A stretch of DNA of 64,000 nt from Hydrogenophaga sp. Lineage in GTDB: Bacteria; Pseudomonadota; Gammaproteobacteria; Burkholderiales; Burkholderiaceae_C. The stretch is from contig NZ_SDDV01000008.1 in the NCBI RefSeq assembly GCF_014773545.1, positions 37,621-101,620 of the forward strand. Direction: 5' to 3'. The position numbers and the translations under genes were made by a program. Below, in pieces: positions 1 to 64,000 of this stretch; within the stretch, counting starts at the first letter, position 1, and every line of letters starts with the position of its first letter. The notes below the pieces were generated by a model that ran no database searches, was not told where the DNA came from, and saw nothing but the letters and a program-made list of their open reading frames with translations.

Positions 1-1
1 A

Positions 2-1057
2 CAAAAAATTCCATCGGCCCAGCGCGAAGCGCTGCGCCAGCGCCTGCTGAAATTGACACTGCCGCCCGACGGCTCGGCCGCTAACGGCTTCATTCTGCGC
101 ACCAACGCCGAAGATGCCAGCGACGCCGAACTGAGTGAAGACATTGCCTATCTGCGCAAAACCTGGGGCCGCATCAAGGACGCGGCAGCGCGTCAGCCGG
201 CTGCGACGCTGCTGCACGAAGACCTGAGCCTAATGCAGCGCGTGCTGCGCGACCTGGTGAGTGCCGATACGCAGTCGATTCGCGTCGATTCGCGCGAGCA
301 ATTCGGACTGCTGCAGGTTTTTGCCACCGAATTCATGCCCGACACCCTGAGCAAGTTGCAACTCCACAACGGTGAGCGGCCGATTTTTGACCTCTTCAAT
401 GTCGATGAAGACATCACGCGCGCGCTCAGCCGTCGGGTCGACCTCAAATCGGGCGCCTATCTGGTGATCGACCAGACCGAGGCGCTGACCACGGTGGACG
501 TCAACACCGGCGGCTTTGTGGGGGCGCGCAATTTTGACGACACCGTCTTTCGCACCAATCTGGAAGCCGCGCAGGCCATTGCGCGCCAGTTGCGCCTGCG
601 CAACCTGGGCGGCATCGTGATCGTGGACTTCATCGACATGGTGCGCTCTGAGCACCGCGAAGCCGTACTGACTGAATTTCGCAAGCAGCTCGCGCGCGAC
701 CGCGTCAAGACCATGACCGGCGGCTTCTCGCAACTGGGTCTGCTGGAGATGACGCGCAAACGCACCCGCGAGTCGCTGGCCCACATGTTGACTGAACCCT
801 GCCCGGCCTGCGCCGGCAAGGGCGCCGTCAAGACCGCGCGCAGCGTCTGCTACGACATCTTGCGCGAAATTTTGCGCGAAGCGCGTGCCTTCAACCCGCG
901 CGAGTTCCGGGTGCTGGCCACGGCCAAAGTGATCGAACTGTTTCTGGACGAGGAAAGCCAGCATCTGGCGGGCCTGTCAGACTTCATCGGCAAGCCGATT
1001 TCCTTGCAGGTCGAGAGTTCGATGACGCAGGATCAGTACGACATTGTTCTGATGTGA
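2..1057 (+). CDS. rng: Ribonuclease G, C-terminal part (5' end outside window)
   Basis: Endoribonuclease of the RNase E/G family, which trims 5S/16S rRNA precursors and degrades mRNA in the cytoplasm. The frame is open from base 2, upstream of the TTG the ORF track used, so this is a gene cut by the window edge. Seen: DVNTGGFVG and the later DFIDM, which hold the two metal-binding aspartates of the DNase I-like catalytic core, and CPACAGKG, the CPxCxG zinc-link that holds the dimer. The protein ends QYDIVLM and lacks the long disordered tail of RNase E, so it is RNase G rather than RNase E. The last codons recur in altered form at 4667-4690, beyond an inserted segment, suggesting that the 3' end of this copy came in with the insert. 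Confident on family. Confidence 0.93.
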   Translation, partial: QKIPSAQREALRQRLLKLTLPPDGSAANGFILRTNAEDASDAELSEDIAYLRKTWGRIKDAAARQPAATLLHEDLSLMQRVLRDLVSADTQSIRVDSREQFGLLQVFATEFMPDTLSKLQLHNGERPIFDLFNVDEDITRALSRRVDLKSGAYLVIDQTEALTTVDVNTGGFVGARNFDDTVFRTNLEAAQAIARQLRLRNLGGIVIVDFIDMVRSEHREAVLTEFRKQLARDRVKTMTGGFSQLGLLEMTRKRTRESLAHMLTEPCPACAGKGAVKTARSVCYDILREILREARAFNPREFRVLATAKVIELFLDEESQHLAGLSDFIGKPISLQVESSMTQDQYDIVLM

Positions 1058-1403
1058 TGTTTCACGGCGTCTCACGCCGGCCCACTTGCCACCCGCAACC
1101 CCGCATGAATGCTGGCGATTTCGGGTTTCAGCGCCTCTCCAGGGCTCTTGAAGTCCCACCATGTCCGCTGGCCTGTGGCTACATGGCCGTGGACTGGGAC
1201 AGCTTTGTGATGGACAACTCGGGCACCCAAAGCCAGCGCGCGAACACCCGGACGAGTCGGCTTTGACTTTGAGCCTGTGCGGCAGGAAAAATCTGAACCG
1301 AAACCCAATGAGAGCGGAAAAATCAGCCAAAACCGGGATGGGCGGCGATGGCTCACGGATTCAGGTGATATTCTTGCTGCCACGCAGTCGAAGAAGCGCA
1401 GCC
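1058..1403. other. Non-coding gap at the left end of the insertion
   Basis: About 350 bases between the rng stop and the ParD-like gene. Several short ORFs cross it on both strands, but none resembles a protein family I recognise. No tRNA, integrase, terminator or convincing promoter is visible; a TGATATTC near 1370 is only a weak -10 candidate. It most likely belongs to the incoming segment rather than to the native rng-msbA junction. Confidence 0.4.
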
Positions 1404-1565
1404 ATGGGCATGAACGTCAACCTGACCTTGCAGCTTGAGGAACTGGTTCGTTCCAAGGTGGCCTCGGGGCTCTACACCTCCGCCAGTGAAGTGGTCCTCG
1501 AAGCGTTGCGCCTGATGGCCGAGCAGGACCGCCTGCGCGAGGCCTGGCTGCATCAACGAACCTGA
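1404..1565 (+). CDS. ParD-like ribbon-helix-helix antitoxin, C-terminally truncated
   Basis: A 53-residue protein starting at ATG 1404 (a second ATG is at 1410), much shorter than the ORF-track entry that begins at 1161. The sequence MNVNLTLQLEEL, then VRSKVASGLYTSASEVVLEAL and RLMAEQDRLRE, is the pattern of ParD/CopG-type type II antitoxins: an N-terminal beta strand followed by the two RHH helices that bind operator DNA. Family members usually run to about 80-90 residues. Here a stop follows LREAWLHQRT, so most of the toxin-binding tail is missing. No separate parE follows; instead the next gene begins within 7-19 bases and has a RelE/ParE-like N-terminal domain. It could still be a DNA-binding autorepressor, or a decaying remnant. 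Confidence 0.6.
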   Translation: MGMNVNLTLQLEELVRSKVASGLYTSASEVVLEALRLMAEQDRLREAWLHQRT

Positions 1566-1584
1566 CATCGGATTGCCGTATCGA

Positions 1585-4500
1585 ATGCGCCTGCTGCAAT
1601 ACAAGGACCTGAATCTGCGCCGTGTCAGGGCCGCGTTCGACAAGGTCAAGGCGGCGATCGAGGCCGGCGACTTCCGCTCGGCCGACGTGAAGAAGCTGCA
1701 CGCCGGGCCGTACTACCGCGCGAAGCTGGACTACGCCAACCGGCTTCTGCTGCAGTTCGCGCGCATCAAGCGCGCCGAGGCCGAAGGCGGCACAGAGACC
1801 GTGTGCCTGGCGCTGGAGGTGATCGAGAGCCACGCCTACGAACGCTCGCGCTTCCTGCGCGGCGCCACGGTGGACGAAGCGCGCATCGAGCGCGAGCCGC
1901 TCACCGATGCGAAGGCCCCCTCGCTGGCGGAGGAAGCGACGCCCTTGCGCTGGCTGGGCACGGGCCGCACGCAGTTCGAACTGCTGGACAAGCCCATCGT
2001 CTTCGACGACGCCCAGGACGAGGCCTGGCGCCACCCGGCGCCGCTGGTGCTGATCGGTTCGGCCGGCTCGGGCAAGACCGCGGTCACGCTGGCGCGGCTG
2101 CGCCAGGCCGAGGGCCGGGTGCTGTACGTCACGCTGTCGGCCTACCTGGCGCAGAGCGCCCGCGTGCTGCACGCCGCGCACGGCTTCGAGAACCCCAGGC
2201 AGGAGGTCGACTTCCTCAGCTACCGCGAGTTGCTGCAGACGCTGCGCGTGCCGCCGGGGCGCGAGGTGACGCTCGCGATGTTCGCCGTCTGGTGGGAACG
2301 TTTCCAGCAGGGCCACCGCCAGACCCTGCGGCTGCTGGGCGAACTGGACGCCCAGGCGCTGTTCGAGGAATTCCGCGGTGTCATCGGCGCGCAACCGACG
2401 GGCCCGCTGTCGCTGGCCGACTACCTGGCGCTGGGCACGCGGCAGAGCCTGCTGAACACGGCGCAGCGCGAACGGGCCCACGGCCTGTTCCAGCGCTACC
2501 GGGCCTGGCTGGACGAGGCCGGCCTGCACGACAGCAACCTGGTGGCGCATGCGTGGCGCACCCAGATCGCCGAGCAGCAGCCGCCGATCTACGACTTCGT
2601 CGTGATCGACGAGGTGCAGGACCTGACACCCGTGCAACTGGCGCTGGTGCTGGCGATGCTGAAGCAGCCCGGGCAGTTCATCCTGTGCGGCGACAGCCAC
2701 CAGATCGTGCACCCCAATTTCTTCAGTTGGGCGGCGCTGAAGAGTCTGTTCTGGCAGGGCCTGGCGGGTGATGCGGCACAGCGCCAGCCGCTGAAGCTGC
2801 TGCAGGCCAACTTCCGCAACACGCGCGCCGTCACCGCACTGGCCAACCGGCTGCTGAAGATCAAACAGGCGCGCTTCGGCTCGGTGGACCGCGAGAGCAA
2901 CTTCCTCGTGCGCAGCACCTCGGCCATGGCCGGAGAGGTGCGGCTGCTCGACGCGAAGGACAAGACCCTCGCGCAACTGGACGCGGCCACCCGGCAATCG
3001 GCGCGGCACGCGGTGATCGTGCTGAGGGACGAGGACAAGCCCGCCGCGCGGCTGGTTTTCCACACGCCGCTGGTGTTCAGCGTGCACGAAGCGAAGGGCC
3101 TGGAGTACCCGCACGTGCTGCTGTTCAAACTGGTCTGCGGCCAGCGCCAGACCTATGCCGAGGTATGCGAGGGCGTGACCGCAGCCGACCTGCAGAGCGA
3201 CGAGATCGACTACCGCCGCGCGCGTGACAAGGCGGACAAGTCGCTGGAGCTGTACAAGTTCCAGGTGAACGCGCTGTACGTGGCCATGACGCGCGCGGTG
3301 GAGACGCTGACGCTGGTGGAGCAGGACACCGGCCACCCGCTGCTGGGGCTGCTGGGCCTGCAGCTGGGCGAGTCGGCTGCGCAGCCGGTGGCCAAGTCGA
3401 GCCAGGACGAATGGGCGCAAGAGGCGCGCCGGCTCGAGCTGCAAGGCAAGGCCGAGCAGGCACAGGCCATCCGCGATGCCTTCCTGCAGCACAAGCCCGT
3501 GCCCTGGACGCCGTGGAGCCGCGCCCTGATCGAGGAACTGGCACCCAAGGCCCTGGACCCGAAGAACCCGAGCAGCAAGCCGCGGCAAACCCTGTTCGAC
3601 TACGCCCTGTGGCACGGCCAGCACGAGTGGGTGCAAAGTCTGGGCGAGGCCGGCTTCGCCCCGGCGCGCGCGCTGATGGAAGAACGCGAGTTCGCCGGCG
3701 CCGGCACGCTGCTGCCCCCGCGCTACGGCATCGATAGCCCCTGGCTGGCGCGGCAGCAACTGGTGCGCCGCGCCGTGTCCGCCCTGCACCAACGGCACCT
3801 GCAGCCCTACCAGGCCAGGCACTTCAAGGACATCCTGCGTGCCGCCGACATGCACGGCCCCGACCATGCCGAGCCGGTGGGCGCCACGCCGCTGATGCTG
3901 GCCGCGACGGCCGGCAACGCCCCCTTGGTGGAGGCGCTACTGGCCAAGGGTGCGGATCCCGGGCGACGCGACGAGTTCGGGCACACCGCCTGGGACCACG
4001 CTGTCGGCCGCGCGATGCGCGAGGCCGCCTTCGCGGGCAGCGGTCTGCCGGTGCTCTTCGACCTGATCGCACCACCGGCACTGGACGTGCAGACCGACGG
4101 GCGGCTCGTACGGCTGGAACGGCACCAGGCAGAGTACTGGGTGCTGACGCTGATGCTGGCTGGGCTGAAGACGCAGTGGTCGCGGTGCGTCACGCGGCAC
4201 CAGGAGCCCTACAAGGTCCTCGCCGGCTTCTTCGCCGACCAGCTGCACGATGTGTTGCAGCAACTGCCGGCGTGGTTGTGGCCCAAGGCGCGGTGCAAGC
4301 GCACCTACGTCAACCAGGTATTGGCCCGCGCCGAGGTGCACAGCAGTTACCAGCCCGCGCGCCGCCTGTGGGTGCGCACGAAGAACGGCCACTACATCCC
4401 CAACTCGCAGATGCAACTGCGTGAGGGCGAAGGCTGGCAGCCAGTCTACGAGCGGCTGGCCCTGGCCTGGATCGACCGTGGCTGCGGCCGCGAGATCGAT

Positions 4501-4611
4501 CACCGGCCGCGGCCGGTGGAGGCGATCCAGTGGGTGAGTGAGGCGCTGGAGCGGGCTGCGCAACCCGAGCCGCCGCCGGCGGATCCGCACGGTCAGCAGC
4601 GGATGTTCTGA
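1585..4611 (+). CDS. RelE/ParE-like domain - UvrD-type SF1 helicase - ankyrin fusion protein
   Basis: About 1008 residues from ATG 1585 (the track starts at TTG 1573, four codons upstream). Residues 1-95 read like a RelE/ParE-fold domain (KKLHAGPYYRAKLD, then CLALEVIESHAYERSRFL). A superfamily I helicase core follows: Walker A GSAGSGKT near 160, Walker B VVIDEVQD near 340, GDSHQ, ANFRNT, VHEAKGLEY and the arginine motif LYVAMTRA near 566. A segment from about 765 (GATPLMLAATAGNAPLVEALLAKGA) is ankyrin-like, and about 200 unassigned residues end the protein. It should bind ATP and translocate on DNA; the actual role is unknown. Third codon positions are almost all G or C, more so than in neighbours, and the gene sits in an insertion at the rng 3' end. 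A mobile defence or toxin-linked gene is a possible reading, by inference only. Confidence 0.8.
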   Translation: MRLLQYKDLNLRRVRAAFDKVKAAIEAGDFRSADVKKLHAGPYYRAKLDYANRLLLQFARIKRAEAEGGTETVCLALEVIESHAYERSRFLRGATVDEARIEREPLTDAKAPSLAEEATPLRWLGTGRTQFELLDKPIVFDDAQDEAWRHPAPLVLIGSAGSGKTAVTLARLRQAEGRVLYVTLSAYLAQSARVLHAAHGFENPRQEVDFLSYRELLQTLRVPPGREVTLAMFAVWWERFQQGHRQTLRLLGELDAQALFEEFRGVIGAQPTGPLSLADYLALGTRQSLLNTAQRERAHGLFQRYRAWLDEAGLHDSNLVAHAWRTQIAEQQPPIYDFVVIDEVQDLTPVQLALVLAMLKQPGQFILCGDSHQIVHPNFFSWAALKSLFWQGLAGDAAQRQPLKLLQANFRNTRAVTALANRLLKIKQARFGSVDRESNFLVRSTSAMAGEVRLLDAKDKTLAQLDAATRQSARHAVIVLRDEDKPAARLVFHTPLVFSVHEAKGLEYPHVLLFKLVCGQRQTYAEVCEGVTAADLQSDEIDYRRARDKADKSLELYKFQVNALYVAMTRAVETLTLVEQDTGHPLLGLLGLQLGESAAQPVAKSSQDEWAQEARRLELQGKAEQAQAIRDAFLQHKPVPWTPWSRALIEELAPKALDPKNPSSKPRQTLFDYALWHGQHEWVQSLGEAGFAPARALMEEREFAGAGTLLPPRYGIDSPWLARQQLVRRAVSALHQRHLQPYQARHFKDILRAADMHGPDHAEPVGATPLMLAATAGNAPLVEALLAKGADPGRRDEFGHTAWDHAVGRAMREAAFAGSGLPVLFDLIAPPALDVQTDGRLVRLERHQAEYWVLTLMLAGLKTQWSRCVTRHQEPYKVLAGFFADQLHDVLQQLPAWLWPKARCKRTYVNQVLARAEVHSSYQPARRLWVRTKNGHYIPNSQMQLREGEGWQPVYERLALAWIDRGCGREIDHRPRPVEAIQWVSEALERAAQPEPPPADPHGQQRMF

Positions 4612-4665
4612 GCTGGCATCTCGATGCGGATAAGGCGACGATTCGGAAGGGCTTGAACCTAAACC

Positions 4666-6495
4666 TCAATACGACATCGTGCTGCTTTGAGTCCGGGCGG
4701 CTGCGCGCTCGCCGGCAAAGCCCTGCGCATGCAGCCGGGCGTACAAGCCGTCGGCCTGCAACAGTTCGCGGTGCGTGCCCTGTTCGCTGATGCGGCCCTG
4801 AGCCAGCACCACCACGCGATCGGCGTGCTCGATGGTCGAGAGCCGGTGCGCGATCACCAGCGTGGTGCGGCCCTGCATCAAGCGCGCCAGCGCATCCTGC
4901 ACCAAACGCTCGGACTCGTTGTCCAGCGCCGATGTGGCCTCGTCCAGAATCAGGATCGGTGCGTCTTTATAAATTGCGCGCGCAATCGCCAGCCGCTGGC
5001 GCTGTCCGCCCGAGAGCTCGACCGCGTTGTGCCCCACGCTGGCGTGTATGCCTTGCGGCAGGCGCTCGATCAAATCGCCCAGGTTGGCCGCTTGCAGCGC
5101 CTGGTGAACCCGCTCCTGGTCCAGTGTCTCTTCGTCGGCACCGAGCGCGACGTTGGCAGCCAGGCTGGCGTTGAGCATCACCACGTCCTGGCTGACCATG
5201 GCAAACTGGCGCCGCAGGCAGGCCAGGTCCCAGTCAGTCAGCGGCACACCGTCGAGACAGACCTGTCCCTGCTCGACTTCGACGAAACGGGGCAGCAGGT
5301 TGACCAGCGTGGTCTTGCCCGCACCCGAGGGGCCGACCAGCGCCAGTACCTCACCCGGAGCAATTTCCAAATCGACGCCGTGCAGCGCCACGCGGGTGTC
5401 GTCGCCCGGACTGTCGTCGGCCGCCGGGTAGCGCACCCAGACGCCGCGCAGCCCAATCGCCCCACGCGCACGCTGCACCTGGTGGCTGCCGCTGCTTTGC
5501 TGCGGGGTGTTCTCAATCAAGTCCAGCGCGCGCTCCAGCGCCGCCAAGCCGCGTGTGATGGGGCCGGCGATTTCAGCCAGTTGCTGAATGGGGCGAATCA
5601 GCAGCAGCATGGCGGTGACGAAAGCAACAAAACCACCCACGCTCACGCCGCCGGTGCCGCTTTGCCACAAGGCCACCATGATCACCGCCGACAGCGCCAC
5701 CGCGGCCAGCATCTGAGTCAGCGGCGCCATGGCGGCTTGGGCCACGGTGGACTTCATGGCCAGCCGGCGCAACACCAGACTCAGGCGTTCAAACCGGACG
5801 CCCTGGCGTGCCTGTGCCGCGTGCAGCCGCAGCATGCGGTGCGCCAGCGCGTTTTCTTCCACCACGTAAGCCAGTTCGTCCGTGGCTTGCTGGCTGGCCC
5901 GCGTGAGCCGGTAGAGGCGGCGCGAGAGCTGGCGCATGACCCAGATCAAACCGGGAAAAATAGCCAGCACAATCAGCGTGAGCTGCCAGTTCAGGAACAA
6001 CAAATAGCCCAGCAAGGCCAGCGCGGTCAGGCTGCTTTTGCTCAGGGTGAGCAGCGATTGCACCAGCAGCGCCGAACCGTTTTGCACCTCGTAGACCAAG
6101 GTATTGGAGAGCTTGCTGGCACTCTGGCGCGCAAACAGCGCCAGCTCTGCTTCGCACAGTTGGGCAAACATGGCGCGGCGCAGGTTGAGCAAACCCAGGC
6201 TGGCGGTGTGCGTGAGCGCGTACTGGGCCAAGAAAGTGGCCAGACCACGCACGGCAAACAAACCCAGCAAGGCCAGCGGAACCATCCAGAGTGCGACCTG
6301 CCCCTGGGCAAAACCCTGGTCGAGCAGGATTTTGAGCAGGGCCGGAATCAGGGGTTCGGTCAGCGCAAACACCAGCGAACTGGCCAGCGCCAGCGCCACG
6401 CCAGCGCGCGCAGGTCGAAAATAAGGCCAGATCCGCCACAGCCGCTGGCGCACGCTGCCACTGGGGGTTGCGCTGGGTATGGGGTGGGTGGTCAA
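4666..6495 (-). CDS. msbA: MsbA-type lipid A/lipid exporter, ABC permease-ATPase
   Basis: 609-residue half-transporter with fused membrane and ATPase domains, predicted to flip lipid A-core or another lipid across the inner membrane as a homodimer. Five to six hydrophobic segments lie between residues about 30 and 300. The ATPase shows Walker A GPSGAGKTT near 388, the signature LSGGQRQR near 494 and Walker B ILILDEATSALD near 514, followed by the H-loop IAHRLSTIEHADRV. Length matches the MsbA family. The last codons (ending TMSY) overlap the stranded copy of the rng tail, so rng and msbA were probably tail-to-tail overlapping neighbours before the insertion. Substrate is inferred from family; a related peptide or lipid exporter cannot be excluded. 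Confidence 0.85.
   Translation of the reverse strand: MTTHPIPSATPSGSVRQRLWRIWPYFRPARAGVALALASSLVFALTEPLIPALLKILLDQGFAQGQVALWMVPLALLGLFAVRGLATFLAQYALTHTASLGLLNLRRAMFAQLCEAELALFARQSASKLSNTLVYEVQNGSALLVQSLLTLSKSSLTALALLGYLLFLNWQLTLIVLAIFPGLIWVMRQLSRRLYRLTRASQQATDELAYVVEENALAHRMLRLHAAQARQGVRFERLSLVLRRLAMKSTVAQAAMAPLTQMLAAVALSAVIMVALWQSGTGGVSVGGFVAFVTAMLLLIRPIQQLAEIAGPITRGLAALERALDLIENTPQQSSGSHQVQRARGAIGLRGVWVRYPAADDSPGDDTRVALHGVDLEIAPGEVLALVGPSGAGKTTLVNLLPRFVEVEQGQVCLDGVPLTDWDLACLRRQFAMVSQDVVMLNASLAANVALGADEETLDQERVHQALQAANLGDLIERLPQGIHASVGHNAVELSGGQRQRLAIARAIYKDAPILILDEATSALDNESERLVQDALARLMQGRTTLVIAHRLSTIEHADRVVVLAQGRISEQGTHRELLQADGLYARLHAQGFAGERAAARTQSSTMSY
4667..4690 (+). repeat. Second, diverged copy of the rng 3' end (insertion boundary)
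   Basis: The plus strand here reads codons for QYDIVLL and a stop, matching the true rng ending QYDIVLM and stop at 1034-1057. The two 24-base stretches agree at 19 positions; three of the five differences are silent third-position changes. It is not part of any long ORF and overlaps the end of the minus-strand msbA gene. The simplest explanation is that a segment entered at the rng tail, bringing its own tail and leaving the native one stranded here. Confidence 0.65.
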
Positions 6496-6712
6496 AATGC
6501 TCTATCCAGGGCGTGAAAACAGGTGAAAGCCGGGGAACCAACGACACTTAGGGGAAACCAAGGGCCTGAGTCGTTCGCGCCGGCTTGGTTTGGCCTTGCT
6601 TTTGGTCACGAATCGACGCAGCAACTTCGGTATTATCGATTGCCCTGTGTCTGTGTCGCTGTATGGGCTGGCTGAACAGGCTGGCAGGGATTTTTTTCAA
6701 TGTGCACAAAGG

Positions 6713-8029
6713 ATGCCGACTTTGAACCGATTTGATCACCAGCTGCGGCCCCGTCGCCGTGCGGTGCTGGCCACCCTGGGCGCACTGCCTTTGCTGGCTT
6801 GGCCGCTGCGCGACGCGCGGGCGCAGTTCCGGGTCGAAGTCGCCGGCGTGGGCCTGACGCAGTTCCCCTTTTCGGTGGTGAACTTTCGCGGCAATGAGGC
6901 CGCCAGCCCGAACATGGCTGCGATCGTGCGCGCCAACCTCGAACGCAGCGGCCAGTTTCGTTTCGTCGAACCGCTGGCCGGCGCACTCGACGAAACCGCG
7001 CACCCGGATCTGAGCACCTGGCGCGGCCAGGGGGCCGATTCGCTGCTCACCGGCAGCGTGTCCCGGCTGGCCGATGGCCGCTTCGACGTCCGCTTTCGCC
7101 TCTGGGACGCGGTGCGCGGGCAAGACTTAGGGGGCTTGAGCTACCCGGTCACAGAAGCAGATTTGCGGCTGGCTGCGCACCGTGTGTCGGACCACGTGTA
7201 CGAAAAAATTACCGGCGACAAAGGCGTGTTTTCGACCCGCATTGCCTACGTCACCAAGGTCGGCGTGCGCCACACGCTGTGGGTTGCCGACGCCGACGGT
7301 GAAAATCCGCGCGCTGCCCTGACCAGCACCGAGCCCATCATTTCGCCCAGTTGGGCCCCGGGCGGCACGCAACTGGCCTATGTGTCGTTCGAGGCCCGCA
7401 AGCCGGTGATTTACACCCACGACCTAGCCAGCGGCAGGCGCCGTCTGCTGGCCAATTTCCGCGGCTCCAACAGCGCGCCGGCCTGGTCGCCCGACGGCCG
7501 GCAGTTGCTGCTCACGCTCTCGTTGTCGGGCAATTCGCAGGTCTACGTCATCTCCGCCGACGGCGGCGAGCCGCGCCGTCTGACACACAGCAACAGTATC
7601 GACACCGAGGCGGTCTACAGTCCGGACGGCCAGTCGATTTATTTCATCAGCGACCGGGGCGGTTCACCGCAAATTTATCGCATGGGCGCCGGCGGCGGCA
7701 ACGCGCAGCGCCTGAGCTTTAGCGGCAACTACAACATCTCGCCCGCACCCAGCCCCGACGGGCGCTGGCTGGCCTACATCTCGCGCGTGGCCGGCGCGTT
7801 CCGGCTGCACGTCATGGAGCTCGCCAGCGGCACCGTCACGGCCTTGACCAACACCAGCGCCGACGAGAGCCCCAGCTTTGCGCCCAACAGCCGGCTGATC
7901 ATTTACGCCAGCCGCGACAGGGGCCAGGACGCCTTGATGACCAGCACGGTCGATGGCCGCATCAAATCCAGGCTGACCGGTGCGCAGGGCGACATTCGCG
8001 AACCCGAATGGGGACCGTTCATGCGCTGA
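6713..8029 (+). CDS. tolB: Tol-Pal system periplasmic beta-propeller protein TolB
   Basis: Periplasmic partner of Pal in the trans-envelope Tol-Pal machine that keeps the outer membrane tethered during division. I start at ATG 6713 (438 residues), not at the track start 6590, because the signal peptide begins just after it: RRRAVLATLGALPLLAWPL then ARAQ. A TTG at 6722 is an alternative, since AAAGGA lies eight bases before it while the ATG has almost no spacing. Repeated propeller blades are visible (SPSWAPGG, APAWSPDGRQ, EAVYSPDGQS, SPAPSPDGRW, SPSFAPNS). The twin arginines suggest possible Tat export, which is not certain. pal and cpoB follow; tolQRA is not adjacent but lies at 45.9-47.9 kb. 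Confidence 0.93.
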   Translation: MPTLNRFDHQLRPRRRAVLATLGALPLLAWPLRDARAQFRVEVAGVGLTQFPFSVVNFRGNEAASPNMAAIVRANLERSGQFRFVEPLAGALDETAHPDLSTWRGQGADSLLTGSVSRLADGRFDVRFRLWDAVRGQDLGGLSYPVTEADLRLAAHRVSDHVYEKITGDKGVFSTRIAYVTKVGVRHTLWVADADGENPRAALTSTEPIISPSWAPGGTQLAYVSFEARKPVIYTHDLASGRRRLLANFRGSNSAPAWSPDGRQLLLTLSLSGNSQVYVISADGGEPRRLTHSNSIDTEAVYSPDGQSIYFISDRGGSPQIYRMGAGGGNAQRLSFSGNYNISPAPSPDGRWLAYISRVAGAFRLHVMELASGTVTALTNTSADESPSFAPNSRLIIYASRDRGQDALMTSTVDGRIKSRLTGAQGDIREPEWGPFMR

Positions 8030-8092
8030 TGGCACCTGAACACGCCCAACCCAGACTTTGATCCCGACCCAGCACAGAAAGGCAACCCTCAC

Positions 8093-8689
8093 ATGCGTTC
8101 GACCTCCCAATCGCCCCTCCCCGATTCAAACTGGAGCACTGCAGGCCGCGCGTCCGCCTGGGTGACGGGCCTGTTACTGCTGGTCTCGCTGAGTGCCTGC
8201 GGCACCGGCGTCAGACTCGACCAGGCACCGGTCGAAGACCGGGTTGCCGCACCGGTGAGCGCGATTGCCCCGGCGCCGGCAGGCCAAGGCGCCGGCGTGG
8301 AGCCGCGTGGGGTCTCTGGCGTTGAAGTGGCCAGCGCGGACGTGGTGCAGCCCGCAGGCATGAGCCGGGTGGTGTATTTCGATTTCGACCGCTACGACAT
8401 CCGGCCCGAATTCATGCCCACACTGGAAGCCAATGCGCGCCATCTCAATGCCGACCGCAGCCGCCGCGTGGCGCTCGAAGGCCACACCGACGAGCGCGGG
8501 GGGCGCGAGTACAACTTGGCGCTGGGGCAAAAACGGGCCGAAGCGGTGCGTCGCACCCTGTCTTTGCTGGGCGTGAACGAGGCGCAGATGGAAGCGGTGA
8601 GCTTTGGCGAAGAAAAACCAGCAGCAGCCGGTTTTGATGAGGCGGCCTTTGCCCAGAACCGCCGGGTCGAACTGAGCTACCGGCGCTAA
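8093..8689 (+). CDS. pal: Peptidoglycan-associated lipoprotein Pal
   Basis: Outer-membrane lipoprotein that binds peptidoglycan and TolB. The N-terminus carries a lipoprotein signal ending in the lipobox LSAC at about residues 33-36, giving a lipidated cysteine. A proline/alanine-rich linker precedes an OmpA-like domain (residues about 95-198) with VYFDFDRYDIRP, the peptidoglycan-binding EGHTDERGGREYN and the closing NRRVEL. At 198 residues it is slightly longer than usual because of the linker. It lies 63 bases after tolB with AGAAAGG-like ribosome binding sequence, and cpoB starts five bases after its stop, so the three are probably co-transcribed. Confidence 0.95.
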   Translation: MRSTSQSPLPDSNWSTAGRASAWVTGLLLLVSLSACGTGVRLDQAPVEDRVAAPVSAIAPAPAGQGAGVEPRGVSGVEVASADVVQPAGMSRVVYFDFDRYDIRPEFMPTLEANARHLNADRSRRVALEGHTDERGGREYNLALGQKRAEAVRRTLSLLGVNEAQMEAVSFGEEKPAAAGFDEAAFAQNRRVELSYRR

Positions 8690-8694
8690 GTGAA

Positions 8695-9495
8695 ATGAGA
8701 GCTTATTTACCACGTGCACCCGTCTTGTTGTTGGCTCTGGGCTTGCATCTGGGCGCGCTTGCGCCGCTGTCGGCGCAGGCGTTCACACTTTTCAGTGACG
8801 ACGAAGCGCGCAAAGCCATCATCGATTTGCGCCAGCGGGTCGAGGCGAGCCAGCAAGCCAGCAACGCCGCCTTGCAAGCGCTCCAGCAATCGACCCTGGA
8901 CGAGCAGACCGCGCTGCGACGCAGCCTGGTTGAACTTGGCGGCCAGATCGATCAGTTGAATTCGGAGCTTGCGCGCCTGCGCGGACTCAACGAGCAACTG
9001 ACGCGCGAAGTCGCCGAGTTGCAGCGCCAGCAAAAAGACGTGCAGGCTGGGCTGGATGAACGCCTGCGCCAGGTCGAGCCGCAGCGCATCACGCACGACG
9101 GCGTCAGCTTTAGCGCCACCACGACCGAAACGAGCGCCTTTGAAGCCGCCCTGGATCTGCTGCGCCGCGCCGATTTTCCGGCGGCCATCGAGGCCTACAC
9201 GGCTTTTCTGCGCCGCCACCCCGAGAGCGGCTACAGCGCCTCGGCGCTGTACTGGCTGGGCAACGCGCACTATGCCCAGCGCGCTTACCGCGCAGCACTG
9301 GAGACGCACCGCCGCCTGGTGACGCAATTTCCCATGCACCTGCGCACGCCTGAGGCCATGCTGGCGATGGCCAACAGCCAGATCGAACTGAAAGATACCC
9401 GCGCCGCACGCCGCACCCTGGAAGAACTGCAACGCGCGCACCCGCAGTCAGAAGCAGCTGCCGTGGCGCGTGAGCGGCTGGCCCGCTTGCGCTGA
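8695..9495 (+). CDS. cpoB: Cell division coordinator CpoB (YbgF)
   Basis: Periplasmic TPR protein that links Tol-Pal constriction to peptidoglycan synthesis at the septum. A signal peptide (residues 1-29, ending LSAQA) is followed by a coiled coil of about 80 residues rich in Q, L and E (DLRQRVEASQQ, QIDQLNSELARLRGLNEQL), then C-terminal TPR repeats from about residue 145 (FEAALDLLRRADFPAAI, ALYWLGNAHYAQRAYRAAL). 266 residues, normal for the family. It is the last gene of the tolB-pal-cpoB run and is followed by a strong GC-rich hairpin. Confidence 0.92.
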   Translation: MRAYLPRAPVLLLALGLHLGALAPLSAQAFTLFSDDEARKAIIDLRQRVEASQQASNAALQALQQSTLDEQTALRRSLVELGGQIDQLNSELARLRGLNEQLTREVAELQRQQKDVQAGLDERLRQVEPQRITHDGVSFSATTTETSAFEAALDLLRRADFPAAIEAYTAFLRRHPESGYSASALYWLGNAHYAQRAYRAALETHRRLVTQFPMHLRTPEAMLAMANSQIELKDTRAARRTLEELQRAHPQSEAAAVARERLARLR

Positions 9496-9534
9496 GAAGC
9501 CAAGGCACGGCGCCCAAGAGGCCACATCGACCGG

Positions 9535-9561
9535 GGGCTGGGCAGCGCCGCCGCCCAGCCC
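9535..9561. terminator. GC-rich hairpin after cpoB
   Basis: A perfect 9-bp inverted repeat, GGGCTGGGC and GCCCAGCCC, with a nine-base loop lies between cpoB and the transporter gene. There is no T-run after it, so it may be a weak terminator, an mRNA-stabilising stem, or the end of the tol operon by another mechanism. Confidence 0.4.
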
Positions 9562-9611
9562 GGCGACGCGCTGGGTCGTGGCTGCGAACCTGACCCTGGC
9601 CTGCTTTTACA

Positions 9612-10733
9612 ATGGCCCCCATGGACATCGCCCACGTACAACAATTGCAAACCACCGTGCTGTGGGCTGCTTTTGCGCTTGCCGCTGCTTTTGGCTTCAT
9701 CGCTCAGCGCACCCATTTCTGCACCATGGGCGCTATCAGCGACATTGTGACCATGGGCGACTGGAGCCGCATGCGCGTATGGGCCATGGCTGCGGGCGTG
9801 GCTATGATCGGTTTTCATGCCCTGGCCTGGCTGGGCTGGATCGATGCCGGTCAAACCATTTACACCTCGGGCCGCGTCATCTGGCTCTCGGCCTTGACAG
9901 GCGGCGCCTTGTTCGGCTTTGGCATGGTGCTGGCTTCGGGTTGCGGCAGCAAAACGCTGCTTCGCATGGGTGCGGGCAGCCTCAAATCGCTGGTGGTTTT
10001 TATCGTCATGGGCTTTGCCGCCTACGCCAGTCTGCACGGCGTGACAGCGGTGTTGCGTGTGAACACGGTTGACACGGTGGCGCTTCACATCCCGGCTGGC
10101 GCGGCGCTGCCGGCCTGGATCGCCTACGCCTGGGGCCTCGATCTGGCCCTCAGCGGCCTGTTGCTGGCGCTGTTGCTGGGCGGCGCTCTGGTGCTCTGGG
10201 CGCTGTTGGGCCGCGGTTTCCGTACCGGCAACAACTTGCTGGCTGGCTTGGGTCTGGGTTTGCTGGTCGTCGCCATGTGGTGGGTCAGCGGTGGTCTGGG
10301 TTTTGTGGCCGAACACCCGCATACGCTGGAGCCCACCTATCTGGCCACCCACACCGGACGGATGGAGTCGCTCACCTTCACCGCTCCCCTGGCGCACACG
10401 CTGGACTGGCTCATTTTCTTCAGCGACGCATCAAAGCTGCTTACCCTGGGCGTGGTCAGCGTGGTCGGCGTCGTGTGCGGCGCCTTTTTACAGGCCTTGC
10501 TTGGCCGCAACTTCCGCCTGGAAGGCTTTCACGGCACCCAGGACACCGCCTTGCACCTGCTGGGTGCGGTCTGCATGGGGGTGGGCGGCGTCACCGCGCT
10601 CGGCTGCACCATCGGTCAGGGCCTGTCCGGACTTTCGACCCTGAGCCTGACCAGCATGATCGCTGTCGGCGGCATCATGCTCGGCGCGCTGGCCGGCCTG
10701 CGCTTGCAAATGTACATACTGGAGCGCGGCTGA
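9612..10733 (+). CDS. YeeE/YedE family sulfur-compound membrane transporter
   Basis: Inner-membrane protein of the YeeE/YedE (DUF395) family, whose characterised members import thiosulfate. About nine hydrophobic helices span 373 residues. The conserved cysteine motifs that pass the substrate are present: RTHFC near residue 36, ASGCGSKTLLR near 120 and TALGCTIGQGLSG near 340. The start is either ATG 9612 or ATG 9621 (MDIAHV). This is the long single-polypeptide form with two half-domains. No sulfur-oxidation or TusA-like gene is adjacent, so the substrate is inferred from the family only. Confidence 0.85.
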   Translation: MAPMDIAHVQQLQTTVLWAAFALAAAFGFIAQRTHFCTMGAISDIVTMGDWSRMRVWAMAAGVAMIGFHALAWLGWIDAGQTIYTSGRVIWLSALTGGALFGFGMVLASGCGSKTLLRMGAGSLKSLVVFIVMGFAAYASLHGVTAVLRVNTVDTVALHIPAGAALPAWIAYAWGLDLALSGLLLALLLGGALVLWALLGRGFRTGNNLLAGLGLGLLVVAMWWVSGGLGFVAEHPHTLEPTYLATHTGRMESLTFTAPLAHTLDWLIFFSDASKLLTLGVVSVVGVVCGAFLQALLGRNFRLEGFHGTQDTALHLLGAVCMGVGGVTALGCTIGQGLSGLSTLSLTSMIAVGGIMLGALAGLRLQMYILERG

Positions 10734-10764
10734 TGTCGCCACCGAGCGCTGCGCGGCCGAGCGC

Positions 10765-11559
10765 ATGAACGACGCCTTCGAACGCCGTTTCAGCGGCCTG
10801 CGCCGACTCTACGGCGCCGCAGCGGCGCAACGCATTTTCGACGCCAAGGTGGTGGTGGTCGGCATCGGCGGCGTCGGCTCCTGGTCGGCCGAGGCCCTTG
10901 CTCGCAGCGGCGTGCGACGACTCACCCTGATCGACCTCGACCACGTGTCCGAATCGAACATCAATCGGCAAATCCATGCCCTTACACCCACGTTCGGGCA
11001 GTCCAAGGTGGCGGCGATGCGCGAGCGCATCGCGCTGATTCACCCCGGCTGCGAGGTCGACACGATCGACGACTTTGTCAGTCCGCAAAACTGGCCCGGT
11101 CTGCTTGCCAGCCGCAGCGACCAGCCAAGCGCCCTGCCCTCAGCCCTGATCGATGCCTGCGACCAGATGAGTGCCAAGACCGCTCTGGCGGCCTGGGCGG
11201 TCCTGCATCGCGTGCCCTTCGTCAGCGTGGGCGCAGCAGGCGGCAAACGGCAAGCCGCTGCGGTGGAGGTGGCCGACCTGGCTGCCGTCACCCACGACCC
11301 CTTGCTGGCCCAATTGCGCTATCGCTTGCGCAGACACCACGGCGGCGCACGGGAGGGCCCGATGGGGGTGGCCTGTGTGTTCAGCCGCGAGGCGACTGCC
11401 GCACCTGATAGCACCTGCGCGGCCGATAGGCCGGACGGATCCCTCAACTGCCACGGTTATGGTTCTGCCGTCAGCGTGACGGCCACCTTCGGTTTGTGTG
11501 CCGCCGGCTGGGTGATGAACACCTTGGCGAGCAGCGGCAGGAAAAATTGCATTGCTTGA
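10765..11559 (+). CDS. tcdA: tRNA threonylcarbamoyladenosine dehydratase TcdA
   Basis: E1/ThiF-like enzyme that uses ATP to cyclise the t6A modification at tRNA position 37 to ct6A. The Rossmann nucleotide motif VVVGIGGVGSWSAEALARSG is near residues 29-48, followed by the family hallmark LIDLDHVSESNINRQ and the DACDQMSAKTAL segment. The C-terminal cysteine region (LNCHGYGSAVSVTATFG) fits the TcdA/CsdL group. 264 residues, the usual length. It lies 31 bases after the transporter and directly upstream of tRNA-Lys, whose promoter begins inside its 3' end. Its neighbour reads AAU/AAG-class codons, but that link is probably accidental. Confidence 0.88.
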   Translation: MNDAFERRFSGLRRLYGAAAAQRIFDAKVVVVGIGGVGSWSAEALARSGVRRLTLIDLDHVSESNINRQIHALTPTFGQSKVAAMRERIALIHPGCEVDTIDDFVSPQNWPGLLASRSDQPSALPSALIDACDQMSAKTALAAWAVLHRVPFVSVGAAGGKRQAAAVEVADLAAVTHDPLLAQLRYRLRRHHGGAREGPMGVACVFSREATAAPDSTCAADRPDGSLNCHGYGSAVSVTATFGLCAAGWVMNTLASSGRKNCIA

Positions 11560-11585
11560 AAATCAGCAAAAAAAGACGCTATAAT
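11556..11585 (+). promoter_or_regulatory. Sigma70-type promoter of tRNA-Lys
   Basis: TTGAAA (11556-11561) and a perfect TATAAT (11580-11585) are separated by 18 bases, 45 bases before the mature tRNA 5' end. The -35 box overlaps the last codons and stop of tcdA. This is the best-defined promoter in the window. Confidence 0.8.
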
Positions 11586-11630
11586 TTGAGGCTTCACACA
11601 TTGACATCACGTCGATGCCTCGTGAAACGT

Positions 11631-11706
11631 GGGACGTTAGCTCAGTTGGTAGAGCAGCGGACTTTTAATCCGTTTGTCGTGGGTTCGACCCCCGCACGTC
11701 CCACCA
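11631..11706 (+). tRNA. tRNA-Lys (anticodon TTT)
   Basis: A 76-base cloverleaf: acceptor GGGACGT pairs with ACGTCCC, D stem GCTC/GAGC, anticodon stem GCGGA/TCCGT around loop CTTTTAA with TTT at 11664-11666, T arm GTGGG TTCGACC CCCGC, and an encoded CCA. It has its own promoter upstream and a terminator downstream. Confidence 0.97.
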
Positions 11707-11725
11707 AACCATTCAAACAAAAAAA

Positions 11726-11757
11726 GTCGTCCTGCACCGGCGCTGGACGGCTTTTTT
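11726..11757 (+). terminator. Rho-independent terminator of tRNA-Lys
   Basis: A 7-bp stem (GTCGTCC with GGACGGC, one G-T pair) around a 12-base loop is followed by six Ts, starting 20 bases after the tRNA CCA end. Confidence 0.85.
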
Positions 11758-11768
11758 CGCATCTGAGC

Positions 11769-11900
11769 GGTTCTGTTGCACAAATCAGCCCGTTACGATC
11801 TGGTACGCTTTGCGAGTCAGCGTCCAGCATTGGCGGCTCAGCCTGGTCAAGACCAAGATGCGTTGCTTGAAACGGCTGGGCGAGAAGGTGACGGCCAGAA
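11769..11900 (+). mobile_element. Remnant of an IS5-like insertion sequence
   Basis: GGTTCTGTTGCACAAATCAG at 11769 looks like the end of an IS5-family element. About 60 bases later the plus strand reads LVKTKMRCLKRLGEKVTAR, very like the conserved tail helix of IS5-family DDE transposases (typically LVKTKMRRLKRLGERVAAR), before the similarity stops. No complete transposase remains, so this is an internally deleted or decayed copy lying between the tRNA-Lys terminator and the transglutaminase gene. The rest of the 11,758-12,009 gap shows nothing else. Family assignment is from memory of the motif. Confidence 0.5.
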
Positions 11901-12009
11901 CCCTTGGCCTCGTGGCGCGGATATTGCTTGCAACCGGGTCAACAAGGCCGGACGTTTCCGGCACCCGCAGCTTTTTCGTTGTCGGTCCCCCCTGTTGAAA
12001 GATTCAAGC

Positions 12010-15000
12010 ATGGCCATCCACATTGCCCTGAGCCACGTCACCCATTATCGATACGACCAGATGGTCAAACTTGGTGCACAAGTGGTGCGTCTGCGCCCGG
12101 CGCCCCACTGCCGCACCAAAGTGTTGTCGTATTCGCAGAAAATCGAGCCGAGCGGCCACTTCATCAACTGGCAGCAAGACCCTTTTTCCAATTACCAGGC
12201 GCGCCTGGCGTTTCCCGAACCCACCACCGAGTTCAAGGTCACGATCGATCTGGTGGTGGAAATGGCGGTGCACAACCCATTCGACTTCTTCCTGGAGCCG
12301 AGCGCCGAGACGTTTCCGTTCAGCTACGACGCGGCGCAGCAGCAAGAACTCGCGCCCTATCTTTTCACCCTGCCGCTGACCGAGCCGGTCAAGACCTACC
12401 TCGCCCATGTAGACGTGCGCCAGCGCCGCACGATCGACTTTCTGGTCGACATCAACCAGATGATCCAGCGCGACATCTCGTACACCATCCGCCTGGAGCC
12501 GGGCGTGCAAACGCCTGAGGAGACACTCAAACTCAAAAGCGGCTCCTGCCGCGACTCGGGCTGGCTGCTGGTGCAGTTGCTGCGCCACCTGGGCTTGGCG
12601 GCGCGCTTCGTCTCGGGCTACCTGATTCAGCTCACGCCCGACGTGAAGTCGGTCGACGGCCCGAGCGGCCCTGAAAAAGACTTCACCGATCTGCACGCCT
12701 GGTGCGAGGTCTTTCTGCCTGGTGCCGGCTGGATCGGGCTCGACCCCACCGCAGGCCTGCTCGCCGGCGAGGGCCACATCCCGCTGGCCTGCACGGCGCA
12801 ACCCTCCAGCGCGGCGCCGGTGGAAGGCTGCGTGGACCCGTGCGAGGTCACTTTCAGCCACCACATGGGTGTGACACGCGTGCACGAATCGCCGCGCGTG
12901 ACCAAGCCCTACACCGAAGACCAATGGGCCAGCGTGCTGGCGCTGGGCCAGCAAGTCGATGCCGACCTCGACCTGCACGACGTGCGCCTGACCATGGGCG
13001 GCGAACCCACCTACGTGGCCTGCAACGACCGCGACGCCGCCGAGTGGAACACCGAAGCACTCGGCCCCAGCAAACGCGGCTACGCCACCGAATTGCTGGG
13101 CCGCCTGCGCGAACGCTACGGTGCCGGCGGCTTCGTGCATATGGGCCAGGGCAAGTGGTACCCTGGCGAGCAACTGCCGCGCTGGGCGTTCTCGCTGTTT
13201 TGGCGCACCGACGGCACGCCCTGCTGGAACAACCCAGACCTGCTGGCCGACGAGCGCGAACAGGCGCACTACAGCGCTGAAGATGCGCACCGCTTCACCC
13301 AGGCGCTGGCGCGCAAGCTGGGCCTGTCCACCCAATACATCAGCGCTGGCTACGAGGACACCTGGTACTACCTGTGGCGCGAACGCCGCCTGCCGGTGAA
13401 CGTGGACCCGTTCGACAGCAAGCTAGACGACGAGATGGAGCGCACGCGCCTGCGTCGGGTCTTCAGCCAGGGACTGGATGCGGCGGTAGGCTATGTATTG
13501 CCATTGCAAGCCCAGGGCCACGGCGCACTCTCCAGCAACGGCAAAAACCCTTACCTCCACGCCTCGGGCACGGTCTGGTCGACCGGCCCTTGGTTCTTGC
13601 GTGACGAGCGCATGTACCTGATTCCCGGCGACTCGCCCATGGGCTACCGCCTGCCGCTGGACTCGCTGCCCTGGGTCTCGGCCAGCGACTACCCCTTTCA
13701 GATCGAGCAAGACCCTCATACCGCGCGCGACCCGCTGCCCACGGGTTCGGTGCTGCGTCACCAGGTGTCGCCGCACCAGATTGGTGGCGGTTTCGCCGAA
13801 GGCGGCACCGTGTCCCTGCAAGGCACCGACTTCGATGTCGATGCAGCGGCCATCGAGGGCCTGCGCCAGGGCCAACCCGGCCCCGGTGCCGTGCCTGCAC
13901 AGGCGCTGTCGGCCCGTTTCCCGCAGCGCGGCGAGTCGGCCGCGTGGTTGACGCGCACCGCGCTGGTGGTGCAAGCGCGCGATCCGCAGTGCGCCAACGG
14001 CCCCCAGGCCGAGCAAAAAGACGGCGGCAAAAGCCAGCACCTCTACGTATTCATGCCGCCCGTGCAGCAGTTGGAAGACTACCTGGAGCTGCTCTTGGCG
14101 GTGGAAGCCACGGCCGAGCGGCTGGCCATGAAAATCGTTCTCGAAGGCTACCCGCCGCCACGCGATGTACGCCTGAAAATGCTGCAGATCACACCCGACC
14201 CGGGCGTGATCGAGGTCAACATCCACCCCAGCAGCAGCTTCCCCGAACTGGTCGAGCGCACCGAATTTCTCTACGACGCGGCCCACCACACGCACCTGTG
14301 CGCCGAAAAGTTCATGACCGACGGCCGCCACACCGGCACCGGTGGCGGCAACCACTTCGTGCTCGGCGGCGCCACGCCGGCCGACTCGCCCTTCCTGCGC
14401 AAGCCTGAACTGCTGGGCAGCCTGCTGGCTTACTGGCACAACCACCCCGCGCTGTCCTACCTGTTTAGCGGGGTGTTCATCGGCCCCACCAGCCAAGCCC
14501 CGCGGGTGGACGAGGCGCGCAACGACCAGCTCTACGAACTCGAGATCGCGCTGCAACAGATCGAGAACAACCGCCAGGTCTATGGCCAAAACATGCCGCC
14601 CTGGCTGGTTGACCGCAGCTTGCGCCATATCCTGATCGACGTCACCGGCAACACCCACCGCAGTGAATTCTGCATCGACAAGCTCTACTCACCCGACAGC
14701 GCCACCGGCCGCCTGGGCCTGCTGGAGTTGCGCGCGTTCGAGATGCCGCCACACGCCCGCATGAGCATCGCGCAGCAACTGCTGTTGCGCGCGCTGGTGG
14801 CGCGCTTTTGGCAACAACCCTTCGTCGGACGTCTCACGCGCTGGGGCACCGAGCTGCACGACCGCTTCCTGTTGCAGACCTTCATTCGGATGGATTTCGA
14901 AGACGTGCTGACCGACTTGGCCGAGTTTGGCTACCGCTTTGACATGGCCTGGTTCGAACCGCATTTCGAGTTCCGCTTCCCGCTGGTGGGTCAAGTGGCT

Positions 15001-15516
15001 GCGCGCGGCATCGAACTCACGCTGCGCGGTGCGCTCGAACCCTGGCACGTGATGGGCGAAGAAGGAGCGCCCGGCGGCACCGTGCGCTACGTGGACTCGT
15101 CACTGGAGCGCATCGAGGTGCATGTGAGCGGCTGGAATGACAGCCGCCACGTCATCACCTGCAACGGCCGCGCCCTGCCCCTGCAAAACACCGGAACCGT
15201 TGGCCAGCATGTGGCCGGCGTGCGCTACAAGGCCTGGAGCCCGCCGTCGGCGCTGCACCCGTCGATTGCCGCGCACGCACCGCTGACCTTCGACATCGTC
15301 GACACCTGGATGCAGCGCTCGCTGGGCGGCTGCCAGTACCATGTGGCGCACCCCGGCGGCCGCAACTACGACACCTTCCCGATCAACGCCTACGAGGCCG
15401 AAAGCCGGCGTCTGTCGCGCTTCTTCCAGATCGGTCACACCCCTGGCCGCATGGTGATAGAACCCGCCACACCGAGCCGGGAATTTCCGTTCACGCTCGA
15501 TCTGCGCAAGCGATAA
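12010..15516 (+). CDS. Transglutaminase-like cysteine protein fused to DUF2126 domain
   Basis: 1168 residues from ATG 12010 (the track start at 11776 runs through the IS remnant). The N-terminal 300 residues form a bacterial transglutaminase-like domain with the Cys-His-Asp triad in [11 protein letters not shown] (near 180), [11 protein letters not shown] (near 232) and GLDPTAGLL (near 252). From about 320 to the end is a DUF2126 (COG4196) domain with [41 protein letters not shown] and [13 protein letters not shown]. The transglutaminase fold could make or cut amide bonds; the DUF2126 activity is unknown to me. It heads a same-strand cluster with an ATP-grasp/alpha-E gene and a second transglutaminase, a widely conserved set proposed to act in peptide-like ligation, without established substrates. 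Confidence 0.85.
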
Positions 15517-15591
15517 AGCGCCCCGGGGCCTGGAGTCGGCTGGCGCAGCGCATCGGGCATCGAGCGACGGACACAGGCATACTGCAACGCC

Positions 15592-18177
15592 GTGACTCCT
15601 GAAAAACACCGAGACGCCCTGCTCGACGACGCTGCCCCCGGCAGCTCCAGCGAGCGGGCGCTCGCGCTGGCCCAGTCTGCCGACCCCGGCCACCGCGACG
15701 AACTGCGCGCCAGCGCCCACGAGCTCACCCCCGCCTGGGCTGACTTCTTCGAACACATTGGCCACGCTGGCTTTGCCGACCTGAACCGGCGGGCCGACAA
15801 CCTGCAACGCCAGATTCGCGACAACGGCGTCACCTACAACGTGTACGCCGAAACCGCCTGCGGCCTGCAGCGGCCCTGGGCACTCGACCTGTTCCCCATG
15901 ATCGTCAGCGCGCCAGACTGGGTGGACATCGAAGCCGGCGTACTGCAGCGCGTGCGCCTGCTCAACGCCATGATGGCCGACCTCTACGGTGCGCGCGAGC
16001 TGCTGCGCCGGGCCCTGCTACCGGCCGCGCTGGTGCTGGGCCACCCCGACTACCAGCATGCCCTGCAGGGTCTGGTGCCCGCAGGCCAGACCTGGTTGCA
16101 CATCGTCGCCTTCGATCTCGCTCACGGCCCGGACGGCCGCTGGTGGGTGGTGGGCCAGCGCACCCAGGCGCCCTCGGGCCTGGGCTACTTGCTGGAAAAC
16201 CGCATCGCCATCGCGCGCCAGTTCCCGCAGGCCTTTGCCGAGCTCAAAGTGCAGCGTCTGGCAAGCAGTTACCGCGCGCTCATGGACGGCATCAAGTCGA
16301 TGGCGCCCGAAGCAGGGCAAGCGCGCATCGTCCTGCTGACGCCGGGCCCCTACAACGAAACTTATTTCGAACACGCCTACTTGGCGCGCTACCTCGGCCT
16401 CACACTGGTGCAAGGCGGCGACCTCACCGTGCGCGACCAGCGCCTCTACCTCAAGACACTCAAAGGCCTGGAGCCGGTGCATGCGCTCATCAAACGATTG
16501 GACGACGGGTGGCTAGACCCGCTGGAGCTGCGTCCCGAATCCACCCTGGGCGTGCCCGGCCTGCTGCAAGTGCTGCGCGCAGGCCATGTGCTGCTGGCCA
16601 ACACACCGGGCGCGGCAGCGCTCGAATCGAGCGCTCTGCTGGGTTTTTTGCCCGGCATCTGCGAACACTTGCTCGGCGAAAAACTGGCCCTGCCCTCGCT
16701 GCCCACCTGGTGGTGCGGTGAAGACGCCGCGCTGCGCCAGGCGCTGCCTTTGCTCAAGCGCGGCGTGATCAAGCCCACATACCCGTACTCAGGTCTGGAC
16801 ACCACCATGGGCCAAAGCCTGGACGCGCGCGCACTCGACGAATACGTCGACCGCATGACGCGTCATCCCGATGCCTACACGTTGCAGGCTTGGATGCCGC
16901 TCTCGCAAACCCCGACCTGGACCGGCGAGCGCTTGCTGCCGCGCTCGGCCATGCTGCGCGTGTTCGCGCTGGCCGACGGTCCGCAGAGCTGGCGCGTGTT
17001 GCCCGGCGGCCTGGTGCGCCTGGCCCCGCGCGGTCAACTCATGGCCTCCATGCAGCGCGGCGGCAGCAGCGCCGACTGCTGGGTCCGCACCAAAGGCGAG
17101 GTCGACAGCGCCAGCCTGCTGCAATCGGCCCCCAGCACGCTGGCGCTGGCGAACCAAAAACGCCCTGTCACCAGCCGAGCGGCCGAAAACCTGTTCTGGC
17201 TGGGCCGCTACACCGAGCGCGCCGAAAACACCGTTCGCCTAGCGCGCATCGTGCTCAACCAACTGAGCGGCGAAGAGCCCCGTTCGCGCCCGCTGCTGAG
17301 CTGGCTCTCGGCCGCAGCGCGTGAAAACGCCCTGGTCCAACGCGAGACACCAGGCGCCGAACAGTCGGAGCGCGTGTTTGCACGCTCACTCATGGCCAAC
17401 CTCGCCCCCACGGCTGGCAGCTCCCTGGCCGAGCAGAGCTTGAGCGTGGGCTACAACCTGCGCGCACTCAAGGGTGCGGCGGCTCAGGTGCGCGAACGCC
17501 TCTCGACCGAGCACTGGAACCTGATCGAGCGCGCCGAACTCGAGTTCACGCGCGGCTGTGCCGCCATAACGGCCGACGCCGAATTCGACAGCACGGCAGC
17601 CACGTCCCTGTTGCAAAACACCAGCGAACTGCTGGCCGCCATCACCGGCGCGCAGACCGACCGCATGGTGCGCGACAGCGGCTGGCGCCTGCTCTGCGTA
17701 GGCCGCCACATCGAACGCCTGCTCACCCTCGCACGGGCGCTCATGACCGGATTGAAGCACCAGAGCCTGCACGACCCGGCCGGCTTCGAGGCGATGGTGG
17801 CACTGTTCGACAGCACCATCACCTTCCACGCCCAATACCAGCAGCGGCGCGACATGGTGGCCTTGATCGACCTGCTGGTCATGGACCGCGACAACCCGCG
17901 CTCGCTGGCCTCGGTGGTGCAGACCATGCGCACGCGCCTGGACAATCTCGCGCAAAACCTCAGCCCACAGAATGCCGTGCTCGCCCAGGGCCTGCCCGAC
18001 CCGGACAACTGGGTACTGACCGAGTTGAGCAACTGGCCGCGCCACGACGGCGAGCACGGCGACCACGACATGCTGGCCCAACTGCTGACCGACTGCAAAA
18101 ACGCCGCCGCCGAACTCTCGAACGAAATCACGCGGCTGCACTTCAGCCACGCCGACTCGCGCCAACAAATCGTCTGA
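15592..18177 (+). CDS. Circularly permuted ATP-grasp ligase fused to alpha-E domain
   Basis: 861 residues from a GTG at 15592. The first roughly 500 residues form a circularly permuted ATP-grasp domain (former DUF404/DUF407), with TYNVYAE, RPWALDLFPM, LLTPGPYNETYFEHAYLARYLG, LANTPGAAALES and IKPTYPYSG. The remainder is an all-helical alpha-E domain (former DUF403) starting near NLFWLGRYTERAENT, with GWRLLCVGRHIERL and LLVMDRDNPRSLASVV. In many genomes these are separate adjacent genes; here they are one polypeptide. ATP-grasp enzymes join a carboxylate to an amine through an acyl phosphate, so an amide ligase is expected. It sits 75 bases after the transglutaminase-DUF2126 gene and 47 before the next transglutaminase, so a shared transcript is likely. 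Confidence 0.87.
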   Translation: MTPEKHRDALLDDAAPGSSSERALALAQSADPGHRDELRASAHELTPAWADFFEHIGHAGFADLNRRADNLQRQIRDNGVTYNVYAETACGLQRPWALDLFPMIVSAPDWVDIEAGVLQRVRLLNAMMADLYGARELLRRALLPAALVLGHPDYQHALQGLVPAGQTWLHIVAFDLAHGPDGRWWVVGQRTQAPSGLGYLLENRIAIARQFPQAFAELKVQRLASSYRALMDGIKSMAPEAGQARIVLLTPGPYNETYFEHAYLARYLGLTLVQGGDLTVRDQRLYLKTLKGLEPVHALIKRLDDGWLDPLELRPESTLGVPGLLQVLRAGHVLLANTPGAAALESSALLGFLPGICEHLLGEKLALPSLPTWWCGEDAALRQALPLLKRGVIKPTYPYSGLDTTMGQSLDARALDEYVDRMTRHPDAYTLQAWMPLSQTPTWTGERLLPRSAMLRVFALADGPQSWRVLPGGLVRLAPRGQLMASMQRGGSSADCWVRTKGEVDSASLLQSAPSTLALANQKRPVTSRAAENLFWLGRYTERAENTVRLARIVLNQLSGEEPRSRPLLSWLSAAARENALVQRETPGAEQSERVFARSLMANLAPTAGSSLAEQSLSVGYNLRALKGAAAQVRERLSTEHWNLIERAELEFTRGCAAITADAEFDSTAATSLLQNTSELLAAITGAQTDRMVRDSGWRLLCVGRHIERLLTLARALMTGLKHQSLHDPAGFEAMVALFDSTITFHAQYQQRRDMVALIDLLVMDRDNPRSLASVVQTMRTRLDNLAQNLSPQNAVLAQGLPDPDNWVLTELSNWPRHDGEHGDHDMLAQLLTDCKNAAAELSNEITRLHFSHADSRQQIV

Positions 18178-18224
18178 TCGGCGCGCCCCGCCAGCACAGC
18201 CGACAGCCGCCAATCCAGCAAGAA

Positions 18225-19244
18225 ATGAAACTGCGCGTCATCCACCGCACCAGCTACCACTACCAGGACAACGTTGACCTGGCACAGCACATGGTGCACC
18301 TCACACCCGTGGACAGCGCCACACAGCGGGTGCTGTCCCACGCGCTGCGGATCGACCCCGAGCCCGCCACCCGCCACGCCATCACCGACGCCTTTGGCAA
18401 CCACCGCACCTACTTCTCACTGCAGGCGCCGCATGAAACGCTCAGCGTCGAAGCCGACAGCCTCATTCACACCCAGACGGCAACAAACCTGTGCGAGCAC
18501 CCTCCATGGCAAGACCTGAGGTGGGAGCAGGTGCGCGAGCACTTTCGCTACCGCGCCCAGGCACGCTACGACGCGGCGAGCGAATTTCTCTTCGCCTCGC
18601 CCAGGGTGCCGCGCGACGACCGCTTCGCCGCCTTCGTCCGCCCCGCCTTCGCACCTGGCCAGCCCCTGCTTGAAGCCACACGCGCACTGATGGAACGCAT
18701 CCACACCGAACTGAGCTTTGATGCCGCCAGCACCGATGTCAACACCCCCGCATTGCAGGCACTGGAGCAAGGCAAGGGCGTGTGCCAAGACTTCGCCCAC
18801 ATCATGCTCGGCTGCCTGCGCAGCCTGGGCCTGGCGGCGCGCTACGTCAGTGGCTACCTGCTCACCCAGCCGCCCCCTGGCAAGGCACGCCTGCTCGGCG
18901 CCGATGCCTCGCACGCCTGGGTTTCGGTTTATTTGCCGCGGCCGCACGACGCCGGCGCGTCAACACCTGCGCCAACACCTGCGCTAGCGCCAGCCGACAG
19001 CGACCCGCCCAGCAGCAACAAAATCATCAGCGGCGCCTGGTTCGACTTCGATCCCACCAACGACCGCTGGGGCTGGGGCAGCCCGGGCGAAGACTACGTA
19101 AGGCTTGCCAGCGGGCGCGACTTCTCCGACGTCTCACCCATGCGCGGCGTCATCCAGAGCGGCGCAGCGCACACGCTTGACGTCGCCGTCACCGTCGCGC
19201 CGGCAGCCGAACCCGGCCCAGCCAGCGCCAGCCTGTCGCGCTGA
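18225..19244 (+). CDS. Transglutaminase-like cysteine peptidase family protein
   Basis: 339 residues. An N-terminal beta-rich domain (MKLRVIHRTSYHYQD) precedes the catalytic transglutaminase core, with the triad visible as GVCQDFAHIMLG (near 186), DASHAWVSVYLP (near 225) and WFDFDPTNDRWG (near 265). A proline/alanine-rich insert of about 30 residues sits between the His and Asp motifs and looks like a local expansion. It lacks a signal peptide, so it is cytoplasmic, like its partners. As last gene of the cluster it probably acts on the same unknown substrate as the ATP-grasp ligase, making or removing amide links. Confidence 0.88.
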   Translation: MKLRVIHRTSYHYQDNVDLAQHMVHLTPVDSATQRVLSHALRIDPEPATRHAITDAFGNHRTYFSLQAPHETLSVEADSLIHTQTATNLCEHPPWQDLRWEQVREHFRYRAQARYDAASEFLFASPRVPRDDRFAAFVRPAFAPGQPLLEATRALMERIHTELSFDAASTDVNTPALQALEQGKGVCQDFAHIMLGCLRSLGLAARYVSGYLLTQPPPGKARLLGADASHAWVSVYLPRPHDAGASTPAPTPALAPADSDPPSSNKIISGAWFDFDPTNDRWGWGSPGEDYVRLASGRDFSDVSPMRGVIQSGAAHTLDVAVTVAPAAEPGPASASLSR

Positions 19245-19330
19245 GCACCCGACGTGCAAGACCGGCATCGCGCACGCCACACAGGTGGGTGAAAAGCGGC
19301 CGCCGCCCGATCAGCCGCCCCCGTGCGCTG

Positions 19331-19344
19331 CGGCAAGCTTGCCG
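19331..19344. repeat. Perfect 14-bp palindrome downstream of the transglutaminase cluster
   Basis: CGGCAAGCTTGCCG is self-complementary over all 14 bases. It lies between the transglutaminase gene and the CRISPR-associated gene fragment. It could be an operator for the fragment or part of a terminator, but no T-run follows. Confidence 0.35.
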
Positions 19345-19458
19345 TAAGCGGTCAAAACACGGCAGCCCCCTACACTGGACGGCAAGAACTCACATGCTGT
19401 CACACACGCGGTCACACACCTGCCCAGCGCCGCCCAAGCGGCCAGCTTTCCACGCCGC

Positions 19459-19554
19459 GTGCTGCTGGCCGTCAGCGGCCTGACGCCGCAGATCGTCACC
19501 GAAACCCTGTACGCGCTGGCCGCCGACGAGCACGCGCCCTTTGTGCCGACCTAA
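19459..19554 (+). pseudogene. Truncated CRISPR-associated NE0113-family gene (5' fragment)
   Basis: A short frame reads RRVLLAVSGLTPQIVTETLY, then ALAADEHAPFVPT and a stop. This is the N-terminus of the CRISPR-associated NE0113 family (CARF-like ring-nuclease relatives), whose members begin with a hydrophobic strand, then (T/S)GLSPQVVTETLYAL, and continue after FVPT with a new strand. Everything beyond FVPT is missing. The frame stays open upstream to about 19348 without an ATG, so GTG 19459 or an upstream non-ATG start would have been used. The break coincides with the left end of an IS110-family element. No cas genes or repeat array are visible, so this is a relic. Family recognition is by eye. 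Confidence 0.65.
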
Positions 19555-19559
19555 CTGTC

Positions 19560-19760
19560 ATGAATCTGGGCGACGCCCCGGATGATGAAAGAAACTCGGG
19601 GGTGGAGGTGCCGGGGTAGAAGCCGAGAAAATTCTTTGGGGCCACAACCCCGATACCTAACTTGGCGCGCCTTCACCGACTCGTACCCCGAATTGACTCC
19701 ATCGGTTACCCGATGAGATCTCACGTTAAACAGGGCTGCTGAGCGAACAGCTCAGACAAG
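19560..19760 (+). ncRNA. Candidate bridge (seek) RNA region in the IS110 left end
   Basis: The non-coding leader contains a string of hairpins: GGGC/GCCC at 19568-19578, CTCGG/CCGAG spanning 19595-19627, GGGG/CCCC at 19638-19651, CATCGG/CCGATG at 19700-19715 and CTGAGC/GCTCAG at 19739-19755. IS110-group elements encode, upstream of the transposase, a structured RNA whose loops guide target and donor recognition; this position and strand fit. Loops have not been matched to target or donor sequence, so this is a structural inference. Confidence 0.4.
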
Positions 19761-19826
19761 CAATTTCGGTGGGGTACCCATGGCACCTCCAGTTTTGAAG
19801 TTTACACATCGACTGGAAGGATTCCG

Positions 19827-21056
19827 ATGGACATTGTTCCCATCTACAAACGCGTTATTGGACTGGATGTGCACCAGTCGCAAATCACGGGCTGCGCGAT
19901 TGTTGAGCAGCCTGACGGCAGCGTGACGCATGAGCTGCGCGAGTTTGGCGGCTTCAAGCGAGACCGCAAGGCACTGGCCGAGTGGGCACGCGCCATTGCC
20001 CCCGATGTCGTGGTCATGGAGAGCACCGGCATTTACTGGAAGAGCCCGTATGCGGCACTGGAAGCGGTTGGCATCATCGCCTGGGTCGTCAACGCCCGCC
20101 ATGTCAAGGCGGTGCCGGGGCGCAAGACCGATGTGGCCGATGCGCAGTGGCTGGCCTCGCTGGCGCGCGCGGGCCTATTGCGGGCCTCCTTCATCGCAGT
20201 AGCCGACCTGCGCAGCCTGCGTCACATTGCGCGCCATCGGCAAAAGCTCGGCGGCATGCTCGCCAGCGAGAAGAACCGGCTGCACAAACTCCTCACCGAT
20301 GCGGGCATCCGTTTGGGCGTGGTGGTGTCGGACTTGCACGGCCAGTCGGCACGCGCCATGGTCAAGGCGCTGATCGAGGGCAAGAGCGTCCCTGAGGTGC
20401 TGAACTTGGCCAGCAATCGTCTGCGTGCCAGCCGGGAAGACATCTTTGAGGCGCTGCAGGCCGAGGAAATCACGCCCGCGCATCGTTTTGTTCTGGCCGA
20501 GATCATGGCGCATATCGAAGAGCTCGAGGGCCGTATCGCCCGCTTTGACGCGGAGTTGCTGCGCTCCTTGCGGGACGCGGGTTATGGAGTGTCCTTGCGA
20601 CTGCTGCAAACCTTGCCCGGCATTGACCTGATGGGTGCGGCCATGTTGCTGGTGGAGATTGGCTCGGACATGAGCGTGTTTGGCAGCGCCCAGCGACTGG
20701 CCTCTTGGGTAGGCATGTGTCCTGGCAACAACGAATCAGCGGGCAAGCGCAAAAGTGGACGCATCAGCAAGGGCAACGCCTGGGTGCGACGCCTGCTATG
20801 CGAGTTTGCGCAGGCCGCCGCGCGCAGCCGCTGCGCCCTTAAAGACAAGTTCCAGGCACTCAACGTGCGCAAGGGGCACAAACGATCCATCGTGGCGCTG
20901 GGGCACAAGATGCTGCGCACGATCTACGCCATGTTGAGCAAAAACACCCACTACGTGGATAAAACCGTGGACTACGAGGCCTTGATGGTGGCGCGCAATG
21001 CGCCTCGCTGGCTGCAGATGCTGGTCAAGCACGGTTTCGTGCCGAAGCCCGCCTGA
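19827..21056 (+). CDS. IS110-family transposase (DEDD recombinase)
   Basis: 409 residues, apparently intact. The RuvC-like N-terminal domain shows the acidic set: D14 in GLDVHQ, E65 in MESTGIYW, and D102 and D105 in KTDVADAQW. A coiled-coil middle (residues about 125-245) leads to the C-terminal Tnp domain with LQTLPGIDLMGA and the serine region CPGNNESAGKRKSGRISKGN, where S304 is the likely nucleophile. The start follows AAGGATTCCG. It acts as an RNA-guided recombinase in characterised relatives. Both halves are full length, so the element may still be mobile. Confidence 0.95.
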   Translation: MDIVPIYKRVIGLDVHQSQITGCAIVEQPDGSVTHELREFGGFKRDRKALAEWARAIAPDVVVMESTGIYWKSPYAALEAVGIIAWVVNARHVKAVPGRKTDVADAQWLASLARAGLLRASFIAVADLRSLRHIARHRQKLGGMLASEKNRLHKLLTDAGIRLGVVVSDLHGQSARAMVKALIEGKSVPEVLNLASNRLRASREDIFEALQAEEITPAHRFVLAEIMAHIEELEGRIARFDAELLRSLRDAGYGVSLRLLQTLPGIDLMGAAMLLVEIGSDMSVFGSAQRLASWVGMCPGNNESAGKRKSGRISKGNAWVRRLLCEFAQAAARSRCALKDKFQALNVRKGHKRSIVALGHKMLRTIYAMLSKNTHYVDKTVDYEALMVARNAPRWLQMLVKHGFVPKPA

Positions 21057-21142
21057 GTCACTGACCCATCGCGACTGCCTATTGTGCGCGTGGCCTTGCA
21101 GGGGTCAGGAGTCCGTTCGTCTGGAGGTTGGGTTCTTTCACG

Positions 21143-21697
21143 TTAAATCTGCAGGCAGACAAAAGCTCCAGGCGCAGGGGCGTCGCGCGGCCACTGGCTG
21201 GCCGCGCGCAGGGGCGCGCCGCGCGCTGCCAACAGGTATTGCACGGCGCGGATCACGCCGGCGTGTGTAATCCAGACCGCCTGCTGAAGCTGGCCCGATT
21301 GCAGCTCCGCCAACGCGGCGCCGACGCGGTCTATCACCTGTTGCGCGCTCTCGACGCCCCCAAAGCGGTGCTGACCGAAATCGGCCAGCCAATCGTCCAG
21401 CGCCGCGCGCGGTATCGCACTCCAGGCTTGCAGCTCCCAGCAGCCAAAATTCATTTCATTGAGTCGCGTATCGGCGCGCGGCAAGCCCAAATCGGGGCGC
21501 AATCGTTGGATCTCACGCGCCAGTTGCCGCGTTCGCGCCAGACCCGAGACCCAGACCGGCGCCTGCGCTGGCAGCAACTGCGCCAGCGCCTGCGCGGCCC
21601 GCCGCGTGTCAAGCGCGTTGGCCGGCAGGTCGCTGGCGCCGTAGCACAAACCATCGGGGCACTCGAGGCGGGCGTGACGCAGCAGCCACAGCTTCAT
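21143..21697 (-). CDS. cobC: Alpha-ribazole phosphatase / histidine phosphatase CobC
   Basis: 184 residues starting at 21697; the track ORF runs 54 codons too far upstream into cobS. The RH motif at the N-terminus, MKLWLLRHARLECPDG, holds the catalytic histidine, and ITHAGVIRAVQ holds the second histidine of the phosphoglycerate-mutase-like fold. It removes the 5' phosphate of alpha-ribazole phosphate in nucleotide-loop assembly of cobalamin. It follows cobS on the same strand with 13 bases between. Its final codons, including the stop, lie in a TTTAACGTGAAAG stretch next to the IS110 right end, so its C-terminus may have been slightly remodelled. Confidence 0.85.
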   Translation of the reverse strand: MKLWLLRHARLECPDGLCYGASDLPANALDTRRAAQALAQLLPAQAPVWVSGLARTRQLAREIQRLRPDLGLPRADTRLNEMNFGCWELQAWSAIPRAALDDWLADFGQHRFGGVESAQQVIDRVGAALAELQSGQLQQAVWITHAGVIRAVQYLLAARGAPLRAASQWPRDAPAPGAFVCLQI

Positions 21698-21710
21698 GCG
21701 ATGCGCAGCC

Positions 21711-22535
21711 TCAGGACGCCACAGCAGGCAAGGCCAGTGCCAGCCCGAGATAAAACGCCAGCTCGCTGACCTGTTGTGCCGCACCCAGTCCGTCACCGGT
21801 AAAACCTTGCAAACGGCGGCGCAGCAAACGCCACGCCCAGAGCAGACCGAGCAACGCACCCAGCACAGCCTGCGGCCAGGGCGCCGCCGGCAGCAGCCAC
21901 ATCACCAGCGCCAACGCCAGCGCCCCCCACAGCAAGGCAACCAGCAAAGCGGCGTTGCCGATGCTGTGCGCCAGCGGCTTGGACTTGGACTGCGGTGTGT
22001 CCCCCACGTGCGCCAGCGTGCGAACGATCAACAGCGGCAGCAGGCGCGAAATGACGTGGGCCGCAAACAAGGCCGCCGCAGCCAGCAAGGCACCGGCCTG
22101 CGCCAGCAAGGCCAGCAAAGCCACCTTGAGCAGCAGCGCCAGCACCAGCGCCAGCGCGCCAAAGCTGCCGATGCGAGAGTCTTTCATGATCTCCAGCGCG
22201 CGTTCGCGCTCGAGCGCGCCGCCCAGGCCGTCGGCCAGGTCGGCCAGACCGTCCTCATGGAAAGCGCCCGTCAGCAGCACACTGAAAACCGTGCTCAGAC
22301 TGGCCGCCACCCAGGGCGCGGCCGGCAAATCGGGCAGCACCAGCAGCAATGCGTAAAACAGGGCGGCCGTCAAAGCCCCCACCAGCCAGCCCACAGCCGG
22401 GAAATGCGCCGCACTGGCGCGCAGCAAGGCCGGGCTAAAGCCCACCCAGCACGCCAGCCGCCCGGTGATCGGAATGCGGGTGAAAAACTGAACCGCGAGC
22501 AGAAAATGGCGCACGAAGCGCAGCAGAAAAAACAT
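21711..22535 (-). CDS. cobS: Adenosylcobinamide-GDP ribazoletransferase CobS
   Basis: Integral inner-membrane enzyme that joins alpha-ribazole (phosphate) to AdoCbi-GDP, the last step of cobalamin nucleotide-loop assembly. 274 residues with several hydrophobic helices. The conserved acidic motif FHEDGLADLADGLGG (near 92-106) and MKDSRIGSFGALAL (near 117) are diagnostic, as is GFTGDGLGAAQQVSEL near the end. It is followed closely by cobC. No other cob genes and no cobalamin riboswitch are visible here, so the pair may belong to a salvage set located elsewhere. Confidence 0.93.
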   Translation of the reverse strand: MFFLLRFVRHFLLAVQFFTRIPITGRLACWVGFSPALLRASAAHFPAVGWLVGALTAALFYALLLVLPDLPAAPWVAASLSTVFSVLLTGAFHEDGLADLADGLGGALERERALEIMKDSRIGSFGALALVLALLLKVALLALLAQAGALLAAAALFAAHVISRLLPLLIVRTLAHVGDTPQSKSKPLAHSIGNAALLVALLWGALALALVMWLLPAAPWPQAVLGALLGLLWAWRLLRRRLQGFTGDGLGAAQQVSELAFYLGLALALPAVAS

Positions 22536-22597
22536 CTGGTCTGGTCTGCGAAGGGGGTAGGAGACAAGTTTGCCGGGGCAGCGCGTGCGGGTTCAGC

Positions 22598-23353
22598 TCA
22601 GGCCAGACCGCTGCTGAGCCAGCGCGCCCAGTCAGCCGCCCCGTTGCGCTGCGCCTGGGCGGCGGCGGCCTGCCAGTCGTAGGACACGGCAAGCAGCGCC
22701 AACGTCCAGCCGCCGGCCGGGTCTGATTCGCACAGCGCGTAGCGCGCGTGCGGACTACCGCTTTGGTGGACGTGATACGCCAGGTGATCGTCGTCGAACG
22801 CCGGCAGGCCGACACTGCCGGGGTTGACGCACAAGGTGCGTGCAGCCGTCGGCAGTTGCAGCACGCGCGGCAGGTGGCTGTGGCCACACAGCAACAGCGC
22901 AGCACCCTGCCCCGGCGTGCCTGCCAGACGCTGCGCCACTTCGGCGGCACTGGCCGGACGCGAACCGCCGGAATCGACGGTCTCGAGCAGGTATTCGCAG
23001 TCCTTGTCGGGTCGGCCATGGCAAACGTACACCTGCTCGTCCAGCCAGAGCTGCGTTGGCAGCGCAGCCAGCCAGGCACGCTGGGCTGCGCTGGTGTGGG
23101 CAAAAGCATAGCCGTCGCCGCTGCTGTCAGCGTCGCGGCTGGCGCAACTGAGCAACTGACGCTCGTGGTTGCCGGCCACGGTCGGCAGATCGAGCGCCAT
23201 CAGCCGCTCGGCGGTTTCAGCGGGCCACAGCGGGCCGCTCAGAATATCGCCGCAGTTGACCACCATGTCGGCCCCGCGCCGGGCAATGTCGGCCCATACG
23301 GCATCGAGCGCGGGCAGGTTGCCATGAATGTCGGAGATGACAGCAATACGCAT
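22598..23353 (-). CDS. Calcineurin-like metallophosphoesterase (YfcE/MJ0936-type)
   Basis: 251-residue cytoplasmic phosphoesterase. The metal ligands are in ISDIHGNLPAL (residues 6-16), NCGDILSGP, AGNHERQ and CGHSHLPRV, with a final NPGSVGLPAF typical of the YfcE-like phosphodiesterase group. Substrate is unknown; relatives cleave phosphodiesters such as cyclic nucleotides or act on small phosphoesters. It lies 62 bases upstream of cobS on the same strand and may share its transcript, but no cobalamin role is implied by sequence. Confidence 0.85.
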   Translation of the reverse strand: MRIAVISDIHGNLPALDAVWADIARRGADMVVNCGDILSGPLWPAETAERLMALDLPTVAGNHERQLLSCASRDADSSGDGYAFAHTSAAQRAWLAALPTQLWLDEQVYVCHGRPDKDCEYLLETVDSGGSRPASAAEVAQRLAGTPGQGAALLLCGHSHLPRVLQLPTAARTLCVNPGSVGLPAFDDDHLAYHVHQSGSPHARYALCESDPAGGWTLALLAVSYDWQAAAAQAQRNGAADWARWLSSGLA

Positions 23354-23596
23354 GGCCTTGACCCGGGACGCGGATGTGAACGAATCGATGTGGCCGATTG
23401 TAGGCAGCGGGGAAGTATTTTCAACCCCGGCACAAGCGCGTCACAAACGGCAACTAAACTGCTGGAGCAAAATCACTGGTTGGCGCTTGCAGTGACATAA
23501 ACCGGCGTAAAAACTCGCTTCATGTCACTGAATTTGTTACACCTTCATTCCTACTCCGCCACGGCTGCCCACCGCCGAAGAAAAACCCCAATCGCC

Positions 23597-24340
23597 ATGA
23601 ACCGACTCGAAGGAAAAGTCTGCATCATCACCGGTGCCGCCCAGGGCATTGGCTTGGCCAGCGCGCTCAAATTTGCCCGCGAGGGCGCAATCGTCGTCGT
23701 CTGCGACATCAAAGCAGACGCCGTTGCAGCGGTCGTGCAACAGTGCCAGGCCGTTGGTGCCTCTGCCGTCGGCTTCGATCTGGACGTGACGCAGCGCAGC
23801 GCAGTCGACGCCGTGGTGGCGCAGGTCAAGGCGCGTTTTGGCCGCATCGACGTATTGGTCAACAACGCCGGCATCACCCAAGACGCGCGCTTGCAAAAAA
23901 TGACAGTCGAGCAGTTCGACCGGGTGATAGACGTCAACCTGCGTGGCGCTTTCCATTGCGCGCAGGCGGTGGCCGACACCATGGTCGAACAAGGCAGCGG
24001 TGTGATCCTGAATTCGAGTTCGGTGGTTGGCATTTACGGCAACTTCGGCCAGACCAACTATGCCGCCAGCAAATTCGGCGTGATCGGTTTCACCAAGACC
24101 TGGAGCCGCGAACTCGGCCCCAAAGGGGTGCGCGTCAACGCGGTGGCGCCGGGCTTCATCGCCACACCGATACTGGCGAGTATTCCAGAAAAAGTGCTGA
24201 CCGACATGCAGCACCGGGTGCCGCTGCGCCGTCTGGGCCAGCCGGAAGAAGTCGCCAACGTCTACGCCTTTCTCGCCAGCGACGAAGCCAGCTACATCAA
24301 CGGCGCAGTCATCGAGGTTGCAGGCGGACTGTCTTTGTAG
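23597..24340 (+). CDS. Short-chain dehydrogenase/reductase, FabG-like 3-oxoacyl reductase
   Basis: 247 residues from ATG 23597; the track start at 23522 adds an unlikely 25-residue leader. Classical SDR features: cofactor motif [12 protein letters not shown] near 87, catalytic S in [13 protein letters not shown] near 153, and a C-terminal [17 protein letters not shown]-dependent reduction of 3-oxoacyl-ACP or -CoA is the best guess, but it is not in a fatty-acid operon, so it may be a paralogue serving another pathway such as PHA or a short-chain alcohol. It stands alone, with a 240-base upstream gap in which I see no convincing promoter. Confidence 0.85.
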
Positions 24341-24484
24341 CATCCACTGTTACGCCAACGCTCCCATCGTCAGCTTGGCCCTGGGCTCGGAGTGCGTGGC
24401 CGAGCAGCGGGTGCGCGCTCACTCAGCTCAGCGTCGTGCTCGCCTCGGCGCCGGTCATGATCCGCAGAACCGGTTTTGACCGCC

Positions 24485-25228
24485 TCAACTGCGCTGGCGC
24501 AGCGCTTCGTACAGACACACGCCGCTGGCGACCGAGACGTTAAGGCTTTCGACCGCACCGCGCATAGGGATGCGCAGCAGCTCGTCGCAGGTCTTGCGCG
24601 TGAGTTGGCGCATGCCGTCACCCTCGGCGCCCAACACCAGCGCGAGCGGGCCTTTGAGGTCCGTCTGGTAGAGCGTCTGGGGTGCGTCGTCGCTGGCGCC
24701 CAGCACCCGGATGTGGCGCTCTTTGAGTTCGCCCAGGGTGCGCGCGAGGTTGGTGACCATGAAGTAAGGCATGGTCTCGGCGGCACCGCTGGCGACCTTG
24801 GCCACGGTGGCGTTGACGCCGGCGGCGTGATCCTTGGGAGCGATCACGGCATGCGCACCAGCGCCGTCGGCCACGCGCAAACAAGCCCCGAGGTTGTGCG
24901 GATCGGTAATGCCGTCTAGCACCAGCAGCAGCGGCGCCGTGCCGGCGGCTTCGATCTGTTCGAGCAGATCGTCGAGCGAATGCAGCGCCGGCAGCGCCTG
25001 CACCCGCGCCGCCAGGCCCTGGTGGCCGTGGCTGCCCGCCAACTTGGCGATGCGCAAAGCGTCGGCCTCGATCAGCCGCACCTGGGCCTCCTGGGCCCGC
25101 GCCACAAACTGACGCATGCGCGCGTCGCGCCGGCTGGCATCGAAGTAGATTTCGACGATCGATTGCGGCGCGGTTTTCAGACGCACGCCCACGGCGTGAA
25201 AGCCGAACAGCACTTTGGAACCAGACAT
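24485..25228 (-). CDS. rlmB: 23S rRNA 2'-O-methyltransferase RlmB (TrmH/SpoU family)
   Basis: 247-residue SPOUT methyltransferase that methylates G2251 in the 23S rRNA peptidyl-transferase region. An N-terminal substrate-binding domain (VLFGFHAVGVRLKT) precedes the knot domain with motif 1 LDGITDPHNLGACLR, motif 2 LVLGAEGDGMR and motif 3 SLNVSVASGVCLYEAL. Length and architecture match RlmB. It is transcribed in the same direction as ybbA upstream, 39 bases apart. Confidence 0.9.
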   Translation of the reverse strand: MSGSKVLFGFHAVGVRLKTAPQSIVEIYFDASRRDARMRQFVARAQEAQVRLIEADALRIAKLAGSHGHQGLAARVQALPALHSLDDLLEQIEAAGTAPLLLVLDGITDPHNLGACLRVADGAGAHAVIAPKDHAAGVNATVAKVASGAAETMPYFMVTNLARTLGELKERHIRVLGASDDAPQTLYQTDLKGPLALVLGAEGDGMRQLTRKTCDELLRIPMRGAVESLNVSVASGVCLYEALRQRS

Positions 25229-25267
25229 GGCCGCATTATCCGGGATCGCCCGCTGCGGCAGCGCGCC

Positions 25268-25975
25268 TCAGGCAAGCGCGCCGTCCCACACCGGATCGGG
25301 GACGATCTGGCCGGCTTCGATCACGATGCGGCGCTCGCAGCGCCGGGCAATTTCGTCGTCGTGCGTCACCAGCACCAGCGTGGTGCCCAGTTCCCGGTTG
25401 AGCTCGAACATCAGCTCCATGACCTTGCCGCCGGTGACAAAATCCAGGCTGCCGGTAGGCTCGTCGGCCAGCAAGACGGCCGGCCTGACGACGAAGGCGC
25501 GCGCCAGCGCCACGCGCTGTTGCTCGCCGCCCGACAGCAGCCTGGGATAGTGCGCCAGCCGCTCGCCCAGACCGACGCGGCGCAGCATCTGGGTGGCGCA
25601 GGCGCGCGCGTCGCGCCGACCGGCCAGCTCCAGCGGCAGCATCACGTTCTCCAGCGCGCTCAGGTTGCCCAGCAACTGAAAACTCTGAAACACGAAGCCC
25701 AGCTTCTGCGCCCGCAGGGCGGCGCGCTGATCTTCGTCGAGGGCGAACAGATCGACGCCGTCGATGCGAACCGTACCGCTGCTGGGCGTATCCAATCCCG
25801 CCACGATAGACAGCAGCGTGCTCTTGCCCGAGCCCGAGGCACCGACGATGGCGGTGGTTTGACCCCGTTTCAGGGTGAAATCGACATCGCGCAAAATGCA
25901 CAGTTCGCCGCTGGAGTCGGCAACCGATTTGCACACCTGCGAAACGACAATCATGGCAATCGTTGCATCGGACAT
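25268..25975 (-). CDS. ybbA: ABC transporter ATP-binding protein YbbA (LolD/MacB-like)
   Basis: 235-residue ATPase with Walker A GASGSGKST, Q-loop FQSFQLLGNLSALENV, signature LSGGEQQR and Walker B VLLADEPTGSLD, all typical of the MacB/LolD class. It is divergent from tesA with only 14 bases between the two starts, the classic ybbA/tesA arrangement of E. coli. The usual partner permease ybbP is not next to it: rlmB follows instead, so the membrane subunit is elsewhere or lost. Confidence 0.85.
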   Translation of the reverse strand: MSDATIAMIVVSQVCKSVADSSGELCILRDVDFTLKRGQTTAIVGASGSGKSTLLSIVAGLDTPSSGTVRIDGVDLFALDEDQRAALRAQKLGFVFQSFQLLGNLSALENVMLPLELAGRRDARACATQMLRRVGLGERLAHYPRLLSGGEQQRVALARAFVVRPAVLLADEPTGSLDFVTGGKVMELMFELNRELGTTLVLVTHDDEIARRCERRIVIEAGQIVPDPVWDGALA

Positions 25976-25989
25976 GAAAGGGCTTTGAT

Positions 25990-26628
25990 TTGAAACGACG
26001 CGACTTTACCGCACTGGCGCTGCTGGGTCCGGCCGTGGTTCACTCCAAGCCCGTTCCGCCCGGCCCCGAGCGCGTGCTGCTGGTGTTGGGCGACTCGCTG
26101 AGCGCCGAATACGGCCTGCGCCGCGGCAGCGGCTGGGTGGCCCTGCTGCAAGAGCGGCTGGCCCGGGACAATCTGGCCGCGCGCGTGGTGAACGCCAGCA
26201 TCAGCGGCGACACCAGCTCGGGTGGGCGCTCGCGTCTGCCCGCGCTGCTGCGCCGGCACCAGCCCGCCGTGCTGCTGCTGCAACTCGGCAGCAACGACGC
26301 CCTGCGCGGCCTGCCGCTGAACATGACGCGCGACAACCTGAGCTTCATGGCGCGCTTGGCCCGCGCGGGCGGCGCGCGCGTGCTGCTGCTGGGCATGGAC
26401 ATGCCGCCCAACTACGGCAGCGCCTTGCGGCAGCAGTTTCGTGCCGTGTTCAGCCAGGTGGCGCAGGCCGAACAGGCCGCGCTGGTGCCGTTCCTGCTCA
26501 GTGGCGTGGCGGACCGGGCCGACCCGACCGAACTGTTTCAGGCCGACCGCATTCACCCCAACGAAGCCGCGCAAGCGCTCATGCTGGCCAACGTCTGGCC
26601 GGTGCTGCGCGGCTTGCTGCCGCGCTGA
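25990..26628 (+). CDS. tesA: Multifunctional acyl-CoA thioesterase/protease I/lysophospholipase TesA (SGNH hydrolase)
   Basis: 212 residues. SGNH blocks: GDSLSAEYG (nucleophile Ser), the oxyanion Gly, GSNDALRG and the C-terminal DRIHPNE with the catalytic Asp-His. A short N-terminal hydrophobic stretch after MKRRDFTALALLGPAVV suggests export to the periplasm, possibly by Tat given the RRDF. It is divergent from ybbA with a 14-base gap, so the two promoters must overlap each other's coding starts. mnmH follows 23 bases after its stop. Confidence 0.88.
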   Translation: MKRRDFTALALLGPAVVHSKPVPPGPERVLLVLGDSLSAEYGLRRGSGWVALLQERLARDNLAARVVNASISGDTSSGGRSRLPALLRRHQPAVLLLQLGSNDALRGLPLNMTRDNLSFMARLARAGGARVLLLGMDMPPNYGSALRQQFRAVFSQVAQAEQAALVPFLLSGVADRADPTELFQADRIHPNEAAQALMLANVWPVLRGLLPR

Positions 26629-26651
26629 GGCCCAGCAAGCAGCGCAACCCC

Positions 26652-27713
26652 ATGCCGATTCATACCCTGAACGCGACCCAAGCCCTGTTGCGGCTGGCTG
26701 ATTTCGACTGCGTAATCGATGCCCGCAGCGAAGACGAATACGCGCTCGACCACCTGTTTGGCGCCCTCAACTGGCCCACGCTGCACAACGCCGAGCGCGC
26801 GCACATAGGCACCCTCTACAAACAGGTCAGCGCGTTTGAAGCCAGGAAGCACGGAGCGGTTGTAGCGGCGCGCAATATTGCCGCCCACATCGAACGTGAA
26901 ATCATCGGCAAGCCCAAACACTGGCGCGCGCTGCTGTATTGCTGGCGCGGTGGTCAGCGCAGCGGCGCGCTGGCCACCGTACTGGGCGCGATCGGGTTTC
27001 AGATCACGCTGATCGAAGGCGGCTACAAAGCCTGGCGCGCCGCCCTGCTGGCCGACCTGCCAGCGCAAGCCGCGCGCCTGCGCTACCGTGTGCTCTGCGG
27101 CCCCACCGGCAGCGGCAAAACCCGCTTGCTGCAAGCGCTGGCCGCGCAGGGCGCGCAGGTACTTGACCTGGAAGCCTTGGCCTGCCACCGCAGCTCGGTG
27201 CTGGGCCATGTGCCCGGTCGGCCGCAGCCGAGCCAGAAAGCCTTTGACTCGCACATCTGGCACGCCTTGCGCCACTTTGACCCGGCACGGCCGGTTTTTC
27301 TGGAGAGCGAAAGCAAGAAAGTCGGCAACCTGCACCTGCCAGACGCCCTGGTCGAGGCGATGCGTGCCAGCCCCTGCACCGACCTGCAATTGGCCACGGC
27401 CGAGCGCGTCGAGCTGCTGCTGCAAGACTACGATTATTTCGTGCAGGACCCGGCGTTCTTTTGTCGGCGCCTGCACGCCCTGACGCAAGCCTGCGGCAAG
27501 AGCGTGGTCGAGCACTGGATCGAGCTGGTGCAGCGCGGGCAGACGGCAGCGGTGGTGGAGCAATTGCTGCGCCGGCATTACGACCCGCTATACGCGCAAT
27601 CGATGGCGCGCCACTTCAGCCGGTTCGCACAAACGCGCGACTGCGTCGTGCTGCACGACCGCTCGGCCGCGTCGCTGCAAGCCGCCGCCCGGCGCTTGCT
27701 GGAGCAAGCCTGA
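26652..27713 (+). CDS. mnmH: tRNA 2-selenouridine synthase MnmH (SelU/YbbB)
   Basis: 353 residues. An N-terminal rhodanese domain carries the catalytic cysteine in YCWRGGQRSGAL (near 97) and a C-terminal P-loop domain carries GPTGSGKTRLLQAL (near 153). It converts 2-thiouridine (via geranylation) to 2-selenouridine at the wobble position of tRNA-Lys, -Glu and -Gln. No selD is in the window, so its selenophosphate supply must be encoded elsewhere. Co-directional with tesA and convergent with leuB. Confidence 0.93.
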   Translation: MPIHTLNATQALLRLADFDCVIDARSEDEYALDHLFGALNWPTLHNAERAHIGTLYKQVSAFEARKHGAVVAARNIAAHIEREIIGKPKHWRALLYCWRGGQRSGALATVLGAIGFQITLIEGGYKAWRAALLADLPAQAARLRYRVLCGPTGSGKTRLLQALAAQGAQVLDLEALACHRSSVLGHVPGRPQPSQKAFDSHIWHALRHFDPARPVFLESESKKVGNLHLPDALVEAMRASPCTDLQLATAERVELLLQDYDYFVQDPAFFCRRLHALTQACGKSVVEHWIELVQRGQTAAVVEQLLRRHYDPLYAQSMARHFSRFAQTRDCVVLHDRSAASLQAAARRLLEQA

Positions 27714-27753
27714 GCCAGCGCTGAGCCCTGAGCGCTGAGCCCTGAGCGCTGGC
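27714..27753. terminator. Tandem/inverted repeat between convergent mnmH and leuB
   Basis: GCCAGCGCT (27714-27722) and AGCGCTGGC (27745-27753) are perfect inverted arms. Between them a 14-base unit (GCGCTGAGCCCTGA) is repeated about 2.4 times, each unit containing the palindrome AGCGCT. It can form a stem on either strand and probably ends both convergent transcripts, though there is no T-run. Confidence 0.5.
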
Positions 27754-27761
27754 GCGCAGCG

Positions 27762-28838
27762 TCAGCTCGCGCGCAGCGCCTTGACCACGGCGTCACCCAT
27801 CTCGCGCGTGCCGACCCGGGTGCTACCGGGGCTGAAAATGTCGGCGGTGCGCAAACCCTGGGCCAACACGGCTTGCACCGCGGCCTCGATGCGCTGCGCC
27901 GCCGCCGGCTGGTTCAGGCTAAAGCGCAGCATCATGGCCGCGCTCAGAATGGTCGCCAGCGGATTGGCCACGCCCTGGCCGGCAATATCGGGTGCGCTGC
28001 CGTGGCTGGGCTCGAACAAACCCTGGTTGCGGGCGTTGAGCGAGGCCGAAGGCAGCATGCCGATAGAGCCCGTCAGCATGGCTGCTTCGTCGCTCAAAAT
28101 GTCGCCAAACAGGTTGCCGGTGACGATGACGTCAAACTTCTTCGGCGCGCGCACCAGTTGCATGGCGGCGTTGTCTACATACATGTGTTCGAGTTCGACG
28201 TCTGGGTACTGCTGGTGCACCTCGGTCAGCACGTCGCGCCAGAACTGAAACGTCTCCAGCACGTTGGCCTTGTCGACGCTGGTGACTTTTTTCTGCCGCT
28301 TGCGCGCCGCCTGGAACGCCACATGGGCAATGCGCTCGATCTCGGGCTTGCTGTAGCGCATGGTATCGAAGGCTTCTTCGGCACCGGGAAAGTGGCCATC
28401 AGTGGCCACACGGCGTCCGCGTGGTTGACCAAAGTAAATGTCGCCGGTCAGCTCGCGGATGATGAGGATGTCCAGGCCGGCGATCAGCTCGGGCTTGAGA
28501 CTGGAGGCGGCAACCAGTTGCTGGTAGCAAATGGCGGGGCGCAGGTTGGCAAACAGCTTCAGGTGTTTGCGCAGGCCCAAAATTGCCTGTTCGGGGCGCA
28601 AGCTGCGCTCGAGCCGGTCGTATTTCCAGTCGCCCACGGCGCCGAACAAGACCGCGTCGGCCGCCTGGGCCAGACGCAGCGTCGAATCGGGCAGTGGGTG
28701 GCCGTGCGCCTCGTAGGCGGCACCGCCGACCAGGGCGTGTTCCAGCTCCAGGCTCAGATCGAGCGCTTGCAACACCTTGAGTGCTTCGGCGACGATTTCG
28801 GTGCCTATGCCGTCACCAGGGAGAACTGCGATTTTCAT
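27762..28838 (-). CDS. leuB: 3-isopropylmalate dehydrogenase LeuB
   Basis: 358 residues; NAD-dependent oxidative decarboxylation of 3-isopropylmalate in leucine synthesis. Seen: N-terminal [26 protein letters not shown], substrate residues in [11 protein letters not shown], and metal/NAD sites in [16 protein letters not shown] and [22 protein letters not shown]. Length is standard. It is last in the leuC - entericidin - leuD - leuB run on the minus strand, 37 bases after leuD. In many Burkholderiales asd and a fimV gene follow leuB; here a convergent mnmH does. Confidence 0.97.
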
Positions 28839-28875
28839 GTTTTGGGTGTGTGAAGGGGAGCCGGCGGCGGCGCAG

Positions 28876-29520
28876 CTACAGGGTGTTGGCCAGCCAGGGT
28901 TTGCTGGCCAGGCGTTGCGCCTCGAAGGCGGCGATCTTGTCCTTGTGGCGCAGGGTCAGGCCAATGTCGTCGAGTCCGTTGAGCAGGCAGTATTTGCGAA
29001 ATGGCTGCACCTCGAACGCGATTTCCTCGCCCTGCGGCTTGATCACGAGCTGGCGCTCCAGGTCGATCAGCAACTGATAGCCTGGGAAGGCGTGTACCTC
29101 GTCGAACAACTGCGCCACCGTCTGCGCCGGCAACGGGATCGGCAGCAGGCCGTTCTTGAAACAGTTGTTGAAAAAAATGTCGGCGAAGCTGGGCGCGATG
29201 ATGGCACGAAAACCGTACTGCTCAATCGCCCACGGCGCGTGTTCGCGGCTGGAGCCGCAACCAAAATTCTTGCGCGCCAGCAACACGCTGGCGCCGGCGT
29301 AACGCGGCTGGTTGAGCACAAAGTCTGGGTTGGGCTGGCGAGATGCCGGGTCTTGGCCCGGTTCGCCTTTGTCCAGGTAGCGCCATTCGTCAAACAGATT
29401 CGGGCCAAAGCCGGTCTTGCGGATCGACTTGAGGAACTGCTTGGGGATGATGGCGTCGGTATCGACGTTTTCGCGGTCCATCGGGGCCACCAGGCCCCGA
29501 TGCAGAGTAAATTTTTTCAT
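28876..29520 (-). CDS. leuD: 3-isopropylmalate dehydratase small subunit LeuD
   Basis: 214 residues from ATG 29520 (the track start at 29628 runs into the entericidin gene). Aconitase swivel domain: [21 protein letters not shown] near the N-terminus and [13 protein letters not shown] near 70. It forms the isomerase with LeuC. It starts four bases after the entericidin-like gene stop, so the two are translationally close. Confidence 0.96.
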
Positions 29521-29524
29521 GGGC

Positions 29525-29653
29525 TCAGCGTCTGGCGGCGTCTTGCAGCACCTGGCCGCCGCGTTGCACGTCTTGGCCAATGCCTTGCACCGTGTTGCAG
29601 CCCGCCAGCGCCAGCAACAGACTGGCAAGAAACAGGGTAGTGACGAGTTTCAT
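29525..29653 (-). CDS. Entericidin-like small lipoprotein
   Basis: 42 residues from ATG 29653, too short for the shown ORF start at 29716 to be right. [19 protein letters not shown] is a lipoprotein signal ending in a lipobox cysteine, followed by [14 protein letters not shown] and a basic tail, the pattern of the EcnA/EcnB entericidin family. A GAGAGGAAAA ribosome site precedes it. Entericidins were described as small toxin/antidote lipoproteins in enterics, but isolated copies like this are common and their role is unclear. It is lodged between leuC and leuD with gaps of 40 and 4 bases. Confidence 0.8.
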
Positions 29654-29693
29654 GGGTTTTCCTCTCGGTAAAAACACGCGCTCGAACCGACGC

Positions 29694-31145
29694 TCAGGCC
29701 AGTTGCCGCACGTCAACGAAATGGCCGTGCACGGCCGCTGCTGCCGCCATCGCGGGCGAGACCAGGTGGGTGCGCCCGCCCGCGCCCTGACGGCCTTCGA
29801 AGTTGCGGTTGCTGGTGGAGGCGCAGCGTTCGCCTGGCTCCAGCCGGTCGGCGTTCATGGCCAGACACATCGAACAGCCGGGTTCACGCCACTCAAAACC
29901 AGCCGCCTTGAAGATATGGTGCAAGCCCTCGCGCTCGGCTTGCTCCTTGACCAGCCCGGAGCCTGGCACCACCAGCGCCTGCTTGATGTTTTTGGCCACT
30001 TTTTGCCCTATCCTTTGCACCACCGCAGCGGCTTCGCGCAGGTCTTCGATGCGGCTGTTGGTACATGAACCGATGAACACCTTGTCGACAAAAATATCGT
30101 TCATGGGCTTGCCCGGCGTCAGCGCCATGTAGCCGAGCGCGCGCTCGATGGCGGCGCGCTTGTTGGCGTCTTTCTCCTGCTCGGGGTCGGGCACCCGGGC
30201 GTCGATGCCGAGCACCATCTCGGGCGATGTGCCCCAACTGACCTGCGGCACGATGCGGCCGGCATCGAGTTCGACCACGGCGTCAAAATGGGCGTCGGCG
30301 TCTGAATGCAGGCCGCGCCAATATGCCAGCGCCTGTTCCCACAGCGGGCCGCCGACAAAACGACCGCTTGGGCGGTCAAGACCCGGCGCCAGCGCCCGGC
30401 CCTGCAAGTAGGCGATGGTTTTCTCGTCCACCGCCACCAGACCGGCGCGCGCGCCGCCCTCGATGGCCATGTTGCAGACTGTCATGCGGCCCTCGATCGA
30501 CAGCGCCCGAATCGCACTGCCGGCAAATTCAATCGTGTAGCCGGTGCCGCCGGCGGTGCCGATGTGGCCGATGATGGCCAGCACCATGTCCTTGGCGCTG
30601 CAACCGGGCGCCAGCTCGCCGTCGACCCGCACCAGCATGTTTTTGGCTTTTTTGGCCAGCAGGGTCTGCGTCGCCATGACGTGCTCGACCTCGCTGGTGC
30701 CAATGCCGTGCGCCAGCGCGCCAAATGCGCCGTGGGTCGAGGTGTGGCTATCGCCGCAGACCACCGTCATGCCCGGCAAGGTGGCGCCGTTTTCCGGCCC
30801 GATCACGTGCACGATGCCCTGACGCCGGGACATGAAAGGGAAATACGCGGCCGCGCCAAATTCGGCGATATTGCTATCGAGCGTGCGAATCTGCTCTTTG
30901 CTGACCGCGTCGGTGATGCCGTCGTAGCCCAGCTCCCAGCCGGTGGTCGGCGTATTGTGGTCGGCCGTGGCCACCACCGAACTGATGCGCCAGAGCTTGC
31001 GGCCGGCCTGACGCAAACCCTCAAAGGCCTGCGGGCTGGTGACTTCGTGCACCAGGTGCCGGTCGATGTAGAGCACGGCGGTGCCGTCGTCCTCGGTGTG
31101 GACGACGTGTTCGTCCCATATCTTGTCGTAGAGCGTGCGTCCCAT
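29694..31145 (-). CDS. leuC: 3-isopropylmalate dehydratase large subunit LeuC
   Basis: 483 residues. The three iron-sulfur cysteines of the aconitase fold appear in [11 protein letters not shown] and [26 protein letters not shown] is the other conserved motif. With LeuD it isomerises 2- to 3-isopropylmalate. First gene of the leu run; AAAGGATTTTC places a good ribosome site before the ATG. About 160 bases lie upstream before the phosphoribosyltransferase stop, presumably holding the promoter, though I cannot pick clear -35/-10 boxes. Confidence 0.97.
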
Positions 31146-31306
31146 GAAAATCCTTTGGCGCCTGGTTGAACCCGATTTTATTCTTTGCGCCGTCTGTCAG
31201 CACGCCCTGCCCTTTGCACGCCATCAGAGTAATTTACCGAGTTGTCGGCAAGGTCGCCGAAATTCCGCGCGTGAAACATGCAGCGCAGAAATGGCCTTGA
31301 GAGACT

Positions 31307-32206
31307 TCAAAGGCTGCGCAGCGCAGCCGCCAGCGCCGGGACGATGCTGACGGAGTTGCTCGGGTGGGCGATGCAATCGGTGCTCCAGATCGCGCCGACA
31401 CCGGCGGCGCGCACGCGGTCTTCGGCGCCCGGGGCAAACAGCGCATGCGTCAGCGCCACATCGACCGAAGCCACCCCGGCGGCACGCAGCAGCTCGCAGG
31501 CGCGCGCCAGCGTGTGCCCTGAGCTGACCACATCGTCGATCAGCACCACCGCCCGCCCGGCCAACGGCAGCGCCGGCAGCTCGATCTCGACCTGATGGTC
31601 ACCGTGCCGCAGCTTGCGGCAGACGGCATAGTCCCAGCCATGGCCTTGCGCCGCCCGCGCAACCCACTGCAAAGCCTCCTCGTCGGGCCCGAGCAGCAGC
31701 ACCTCGGCGCGCTGGCGGGCAATGTGATCGGCCAGCAGCGGCGCAGCACTCAGCGCCAGCGCCTGCACCTGCGGCAGCACCTCGGACAGCGAGGCCACGC
31801 GGTGCAGGTGCGGATCGACGGTGATGACGGCGTCGAACAAGCCAGCCAGAAAATCGCCGACGATGCGCTGGCTGACCGCCTCGCCCGGATGGAACGCCGT
31901 ATCCTGCCGCATATAGGCCAGGTAGGGCGCGACCAGGGTCAGGTGGCGCGCGCCCAGCGTGCGGGCGCTGCGCGCGCACAGCAATAATTCGAGCAGCTTT
32001 TCGTTCGGCTGCTGCAGGCTGCGCCAGATCACCACGCGCGCGGGCAGTGCCGATGGCAGGCGCAGCCGCAATTCACCATCGGGAAAGCGGTGGCGCTCGA
32101 CCTGCGCCCAGACAAGCCCGGCGGCATCGGCCGCGGCCTTTGCGATGCCCTGTTCGTCGTCGAAGCACAGCAGGCAGCCTCCTGCGGCGGCAATCGGATC
32201 AGCCAT
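31307..32206 (-). CDS. Ribose-phosphate pyrophosphokinase-like protein
   Basis: 299 residues from ATG 32206. The fold is that of PRPP synthetase: the N-terminal RFPDGELRLRL and SLQQPNEKLLELLL, MRQDTAFHPGEAVSQRIVGDFLAG, TVDPHLHRV, and the PRPP-binding loop VLIDDVVSSGHTLARA near 220. It is shorter and more divergent than the housekeeping Prs, so it is likely a specialised paralogue. Its ATG overlaps the TGA of the phosphorylase gene upstream (TGATG), implying coupled translation and a joint pathway, perhaps handling ribose 1,5-bisphosphate or PRPP in nucleotide salvage. Confidence 0.8.
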   Translation of the reverse strand: MADPIAAAGGCLLCFDDEQGIAKAAADAAGLVWAQVERHRFPDGELRLRLPSALPARVVIWRSLQQPNEKLLELLLCARSARTLGARHLTLVAPYLAYMRQDTAFHPGEAVSQRIVGDFLAGLFDAVITVDPHLHRVASLSEVLPQVQALALSAAPLLADHIARQRAEVLLLGPDEEALQWVARAAQGHGWDYAVCRKLRHGDHQVEIELPALPLAGRAVVLIDDVVSSGHTLARACELLRAAGVASVDVALTHALFAPGAEDRVRAAGVGAIWSTDCIAHPSNSVSIVPALAAALRSL

Positions 32207-33783
32207 CAGAACTCCACGAACACGTGCGGCACCTGCGCCGCGCTGCCGATGCGGTAGCCGCTGGCCTGGGCGCTGGCCTGGCGGGCAAATTCCAGATCGG
32301 CCGAGTAACTGGCATAGACGCGGTACAGCAGATCGCCCGCCGCCACCGTCTCGCCCAGTTTGACATTCAGATCGACTCCGGCGCCCTTGACTTTGGGGGC
32401 GCCGGCCAGCCGCGCCACGCGCGCGATCTGGCGGTTGTCGATGTCGATCACCGCGCCAGCCTCGGTGGCACGCACCTCCAAGGTCAGCGCACCCAGCGGC
32501 GGGTGCTGGTGGTCGAAGTCGCGCGCACCCTGGGCTGCGATGATGGCACGCATCTGCGCTAGGGCGCGGCCCGAGTCGAGAATGTCGCGGGCCAGTTTGT
32601 AACCGTCGCCGCCGCGCACATCGGGGCTGCATTCGATGATGCGCCCGGCCAGCCGCAGCGACTTTTGGCGCAGATCATCCGGCGCGCGTGGATCGTTTTC
32701 CAGCACCTGCATGACGTCGCGCGCCTCCAGCACCGGCCCGACGCCGCAGCCCACCGGCTGGCGGCCGTCGGTGATGACGACCTCGAGCGAGAGCTGCAGG
32801 CGCTGCGCGACGTACTCGAACAAACGGCGCAGACGCTGCGCTTCGGGCATGGAGCGCACCTTGGCGCTGGGGCCAATCGGAATATCGAGCACCAAATGGG
32901 TGGCGCCAGCGGCTATTTTTTTCGACAGGATGGAGGCCACCATCTGCCCGGGCGAGTCGATCGACAGCGGCCGCTCGACCGAAATCAGCACGTCGTCGGC
33001 CGGCGACAAATCAGCCGTACCGCCCCAGGCCAGACAAGCCCGGTGTTTGCGCACCAAGCCGGTGAGCTGCTCGAACGGCAGTTCGACGTTGGCCAGCACT
33101 TCCATGGTGTCGGCAGTACCGGCGGGCGAAGTGATGGCGCGCGACGAGGTCTTGGGAAACACCAGCCCGTAGGCGGAAACGATGGGCACCACCAACATGG
33201 AAGTGCGGTTGCCTGGAATGCCGCCGATGCAGTGCTTGTCGACCACCAGCGAGGCGTGCCAGTCGAGCCGACGTCCGCTGGCGACCATTGCATCGCACAG
33301 GAAATACACCTCTTCGCGGTCGAGTTCGCTGCGGTTGCAGGCCACCACAAAGGCGGTCAGCTCGATCTTGGAGTAGCGCAGCGCGGCGATGTCGCGCACG
33401 ATGGCGCCAAAGTCGGCGCGGCTCAGGCGCTCGCCGTTGATTTTGCGAAACAGTGCCGGAATCGATTCGGGCGGCTCGGCCTGCGACACCGCCACCGGGT
33501 GGCCGTCGGCCGCCTTGAGCTGGGCAAACGCGTCGCGCGACAAACCCAGCTCCTGGCAGCCAACGATGCTGGCGTCATCGACCACGTTGAGCGTGGCCAG
33601 AATGCATTTGCCGTTGGCGCGGATTTCCACTTTCGAGAGGGCCTGAAAACCCTCGGCACGATAGACCGCGCAGTCGCGATGCAAATAGGCCACGTTCTCG
33701 TGGTAAGTGTCGATGGCGACGCGGCGCAGCGTCAGACCATGGGCGTGCCATTCGTGGGCTACAGGTTCATGGGCGGCTTGCAT
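32206..33783 (-). CDS. Thymidine/AMP phosphorylase family protein
   Basis: 525 residues from ATG 33783 (the track start is too far upstream). It has the archaeal-type layout of COG0213 AMP phosphorylases: an extra N-terminal beta domain of about 90 residues, then the phosphorylase core with [37 protein letters not shown] and [14 protein letters not shown], and a C-terminal domain ending in VFVEF. Phosphorolysis of a nucleoside or nucleoside 5'-monophosphate to free base and ribose (1-phosphate or 1,5-bisphosphate) is expected. It is translationally coupled to the PRPP-synthetase-like gene. Choice between thymidine and AMP as substrate cannot be made from sequence alone. Confidence 0.83.
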
Positions 33784-33870
33784 GCCCGAACGATACACCG
33801 ATACCGCTGCCGGCAGGCGGCGCGTTGATGAGACGGCGACCGATCTGGTTTTCCCCCTACACTTTGCGCC

Positions 33871-34425
33871 ATGCAGCGCAGCCCGATCCAACATTGCAAA
33901 CAATGCGGCAACCGCGTCGTCTACCGCATCCCGGACGACGGCGACACCCGCGCGCGCGCGGTCTGCCCGGCCTGCGGCACCATTCACTATGAAAACCCGC
34001 TCAACGTCGTCGGCACCGTGGCGGTGTGGGGCGAGTCGGGCGAGTACGTGCTGCTGTGCCAGCGCAACATCGAGCCGCGCCGCGGCAAGTGGACTTTGCC
34101 GGCCGGCTTTTTGGAGCTGGGCGAGACCACCGCCGAAGGCGCGGCGCGCGAAACCACCGAGGAAGCTGGCGCGCAGTTTGAAATCGGCGCCATTTTCACG
34201 CTGATGAACGTGGCGCGCGTCGGCCAGGTACACCTGTACTACCGGGCGCGCCTGCTCAACACCCACTTCCAGCCCGGCAGCGAAACGATTCAAGCGCGCC
34301 TGTTCAGCGAGGCCGAGATTCCCTGGGACGAGATCGCCTTTCGCACCGTGAAGGAAACGCTGGACTGTTATTTTTCTGACCGCCGCCGCGGCCGCTTCGA
34401 GTTTCACACCCGCGACATCGTCTGA
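33871..34425 (+). CDS. Nudix hydrolase with N-terminal zinc ribbon
   Basis: 184 residues. An N-terminal zinc ribbon (CKQCGN and CPACGT) precedes a Nudix domain with the complete box [23 protein letters not shown], matching GX5EX7REUXEEXGU. Relatives of this layout hydrolyse NADH/NAD or ADP-ribose-like nucleotides. It is divergent from the phosphorylase gene (87 bases apart), which suggests but does not prove a link to nucleotide salvage. recN starts 45 bases downstream. Confidence 0.88.
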
Positions 34426-34470
34426 GCGGGTCTGTTGCCTATTCGACAATTTTCACTCAATGCCGCGTTT

Positions 34471-36132
34471 ATGAGTCTTAGACGCATCGTTTTGCGCGAC
34501 TTCGTCATCGTGCAGGAACTCGAGCTGGAGTTGCGCGCGTGCTTTTGCGTGCTGACCGGCGAAACCGGGGCCGGCAAGTCGATCCTGATCGACGCCTTGC
34601 AGCTCGCGCTGGGCGCGCGCGCCGATAGCGGCGTGGTGCGCGAAGGCGCTGCGCGCTGCGAGGTCGCGGTCGAATTCGATCTACCCGGCACGCTGCTGCC
34701 CTGGCTGGCAGAACAGGGTTTGAGCGCCGAAGACAACAACCTGCTGCTGCGCCGCACGGTCGACGCCGACGGCCGCAGCCGCGCCTGGATCAACGGCAGC
34801 GCCGCCACCCTGAACCAACTCAGGGCGCTGGCCGGCGAACTGGTGGACATTCACGGCCAGCACGCCTGGCAAAGCCTGACGCGCCCGGACGCGGTGCGCC
34901 AACTGCTCGACGGCTTCGCCGCCCTCGACACAGCAGCCGCGCAGCGCTGCTGGACCCACTGGCGCGTGCAGCGCAAAGCACTGCAGGGCGCGCGCGAGCG
35001 CCAGCACAGCCTGCAGCAAGAGCGTGAGCGCCTGAGCTGGCAGATTGGCGAGATCGACCAACTCGCGCCGCAGCCCGGCGAATGGCAGGATCTGAATCAA
35101 CAACACAGCCGCCTGGCCCATGCGCAGGCGCTGTTGAGCGCAGCACAAACCGCCACCGCCGCACTGGCTGAGGACGACAGCAACGCAACCCGCCTGTTGC
35201 ACCGCGCCTGCAACGCCTTGGCCGCGCAGGCCCACATCGAACCACGCCTGGGCGCTGCTGCCGAACAACTGCAAGCCGCCCTGGCGCAGGTGGACGACAG
35301 CGTGCACAGCCTGCGCCAGTACGCCCGCTCGATCGACCTGGACCCGGCCAGCCTGGACAGCCTGGATCAGCGCTTGGCGCAGTGGATTGCGCTGGCACGC
35401 CGGCAGCGCTGCGCGCCCGAAGACCTGGCCACGCTGCACGTGCAGCGCAAAGCCGAACTATCGGCCCTGGAGCAAGCGCTCGACCTGGACGCGCTGCTGC
35501 TGGCCGAACGCCAGGCCTGGGACGTGCTGCAGGCTGAAATGCAGGACTTGTCAAACCAGCGCCAGCAAGCCGCACCCCGGCTGGCGCAGGCCGTGACCCA
35601 GACCATGCAGACGCTGGGCCTGCAAGGAGGCTGCTTCGAGGTCGAGCTGCTTCGGCTGGATGAGCCGCAGCCGCACGGCTGGGATCAGGTCGAATTCCTG
35701 GTCGCCGGCCACAGCGGCGTGACGGCGCGCCCGATCGGAAAAGTCGCCTCGGGGGGCGAGCTCGCGCGCATCGCGCTGGCCATTTCGGTCGTCACCAGCC
35801 GCTTGGGACAGGCACCCACGCTGATCTTCGACGAAGTTGACGCCGGCATTGGCGGCATGGTGGGGCACACTGTGGGGCAACTGCTGCGCCAACTCGGCGC
35901 CGAGCGCCAGGTGCTGGCCGTGACCCACTTGGCGCAGGTGGCGGCCTGCGCCCAGCAACACCTGCTGGTGAACAAACAGCAAAGCGGCGGGCAAACCGTC
36001 AGTACGGTGCAGGAAATCGAGCAGTCGGCACGCGTGCGCGAGCTCGCGCGCATGCTCGGTGGCGGCGAAAGTTCACAAGCCTCGCTGGCGCACGCACGCG
36101 AAATGCTCGCCCAACCACAAGACAGACCATGA
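34471..36132 (+). CDS. recN: DNA repair protein RecN
   Basis: 553 residues from ATG 34471; the track begins at a TTG 12 codons upstream. SMC-like repair ATPase for double-strand breaks. N-terminal Walker [15 protein letters not shown], a long coiled-coil centre (residues about 150-380), signature region [14 protein letters not shown] and Walker [13 protein letters not shown] near 455. No LexA box (CTGT-N8-ACAG) could be found upstream, although recN is SOS-controlled in many bacteria. Its stop overlaps the rapZ start (ATGA). Confidence 0.95.
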
Positions 36133-37067
36133 TCTTGCTGCCCACACCTGGTGTGCATCTGATACTCATCACCGGCATGTCCGGCTCGGGCAAGTCGGTC
36201 GCGCTCACGGCGCTGGAAGACGTAGGCTTCTACTGTGTCGACAACCTGCCACCCGAGTTGCTGACGGCTTTCATCGAACTCGATCAAAGCCACCGCGCCA
36301 ACAAGGTTGCGATAGCCATTGACGTGCGCAGCGCCGCTTCTCTGCCGGGACTGCCGCAACGTCTGGCCGAGCTGCCGCACCACCCCGAACGCCCGGTGCA
36401 ATTGACGACGCTGTTTCTCGACGCCACCACCGACACCTTGGTGCGGCGCTTTTCCGAAACGCGCCGCCTGCACCCGCTCTCGCTCCAGTCCACCCCGCAG
36501 GGCAAGCAACAGCACTGCGACCTGAGCGACGCCATCGAGCACGAACGCGAATTGCTCAGCGAGTTGCGCGAACAAGCCCTGGTGCTCGACACCAGCCTGA
36601 TGCTGCCGGCCCAGTTGCGCAGCCAGATCAAGAGCCTGCTGGGACCGGTGCAAGCGCCGCTGACGCTGGTGTTCGAGTCGTTTGCCTTCAAACGCGGCCT
36701 GCCGATGGACGCCAACTTCGTGTTTGACGTGCGCATGCTGCCCAACCCGCATTACGAAGCCGCGCTCAAGGCCATGAACGGACGCGATGCGCCGGTGGCG
36801 GCGTTTCTGGCGGCGCAAGCCGAGGTGGTTCAAATGCAACAGCAGATCACGCAATTTCTGCGCCTGTGGCTGCCGCAGATGTTGCGCGACCACCGCAGCT
36901 ACGTCACGGTGGCGATTGGCTGCACCGGCGGCCAGCACCGATCGGTCTATCTGGTCGAGCAGTTGGCCATGACTTTTTCCAGCGACTGGGCCACACGCGT
37001 ACGCCACCGCGAAATCGACGGCTGGCCGACGCGGCCAGCGCGGCCGATCGGTGGCGATTTTGCATAG
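36129..37067 (+). CDS. rapZ: RNase adapter protein RapZ
   Basis: 312 residues. N-terminal P-loop [18 protein letters not shown], then [10 protein letters not shown], and the C-terminal domain [20 protein letters not shown] through [15 protein letters not shown], all hallmarks of the RapZ/YvcJ family. In E. coli it guides RNase E to the GlmZ sRNA to control amino-sugar synthesis. Overlaps recN by four bases. It ends DFA, just before copy 1 of the 127-bp repeat. Confidence 0.95.
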
Positions 37068-37069
37068 CC

Positions 37070-37196
37070 AACGGGCATGACTTTGAAAGCCACCCCGGAA
37101 AATGAAAGTCATGCCCGTTCTCCCTCACCCCCAACCCCTCTCCCGCACGCGGGAGAGGGGAGCGAAGTGAGTCGCAGCCCGACTTTCACGTTAAGG
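37070..37196. repeat. 127-bp structured intergenic repeat, copy 1
   Basis: Nearly identical to 43060-43186 (124 of 127 bases). It contains two hairpins: AACGGGCATGACTTT pairing with AAAGTCATGCCCGTT (37070-37084 and 37105-37119, perfect here), and CCCCTCTCCCGC pairing with GCGGGAGAGGGG around a two-base loop (37135-37160). It ends GACTTTCACGTTAAGG. It fills the space between convergent rapZ and mutY and looks like a REP/MITE-type element with no coding capacity. Confidence 0.9.
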
Positions 37197-37220
37197 GCGG
37201 CCCGTTCGGCCAAAAGCCTC

Positions 37221-38312
37221 TCAGCCCAGCACGTGGGCCAACATGCGCCGCACCGGCGCGGGCAGCCCATGGGCCGACAAGGCTGGCGCGCCGACCCATT
37301 GGCCGGCGCCGGTCGGCGGCGCACAGGCAGACGCGCCGAGATCGAGCAGCACCGGGTGCAAGGTCAGTTCACGATGGGTCAGGCTGTGCGCCCGTGGCTC
37401 GAGCGGGTGCAGACCGTGGTGTAAAACCGGCGCCAGCGCGGCCCGCAGCGCGGCCTCGGAGCCGAACACCGGCGGGCAATACAGGCCGGCCCAGATGCCG
37501 GGAGCGGCACGGCGCTCGAGCCAGATGCAAGTCGCCGTCGCCGAGCGCAGGCGCAGCAGCAACAACCACCAGTGTTCGTATCGACGCGGGCGCGGCGCTG
37601 CCTTGACCGGATAGCTGGCGGCGTTGCCGTCTGCCTGGGCGCGGCAGCCGTCTTGCACCGGACAAAGCGAACACAGCGGGCGCCGGCGCAGGCAGACGGT
37701 AGCGCCCAAGTCCATCAGTCCCTGCGTGTAGGCGATCATGTCGTCGTGCGTCGGCTGCTCGGGCAGCAAGGCCTGCACCAGTTGCCCCAGCAGGCGCTGG
37801 TTTGCGGCCTGCGCCAAGTTGGCGTCGAACGCCAGTTGCCGCGCAGCCACGCGGCGCACATTGCCGTCCAGAATGGAAACCCGCTCGCCGTAGCAAAAAG
37901 CCGCAATCGCCGCTGCGCTGGACGGCCCTATGCCTGGCAAGGTTTGCAATTGCTGCGCGCTGCGCGGAAACACCCCGCCGTGCTGCGCCAGCACCTGCTG
38001 CGCGCAGAGCAGCAGGTGCCGCGCCCGACTGTAGTAACCCAGGCCGCTCCAGAGCGCCAGCACCTCGTCAACACTGGCCTGCGCCAGGGCCTGCAGGCTG
38101 GGAAAACGCTGCACAAAGCGCGGGTAGTACGACAGCACGGTGGCGACCTGGGTTTGCTGCAGCATCACCTCGGACAACCAGACCCGGTACGGATCGCGCT
38201 CGAGCTGCCAAGGCAGGCCGCGGCGGCCGCAGCGGCGCTGCCAGTCGATCAGTCGACGGGCAAAGTCCGCTGGCCCTGCAAGCGGCGCGGCTGACGCGTC
38301 TTCTTTGCTCAA
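37221..38312 (-). CDS. mutY: A/G-specific adenine DNA glycosylase MutY
   Basis: 363 residues from a TTG at 38312. It removes adenine mispaired with 8-oxoguanine. HhH-GPD core: SEVMLQQTQVATV, helix-hairpin-helix LQTLPGIGPSSAAAIAAF, catalytic Asp in SILDGNVRRV, and the 4Fe-4S cluster CLRRRPLCSLCPVQDGC (C-x6-C-x2-C-x5-C). A C-terminal Nudix-like 8-oxoG recognition domain follows. The TTG overlaps the TGA of the dynamin-like GTPase gene (TTGA), so its translation is probably coupled. Together with mutM two genes upstream it makes the oxidised-guanine repair pair. Confidence 0.94.
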   Translation of the reverse strand: MSKEDASAAPLAGPADFARRLIDWQRRCGRRGLPWQLERDPYRVWLSEVMLQQTQVATVLSYYPRFVQRFPSLQALAQASVDEVLALWSGLGYYSRARHLLLCAQQVLAQHGGVFPRSAQQLQTLPGIGPSSAAAIAAFCYGERVSILDGNVRRVAARQLAFDANLAQAANQRLLGQLVQALLPEQPTHDDMIAYTQGLMDLGATVCLRRRPLCSLCPVQDGCRAQADGNAASYPVKAAPRPRRYEHWWLLLLRLRSATATCIWLERRAAPGIWAGLYCPPVFGSEAALRAALAPVLHHGLHPLEPRAHSLTHRELTLHPVLLDLGASACAPPTGAGQWVGAPALSAHGLPAPVRRMLAHVLG

Positions 38313-40252
38313 GCCAGCGCAGCGTCGGCCGGCGCCTCTTGCGCGTCGGACATCAGTTGCTCGGTCAATTCGGTCAATTGGGCATCGACCAGATGGAGTT
38401 CGGCTTGGTGTTGCTCGAGCTCGCGGATGCGACCGTCGAGGTCACCGGCGGCGTGTTGAATCCGCGCCACCGCCTCGATGCGGCGGCTGAAATGGCGCCG
38501 CCGCTCACGCAACTGGGCGTCGATCTGGCTTGATGCCGACTTGTTCCAGATGTCAAGCTCGTTCAGTGCCGTGTCATACACCACCCGCAAGCGGCTCATG
38601 AGCGCGCGCGTGAGCCGCTCGGTAAAGTCGGTCCGGGCCAGCCGCAGCGTGTTGCCCAGTCCGAGGTAGTGCACGTGACTGGTTTCGATTTTCTGCAAAT
38701 CGTGCTGGTATTGCATCAGTTGCGGCGGCGTGGGCACCTGCAACGAAAACCCGTACTCGGCATTGAGCCCCTTGAAACTGCCTTCGAGCATGGACTGAAT
38801 TTCAATGGCCAGTTCGTTGGCGCGCACCAAGCCTGCGCCCAGGCGCTCGAAGGTTTCAGCGTAGGCGCGTTTGACACCGAACTTGATGCCGGGCTGACGC
38901 AGCGCCACAACCAGCTTTTGCGCCTCGGTCTTGAGGTGGGTGGCGCCGAGCAAGACCAGCAACTCATTGAGCAGCCTCAGATGAACCGAGCGCAGCGCCT
39001 GTATCTTGGCCGCGCTGGCGTCGAAGTGCGCCTGCTCTTGCTCGATGCGCAAGCGCATCTGCCGGATGGCGCTGGTGTTTTTGCCGCGCAGGCTCTCGAG
39101 TTCTTGCACCTGCTCGATCAGGTCGCGGGCCCGGATATGCACCAGACGGCTGATTTCACGCCGCAGCGCATCAATCCCAAGCGCCGTCGAGGAGCGCAAA
39201 ATTTCTCGCCTATGGCTCAGCAGCCCGACGCCGAGTGCGGCTTCGAGCTCCAGCAAGTGACTGGCAGCGAGCAGCTCGGGGTCATGATTGATCTTGGCCA
39301 GCAGACCTTTTTGCGCCGAGACCGCCAACACCTGTGGCGCCGACACGCCCAGCACGGCGGCAACGTCGCTGCGCTGCGCGGCAATCTGCGCCTGCACCTG
39401 CGCGGGCGTGCGCAAGTCGTCCCACAAGGTATCGATCTTGTTGAGCACCACCAGCCGCGACTCCCGCACCTGATCTGGCGCCACCAGATGCTGGCGCCAG
39501 ACCGTCAGGTCGGACTTGGTGACGCCGGTATCGGCGGCCAGGATGAACACCACCGCCTGCGCCTGCGGCAGCAAGCTGATGGTCAGCTCCGGTTCGGCAC
39601 CAATCGCGTTCAAGCCCGGCGTATCCAGAATCACCAAGCCCTGCTTGAGCAGCGGATGCGCGATGTTGATGAGCGCATGGCGCCACTTGGGCACCTCGAT
39701 CAGACCGTCCGGACCGGGCAGCGGGTTGTCTTCTGGCTGCTCCTCGTGCCAAAAACCCAGCGCAGCGGCCTGCTGCTGGCTGACCCTGCGCACCTCGGCC
39801 ACTTTTTGAATGGCCAGCGCCAGTTGCTCGGGGTCATGCACGTCCAGCGTCACCTGCTCCCACTTCTGCGGCACCTGACGCCAGTCCAGCAGCGACTGCG
39901 CTTGCAGGCGTGACTCGATCGGCAACAGCCGCAGGCAAGGGGGCTCCTGCGGCTCATAAGCGATCTCGGTCGGGCACATGGTGGTGCGCCCGACGCTGGC
40001 AGGCATGATGCGGCGGCCGTAATCGGCAAAAAACATGGCGTTGATCAGCTCAGACTTGCCGCGCGAGAACTCGGCCACGAAGGCCACCATGATCTTGTCG
40101 TTCTTGAGTTGGGCTCGCAAGTGGTCGAGCCGCTCGCGCACGCCCACGCCCAGCAGATCGCGGCCGCTCAACCACTCGGCCAGGTTTTGCAAGCGCGCTG
40201 CAAAGTCCTTGCGCCAAACGCCATGCCGGTCCAGTTCTTGATTGAAGCTCAT
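38309..40252 (-). CDS. Dynamin-like GTPase (bacterial)
   Basis: 647 residues from ATG 40252. GTPase motifs: P-loop AEFSRGKSELINA near 61, threonine switch MCPTEIAYEP, DTPGLNAIG near 212 and NKIDTLWDD near 263. A long helical, coiled-coil-rich remainder (residues about 320-640) matches bacterial dynamin-like proteins that bind or remodel membranes or act in stress and defence. No transmembrane helix is obvious. It lies between mutM and mutY on the same strand, coupled to mutY by a stop/start overlap. Function here is unknown; the family call is solid. Confidence 0.85.
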   Translation of the reverse strand: MSFNQELDRHGVWRKDFAARLQNLAEWLSGRDLLGVGVRERLDHLRAQLKNDKIMVAFVAEFSRGKSELINAMFFADYGRRIMPASVGRTTMCPTEIAYEPQEPPCLRLLPIESRLQAQSLLDWRQVPQKWEQVTLDVHDPEQLALAIQKVAEVRRVSQQQAAALGFWHEEQPEDNPLPGPDGLIEVPKWRHALINIAHPLLKQGLVILDTPGLNAIGAEPELTISLLPQAQAVVFILAADTGVTKSDLTVWRQHLVAPDQVRESRLVVLNKIDTLWDDLRTPAQVQAQIAAQRSDVAAVLGVSAPQVLAVSAQKGLLAKINHDPELLAASHLLELEAALGVGLLSHRREILRSSTALGIDALRREISRLVHIRARDLIEQVQELESLRGKNTSAIRQMRLRIEQEQAHFDASAAKIQALRSVHLRLLNELLVLLGATHLKTEAQKLVVALRQPGIKFGVKRAYAETFERLGAGLVRANELAIEIQSMLEGSFKGLNAEYGFSLQVPTPPQLMQYQHDLQKIETSHVHYLGLGNTLRLARTDFTERLTRALMSRLRVVYDTALNELDIWNKSASSQIDAQLRERRRHFSRRIEAVARIQHAAGDLDGRIRELEQHQAELHLVDAQLTELTEQLMSDAQEAPADAALA

Positions 40253-40340
40253 ACAAACGGGGCTCACTTGTGTTCGGTTCAATATAGCACTGCACCCGGC
40301 CGCCAGCGTGCGCTGGCCGACCCAAGCAGGCGGCTTCGCC

Positions 40341-41156
40341 TCAAAATGTCTGGCACTGCGGGCAAAAAAAACTCGAACGCTGCCCCTGGCGGATCGACTT
40401 GATCGTGCGGGTGCATGTGCGGCACGGCAGGCCGGTGCGGCCGTACACCATGGCTTCGAGCTGAAAATAACCTGGTTCGCCCTGCGCGCTGGCAAAGTCG
40501 CGCAGCGTGCTCCCACCCAGGCTCAGGGCACGCTGCAACACCGCCACCACCGCCGCGTGCAGGCGCGCAACGCGCGCACGGCTCAGACGCTGGGCGCGCA
40601 GCGTCGGCCTGATGCCGGCCAGGAACAAAGCCTCGCAGGCGTAAATGTTGCCCACCCCCACCACCACATCTCCAGCCAGCAAGACCTGTTTGATGGCGGC
40701 GCGACGCCCACGCAAGGCCTGGTAAAAGCGCTCGGGCTCAAAGCCAGCGTCCAAGGGCTCGACGCCCAGGCCAGCCAGCAAGCGCTGCGCGCGCGCATCG
40801 TCCAGCGACGGCACGTACACCACGGCGCCAAAACGGCGCGGGTCGTGCAGGCGCAAGCAACCGCGGTCGGTTTGCAAATCAAAATGGTCGTGCCGCCCAG
40901 GTGGCGCCAGTTCAGAGCCAAAACGCAGACTGCCCGACATGCCCAGGTGCAGCAGCAAGCAGCCGCGATCGAGTTGCAGCAGCAGATACTTGCCGCGCCG
41001 CGTCAGGCCCAGCACGCGACGCCCGACCAAGTCGGCCGCCGCACAGCCCAACGGCCAGCGCAGCGGCAGGCCCAGACGCAGCGCGCCGACTTGTGCGCCC
41101 ATGATCTGATCGGCAAAACTGCGGCGGGTGATTTCGACTTCAGGAAGTTCGGGCAT
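40341..41156 (-). CDS. mutM: Formamidopyrimidine-DNA glycosylase MutM (Fpg)
   Basis: 271 residues from ATG 41156; the track start at 41219 is upstream. MPELPEVE supplies the catalytic N-terminal proline and Glu; helix-two-turn-helix with [16 protein letters not shown]; and the C-terminal zinc finger [24 protein letters not shown]. It excises 8-oxoguanine and FaPy lesions. Divergent from ribE, followed at 89 bases by the dynamin-like GTPase. Confidence 0.96.
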
Positions 41157-41308
41157 CGCAGGGCAACACGGGTGGGCAGCGCCAATGGGCGCCAGGCTGA
41201 TAATCCGATTCTCTACCAAGGCCGGTCCAAGCCGCGCGGAACCGAGCGGCTACAGCTCGAAACAGAGCTTGCATCGGCCCCGGCAAAACCCTGCGAAAAT
41301 GTGCCCCT

Positions 41309-41953
41309 ATGTTTACAGGCATCATCACCGGCATGGGGCGCATCGTCGCCGTCCACGCGCTGGGTCGTTCTCTACAGCACGGCCAGCGCTTACAAATAGA
41401 AGCGCCGCCCGGCTACCTAGACGATGTCGGACTGGGCGACAGCATCGCGCTCAACGGCGCGTGCATGACGGTGGCGGCGCTGGACGTGCCCAGGCGGCAG
41501 TTCAGCGTAGACGTCTCGGCCGAATCGCTCGCGTGCACCAGCGGGCTGACGCAAGCAGGCGAGCGCATCAATCTGGAAAAAGCCCTGCGCGCCAGCGACC
41601 GGCTGGGCGGACACATCGTCTCGGGCCACGTAGACGGCGTCGGCAGCGTCAGCCACTTCGACCGCGTCGGCGAGAGCTGGGAACTGCGCGTGTGCGCTGC
41701 GCCCGAACTGGCCAAGTTCCTGGCCGTCAAGGGCTCGGTCAGCGTCAACGGCGTGAGCCTGACCGTCAACCAGCTGCAAGACAGCGCCAGCGGCTGTGAA
41801 TTCAGCATCAACTTGATTCCGCATACGGTCGAACACACCGCGCTGGGCCAGTTGCACGCAGGCAGCCGCGTCAACCTGGAGATCGACACGGTTGCACGCT
41901 ACGTGGAGCGCATGCTGGCCTGCGCCCGCCTGCCCACCAGGAACGCCGCATGA
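41309..41953 (+). CDS. ribE: Riboflavin synthase alpha chain RibE
   Basis: 214 residues with two lumazine-binding repeats: [13 protein letters not shown] and, in the second barrel, [28 protein letters not shown] and [12 protein letters not shown] are the paired substrate motifs. It dismutates two dimethylribityllumazines to riboflavin. Its stop overlaps the ribBA start. No FMN riboswitch is recognisable in the 150 bases upstream and ribD is not adjacent. Confidence 0.96.
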
Positions 41954-43095
41954 ACGCCACCCCGACCCCGATTTCACCCGTGGCCGACATCGTGGCCGAG
42001 CTGCGCGCTGGGCGCATGGTGATTCTGGTGGACGAAGAAGACCGCGAGAACGAGGGCGACCTGGTGCTGGCGGCCGACCACGTGACGCCGCAGGCCATCA
42101 ACTTCATGGCACGCTTTGGCCGCGGCCTGATCTGCCTGACGCTGACGCGCCAGCACTGTGAACACCTGCAACTGCCGCCCATGGTGACGCGCAACGGCGA
42201 CAAAAAAGGCACGGCATTCACGGTATCGATAGAGGCGGCGCAGGGTGTGAGCACCGGCATTTCGGCGGCCGACCGCGCGCGCACGGTGCAAGCTGCCGTC
42301 GCCCCGGGCGCACGGCCGCACGATCTGGTGCAGCCCGGCCACATTTTCCCGCTGCAGGCAGTAGACGGCGGCGTGCTGATGCGCGCGGGTCACACTGAAG
42401 CCGGCTGCGACCTCGCCGCCATGGCCGGCTGCTCGCCCGCCGCCGTGATCTGCGAGATCATGAACGACGACGGCAGCATGGCCAGGCTGCCCGACCTGCA
42501 ACGGTTCGCCGTCGAACACGGCCTGAAAATCGGCACCATTGCCGACCTGATCGAGCACCGCAGCCGGGTCGAGAGCCTGGTGCAAAAAATCGGCAGCCGC
42601 ACACTCAACACCGCTGCGGGCGAATTTCACGTCAGCGCTTTTCGCGACCGACCCAATGGCGCGCTGCACCTGGCGCTGGTCAAGGGCCAGTGGTCGCCCG
42701 AACACAGCGTGGCGGTGCGGGTGCACGAGCCGCTGTCGCTGCTCGACGCCCTAGAAGTCGGCCGTGCCATGCACTCCTGGAGCCTGGAGGCCAGTCTGCG
42801 CCACATCAGCGAGACCGGTTGCGGCGTCGCCGTGCTGCTCAACTGCGGTGAATCGGCCGAGCAACTGCTGGCGCAGTTCGATGGCACGGCGCGCTCGGCG
42901 CAGGCACCCGAGCGTGGCCGCATGGACTTGCGCACCTACGGCGTGGGCGCGCAGATTCTGCGCGAATGTGGCGTACACAAAATGCAGCTCATGGGCACGC
43001 CGCGGCGCATGCCCAGCATGGCCGGCTACGGGCTTGAAATCACCGGTTATCTCAACCCTAACGGGCATGACTTTGAAAGCCACCCCAAAAAATGA
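41950..43095 (+). CDS. ribB: 3,4-dihydroxy-2-butanone-4-phosphate synthase with degenerate GTP cyclohydrolase II domain
   Basis: 381 residues. Residues 1-210 form the DHBP synthase: [21 protein letters not shown] and [13 protein letters not shown]. The C-terminal half has the RibA fold but lacks the zinc cysteines of GTP cyclohydrolase II, so only the RibB reaction is expected. The tail is unusual: after GYLNP, the residues [11 protein letters not shown] and the stop codon lie inside copy 2 of the 127-bp repeat. The repeat has therefore replaced or extended the native C-terminus. ribH follows after the repeat. Confidence 0.92.
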
Positions 43096-43186
43096 AAGTC
43101 CTGCCCGTTCTCCCTCACCCCCAACCCCTCTCCCGCACGCGGGAGAGGGGAGCGAAGTGAGTCGCAGCCCGACTTTCACGTTAAGG
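43060..43186. repeat. 127-bp structured repeat, copy 2 (overlaps ribB 3' end)
   Basis: Same length and order as copy 1, differing at three bases: AA for GG in the first loop, and C for A in the right arm, which breaks one base pair of the first hairpin. The CCCCTCTCCCGC/GCGGGAGAGGGG hairpin is intact. Its first 36 bases are translated as the end of ribB; the rest fills the ribB-ribH gap, so a stable stem sits inside this probable operon. Confidence 0.9.
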
Positions 43187-43225
43187 CCACTGGCAGCTCA
43201 CTTTAAACAGGAAACGGAACTCTTC

Positions 43226-43696
43226 ATGTTCGGCACAGACAAAGGCAGCAGCCCCTTGCTCGACGGCAGCAAGCTCAGCATAGGCATCGTGCAGGCACGC
43301 TTCAACGAAGGCGTCACCGACGCGCTCTACCAAGCTTGCCACGCCGAGCTGCTGGCGCTGGGCGTACCAGCCCAACAGATCCGTCACGTCAAGGTGCCGG
43401 GTGCGCTGGAAGTGCCACTGGCCTTGCAGGCGATGGCCGAGCACGAGGACTGCGACGCCCTGATCGCGCTGGGCTGCATCATCCGCGGCGAAACCTACCA
43501 CTTCGAGCTGGTGGCCAACGAGTCGGCTGCGGGCATCACGCGGGTCGCACTCGATTACGAGACGCCGGTCGTCAACGCCGTTTTGACGACCGAAAACCTG
43601 CCACAGGCGCAGGCCCGCCAGCTCGAAAAGGGCCGCGACGCGGCGCGCGTGGCGATCGAGATGGCGCAGCTGCTGCAACAGATCGGTCATTCATGA
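43226..43696 (+). CDS. ribH: 6,7-dimethyl-8-ribityllumazine synthase RibH
   Basis: 156 residues. [50 protein letters not shown] (with the active-site His) and the [12 protein letters not shown] loop are all present. It condenses the DHBP made by RibB with the pyrimidine precursor. The start at 43226 follows CAGGAAACGG. Overlaps nusB by four bases (ATGA). Confidence 0.96.
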
Positions 43697-44214
43697 GCAC
43701 TGCATCGCACAGCGCCCAAAAGCCGCGCAAAGCCACCGACAAATCGGCGCGCACGCGCGCGCGTGAATTCGCGCTGCAAGCGCTCTACCAGCACCTGGTG
43801 GGCCGCCATGCGGCCGTCGATATCGACGCCTTCACGCGCGACCTGGCCGGTTTTCACAAGGCTGACGAAGCACACTTCAAGGCCTTGCTGCACGGTTGCG
43901 TCGAGCAGGCCGGCGCACTCGATGCACTCATCACACCGCTGCTGGACCGACCGCTGACAGAAATAGCGCCGATCGAGCGCGGCGTGCTGTGGATTGGCGC
44001 CTATGAATTTCAACACTGCCCTGACGTGCCCTGGCGCGTGGTGCTCAACGAATGCATAGAACTGGCCAAATCGTTCGGCGGCACCGACGGCCACAAATAC
44101 GTCAACGGCGTGCTGCACCAGCTCGCCGTGCGCCTGCGCGCGGCCGAGGTGGACGCCGCGCCGGCGCGCGCCGGCGCGCGTTCATCCACCAAGGTGGCGC
44201 AACCCGGGTCATGA
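43693..44214 (+). CDS. nusB: Transcription antitermination factor NusB
   Basis: 173 residues, with the helical NusB fold: [15 protein letters not shown] at the N-terminus binding boxA RNA, then [23 protein letters not shown] and the closing [26 protein letters not shown]. The ribH-nusB linkage is very common in proteobacteria. A 15-residue alanine/arginine-rich C-terminal extension is not conserved. Overlaps the aminotransferase start (ATGA). Confidence 0.95.
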
Positions 44215-45440
44215 AAATCACCCAACGCGCCCGGCGCGTCGAACCGTTCTACGTGATGGAACTGGCCAAGGCGGCGCACGAGCTGGCGCAGCACGCACCC
44301 CCTGGCGCGCGGCCCATGATCCATCTCAACATCGGAGAGCCCGACTTCACCGCGCCGGCGCTGGTGCAAGCCGCCGCCGAGCGCGCCATTCGCGACGGTC
44401 GCAGCCAGTACACGCCGGCCACCGGCCTGCCCGCGCTGCGTGAGGCCATCAGCGGCTGGTACGCCGGGCGCTTCGGACTGGCGATCGAACCGGAGCGCAT
44501 CGTCGTCACCGCCGGTGCTTCGGCCGCGCTGCAACTGGCCTGCCTGACGCTGATCGAGGCCGGCGACGAGGTGCTGATGCCCGACCCCTGCTACCCCTGC
44601 AACCGGCAGTTCGTGCAGGCTGCCGAAGGCCGCGCGGTGCTGATTCCCTGCGGCCCCGAGCAACGCTTCCAGCTCAGCGCGGCGCAGGTGCAAGCAGCCT
44701 GGGGTCCGGCCACGCGCGGTGTGCTGCTGGCTTCGCCGTCCAACCCCACCGGCACCAGCATCGCGCCCGAGGTGCTGGCGCAGATCGCGCGCTGGGTGCG
44801 CGAGCGCGGCGGCTTCACGCTGGTGGACGAAATTTATCTGGGTCTGAGTTTCGATCGGCGCTACGGCCACAGCGCGCTCGGACTGCGCGACGCCGCCGGC
44901 GCGGCACTGGGCGATGAAATCATCAGCATCAACAGCTTTTCCAAATACTTCAGCATGACCGGCTGGCGCCTGGGCTGGCTGGTCTTGCCCCGCGCGCTGG
45001 TGCCAGCGGTCGAGCGGCTGGCACAAAACCTCTACATCTGCGCCAGCAGCATTGCGCAGCACGCTGCGCTGGCCTGCTTCGAGCCCGACAGCCTGGCCGA
45101 ATACGAACACCGCCGCGCCGCCTTCAAGGCGCGGCGCGACGTTTTCATTCCCGCACTCGAACGCCTGGGCCTGAGCGTGCCGGTGTGGCCCGACGGCGCG
45201 TTCTACGCCTGGGCCGACGTGCGCCACTGGTGTCGGCGCTGGGGCATAGCGCCAACGGCACAGGGCGACCAGGGAGGCAGTTGGGCGCTGGCGCACGAGC
45301 TGCTGCGACGCTGCCAGCTCGTCACCACGCCCGGGCGCGACTTTGGTGTGGCCGAACCGGGGCACTACCTGCGCTTTTCCACCGCCCGCTCGATGGATCA
45401 GTTGCAACAAGCCGTGGCCCGGCTGGAGCAAGCGCAGTGA
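44211..45440 (+). CDS. PLP-dependent aminotransferase, class I/II
   Basis: 409 residues of fold-type I. Features: [24 protein letters not shown], the SPSNPTGT loop, DEIYLGLSF and the PLP lysine in [18 protein letters not shown] near 245. The C-terminus carries [12 protein letters not shown]. Aspartate or branched-chain/alanine specificity cannot be told. It is coupled to nusB and ybgC by overlapping start/stops. A 12-residue insert near 345 ([14 protein letters not shown]) is not typical. Confidence 0.88.
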
Positions 45441-45883
45441 ACACCGCCCCACCCCTGCCTTCAGCGTTCGCCTGGCCGGTGCGCATCTACTGGGAGGACA
45501 CCGATGCCGGCGGCATTGTGTTCTACGCCAACTACCTGAAATTTTTTGAACGTGCGCGCACCGAGTGGCTGCGCCACCTGGGTGTGGAGCAGCAACGCCT
45601 GCGCGAACAGGTCGGCGGCATGTTCGTCGTCACCGGCACCCAGTTGCGCTACCTGCGTCCAGCCCGGCTGGATGACGTGCTGCTGGTGAGTGCCCGGGTA
45701 CAGGAGGCGGGCCGCGCCTCGCTGATGATCGAACAAAGCGCGCGCTTACAAGCTGCCGCGCCCGGCGTCCAGGCGCCGCTGCTGTGCGAAGGCAGCATAC
45801 GCATAGGCTGGGTAGACGCCACCAGCCTGCGGCCGCAGCGCATTCCGGCCGCCATCTTAGACGCCCTCACCGCCCTGGGCTGA
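45437..45883 (+). CDS. ybgC: Tol-Pal associated acyl-CoA thioesterase YbgC
   Basis: 148 residues from a GTG at 45437 that overlaps the aminotransferase stop (GTGA); the track ORF starts far upstream in another gene. Hotdog fold with YWEDTDAGGIVFYANYLKFFERARTEWL, holding the catalytic Asp. Hydrolyses short acyl-CoAs and precedes tolQ in most proteobacterial tol operons, as here (53 bases). Confidence 0.92.
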   Translation: MNTAPPLPSAFAWPVRIYWEDTDAGGIVFYANYLKFFERARTEWLRHLGVEQQRLREQVGGMFVVTGTQLRYLRPARLDDVLLVSARVQEAGRASLMIEQSARLQAAAPGVQAPLLCEGSIRIGWVDATSLRPQRIPAAILDALTALG

Positions 45884-45936
45884 ACGGCCAGCGGCGCTTT
45901 TTTGCAACCATTTTTCATCCCGCTGCTCCGAAGGCC

Positions 45937-46626
45937 ATGGCACCAGAACTCTCCATCACTCATTTGATGCTCAACGCGACCTGGGTGGTTCAGGCCGTGG
46001 TGGCGCTGCTGCTGACGGTTTCCATCCTGAGTTGGGCGGCAATTTTTCGCAAAGTGTTCACCCTCAAGCGGGTGCGCGCCCACAACGACGCCTTCGAACG
46101 CGAATTCTGGTCGGGCGCCAACCTCAATGACCTGTACGCCGCCGCCGCCCAGAGCTCGCGCCACGGCGGACCGATGGAGCGCATTTTTGCCAGCGGCATG
46201 CGCGAATACCGCAAGCTGTGCGAACGCCAGATCAGCGACAGCACCGCCTTGCTCGACGGCGCCCGGCGCGCCATGCGCGCGAGCTTTCAGCGCGAACTCG
46301 ACGTGCTGGAAGTCAATCTGTCGTTTCTGGGCACGGTCGGTTCGGTCACGCCCTACGTCGGCCTGTTTGGCACCGTCTGGGGCATCATGCACGCTTTCAC
46401 CGGCCTGGCCTCGCTGGCGCAGGTCACGCTGGCCTCGGTCGCGCCCGGCATCGCAGAGGCGCTCGTGGCCACCGCTATCAGCCTGTTTGCCGCCATTCCG
46501 GCTGTAGTGGCCTACAACCGCTTCGCGCACGACATCGACCGCGTGGCCAACAGCATGGAGACCTTCATGGAAGAGTTTTCCAACATCCTGCACCGCAACC
46601 TGGGCACCAAGTCGGCTGCCCTTTAA
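45937..46626 (+). CDS. tolQ: Tol-Pal system proton channel protein TolQ
   Basis: 229 residues from ATG 45937. Three membrane helices: one near residues 15-35 (VVQAVVALLLTVSILSWAAI), and two in the C-terminal half around GTVGSVTPYVGLFGTVWGIM and LVATAISLFAAIPAVVAYN. It forms the ion channel with TolR that powers TolA. It matches the ExbB/MotA family. tolR follows after 36 bases. Confidence 0.95.
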   Translation: MAPELSITHLMLNATWVVQAVVALLLTVSILSWAAIFRKVFTLKRVRAHNDAFEREFWSGANLNDLYAAAAQSSRHGGPMERIFASGMREYRKLCERQISDSTALLDGARRAMRASFQRELDVLEVNLSFLGTVGSVTPYVGLFGTVWGIMHAFTGLASLAQVTLASVAPGIAEALVATAISLFAAIPAVVAYNRFAHDIDRVANSMETFMEEFSNILHRNLGTKSAAL

Positions 46627-46662
46627 TTGGAATCTGACCCCGTTTTTTGACTAACGAATCCC

Positions 46663-47106
<444 letters not shown>

Positions 47107-47131
47107 GGCCCTCAACCCGGACTCCAGGGCC

Positions 47132-47935
47132 GTGCAAAGCAGCGCCGACCACCTCGAACTGGCACCACCCACTGGCGGCCGCTGGCTGGGCCCAGTGATG
47201 TTGGCGCTGCTGGCGCATGCCCTGCTGGTGACAGCGCTGACCTGGGGCGTCAACTGGCGGCATGAGCCCGCTCCCGTGGTGTTCGAGGCTGAGCTGTGGT
47301 CCAGTTTGCCGCAGACGGCAGCGCCACGTGCGGTCGAACCCGCACCTGTACCCGCACCTGTACCCGCACCAGCACCAGCAACGCCACCAGCGCCTGAGCC
47401 TGCAACGCAGCCGGCTGATCTTGCGATCCAGCACGCACGCGCCGAGCAACGGCGCCAACAAGCAGCGGCCGAGCGCCTCGCCCGTGAAGAACAGGCCAGC
47501 GCCGAGCGGCAACGCGAACAAGAACGGCAGCGCAGCTTGCAAGAGCAGCGCCAGACCGAGCTGGCAGCTCAGGTGCGGCGCGACGAGCAGATGCGCCGCA
47601 TCATGGGCCAGGCCGACGCCAGCGGTGCGGCGCAAGCCAGCGGCAGCGCGTTGCGCGCTGGCGGCCCATCGCTGGCCTACGCCGCCCGGGTAGCGGCCAG
47701 CATCAAGCCCAACGTAGTCTTCACCGACCCGGTGGCCGGCAACCCACGCGCCGAAGTCGAGGTGCGCACCCTGCCCGACGGCACCATCACCGCCCGTCGG
47801 CTACTCAAGAGCAGCGGCAACCCGGCCTGGGACGAGGCGGTGCTGCGCGCCATCGACCGCACCGCCACCCTGCCGCGCGACGTCGACGGGCGCGTACCGT
47901 CGGCTCTCATCATCGGCTTGCGTCCGCTGGACTGA
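47132..47935 (+). CDS. tolA: Tol-Pal system protein TolA
   Basis: 267 residues from GTG 47132; the track start overlaps tolR and is not credible. One N-terminal membrane helix (LGPVMLALLAHALLVTALTW), an APVPAPVPAPAP-type stalk, a charged coiled coil (ARAEQRRQQAAAERLAREE), and a C-terminal TonB-like domain (VEVRTLPDGTITARRLLKSSG, then WDEAVLRAID). It spans the periplasm between TolQR and Pal. It is short for TolA because domain II is brief. tolB does not follow; a convergent channel gene does. Confidence 0.92.
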   Translation: MQSSADHLELAPPTGGRWLGPVMLALLAHALLVTALTWGVNWRHEPAPVVFEAELWSSLPQTAAPRAVEPAPVPAPVPAPAPATPPAPEPATQPADLAIQHARAEQRRQQAAAERLAREEQASAERQREQERQRSLQEQRQTELAAQVRRDEQMRRIMGQADASGAAQASGSALRAGGPSLAYAARVAASIKPNVVFTDPVAGNPRAEVEVRTLPDGTITARRLLKSSGNPAWDEAVLRAIDRTATLPRDVDGRVPSALIIGLRPLD

Positions 47936-47958
47936 ACCTGAACACCGCCAACCCAGCT

Positions 47959-49323
47959 TCAGGTCACCGCCCCTCGCATGTGCAGCACCCGCTGCGGATA
48001 GGGTATTTCGATATTGTTCTCGCGCAATGCCTGCAAGATGGCGCAGTTGATCTGCGAGCGCAAATTGAGCTGACCGTTTTCCGGGTCAACCATCCAGTAG
48101 CCCACCGTGAACTCCAGCCCGTCGGGACCGAAGGCCGACAGCGCCACCGCCGGCGCCGGGTCTCTGAGCACGCGAGGCTGCGCCAGCGCAGCCTCGCTGA
48201 GCAGGCGCATCACCAGATCGACATCACTTTCATAGCCGACCGTCACCACCGTGGACTGCCAGAGCTGGGCGTCGGCCAGCGAGAGGTTTTCGACCCGGTT
48301 GATGAGCAGAATTTCATTCGGAACGATCGATTCACGCCCGGCGAGCGAACGAATCACGGTGTAACGGGCGTTGATTTGGGTGATGCGGCCGTCGAAATTG
48401 TCCACCCGCACATTGTCGCCAATGCGCATGCTGCGTTCGGCCAAAATGACGAAACCGCTGACGTAATTGGATGCCAACCTTTGCAAGCCAAAGCCAATGC
48501 CCACACCAATGGCGCCACCCAGCACCGACAGCGCAGTCAGATCAATGCCGACTGCCGACAGCGCGACCAGCAGACCCACCAAAACCAACAGGGCGCGGGT
48601 GGCGTTGCTGACCGCTTTGCGCAGCGACAAATCACCCCCGCTGGCCGAGCGCAACAGCCGCGACTCGATGGCTGACGAAACCCACAGCGCCAAAATCAGC
48701 ACCACGGCGGCGGTGATGATGCCTTCCAGCAAGGTGCGCAGCGAAAGCTCAGACGCGCCAATGGTCCACTTGATTTGATCCAGCTCGTGCAGCACCAGTG
48801 GCAACAGGCCACTGAGCCAGAGCACCACAGCAAACCAGGCCAACCACGAAATGCTGCGCTCCAGAGTGCGCACCCAGGGGGTTTGCACCAACGCGACTTG
48901 CAGCACCTTGACGCCAATGCGAATCACCACCAGCGCCAGCAGCACCACAATGACATGCGAGAAGATGGTAACCGGCATCAGCTCGAGCAGCACCGCGCGC
49001 GCGCTATAAGCCAGCGTCAACAGCAGCAAGGGAAACAGCACGCCGTCGATCAGGCGTCGGCCAAACAGCACCGAGCTGCGGTTTTCCTGCATGCCCAGTG
49101 TCTGGCGCAGCAAGGCGCTCAGGCCCCAGGCCAAGGCGACGCACACCAGCAGCACCCCAAGCTCGATCCAGAGCGCGGGCTGCAAGAAGGCAGCGAACCA
49201 TTGCTGCAAACCCGCTGGCGCTTGCGTTGCGCTGGCGCTGGCAGCAGGCGCAGCATCGATGGGGATGGCGCTGGGGATGGCGCTGGCACTTTCGCTGGTG
49301 ACGGTGGCGGTGGCGGTGGTCAT
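47959..49323 (-). CDS. Mechanosensitive ion channel, MscS family
   Basis: 454 residues from 49323 (the track start is far upstream in another gene). Five or six N-terminal hydrophobic segments are followed by the MscS pore helix and beta domain: LSVLGGAIGVGIGFGLQRLASNYVSGFVIL, AERSMRIGDNVRVDNFDGRI, INARYTVIRSLAGRESIVPNE. It opens under osmotic down-shock. The first 30 residues are T/A/S-rich low complexity, made of repeated GCGATGGC-like codons. It is longer than E. coli MscS (286) and resembles YbdG/YnaI-type channels. Convergent with tolA. Confidence 0.9.
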   Translation of the reverse strand: MTTATATVTSESASAIPSAIPIDAAPAASASATQAPAGLQQWFAAFLQPALWIELGVLLVCVALAWGLSALLRQTLGMQENRSSVLFGRRLIDGVLFPLLLLTLAYSARAVLLELMPVTIFSHVIVVLLALVVIRIGVKVLQVALVQTPWVRTLERSISWLAWFAVVLWLSGLLPLVLHELDQIKWTIGASELSLRTLLEGIITAAVVLILALWVSSAIESRLLRSASGGDLSLRKAVSNATRALLVLVGLLVALSAVGIDLTALSVLGGAIGVGIGFGLQRLASNYVSGFVILAERSMRIGDNVRVDNFDGRITQINARYTVIRSLAGRESIVPNEILLINRVENLSLADAQLWQSTVVTVGYESDVDLVMRLLSEAALAQPRVLRDPAPAVALSAFGPDGLEFTVGYWMVDPENGQLNLRSQINCAILQALRENNIEIPYPQRVLHMRGAVT

Positions 49324-49360
49324 GATCCGTAGCGGTTGTTTCAGCACGCGGCGCCTGAAC

Positions 49361-50152
49361 TCAGGCGTCCCAATTCGGAGCGCGTTTGTCGATGAAGGCC
49401 TGCACACCTTCTTGCGCCACTTCATGCACCATGTTGCAGGCCATGGTCTGAACGGCGAGCTGGTAAGCCGCTTCGATACCGGTCTCGAGCTGGCGATAAA
49501 ACAAACCCTTGCCGACCGCAACGGCGTGGCGCGGCTTGGCCAGAATGCGCTCCAGCATGTGTTCGAGCTCGGCGTCGAGCGCCTCATCGGCCACGACGCG
49601 ATTGACCAGGCCACGCGCCAGCGCCTGCTCGGCCGTGATGAAGTCGCCGGTGAACAGCATCTCGAACGCCTGTTTGGGCAATACGTTGCGCGACAGGGCC
49701 ACGCTGGGCGTCGAACAAAACAAGCCCAGGTCGATGCCGTTGACACCAAAGCGGGCCGCTTGCGCGGCCAGCGCCAAATCACACTGCGCCACCAACTGAC
49801 AACCGGCGGCGGTGGCCAACCCCTGCACGCGTGCGATCACTGGCAGCTCCAACTGGCGTATGCCCAGCATCAACCGCGAGCAGCGCGCAAACAGGGCCTG
49901 GTAGTAGGCCAGGTCGGGGTTGGCGCGCATTTCCCTGAGATCATGACCGGCACAAAAAGCCCTGCCGTTGGCGGCGATCACCAGCGCGCGCGCGCGCTCG
50001 TCGCCGGCCACCGCATCGAGCGCGCGCTGCAGCGCATCCAGCATGGCGGACGACAGCGCGTTGAAGTTGCGCGGCGTATTCAGCGTGAGCGTGTGCACGC
50101 CGCGCACGTCGCTCTGATGCAGCAAGACAGCATCGGTTGGGTCGGTACTCAT
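49361..50152 (-). CDS. Enoyl-CoA hydratase/isomerase family protein
   Basis: 263 residues from 50152. Crotonase fold: LNTPRNFNALSSAML, the oxyanion-hole region ANGRAFCAGHDLREM, and ATAAGCQLVAQCDLALAAQAARFG. The ACD motifs and the CSTPSVALSRNV segment suggest the ECHDC3-like group. It could hydrate, isomerise or hydrolyse acyl-CoAs; the two catalytic glutamates of true hydratases are not both obvious. Divergent from the 2-hydroxyacid dehydrogenase. Confidence 0.85.
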   Translation of the reverse strand: MSTDPTDAVLLHQSDVRGVHTLTLNTPRNFNALSSAMLDALQRALDAVAGDERARALVIAANGRAFCAGHDLREMRANPDLAYYQALFARCSRLMLGIRQLELPVIARVQGLATAAGCQLVAQCDLALAAQAARFGVNGIDLGLFCSTPSVALSRNVLPKQAFEMLFTGDFITAEQALARGLVNRVVADEALDAELEHMLERILAKPRHAVAVGKGLFYRQLETGIEAAYQLAVQTMACNMVHEVAQEGVQAFIDKRAPNWDA

Positions 50153-50236
50153 CGCAGGCGTCCCGCTTGACTGGTTGAACTTCGGTCGATTGTCCGATTT
50201 TTTTCTGCCTCGTTCGCGCGCCTGGACACAGGCACA

Positions 50237-51253
50237 ATGGCGCGCATGAATATCGTGATTCTTGACGACTATCAGGATGCGGTTCGCAAACTGCGCTGCG
50301 CCGAAAAAATCGAACCCTACCAGGCCAAGGTCTTCACCAACACCGTCAAAGGCGTGGGCCAGCTCGCGCTGCGGCTGCGTGAGGCCGACATTCTGGTGCT
50401 GATCCGCGAGCGCAGTCACATTTCACGCCCCTTGATCGACAAGCTGCCGCGTCTCAAACTGATCGCGCAGACCGGCCGCGTCGGCGCTCACATCGATCTG
50501 GCCGCCTGCACCGAGCGCGGCATCGCCGTTGCCGAAGGGGTGAGTTCGCCGGTTTCAACCGCCGAACTGACCTGGGCACTCACCATGGCGGCCATGCGGC
50601 GCCTGCCCCAGTATGTGGCCCATCTGAAACACGCTGCCTGGCAGCAGTCGGGTTTGAAGTCGGCGTCGATGCCGGTCAACTTTGGCATAGGCATGGCACT
50701 GCGGGGGAAAACCCTGGGCATCTGGAGCTATGGCCGTATCGGTCAACTGGTGGCCGGCTATGGCCGGGCCTTCGGCATGCGCGTGCTGATCTGGGGCAGC
50801 GACGCGGCGCGCGCGCGCGCCAACGCCGACGGCTACGAGCTTGCCGATAGCAAGGCGGCCTTTTTCGCCGACGTCGACGTGCTCTCACTGCATTTGCGGC
50901 TCGGTGAGCGCAGCGTCGGCTGCGTGGGGCTGGACGATCTTGCGCGCATGAAGCCCACCGCCTTGCTGGTCAACACCTCGCGCGCTGAAATCATCGCCCC
51001 CGATGCGCTGCTGACCAGTCTGAACCGGGGCTGCCCCGGCATGGCGGCAATCGACGTGTTCGAGTCCGAGCCGATTTTGCAGGGCCACGCCCTGCTGCGG
51101 CTGGAAAACTGCATCTGCACGCCACACATCGGCTACGTGGAGATGGACAATTACGAGCTCTGTTTTGCCTCGGCGTTCGACAACGTGGTTAACTTTATCC
51201 GGGGTACACCCAGCAACATCGTCAACCCGTCTGCGCTGCAAGTGCGGCGCTGA
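50237..51253 (+). CDS. D-isomer 2-hydroxyacid dehydrogenase family protein
   Basis: 338 residues (or 335 from ATG 50246). SerA-like fold: substrate domain with LIAQTGRVGAHIDLAAC, NAD-binding loop LGIWSYGRIGQLVAGYG, the NTSRAEII active-site arginine region, DVFESEP (Glu) and TPHIGYVE (catalytic His). The usual GxGxxG loop is altered to SYGRIG, common in this subgroup. Substrate unknown (3-phosphoglycerate or another 2-hydroxyacid). Divergent from the hydratase gene, 84 bases apart. Confidence 0.85.
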   Translation: MARMNIVILDDYQDAVRKLRCAEKIEPYQAKVFTNTVKGVGQLALRLREADILVLIRERSHISRPLIDKLPRLKLIAQTGRVGAHIDLAACTERGIAVAEGVSSPVSTAELTWALTMAAMRRLPQYVAHLKHAAWQQSGLKSASMPVNFGIGMALRGKTLGIWSYGRIGQLVAGYGRAFGMRVLIWGSDAARARANADGYELADSKAAFFADVDVLSLHLRLGERSVGCVGLDDLARMKPTALLVNTSRAEIIAPDALLTSLNRGCPGMAAIDVFESEPILQGHALLRLENCICTPHIGYVEMDNYELCFASAFDNVVNFIRGTPSNIVNPSALQVRR

Positions 51254-51276
51254 AGCAGCGGCGTGGGTTCAGCCGC

Positions 51277-53325
51277 TCAGGCCCTGTCGCTCGCTCGTTG
51301 CCCTGGCTCTTTCTCCGGCGGGAATTCAAAGTCGAGCAGTTGCGGGTGGGTCGCTTCGCCCTCGAAGAAAGGCGGTTTGCCTTGCTGAGCGGGCTGCGCT
51401 GCGCTGGTGCCGGGCGTGAGCACAGCGGATTTGGGCGACACGGGTTCGACGGCCGGCTCTTGCGACCATTCGTTCAGGTCGATGTCCAGCCCCAGACGCG
51501 CCGAAGCCGGCGGCAGCAGATCGCGGTCTGGGTCGGCTCGCACGGGCGCGAGCGCGGCGGCTGCGGCCTTGAGGGGTTTGATCCGGGTTTGCTCAAAATC
51601 GCTGACAGGCGCGGCCACACCCGCCTCGCGCCTGATGATGTCCTGCGCCAAGGCATGCAACAACAACAGCTCGCGGTACGCATCGAGGTCGAACACCTCG
51701 GCCTGTGGATCGTTCGGGTCGCGAAAAATCGATTGCTCGATCACGTCGAGCACGCGGGGCTGGGGCCACAGCGCCTGTATCCGGCTGAACGCCGCCTCAT
51801 AGGCTTCCAGATTGCGACCCCGGTCGGCGTATTGCTCGAAGCTCGGAACGCCGGCGTTGAACAGCCGGTTGAACTCTACGCGCAAGCGCTCGTAGTCGGA
51901 TTTTTGTCCGAGCCGGTGGAAAATCTTGAGCAAATCGAGATAGATCAGCGCGCTGGGCTGCTGGCTTTCCAAGACATGGCTGGTCAAAATTTGAATCGCC
52001 TGCTCATCCTGACCGATCGACACAAAGAAGTCGGCCTGCTGCTGCACGTCGAACAATTCTTCGGTGGCCAGCGAACGCGAGGCACCGATCAGGCTAGGAC
52101 CGAAATCACGCCGCTCGCTGGCGCTCCACGCGGGCGCGTTGTCCAGCACCGGCGCTAGCGCTTGTGCATGGCCGAGGCCGAGCGCTTGCGGCCCGGACTC
52201 CAATTCGTCGTCTTGCGGCACCCCATCGCGCCGCGCATGCAAGCGCTTTTCGAGTGCCGGGCTCGCCGCCACCGGCTCCTGAATACGCGCCATCTTGCCC
52301 GACGCCGGCTCAGCCTGGGCCGCCCACCACGCCGGCCGAGCCGCTGCCACAACCCGCTGCTGCCGACGCCACAGCAGCAGCGCCAGCAACGCCAATGCCA
52401 GCAAGGCGCCCAGCAGGTACAGCCATCGATGCATCTGACTGCTGCGCTGGGCCGCCTGCAGTTGGCGCTCCAAGGCGGCCATCTGCGCCCTGTCTTGCGC
52501 CTGGGCGTCCAGCAAGGCCCGGGACTGTGCCTCAAGCGCGACGAGTCTGTGCGCCTGTCTGAGTCTGTCTTCAGGCGCCGCGTTGATGGCTTGCCACAAC
52601 AACGCGGCAGCGCGGCTGGCCTCGGGTGTGCCGGGCTGGCTGTGCAAGGTGCGCGAGAGTTCGAGCCGCGGTGCTGCAGCGCCGTCCAGACTCAGATCGA
52701 GCGGATCGAGCTGCAAACGCGGCTCGCTGGCGCGCACGGGTGCGGCCGCACGGCGCAGCACGCTGTTTTCCCGGGGACGCACCGGCGGCCCGGCGGCTGC
52801 TGCGCGGGCGGGCAAAGCCGCACGCGCTGGCGCTGCCGGGCCTGGCGCCGCGTCTCCTGCAAGGCCTGTGGCAAGTGCGACAGCATTCGGGGGCGGCACC
52901 TGGGGCGCCAGAACCGGCTGGACGCCAACGGGTGCTGCGATCGCCCGGGCTGCAAGCTCGGGCGGCGGGTCTGCCAGCAAGGCATAGCGACGAGAAAAGG
53001 GCGCGCCGCAGCCTGCACGCACCTCAAGCGTGACGATGGGCTCGTTGATTGGCTGGAACGACTGGATGCGCAACCAGACCTGATTCGGTTCAGCGCCGTT
53101 TTGCGGCGTGAGTCGCAGCCGACCCGGAGCCAGTTGCTCATCGCCGTAAAAGACATAGGCACCCAGGCACAATTGGGACGCGTCTGCGCCGGCGGCCACC
53201 GTCACCGGAACGCGAACATCCAGCCCCTGACCTAGCACCGCCTCTCCGCTGAGTTGGCCCAGGGTCGCAGCCGCACTGCTCAGCGCTGTCAAGATCATCA
53301 CACAAGCGACCCAGATTTGACGCAC
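51277..53325 (-). CDS. FimV-like inner-membrane/periplasmic protein
   Basis: 682 residues with a signal peptide (MRQIWVACVMILTALSSAAA), a beta-rich N-terminal domain including LGQLSGEAVLGQGLDV (the conserved FimV N-domain pattern), a proline/alanine-rich linker, a coiled coil near residue 270, a transmembrane helix at about 303-320 (WLYLLGALLALALLALLLW) and a cytoplasmic TPR-rich half ending near FPPEKEPG. It lacks an obvious LysM domain. FimV-family proteins organise cell poles and type IV pili. In many relatives it follows leuB/asd; here it is about 23 kb from leuB. No pilus genes are in the window. Confidence 0.7.
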   Translation of the reverse strand: MRQIWVACVMILTALSSAAATLGQLSGEAVLGQGLDVRVPVTVAAGADASQLCLGAYVFYGDEQLAPGRLRLTPQNGAEPNQVWLRIQSFQPINEPIVTLEVRAGCGAPFSRRYALLADPPPELAARAIAAPVGVQPVLAPQVPPPNAVALATGLAGDAAPGPAAPARAALPARAAAAGPPVRPRENSVLRRAAAPVRASEPRLQLDPLDLSLDGAAAPRLELSRTLHSQPGTPEASRAAALLWQAINAAPEDRLRQAHRLVALEAQSRALLDAQAQDRAQMAALERQLQAAQRSSQMHRWLYLLGALLALALLALLLWRRQQRVVAAARPAWWAAQAEPASGKMARIQEPVAASPALEKRLHARRDGVPQDDELESGPQALGLGHAQALAPVLDNAPAWSASERRDFGPSLIGASRSLATEELFDVQQQADFFVSIGQDEQAIQILTSHVLESQQPSALIYLDLLKIFHRLGQKSDYERLRVEFNRLFNAGVPSFEQYADRGRNLEAYEAAFSRIQALWPQPRVLDVIEQSIFRDPNDPQAEVFDLDAYRELLLLHALAQDIIRREAGVAAPVSDFEQTRIKPLKAAAAALAPVRADPDRDLLPPASARLGLDIDLNEWSQEPAVEPVSPKSAVLTPGTSAAQPAQQGKPPFFEGEATHPQLLDFEFPPEKEPGQRASDRA

Positions 53326-53517
53326 GTCGGCTACCCTCGGATATAAAGCTAAAGCATTCTGACACAGGGCGCGCCCGATTTAATTTTGAAAATGGCTTGT
53401 TTTGTGGCGCAATTCTCGAGTGACGGGCGACGCGGGCGCGGCAAGAGTTGACCCCATTCCTGCACGCTTGCCCCGCAGCGCCGACCTGACCCAATCTCCT
53501 CCAACACCGACCGCCCC

Positions 53518-54297
53518 ATGACCGCCAGCCTCGAAAGTCAGCGCCACGGCCAGACCCTGGTTCTGAGCATCAGCAACCCCGAACACCAAAACGCGCTGGA
53601 GCCCGGTATTTATGCCGCTGGCATCGAAGTGCTCAACGCGGTCGAGAACAACCCCGAGTTGCGCAGCGTGATCATCACCGGCAAGGGTCCATACTTCTGT
53701 TCCGGCGCTCGGCTGCAACGGTTGCTGGAAAACCGGCAGCAGCCACCCGAGCTGCAGGCACAAAGTATCGATGGTTTGCACCACTGGATAGAGACCATTC
53801 GCGTTTTTCCCAAGCCGGTGCTGGCGGCGGTCGAAGGGCCCTGCGCCGGCGCCGGGTTTTCTCTCGCGCTGGCCTGTGACCTGGTGGTGGCGGCACAAGA
53901 CAGCGTGTTCATCATGAGCTACAGCCAGGTCGGCCTCTCACCCGACGGTGGCGCCAGTTGGAGCCTGCTGCGCGCCCTGCCGCGCCAGACGGCGCTGGAA
54001 TTGCTGCTCAGCGGCGAACGCGTGGGAGCCGATCGCCTGCAGCAGCTCGGCCTGGTCAATCGGGTCAGCGCGCCCGGCCAAGCGCTGGCGGATGCGCTGC
54101 ACTGGTGTGAAAAGCTCAACGCCCGCGCCCCCAACGCGCTAGCCAGCATCAAGGAACTGGTCAACGAAGCGTCCACGGCGACGCTGCCCGAGCAACTGGG
54201 TCGAGAACGAGATCATTTCGTGCGCTGCCTGCACCACGCCAACGCCGGCGAAGGCATCACGGCATTTCTGGACAAGCGCACACCCCATTACCGCTGA
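53518..54297 (+). CDS. Enoyl-CoA hydratase/isomerase (PaaG-like)
   Basis: 259 residues. Crotonase motifs: ISNPEHQNALEPG, GKGPYFCSGARLQRL, GPCAGAGFSLALACDLVVAAQ and YSQVGLSPDGGASW. The aspartate in LSPDGG is the conserved isomerase residue of PaaG-like enzymes, so double-bond isomerisation is plausible. Divergent from the FimV-like gene, with about 190 bases between them in which I see no clear promoter. Confidence 0.87.
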   Translation: MTASLESQRHGQTLVLSISNPEHQNALEPGIYAAGIEVLNAVENNPELRSVIITGKGPYFCSGARLQRLLENRQQPPELQAQSIDGLHHWIETIRVFPKPVLAAVEGPCAGAGFSLALACDLVVAAQDSVFIMSYSQVGLSPDGGASWSLLRALPRQTALELLLSGERVGADRLQQLGLVNRVSAPGQALADALHWCEKLNARAPNALASIKELVNEASTATLPEQLGRERDHFVRCLHHANAGEGITAFLDKRTPHYR

Positions 54298-54332
54298 ACC
54301 GACATCTGATTGACTCACCCGCAAGACAGCCC

Positions 54333-54482
54333 ATGAACGAACCGATGCTGACCATGGAGGAACGCAAGGCGATCAACAAGGGGCGCTGGTTCGGCGGCTC
54401 TCATCTTCCCTGCGCCACGACATACTCCGATGCGCCTGCGTCAAGGACATTTGTCGACATGCCAGTCACGCGCGGCTGCTGA
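54333..54482 (+). pseudogene. Remnant of a Crp/Fnr-type regulator N-terminus
   Basis: ATG 54333 begins MNEPMLTMEERKAINKGRWF, then the frame runs into GGSHLPC and ends at 54482. In the next frame the same DNA reads SSLRHDILRCACVK, which is how Crp/Fnr regulators of Comamonadaceae continue after the WF. A one-base shift therefore broke the gene, and everything after about 45 codons, including the cyclic-nucleotide and HTH domains, is gone. Recognition is from memory of the N-terminal pattern. Confidence 0.5.
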
Positions 54483-54555
54483 ACTCAGCGCGACGCTCCA
54501 GCACAAGTCGGATCAAGAGCACCCAGGTGCAGGCGGCCAAAGCCGACGCAGAACC

Positions 54556-54579
54556 ACCCCCAGGCAAAAAACTGGGGGT
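54556..54579. other. Perfect hairpin upstream of tRNA-Pro
   Basis: ACCCCCAG pairs with CTGGGGGT around the loop GCAAAAAA. It lies between the Crp-like remnant and tRNA-Pro and has no T-run, so it may be a relic terminator or a protein-binding stem. Confidence 0.35.
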
Positions 54580-54608
54580 CTGACAGGAAAACCGGGTTCA
54601 GCAGCGGC

Positions 54609-54614
54609 TATAAT
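54609..54614 (+). promoter_or_regulatory. Consensus -10 box before tRNA-Pro
   Basis: A perfect TATAAT lies 12 bases before the tRNA 5' end. No good -35 is at the right distance (CTGACA is 23 bases upstream), so the promoter is partial in sequence or relies on an extended element. Confidence 0.5.
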
Positions 54615-54626
54615 CAACAGCTTAGT

Positions 54627-54703
54627 CGGAGCGTAGCGCAGCCTGGTAGCGCATCTGCTTTGGGAGCAGAGGGTCGCGAGTTCGAATCCCGCCGCTCCGA
54701 CCA
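54627..54703 (+). tRNA. tRNA-Pro (anticodon TGG)
   Basis: 77-base cloverleaf: acceptor CGGAGCG/CGCTCCG, D stem GCGC/GCGC, anticodon stem TCTGC/GCAGA around loop TTTGGGA with TGG at 54661-54663, T arm GCGAG TTCGAAT CCCGC, encoded CCA. Confidence 0.97.
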
Positions 54704-54716
54704 TTCACAACAAAAA

Positions 54717-54739
54717 GGCCCACGCTGTGGGCCTTTTTT
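54717..54739 (+). terminator. Rho-independent terminator between tRNA-Pro and tRNA-Arg
   Basis: GGCCCAC pairs with GTGGGCC around a GCT loop and is followed by six Ts, 14 bases after the tRNA-Pro CCA. tRNA-Arg starts 20 bases later and therefore needs read-through or its own promoter. Confidence 0.85.
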
Positions 54740-54758
54740 CTGCCAGTCTGCATACCGT

Positions 54759-54835
54759 CTACCCGTAGCTCAACTGGATAGAGCAGCTGCCTTCTAAGCA
54801 GCAGGTCGGGGGTTCGAGTCCCTCCGGGTAGGCCA
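54759..54835 (+). tRNA. tRNA-Arg (anticodon TCT)
   Basis: 77-base cloverleaf: acceptor CTACCCG/CGGGTAG, D stem GCTC/GAGC, anticodon stem GCTGC/GCAGC around loop CTTCTAA with TCT at 54793-54795, T arm GGGGG TTCGAGT CCCTC, encoded CCA. Confidence 0.96.
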
Positions 54836-55378
54836 TAGATAAGTTTCAAGAGGCATCAGAAACCCCCGGATTGTCTTACAAGACTTTGATTTCAAAAGTT
54901 TATTGACCCCTGCAAAGTAAATCACGACGATTTAGTGCACTGGCACGTTCGTCGCATCAATTGTGGTCCGCGTCAACTAAGCTTCCATCAAAAGTCAACT
55001 GACAATGCGCGCCGAATTTCTCAAAAATTGCCTCTGTGGTACCGCCGCGTGCCCATGCACGAGGTCTTGGACGACAGCAGCGTACGCTCTTTCAGCACGC
55101 TTTTTCCTCGGGTCGGCGGTGGCTTCCAAGTGGACGTAACCGACCGGGCGTACGGCCGCAGCGCCATTCACGACGGCCTGCCCTGGTTCATCTGCGACAT
55201 GCGTGTGCCGCTCTTGAGGAGCCGGATGTCGCTGACTTTCATGCCTACTCTCCTGGGTTGATGGCCGCCGCACATAGGACAGATGCAAGCGGCAATTCAG
55301 CCCACAATACACCCATCCTTCTGGCCAGCGCCGCCCTCGTGCAGCGGCATTGAACCGCACGAAACCACTGGAGAGTCC
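54836..55378. other. AT-richer gap after tRNA-Arg with a possible HipA-like gene remnant
   Basis: 543 bases without an intact gene and visibly richer in A/T at its left end. The plus frame around 55050-55200 reads VPMHEVLDDSSVRSFSTL, then VGGGFQVDVTDRA and IHDGLPWFICDMR. This resembles the stretch of HipA-family (YjjJ-type) toxins where a conserved DGLPW..DMRPQGFLGR motif occurs, but the expected continuation is missing. It is most likely a decayed fragment next to a tRNA, a common site for foreign DNA. No riboswitch is recognisable ahead of metY. Confidence 0.3.
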
Positions 55379-56686
55379 ATGCCCGGCTATGCCGACCCCG
55401 GCTTTGACACCCTGGCGCTACACGCCGCAGCCGCACCCGACCCCGCCAGCGGCGCGCGTGCGCTGCCGATTCACCTGAGCACCTCGTTCGTGTTCGAGTC
55501 TTGCGACCATGCCGCCGCGCTGTTCAATCTGGAGCGCGCGGGCCACGTCTACAGCCGCATCAGCAACCCCACCAACGCGGCGTTCGAGCAGCGCGTGGCC
55601 GCGCTCGAAGGTGGCATTGGCGCCATTTCATGCGCCAGCGGCCAGGCCGCGCTGCACCTGACGATTGCCACGCTGATGGGCGCTGGCGCGCACATCGTCG
55701 CCAGCAGCGCGCTCTACGGTGGCAGCCATAACCTGCTGCACTACACGCTGCGCCGCTTCGGCATCGAGACCACATTCGTCAAACCCGGCGACATCGACGG
55801 CTGGAAGGCTGCGGTGCGCCCGAACACCAAGCTGTTCTTTGGTGAAACGCTGGGCAACCCCGGCCTGGACGTGCTGGACATCCCGACCGTGGCGCAGATC
55901 GCGCACGAAGCGCGCGTGCCACTGCTGATGGACAGCACGCTGACCACGCCCTACCTCATCCAGCCCTTCCAACACGGCGCCGACTTGGTCTACCACTCGG
56001 CCACCAAGTTCCTGAGCGGCCACGGCACGGTGATCGGTGGCGTGGTGGTCGATGGCGGCAGCTTCGACTGGGAGGCCTCGGGCCAATACCCCGAACTGAC
56101 CGAACCTTACGACGGTTTCCACGGCATGATTTTCAGCGAAGAAAGCACGGTCGGTGCTTTCTTGCTGCGCGCGCGCCGCGAGGGCCTGCGCGACTTCGGC
56201 GCCTGCCTGAGCCCACACAGCGCCTGGCTGATTTTGCAAGGCATAGAAACCCTGCCGCTGCGCATGGAGCGCCACATCGCCAACACCGAAAAAGTGGTGG
56301 CCTTCCTGGTCAAGCAAACGCTGGTGAGCCGCGTTGGCCACCCGCTGCTCGAATCGCATCCCAGTCACGCACTGGCCGAGCGGCTGCTGCGTCATGGTGC
56401 CAAGGGTGCAGGCTCGGTGTTCAGCTTCGACATCAAGGGCTCGCGCGAACAGGGCAAGACCTTCATCGAAACACTCAAAATCTTCAGCCACCTGGCCAAT
56501 GTGGGCGACTGCCGCTCGCTGGTGATCCATCCGGCCAGCACGACACACTTTCGCATGAGCGACTCGGCGCTGACCAGCGCCGGTATCGGCCCCGGCACTA
56601 TTCGCCTGTCCATCGGGCTGGAAGACCCGGATGACCTGATAGAGGATTTGAAACGTGCCCTCAAGGCTGCAGAAAAGGCCGCTTGA
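55379..56686 (+). CDS. metY: O-acetylhomoserine aminocarboxypropyltransferase (sulfhydrylase) MetY
   Basis: 435 residues from ATG 55379, which is preceded by GGAGAG; the track start at 55283 adds 32 residues. Cys/Met-metabolism PLP fold: FVFESCDHAAALFNLERAGHVYSRISNPT, ISCASGQAAL, and the PLP lysine in YHSATKFLSGHGTVIGG near 205. The long length and the NPGLDVLDI and GIGPGTIRLSIGLEDPDDLI segments fit MetY, which makes homocysteine directly from O-acetylhomoserine and sulfide. Confidence 0.93.
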   Translation: MPGYADPGFDTLALHAAAAPDPASGARALPIHLSTSFVFESCDHAAALFNLERAGHVYSRISNPTNAAFEQRVAALEGGIGAISCASGQAALHLTIATLMGAGAHIVASSALYGGSHNLLHYTLRRFGIETTFVKPGDIDGWKAAVRPNTKLFFGETLGNPGLDVLDIPTVAQIAHEARVPLLMDSTLTTPYLIQPFQHGADLVYHSATKFLSGHGTVIGGVVVDGGSFDWEASGQYPELTEPYDGFHGMIFSEESTVGAFLLRARREGLRDFGACLSPHSAWLILQGIETLPLRMERHIANTEKVVAFLVKQTLVSRVGHPLLESHPSHALAERLLRHGAKGAGSVFSFDIKGSREQGKTFIETLKIFSHLANVGDCRSLVIHPASTTHFRMSDSALTSAGIGPGTIRLSIGLEDPDDLIEDLKRALKAAEKAA

Positions 56687-56746
56687 TCCGTTCGGCAGGC
56701 TCATCAGAACAGGCCAAGCGCCGGGCGAACGAATGGGGGACTTCTG

Positions 56747-57565
56747 ATGCATCTCACTGTCAACGACGCCAATACCTACTGCTACAGCGGAGGCAAGGCC
56801 TTTGACCCGTCCAAGCCCACCGCCGTCTTCATCCACGGCGTGCTGGGCGACCACAGCGTCTGGATCCTGCAGTCGCGCTACCTGGCGCACCACGGCTACA
56901 ACGTGCTGGCGGTCGACCTGCCTGGCCACTGCAAGAGCGCCGGCCAAGCACCCTCATCGGTCGAAGAAGCAGCCGACTTCATCGGTGCGCTGCTCGACGC
57001 CGCAGACGTACGAAAGGCTGCGCTGATCGGTCATAGCTGGGGCTCGCTGATCGCGCTGGAAGCGGCGGCGCGGCTGCAAGACCGCGTCACACACCTGGTT
57101 CTGGTAGGCACCGCACACCCGATGAAGGTCTCGCCCGCGCTGCTTGATGCCTCGCTCAAGCAGCCCGAAAAGGCGCTGACTCAGATCAATGTGTTCTCGC
57201 GCAGCACGCTGGCCGCACCGCCCTCGACGCTGGGCCCAGGCACCTGGGTCTATGGCGCGAGCCTGGCGCTGGGGCGGCGCGTGCTGGCCAGCAACCCGAC
57301 GGTCAACCTGTTTCACCGCGGCTTTGTGGCCTGCGACAGCTACCGCGGCGGCGAAGCGGCCATGGCGGCCTTGACTTGCCCGGTGTTGTTCCTGCTGGGT
57401 GAGCAGGACCAGATGACGCCGCCCAAAGCGGCGCAGGGCTTGATCAAGGCGGGCAAGGCCGCTGCCAAGGCTGTGCAGGTGCTCAGCCTGCCGGTGGGCC
57501 ACCACCAGATGACCGAAGCGCCCGACGACACCCTGTTCGCCATCCGCGACTTCCTGCGGAATTGA
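56747..57565 (+). CDS. Alpha/beta hydrolase
   Basis: 272 residues. Core features: oxyanion HGVLGD near 30, the nucleophile elbow GHSWGS near 95, the acid in LLGEQDQMTPP, and the catalytic His in VGHHQMTEAP. No signal peptide. Substrate unknown; esterase or C-C hydrolase activities occur in this class. Follows metY by 60 bases on the same strand and may share its transcript. Confidence 0.87.
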   Translation: MHLTVNDANTYCYSGGKAFDPSKPTAVFIHGVLGDHSVWILQSRYLAHHGYNVLAVDLPGHCKSAGQAPSSVEEAADFIGALLDAADVRKAALIGHSWGSLIALEAAARLQDRVTHLVLVGTAHPMKVSPALLDASLKQPEKALTQINVFSRSTLAAPPSTLGPGTWVYGASLALGRRVLASNPTVNLFHRGFVACDSYRGGEAAMAALTCPVLFLLGEQDQMTPPKAAQGLIKAGKAAAKAVQVLSLPVGHHQMTEAPDDTLFAIRDFLRN

Positions 57566-57750
57566 GTCCATGCTCACGTGTGTGCGACGCTGCGCGAAAA
57601 CGACCCGATGCGGCGGCGCATGCCCAGGCAAGCTTTCTCCTGATGCGCCGCCCCGAACTGATGACGCTTTACCGCGACGCCCAGGTGTTCAGCTCCGTCA
57701 AGCAGGAGGTAGTTTTGCAGAATTGCCCAAGCATCCCAAAAAAGTAGAAA
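57566..57750 (+). pseudogene. Possible cytochrome P450 N-terminal remnant
   Basis: Two frames together look like the start of a P450: CATLRENDPMRRR, then after a shift FLLMRRPELMTLYRDAQVFSS. That order (LREN.P, then a segment on the position of D.. in AFSS) is typical of P450 N-termini. The rest is absent and stops intervene. The 57,566-57,869 gap shows nothing else besides the DUF3616 leader. Weak, by eye only. Confidence 0.3.
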
Positions 57751-57869
57751 TCGGATCAAAAACACCTGACCGAGCAACAGCCTATCAGCGCAGAATAGCA
57801 AGGGCTGCGGCTTGCGCACGCTGCCGGTATCGCCCCAGCCCACACAGCAACTTCCAGAGCACCCACCCC

Positions 57870-58958
57870 ATGCCCCATTCACGCAACGCAAACGCCGTCC
57901 GCCTGGAGTTTGCACCCAACTCCCTGGTTCAGACCAACCTGTCGGGCGCGGCCTTCACCGGCGACTGGCTCTGGGTGGCTGGCGACGAAGCCTGTGGCCT
58001 GGATCGCCTGCGTCGGCTCGACCCCATGGGGTCCGACGTTTTGCGTTTTGGCGAGGTGCGCGACTTCCCTCTGGCCGATTTGCTAGACCTGCCAGGCTCA
58101 GCCGACGAAGAGGCCGACCTGGAAGGCATGGCGGTGGCCGATGGCTACCTCTGGGTGGTCGGCTCGCATGGCCTCAAGCGCAAGAACGCCAAGCCAGACC
58201 GGGCCCACGCCGACAACGCCAGACGGCTGGCGAAGCTGGCGCTGGACGGCAACCGGCGCCTGCTGGCCTGTCTGCCCATCGAGCCCGACGCCCAGGGCGC
58301 GCCCGGCCTGGTGCGACAGGCCCGAGACGGGCGCCGGGCCCTGCGGCTCAAGGGCGATGCGCAGGCGAACCTGCTCACCCGCGCCCTGGCCGACGACCCC
58401 CACTTCGGGCCCTACATGGCGATTCCAGGCAAGGACAACGGCTTCGACATCGAAGGCCTGGCGGTGGACGGACGCCGGCTGCTGCTTGGCCTGCGCGGCC
58501 CGGTGCTGCGCGGCTGGTCGGCGCTGCTCGAGATCGAGGTCGAGGCGCGCGGGGATCATCTGCGCCTGGCGCCGCTGGACGACAGCGGCACGCTGCTGCG
58601 CAAGCACTTCCTGCAGCTCGACGGCCTGGGCATTCGCGACCTGCATTTTTCTGGTGACGACCTGTACATCTTGGCCGGTCCGACGATGGTGCTCAACGGC
58701 GATATCCGTGTCTTCAAGTGGCCGCTGGCCCGGACTGCGATGGCTGCCAACCGCGAGCCTGTGTGTTTTGAAGATGAACTGACAGAATCGGTTGCGCTGC
58801 CGCACGGGCGCGGCACAAACCGCGCGGAGGCAATTTGTGACCTGCCCCCAGAACTGGCCAACGGGCAGCCGCGCTGGCTGGTGCTGTACGACGCGCCGGG
58901 CGCCGATCGCCGGGACGGCGAGCACACCGTCTTCGGCGATCTGCTGCAGCACGACTGA
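57870..58958 (+). CDS. DUF3616 domain protein
   Basis: 362 residues from ATG 57870; the track start at 57570 runs back through the remnant. Repeated motifs such as LWVAGDEACGLDRL, DLEGMAVADGYLWVVGSHGLKR and FDIEGLAVDGRRLLLGLRGP are those of a beta-propeller-like DUF3616 protein. No signal peptide is visible. Function unknown. Its stop overlaps the lipid kinase start (TGATGG), so the genes are translationally coupled. Confidence 0.75.
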   Translation: MPHSRNANAVRLEFAPNSLVQTNLSGAAFTGDWLWVAGDEACGLDRLRRLDPMGSDVLRFGEVRDFPLADLLDLPGSADEEADLEGMAVADGYLWVVGSHGLKRKNAKPDRAHADNARRLAKLALDGNRRLLACLPIEPDAQGAPGLVRQARDGRRALRLKGDAQANLLTRALADDPHFGPYMAIPGKDNGFDIEGLAVDGRRLLLGLRGPVLRGWSALLEIEVEARGDHLRLAPLDDSGTLLRKHFLQLDGLGIRDLHFSGDDLYILAGPTMVLNGDIRVFKWPLARTAMAANREPVCFEDELTESVALPHGRGTNRAEAICDLPPELANGQPRWLVLYDAPGADRRDGEHTVFGDLLQHD

Positions 58959-59953
58959 TGGCCTCCAGCGCCTTTGCCCCGGCCCTGGACCCCGAGTCGG
59001 CGCTGCTGTTCGTGGTCAACGCCGCTGCAGGAGGCTTTGGCATCGATGTCAAGCGGGCCGTGATCGAATCGGCCCTGGCCGCGCGTGGACGCAAAGGCGA
59101 ACTGCTGATTTGCAGGCCCGCCGAGCTGGCGCAGGTGGCCGCCCAGGCCGCAGCGGCGGCGCTGGCGCGCGGCACAGCGGTGGTCGCTGTGGGCGGCGAT
59201 GGCAGTCTGAACACGGTGGCTCAGGCCGCGCACAAAACCGGTTGCGCCATGGGCGTCGTTCCCTACGGCACCTTCAACTACTTTGCCCGGACGCACGGCA
59301 TCCCCACCGACCCGGCCGCTGCCGCGCGGCTGCTGCTGGACGCGCGCCCGTTGCCGGTTCAGGTGGCCGCCATCAACGACCGGGTGTTCCTGGTCAACGC
59401 CAGCCTGGGCGTCTACCCCGAGCTGTTACGGGATCGAGAGGCCTACAAGGCCCGTTTTGGCCGCAGCCGCTGGGTGGCGTTCGTGGCGGCCTGTGCCACC
59501 TTGCTGCGCGCGCAACGCCGGCTGCGCCTGCACATCGAGCTGGGCAACACAGTCCGCGATGTGCAGACCCTGACGCTCTTCGTAAGCAACAACCGGCTGC
59601 AACTCGAGCATTTCGGTGCAAACCCGCCAGACACCGTGGTCGGCACGCCCGGACACGGCAGCATGGCCGCGCTGATGCTGCGTCCCATCGGCACGCTGTC
59701 CATGATCGGGCTGCTGCTGCATGGAGCCATGGGCAATCTGGACGAAGCCGCTGGCGTGGAAAGCTTCGAGTTTCAACACATGGTGGTCAGGCCCACCCTG
59801 CTCCCCGGCCGCCAAGAGGTGGTGGTGGCGTTCGACGGCGAGGTGGCACGGATGCGCGCACCGATCGACTTTCGCGTGCTCGAAAAGCCCCTGTACCTGC
59901 TCCAGGCCCCTGACTCACCGGGCTCGGTTGAGGCGACAGAAGCTGCCGCATGA
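58958..59953 (+). CDS. Diacylglycerol kinase-family lipid kinase (YegS/LcbK-like)
   Basis: 331 residues. The N-terminal kinase domain has NAAAGGFG near 21 and the nucleotide loop VGGDGSLNTVA near 80, with PYGTFNYFARTHGI near 105, a hallmark of the DAGK_cat family. The C-terminal domain ends EVVVAFDGEVARMRAPIDFRV. It phosphorylates a lipid alcohol such as diacylglycerol or a sphingoid base; the substrate is not clear. Overlaps DUF3616 upstream and the phosphoesterase downstream. Confidence 0.88.
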   Translation: MASSAFAPALDPESALLFVVNAAAGGFGIDVKRAVIESALAARGRKGELLICRPAELAQVAAQAAAAALARGTAVVAVGGDGSLNTVAQAAHKTGCAMGVVPYGTFNYFARTHGIPTDPAAAARLLLDARPLPVQVAAINDRVFLVNASLGVYPELLRDREAYKARFGRSRWVAFVAACATLLRAQRRLRLHIELGNTVRDVQTLTLFVSNNRLQLEHFGANPPDTVVGTPGHGSMAALMLRPIGTLSMIGLLLHGAMGNLDEAAGVESFEFQHMVVRPTLLPGRQEVVVAFDGEVARMRAPIDFRVLEKPLYLLQAPDSPGSVEATEAAA

Positions 59954-60801
59954 GCGTGCTGCTGCAAATCTCTGACACCCATTTCGGCACCGAACAACCC
60001 CAGGTGGTCGAGGCGCTGGTGGCCCTGGCAGCGCAGCAGCGGCCGGACCTGGTGGCGCTCACAGGCGACATCACGCAGCGCGCACGGCCGGCCCAGTTTC
60101 GCGCGGCCAAGGCCTTCGTCGACCGACTCGGTGCGCCGGTCCTGGCCATCCCCGGCAACCACGACATTGCGCTGTTTGACCTCTGGGCCCGTCTGAGCCG
60201 CCCTTACGCGCGCTACGCCGCCGCATTCGGGGCCGATCTTGAGCCCGTGCACTCATCGCCAGAATGGCTGGTCATCGGCGTCAACACCACGCGCGCCTGG
60301 CGCCATAAAAACGGCGAGGTGTCCACGGCGCAGATCGATAGGGTGGCCAAGCGGCTGAGCGCGGCCAGCCCGGGGCAATTGCGCGTGGTGTTGGTGCACC
60401 AGCCGGTTGCCGTGACCGAGGCGCGCGACCGGACCAACCTGCTGCGCGGGCGCAGCGATGCCCTGCGGGTCTGGGCAGCGGCCGGGGTCGACCTGCTGCT
60501 GGGCGGCCACATTCACCTGCCGTACACGCTGGCGCTGCACGGGTTGGAGCGGCCGCTGTGGGTGGTGCAGGCGGGCACCGCCGTCTCGCGGCGCACCCGC
60601 GCTGGGCTGCCCAACTCGGTGAACATCCTGCGCTGGGGCGATGCGCCTGACGTGCAGAATGACGTGCAGAATGACCTAGGCTGGTCTGAGGTGCAGCGCA
60701 GTTGCCGCATCGAGCAATGGGACTTTGCACGCGACGAACAGCGCTTCGTCCGAACGGCGGTGACAGCCGTGCAACCCGAGCGTCAAACCGCCCGGGCCTG
60801 A
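59950..60801 (+). CDS. Metallophosphoesterase (calcineurin-like, CpdA-like)
   Basis: 283 residues. Two-metal site: [35 protein letters not shown] and GGHIHLPYT, the arrangement of cyclic-nucleotide phosphodiesterase/UDP-sugar hydrolase-like enzymes. Start ATG overlaps the kinase stop (ATGA). A 12-base in-frame tandem duplication (GACGTGCAGAAT, 60649-60672) gives DVQNDVQND near 235. The pairing with a lipid kinase suggests a role in lipid phosphate turnover, by inference. Confidence 0.85.
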
Positions 60802-60904
60802 GACGCCATCTCTGCCTTGGGACCGGGAGCACTCGATAGCGCGCGCCGGCTTATCATGTCGGGTTGCCCTGCTGCTGCCAGAACCCTGCCCTGGCGCCCC
60901 TGCC

Positions 60905-63991
<3,087 letters not shown>

Positions 63992-64000
63992 GCCGATGCC

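What the first reader, a model, noticed from the sequence alone, without database searches (positions are those of the whole stretch)
1585..4611. Fusion of a RelE/ParE-like domain, an SF1 helicase and an ankyrin-like segment
One polypeptide has a toxin-fold-like N-terminus, all main UvrD-type helicase motifs, an ankyrin-like segment and an unassigned C-terminal 200 residues. It lies in an inserted segment with skewed codon use and directly follows an antitoxin-like gene. Toxin-fold plus nucleic-acid motor plus protein-binding repeat is the kind of architecture found in anti-phage or abortive systems. This is the best candidate here for an undescribed system.
Basis: partly seen in the sequence, partly recalled or inferred. 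Interest (0 to 1): 0.8.

Follow-up and report, generated by a model that had tools for sequence, protein, structure and literature searches.

The report
Mobile toxin-like helicase in defence site
A single large bacterial protein joins a piece folded like an RNA-cutting toxin to a DNA/RNA-sensing motor, is found in hundreds of unrelated bacteria, and here sits as cargo in a DNA insertion site that in another genome holds a known anti-virus system, so it is probably an undescribed bacterial defence protein.

Summary
The fusion is real: one gene (1585-4611, ATG start conserved) with a RelE/ParE-like N-terminal domain, a complete UvrD-type helicase core, a short ankyrin segment and a conserved, unassigned C-terminus. 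Active-site-like residues of the toxin-like domain (R45, R53, H83, Y85) are invariant and the domain is under purifying selection. It is a solo gene: the 'antitoxin' upstream is a truncated ParD remnant, absent from relatives. The gene is cargo of a 3.6-kb integrated element: the 3' end of rng (RNase G) is duplicated at both ends (24 bp: 1034-1057, 4667-4690), and four same-genus genomes show the empty site to the base. In another genome the same site, with the same repeat, holds a type III CBASS anti-phage system; in others, toxin-antitoxin arrays. Best reading: a self-contained, nucleic-acid-triggered, translation-blocking defence protein, analogous to (not a member of) SLFN11. Fold and mobility are shown; RNase activity, trigger and anti-phage effect are inferred. 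Immediate neighbours are usually ordinary genes, so the defence case rests on site and architecture.

The parts
53..1057 (+). 3' part of rng (ribonuclease G); its 3' end is the integration site
   Evidence: Pfam RNase_E_G 5e-88, PRK11712 ribonuclease G
1034..1057 (+). left 24-bp repeat: current rng end, encodes QYDIVLM*
   Evidence: exact-pattern scan finds exactly two copies in this genome
1058..1180 (+). conserved left end of the integrated element
   Evidence: 81-91% identical behind rng 3' ends in L041 (two copies) and G164
1404..1565 (+). ParD antitoxin fragment (truncated; C-terminal part lost)
   Evidence: TIGR02606 9.8e-13 over 45 of 70 positions; not present upstream in relatives
1585..4611 (+). 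RelE/ParE-like - UvrD helicase - ankyrin - C-terminal domain fusion gene (1008 aa)
1585..1869 (+). RelE/ParE (BECR)-fold domain, residues 1-95; invariant K37 R45 R53 H83 Y85 and conserved SRFLR
1975..3384 (+). UvrD-type SF1 helicase core, residues 131-600 (Walker A 2056-2079, DEVQD 2608-2622)
   Evidence: Foldseek UvrD 2is4 E 2.6e-10
3880..4005 (+). ankyrin segment, about residues 766-807
   Evidence: Pfam Ank_5/Ank
4075..4464 (+). conserved unassigned C-terminal domain, residues 831-960 (winged-helix-like secondary structure, inference)
4667..4690 (+). right 24-bp repeat: displaced native rng end, encodes QYDIVLL*
   Evidence: homology to the empty site begins exactly here in L120, L121, L124, L125
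4666..6495 (-). msbA-type ABC transporter, right flank; adjacent to rng in relatives

Best explanation
The gene is cargo of a small integrated element at the 3' end of rng and encodes a self-contained conflict (probably anti-phage or anti-plasmid) protein. The UvrD-type motor, helped by the ankyrin and C-terminal domains, keeps the N-terminal RelE/ParE-type domain silent in cis. When the motor engages foreign or aberrant nucleic acid (ssDNA, replication intermediates or viral transcripts), ATP-driven rearrangement releases the N-terminal domain. That domain then cuts translated mRNA (or blocks another essential target) and stops growth of the infected cell. Shown here: domain content, fold, conservation of active-site-like residues and ATPase motifs, purifying selection, solo inheritance, horizontal spread, the exact insertion, and defence cargo at the same site. 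Inferred: cis-inhibition, trigger, RNase activity, anti-phage effect.
For: Top PDB fold matches of the N-terminus are RelE-superfamily toxins. hhalign to YoeB and ParE_like profiles gives full-length, in-register alignments that mostly score better than reversed and shuffled controls, though below significance. R45, R53, H83, Y85 invariant and residue 47 always K or R in 72 homologues; by the alignment K47 matches YoeB Arg59, R53 matches Arg65, H83 and Y85 match His83/Tyr84 (roles in YoeB: PMC3814384). Key residues of all SF1 motifs invariant. N-terminal dN/dS 0.13-0.24 in six pairs. Patchy: 16 of 300 Burkholderiales counting this genome; 144 plasmid records; 112 of 5426 E. coli genomes, the examined copies in chromosomal islands. 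Exact 24-bp-repeat insertion. The same site and repeat in G118 hold a type III CBASS: CdnD 1.6e-144, HORMA 2.9e-63, TRIP13-like 5e-28, SAVED effector; TA-type arrays in L041.
Against: No activity data. Foldseek E is only 0.01 and sequence hits to RelE/ParE families are sub-threshold. YoeB's general base Glu46 has no conserved counterpart. Two neighbours on each side are mostly housekeeping genes and known defence families are rare there. No dedicated PADLOC or NCBIfam model. No match in the phage collection and one full-length relative in viral contigs, which neither helps nor hurts.
Confidence: 0.5

Rival explanations
1. Accessory DNA-repair or plasmid-maintenance helicase in which the RelE-like domain is a catalytically dead docking module (to ribosome, RNA polymerase or gyrase), not a weapon.
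For: UvrD is the closest solved motor. Many copies sit alone beside housekeeping genes. ParE-type members of the superfamily are gyrase inhibitors, not RNases (PMC11980606). YoeB's general base is not conserved.
Against: R45, R53, H83 and Y85 are invariant, unusual for a dead domain. Strong horizontal spread and shared integration site with CBASS and TA-type cargo.
Confidence: 0.25
2. Selfish-element function: the protein helps the element integrate, replicate or exclude competitors rather than defending the host.
For: L078: an element of about 3.1 kb holding only this gene lies between tRNA-Phe and a 45-bp copy of its 3' end. No integrase is seen in the elements examined.
Against: The same rng site is used by an element lacking the gene (G118 CBASS), so the gene is not needed for that integration. 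No recombinase or replication-initiator domain found.
Confidence: 0.12
3. Type II toxin-antitoxin addiction module: the ParD-like product upstream neutralises the fused RelE/ParE-like domain.
For: ParD fragment ends 19 bp before the gene. TA genes are over-represented directly beside relatives (at least 13 of 149 adjacent genes, at least 11 of about 504 distal).
Against: The ParD copy is truncated at 45 of 70 positions. It is absent upstream of all other loci, and neighbouring TA genes are of unrelated families. Plasmid relatives show no annotated antitoxin directly upstream.
Confidence: 0.05

Closest known systems
Human SLFN11 (Schlafen)
   Same: N-terminal translation-targeting endoribonuclease plus C-terminal SF1-type helicase that binds ssDNA; antiviral; autoinhibited (PMC9482658)
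   Different: Here the nuclease-like domain is RelE/ParE fold, not Slfn core; the motor is UvrD-like with full motifs; ankyrin and extra C-terminal domain; bacterial and mobile. Analogy only.
RelE/ParE (BECR) superfamily toxins: YoeB, YafQ, HigB, Pfam ParE_like PF24732
   Same: Fold and position of Arg/His/Tyr active-site-like residues
   Different: Fused to a helicase, no cognate antitoxin, general base not conserved. The 2025 survey of multidomain RelE/ParE toxins (PMC11980606) has no occurrence of helicase or ankyrin in its main text and says that many multidomain proteins without an identifiable antitoxin were left out.
Gabija GajB (UvrD-like)
   Same: UvrD-type motor in defence; best PADLOC hits, E 2e-11, partial
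   Different: No gajA (OLD nuclease) next door; the effector-like domain is in the same protein.
PrrC/RloC anticodon nucleases (own knowledge, not tested)
   Same: One protein joins an NTPase to a translation-targeting RNase
   Different: ABC-type ATPase plus HEPN, not SF1 plus RelE fold.
Rep/UvrD/PcrA helicases
   Same: SF1A core motifs
   Different: Extra N- and C-terminal domains; solo accessory gene, not a core repair gene.

Membership tests
[quoted passage not shown]
   AF2 pLDDT 88; best Foldseek PDB hits are YoeB/ParE, YoeB, YafQ, HigB, prob up to 0.99, E 0.01
RelE/ParE (BECR-fold) superfamily | sequence-profile membership in a known family | tested here: inconclusive
   Pfam ParE_like 0.11 (3 members) and YoeB 0.022 (1 member) of 43; hhalign P 0.006 and 0.027, one shuffled control at 0.016
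RelE/ParE (BECR-fold) superfamily | catalytic set of ribosome-dependent RNases (base, Arg, His/Tyr) | tested here: inconclusive
   Arg, His, Tyr invariant; no conserved counterpart of YoeB Glu46
RelE/ParE (BECR-fold) superfamily | mRNA cleavage on the ribosome or gyrase inhibition | not testable with these tools
   needs biochemistry
Type II toxin-antitoxin system | adjacent cognate antitoxin gene, conserved with the toxin | tested here: not met
   truncated ParD only in this genome; no conserved partner in about 75 loci
UvrD/Rep SF1A helicases | motifs I-VI intact | tested here: met
   GSAGSGKT, DEVQD, GDxxQ, NFRN, EAKGLEY, TRA with key residues invariant in 72; Foldseek UvrD
UvrD/Rep SF1A helicases | 3'-5' unwinding activity | not testable with these tools
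   needs biochemistry
Gabija | gajA (OLD-family nuclease) next to gajB | tested here: not met
   neighbours in the window are rng and msbA; no GajA among the listed neighbour families of relatives
Schlafen | Slfn core nuclease domain | tested here: not met
   N-terminus matches RelE fold; only a sub-threshold SLFN-g3_helicase hit, E 0.022
Integrated mobile element | direct repeats at both ends and an empty site in relatives | tested here: met
   24-bp rng 3'-end repeat; four empty sites agree to the base
Integrated mobile element | own integrase | tested here: not met
   none among the ORFs of the 3.6-kb element; none recognised by inspection in L041, L203, L078

The most novel reading that the evidence does not exclude
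A widespread, undescribed class of one-gene immune protein in which an SF1 helicase senses invading nucleic acid and unleashes a RelE-type RNase in cis (a bacterial functional counterpart of SLFN11), carried here by one of a family of integrase-less cassettes that use the 3' end of rng as a defence hot spot.
Probability: 0.4. Interest if true: 0.85.

Novelty: new variant of a known kind. Interest (0 to 1): 0.62.

Why it matters
If right, it adds a single-gene defence family with more than 400 relatives in sequenced species genomes, in about 2% of complete E. coli genomes and on 101 Shigella plasmid records, still annotated as 'hypothetical' or 'UvrD-helicase domain-containing'. It would show that RelE-type toxins can be governed by a fused nucleic-acid motor instead of an antitoxin, the same logic as human SLFN11, and it makes that directly testable in laboratory E. 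coli. The rng 3' end also becomes a place to look for new defence cargo.

Tried and rejected
(1) ParD as cognate antitoxin: rejected, truncated and not conserved. (2) A conserved neighbour partner: clustering of 1068 neighbour proteins found none; +-2 neighbours are mostly housekeeping. (3) TA enrichment beside the gene: at least 13 of 149 adjacent versus at least 11 of about 504 distal genes, Fisher p 7e-4, but the Pfam control list is truncated to 25 families and p rises to 0.02-0.07 if 9-14 TA genes were hidden, so suggestive only. (4) General end-repeat detection in all loci: convincing only for the window, L078 (45-bp tRNA-Phe end) and, less clearly, L057 (104-bp ALDH fragment, not at the gene's end); generic statistics alone would have missed the 24-bp window repeat. 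(5) N-terminal domain elsewhere: in 399 Pseudomonadota genomes it was found only in long frames of this protein. (6) A motif CCGCATGAATGCTGG near the element's left end looked interesting, but nothing could be concluded. (7) Rfam: nothing in 900-4900. (8) Literature: no paper describing this fusion found. (9) The Shigella virulence-plasmid regions were counted but not fetched; not needed. (10) In four same-genus genomes an OmpA-like gene lies between rng and msbA; a resident gene, not an insertion like this one.

Full report
1. The observation. The frame 1573-4611 is open. Pfam gives UvrD-helicase (1.2e-8), UvrD_C_2 (4.6e-8) and ankyrin (2e-7, one short segment); the first 100 residues have no significant Pfam match.

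2. The N-terminal domain. An AlphaFold2 model of residues 1-104 (pLDDT 88) has strand-helix-three-strand topology. Its best PDB matches are RelE-superfamily toxins: YoeB/ParE 6n90 (prob 0.99, E 0.01), YoeB 2a6r, HP0894, YafQ, HigB. The E-value is modest, but the family agreement is strong. Sequence support is weak but in register: a few members touch Pfam YoeB (0.022) and ParE_like (0.11). hhalign against YoeB and ParE_like sets gives full-length alignments (P 0.006 and 0.027; reversed and shuffled controls mostly 0.06-0.7, one shuffle 0.016) that superpose VKKL...YYRAKLD..NRLL...H-Y on FKK...YSVRID..WR...H-DYE. In 72 homologues K37, R45, R53, H83 and Y85 never change and residue 47 is K or R. 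In YoeB, Glu46, Arg59, Arg65, His83 and Tyr84 contact the mRNA and serve catalysis (PMC3814384); by this alignment all but the general base Glu46 have counterparts. dN/dS of this domain against six close relatives is 0.13-0.24, as low as the helicase core. So the fold claim holds; RNase activity is plausible but unproved.

3. The rest of the protein. The helicase core keeps GSAGSGKT, DEVQD, GDxxQ, NFRN, EAKGLEY and TRA, with the key residues invariant. The full model (pLDDT 84.6) matches UvrD-DNA complexes (E 2.6e-10) ahead of HelD, AdnAB and others. The C-terminal 130 conserved residues are confidently folded but unassigned; helices followed by strands suggest a winged helix (inference).

4. 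The family. 16 of 300 Burkholderiales genomes, counting this one, have it. 144 plasmid records do (101 Shigella, plus Escherichia, Piscirickettsia, Deinococcus, Thermus, Methylosinus, Polymorphobacter and others), and 112 of 5426 E. coli genomes, 103 of 113 places on chromosomes. The E. coli copies examined lie in islands with inovirus-Gp2-like genes, a GTPase gene, Rpn, IS elements and adhesin operons. A Lysobacterales MAG has an 89%-identical relative of a Rubrivivax MAG copy (MAG contamination possible). Close relatives of this genome mostly lack the gene.

5. Neighbours. About 75 loci share no partner gene. The +-2 genes are mostly housekeeping, and PADLOC families are rare there. The upstream gene is co-directional in 48 of 75 loci and within 100 bp in 22. 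Unrelated TA genes (VapC/PIN, BrnT, HigB, ParDE, GNAT, MNT) directly flank the gene more often than distal positions, a suggestive excess only. In this window the ParD piece matches 45 of 70 model positions and occurs upstream of no other relative, so it cannot be the family's antitoxin.

6. The insertion. In same-genus genomes rng and msbA are adjacent. Aligning four empty sites, homology on the left reaches the rng stop (window 1057) and on the right begins at 4667, the QYDIVL codons of rng, in all four (in one of them the left alignment runs 21 bp further). The 24 bp are therefore present twice: 1034-1057 (QYDIVLM*, element-borne) and 4667-4690 (QYDIVLL*, the native end of this genus). An exact degenerate pattern for this site finds one copy in each of 64 genomes and two copies in only two of 300: this genome (3.6 kb apart) and G118 (8.0 kb apart); the reversed-pattern control finds none. 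The gene's GC3 is 0.915 against 0.76-0.84 in neighbouring genes.

7. The site carries defence cargo. In G118 the 8.0 kb between the two copies hold a type III CBASS: CdnD-like nucleotidyltransferase (1.6e-144 to 6p8u), HORMA protein (2.9e-63), TRIP13-like ATPase (5e-28), a relative of plasmid proteins annotated as SAVED-domain proteins, and by inspection a second nucleotidyltransferase plus a regulator-PIN pair. In L041, with an 82%-identical relative of this gene, the rng end occurs twice, each followed by the same ~120-bp stretch (92% identical to each other, 81% to this window), and the array holds MNT/HEPN, NYN, HigBA-like and MNT-HEPN genes (by inspection) before the helicase. L038 and L040 (86% and 85% identical) also lie downstream of rng ends, at 5.8 and 4.3 kb, though no displaced copy was found there. 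Left ends of the window, G118, G164 and L038 share GTTTCACGG or close variants behind the stop codon. No integrase was recognised in these elements. A separate case, L078, is an element of about 3.1 kb with only this gene, between tRNA-Phe and a 45-bp copy of its 3' end.

8. Mechanism. A RelE-type domain without an antitoxin must be harmless by default, so control in cis by the motor is the economical assumption. SF1 motors bind single strands, so the trigger is most likely foreign or aberrant nucleic acid, the output translation arrest. SLFN11 is built on this plan: N-terminal RNase, C-terminal SF1-type helicase, ssDNA binding, autoinhibition (PMC9482658). This is an analogy; the nuclease fold differs and membership is not claimed. 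Rivals: a repair or maintenance helicase with a dead RelE-fold docking domain (0.25), a selfish-element function (0.12), a TA module (0.05).

9. Known or new. The recent survey of multidomain RelE/ParE toxins (PMC11980606) does not mention helicase or ankyrin in its main text and left out many multidomain proteins without an identifiable antitoxin. No PADLOC or NCBIfam model covers the protein; public records call it hypothetical, ankyrin-repeat, AAA or UvrD-helicase domain-containing. I rate it a new variant of a known kind (single-protein toxin-plus-NTPase conflict systems).

Noticed in passing
L203 (G118:C39:6000-18530), 2035-10083: Type III CBASS locus plus regulator-PIN pair inserted between two copies of the rng 3' end, 8.0 kb apart: the rng 3' end is a defence integration site in Burkholderiales.
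   Followed up: partly
L041, 1497-1520 and 4780-4803: Tandem array at the rng 3' end: two copies of the end, each followed by a conserved ~120-bp stretch, with MNT/HEPN, NYN and HigBA-like genes between and behind them; no integrase recognised.
   Followed up: partly
L078, 9784-12922: Element of about 3.1 kb containing only the helicase gene between an intact tRNA-Phe and a 45-bp copy of its 3' end.
   Followed up: partly
L057, 8504-8607 and 13109-13212: 104-bp, 90% identical duplication of an aldehyde dehydrogenase fragment flanking a ParDE pair and the helicase gene; it does not reach the gene's stop codon, so the mechanism is unclear.
   Followed up: no
window 1100-1115; L191, L195, L199, L201: Motif CCGCATGAATGCTGG at the element's left end recurs at non-rng places in other Burkholderiales genomes, twice in inverted orientation 2.2 kb apart in G207.
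   Followed up: partly
plasmid collection: 101 Shigella plasmid records carry a relative (about 39% identity in the listed full-length ones), a retained, uncharacterised gene.
   Followed up: no
L184 (E. coli AGR5151), 12049-15899: In the E. coli chromosomal islands examined the gene is followed 60 bp downstream by an Rpn-family nuclease gene, possibly a local partner in that clade.
   Followed up: no
L140, L141, L142, L143 (rng-msbA intergenic): Four same-genus genomes have an OmpA-like gene of about 350 aa between rng and msbA where others have direct adjacency.
   Followed up: partly
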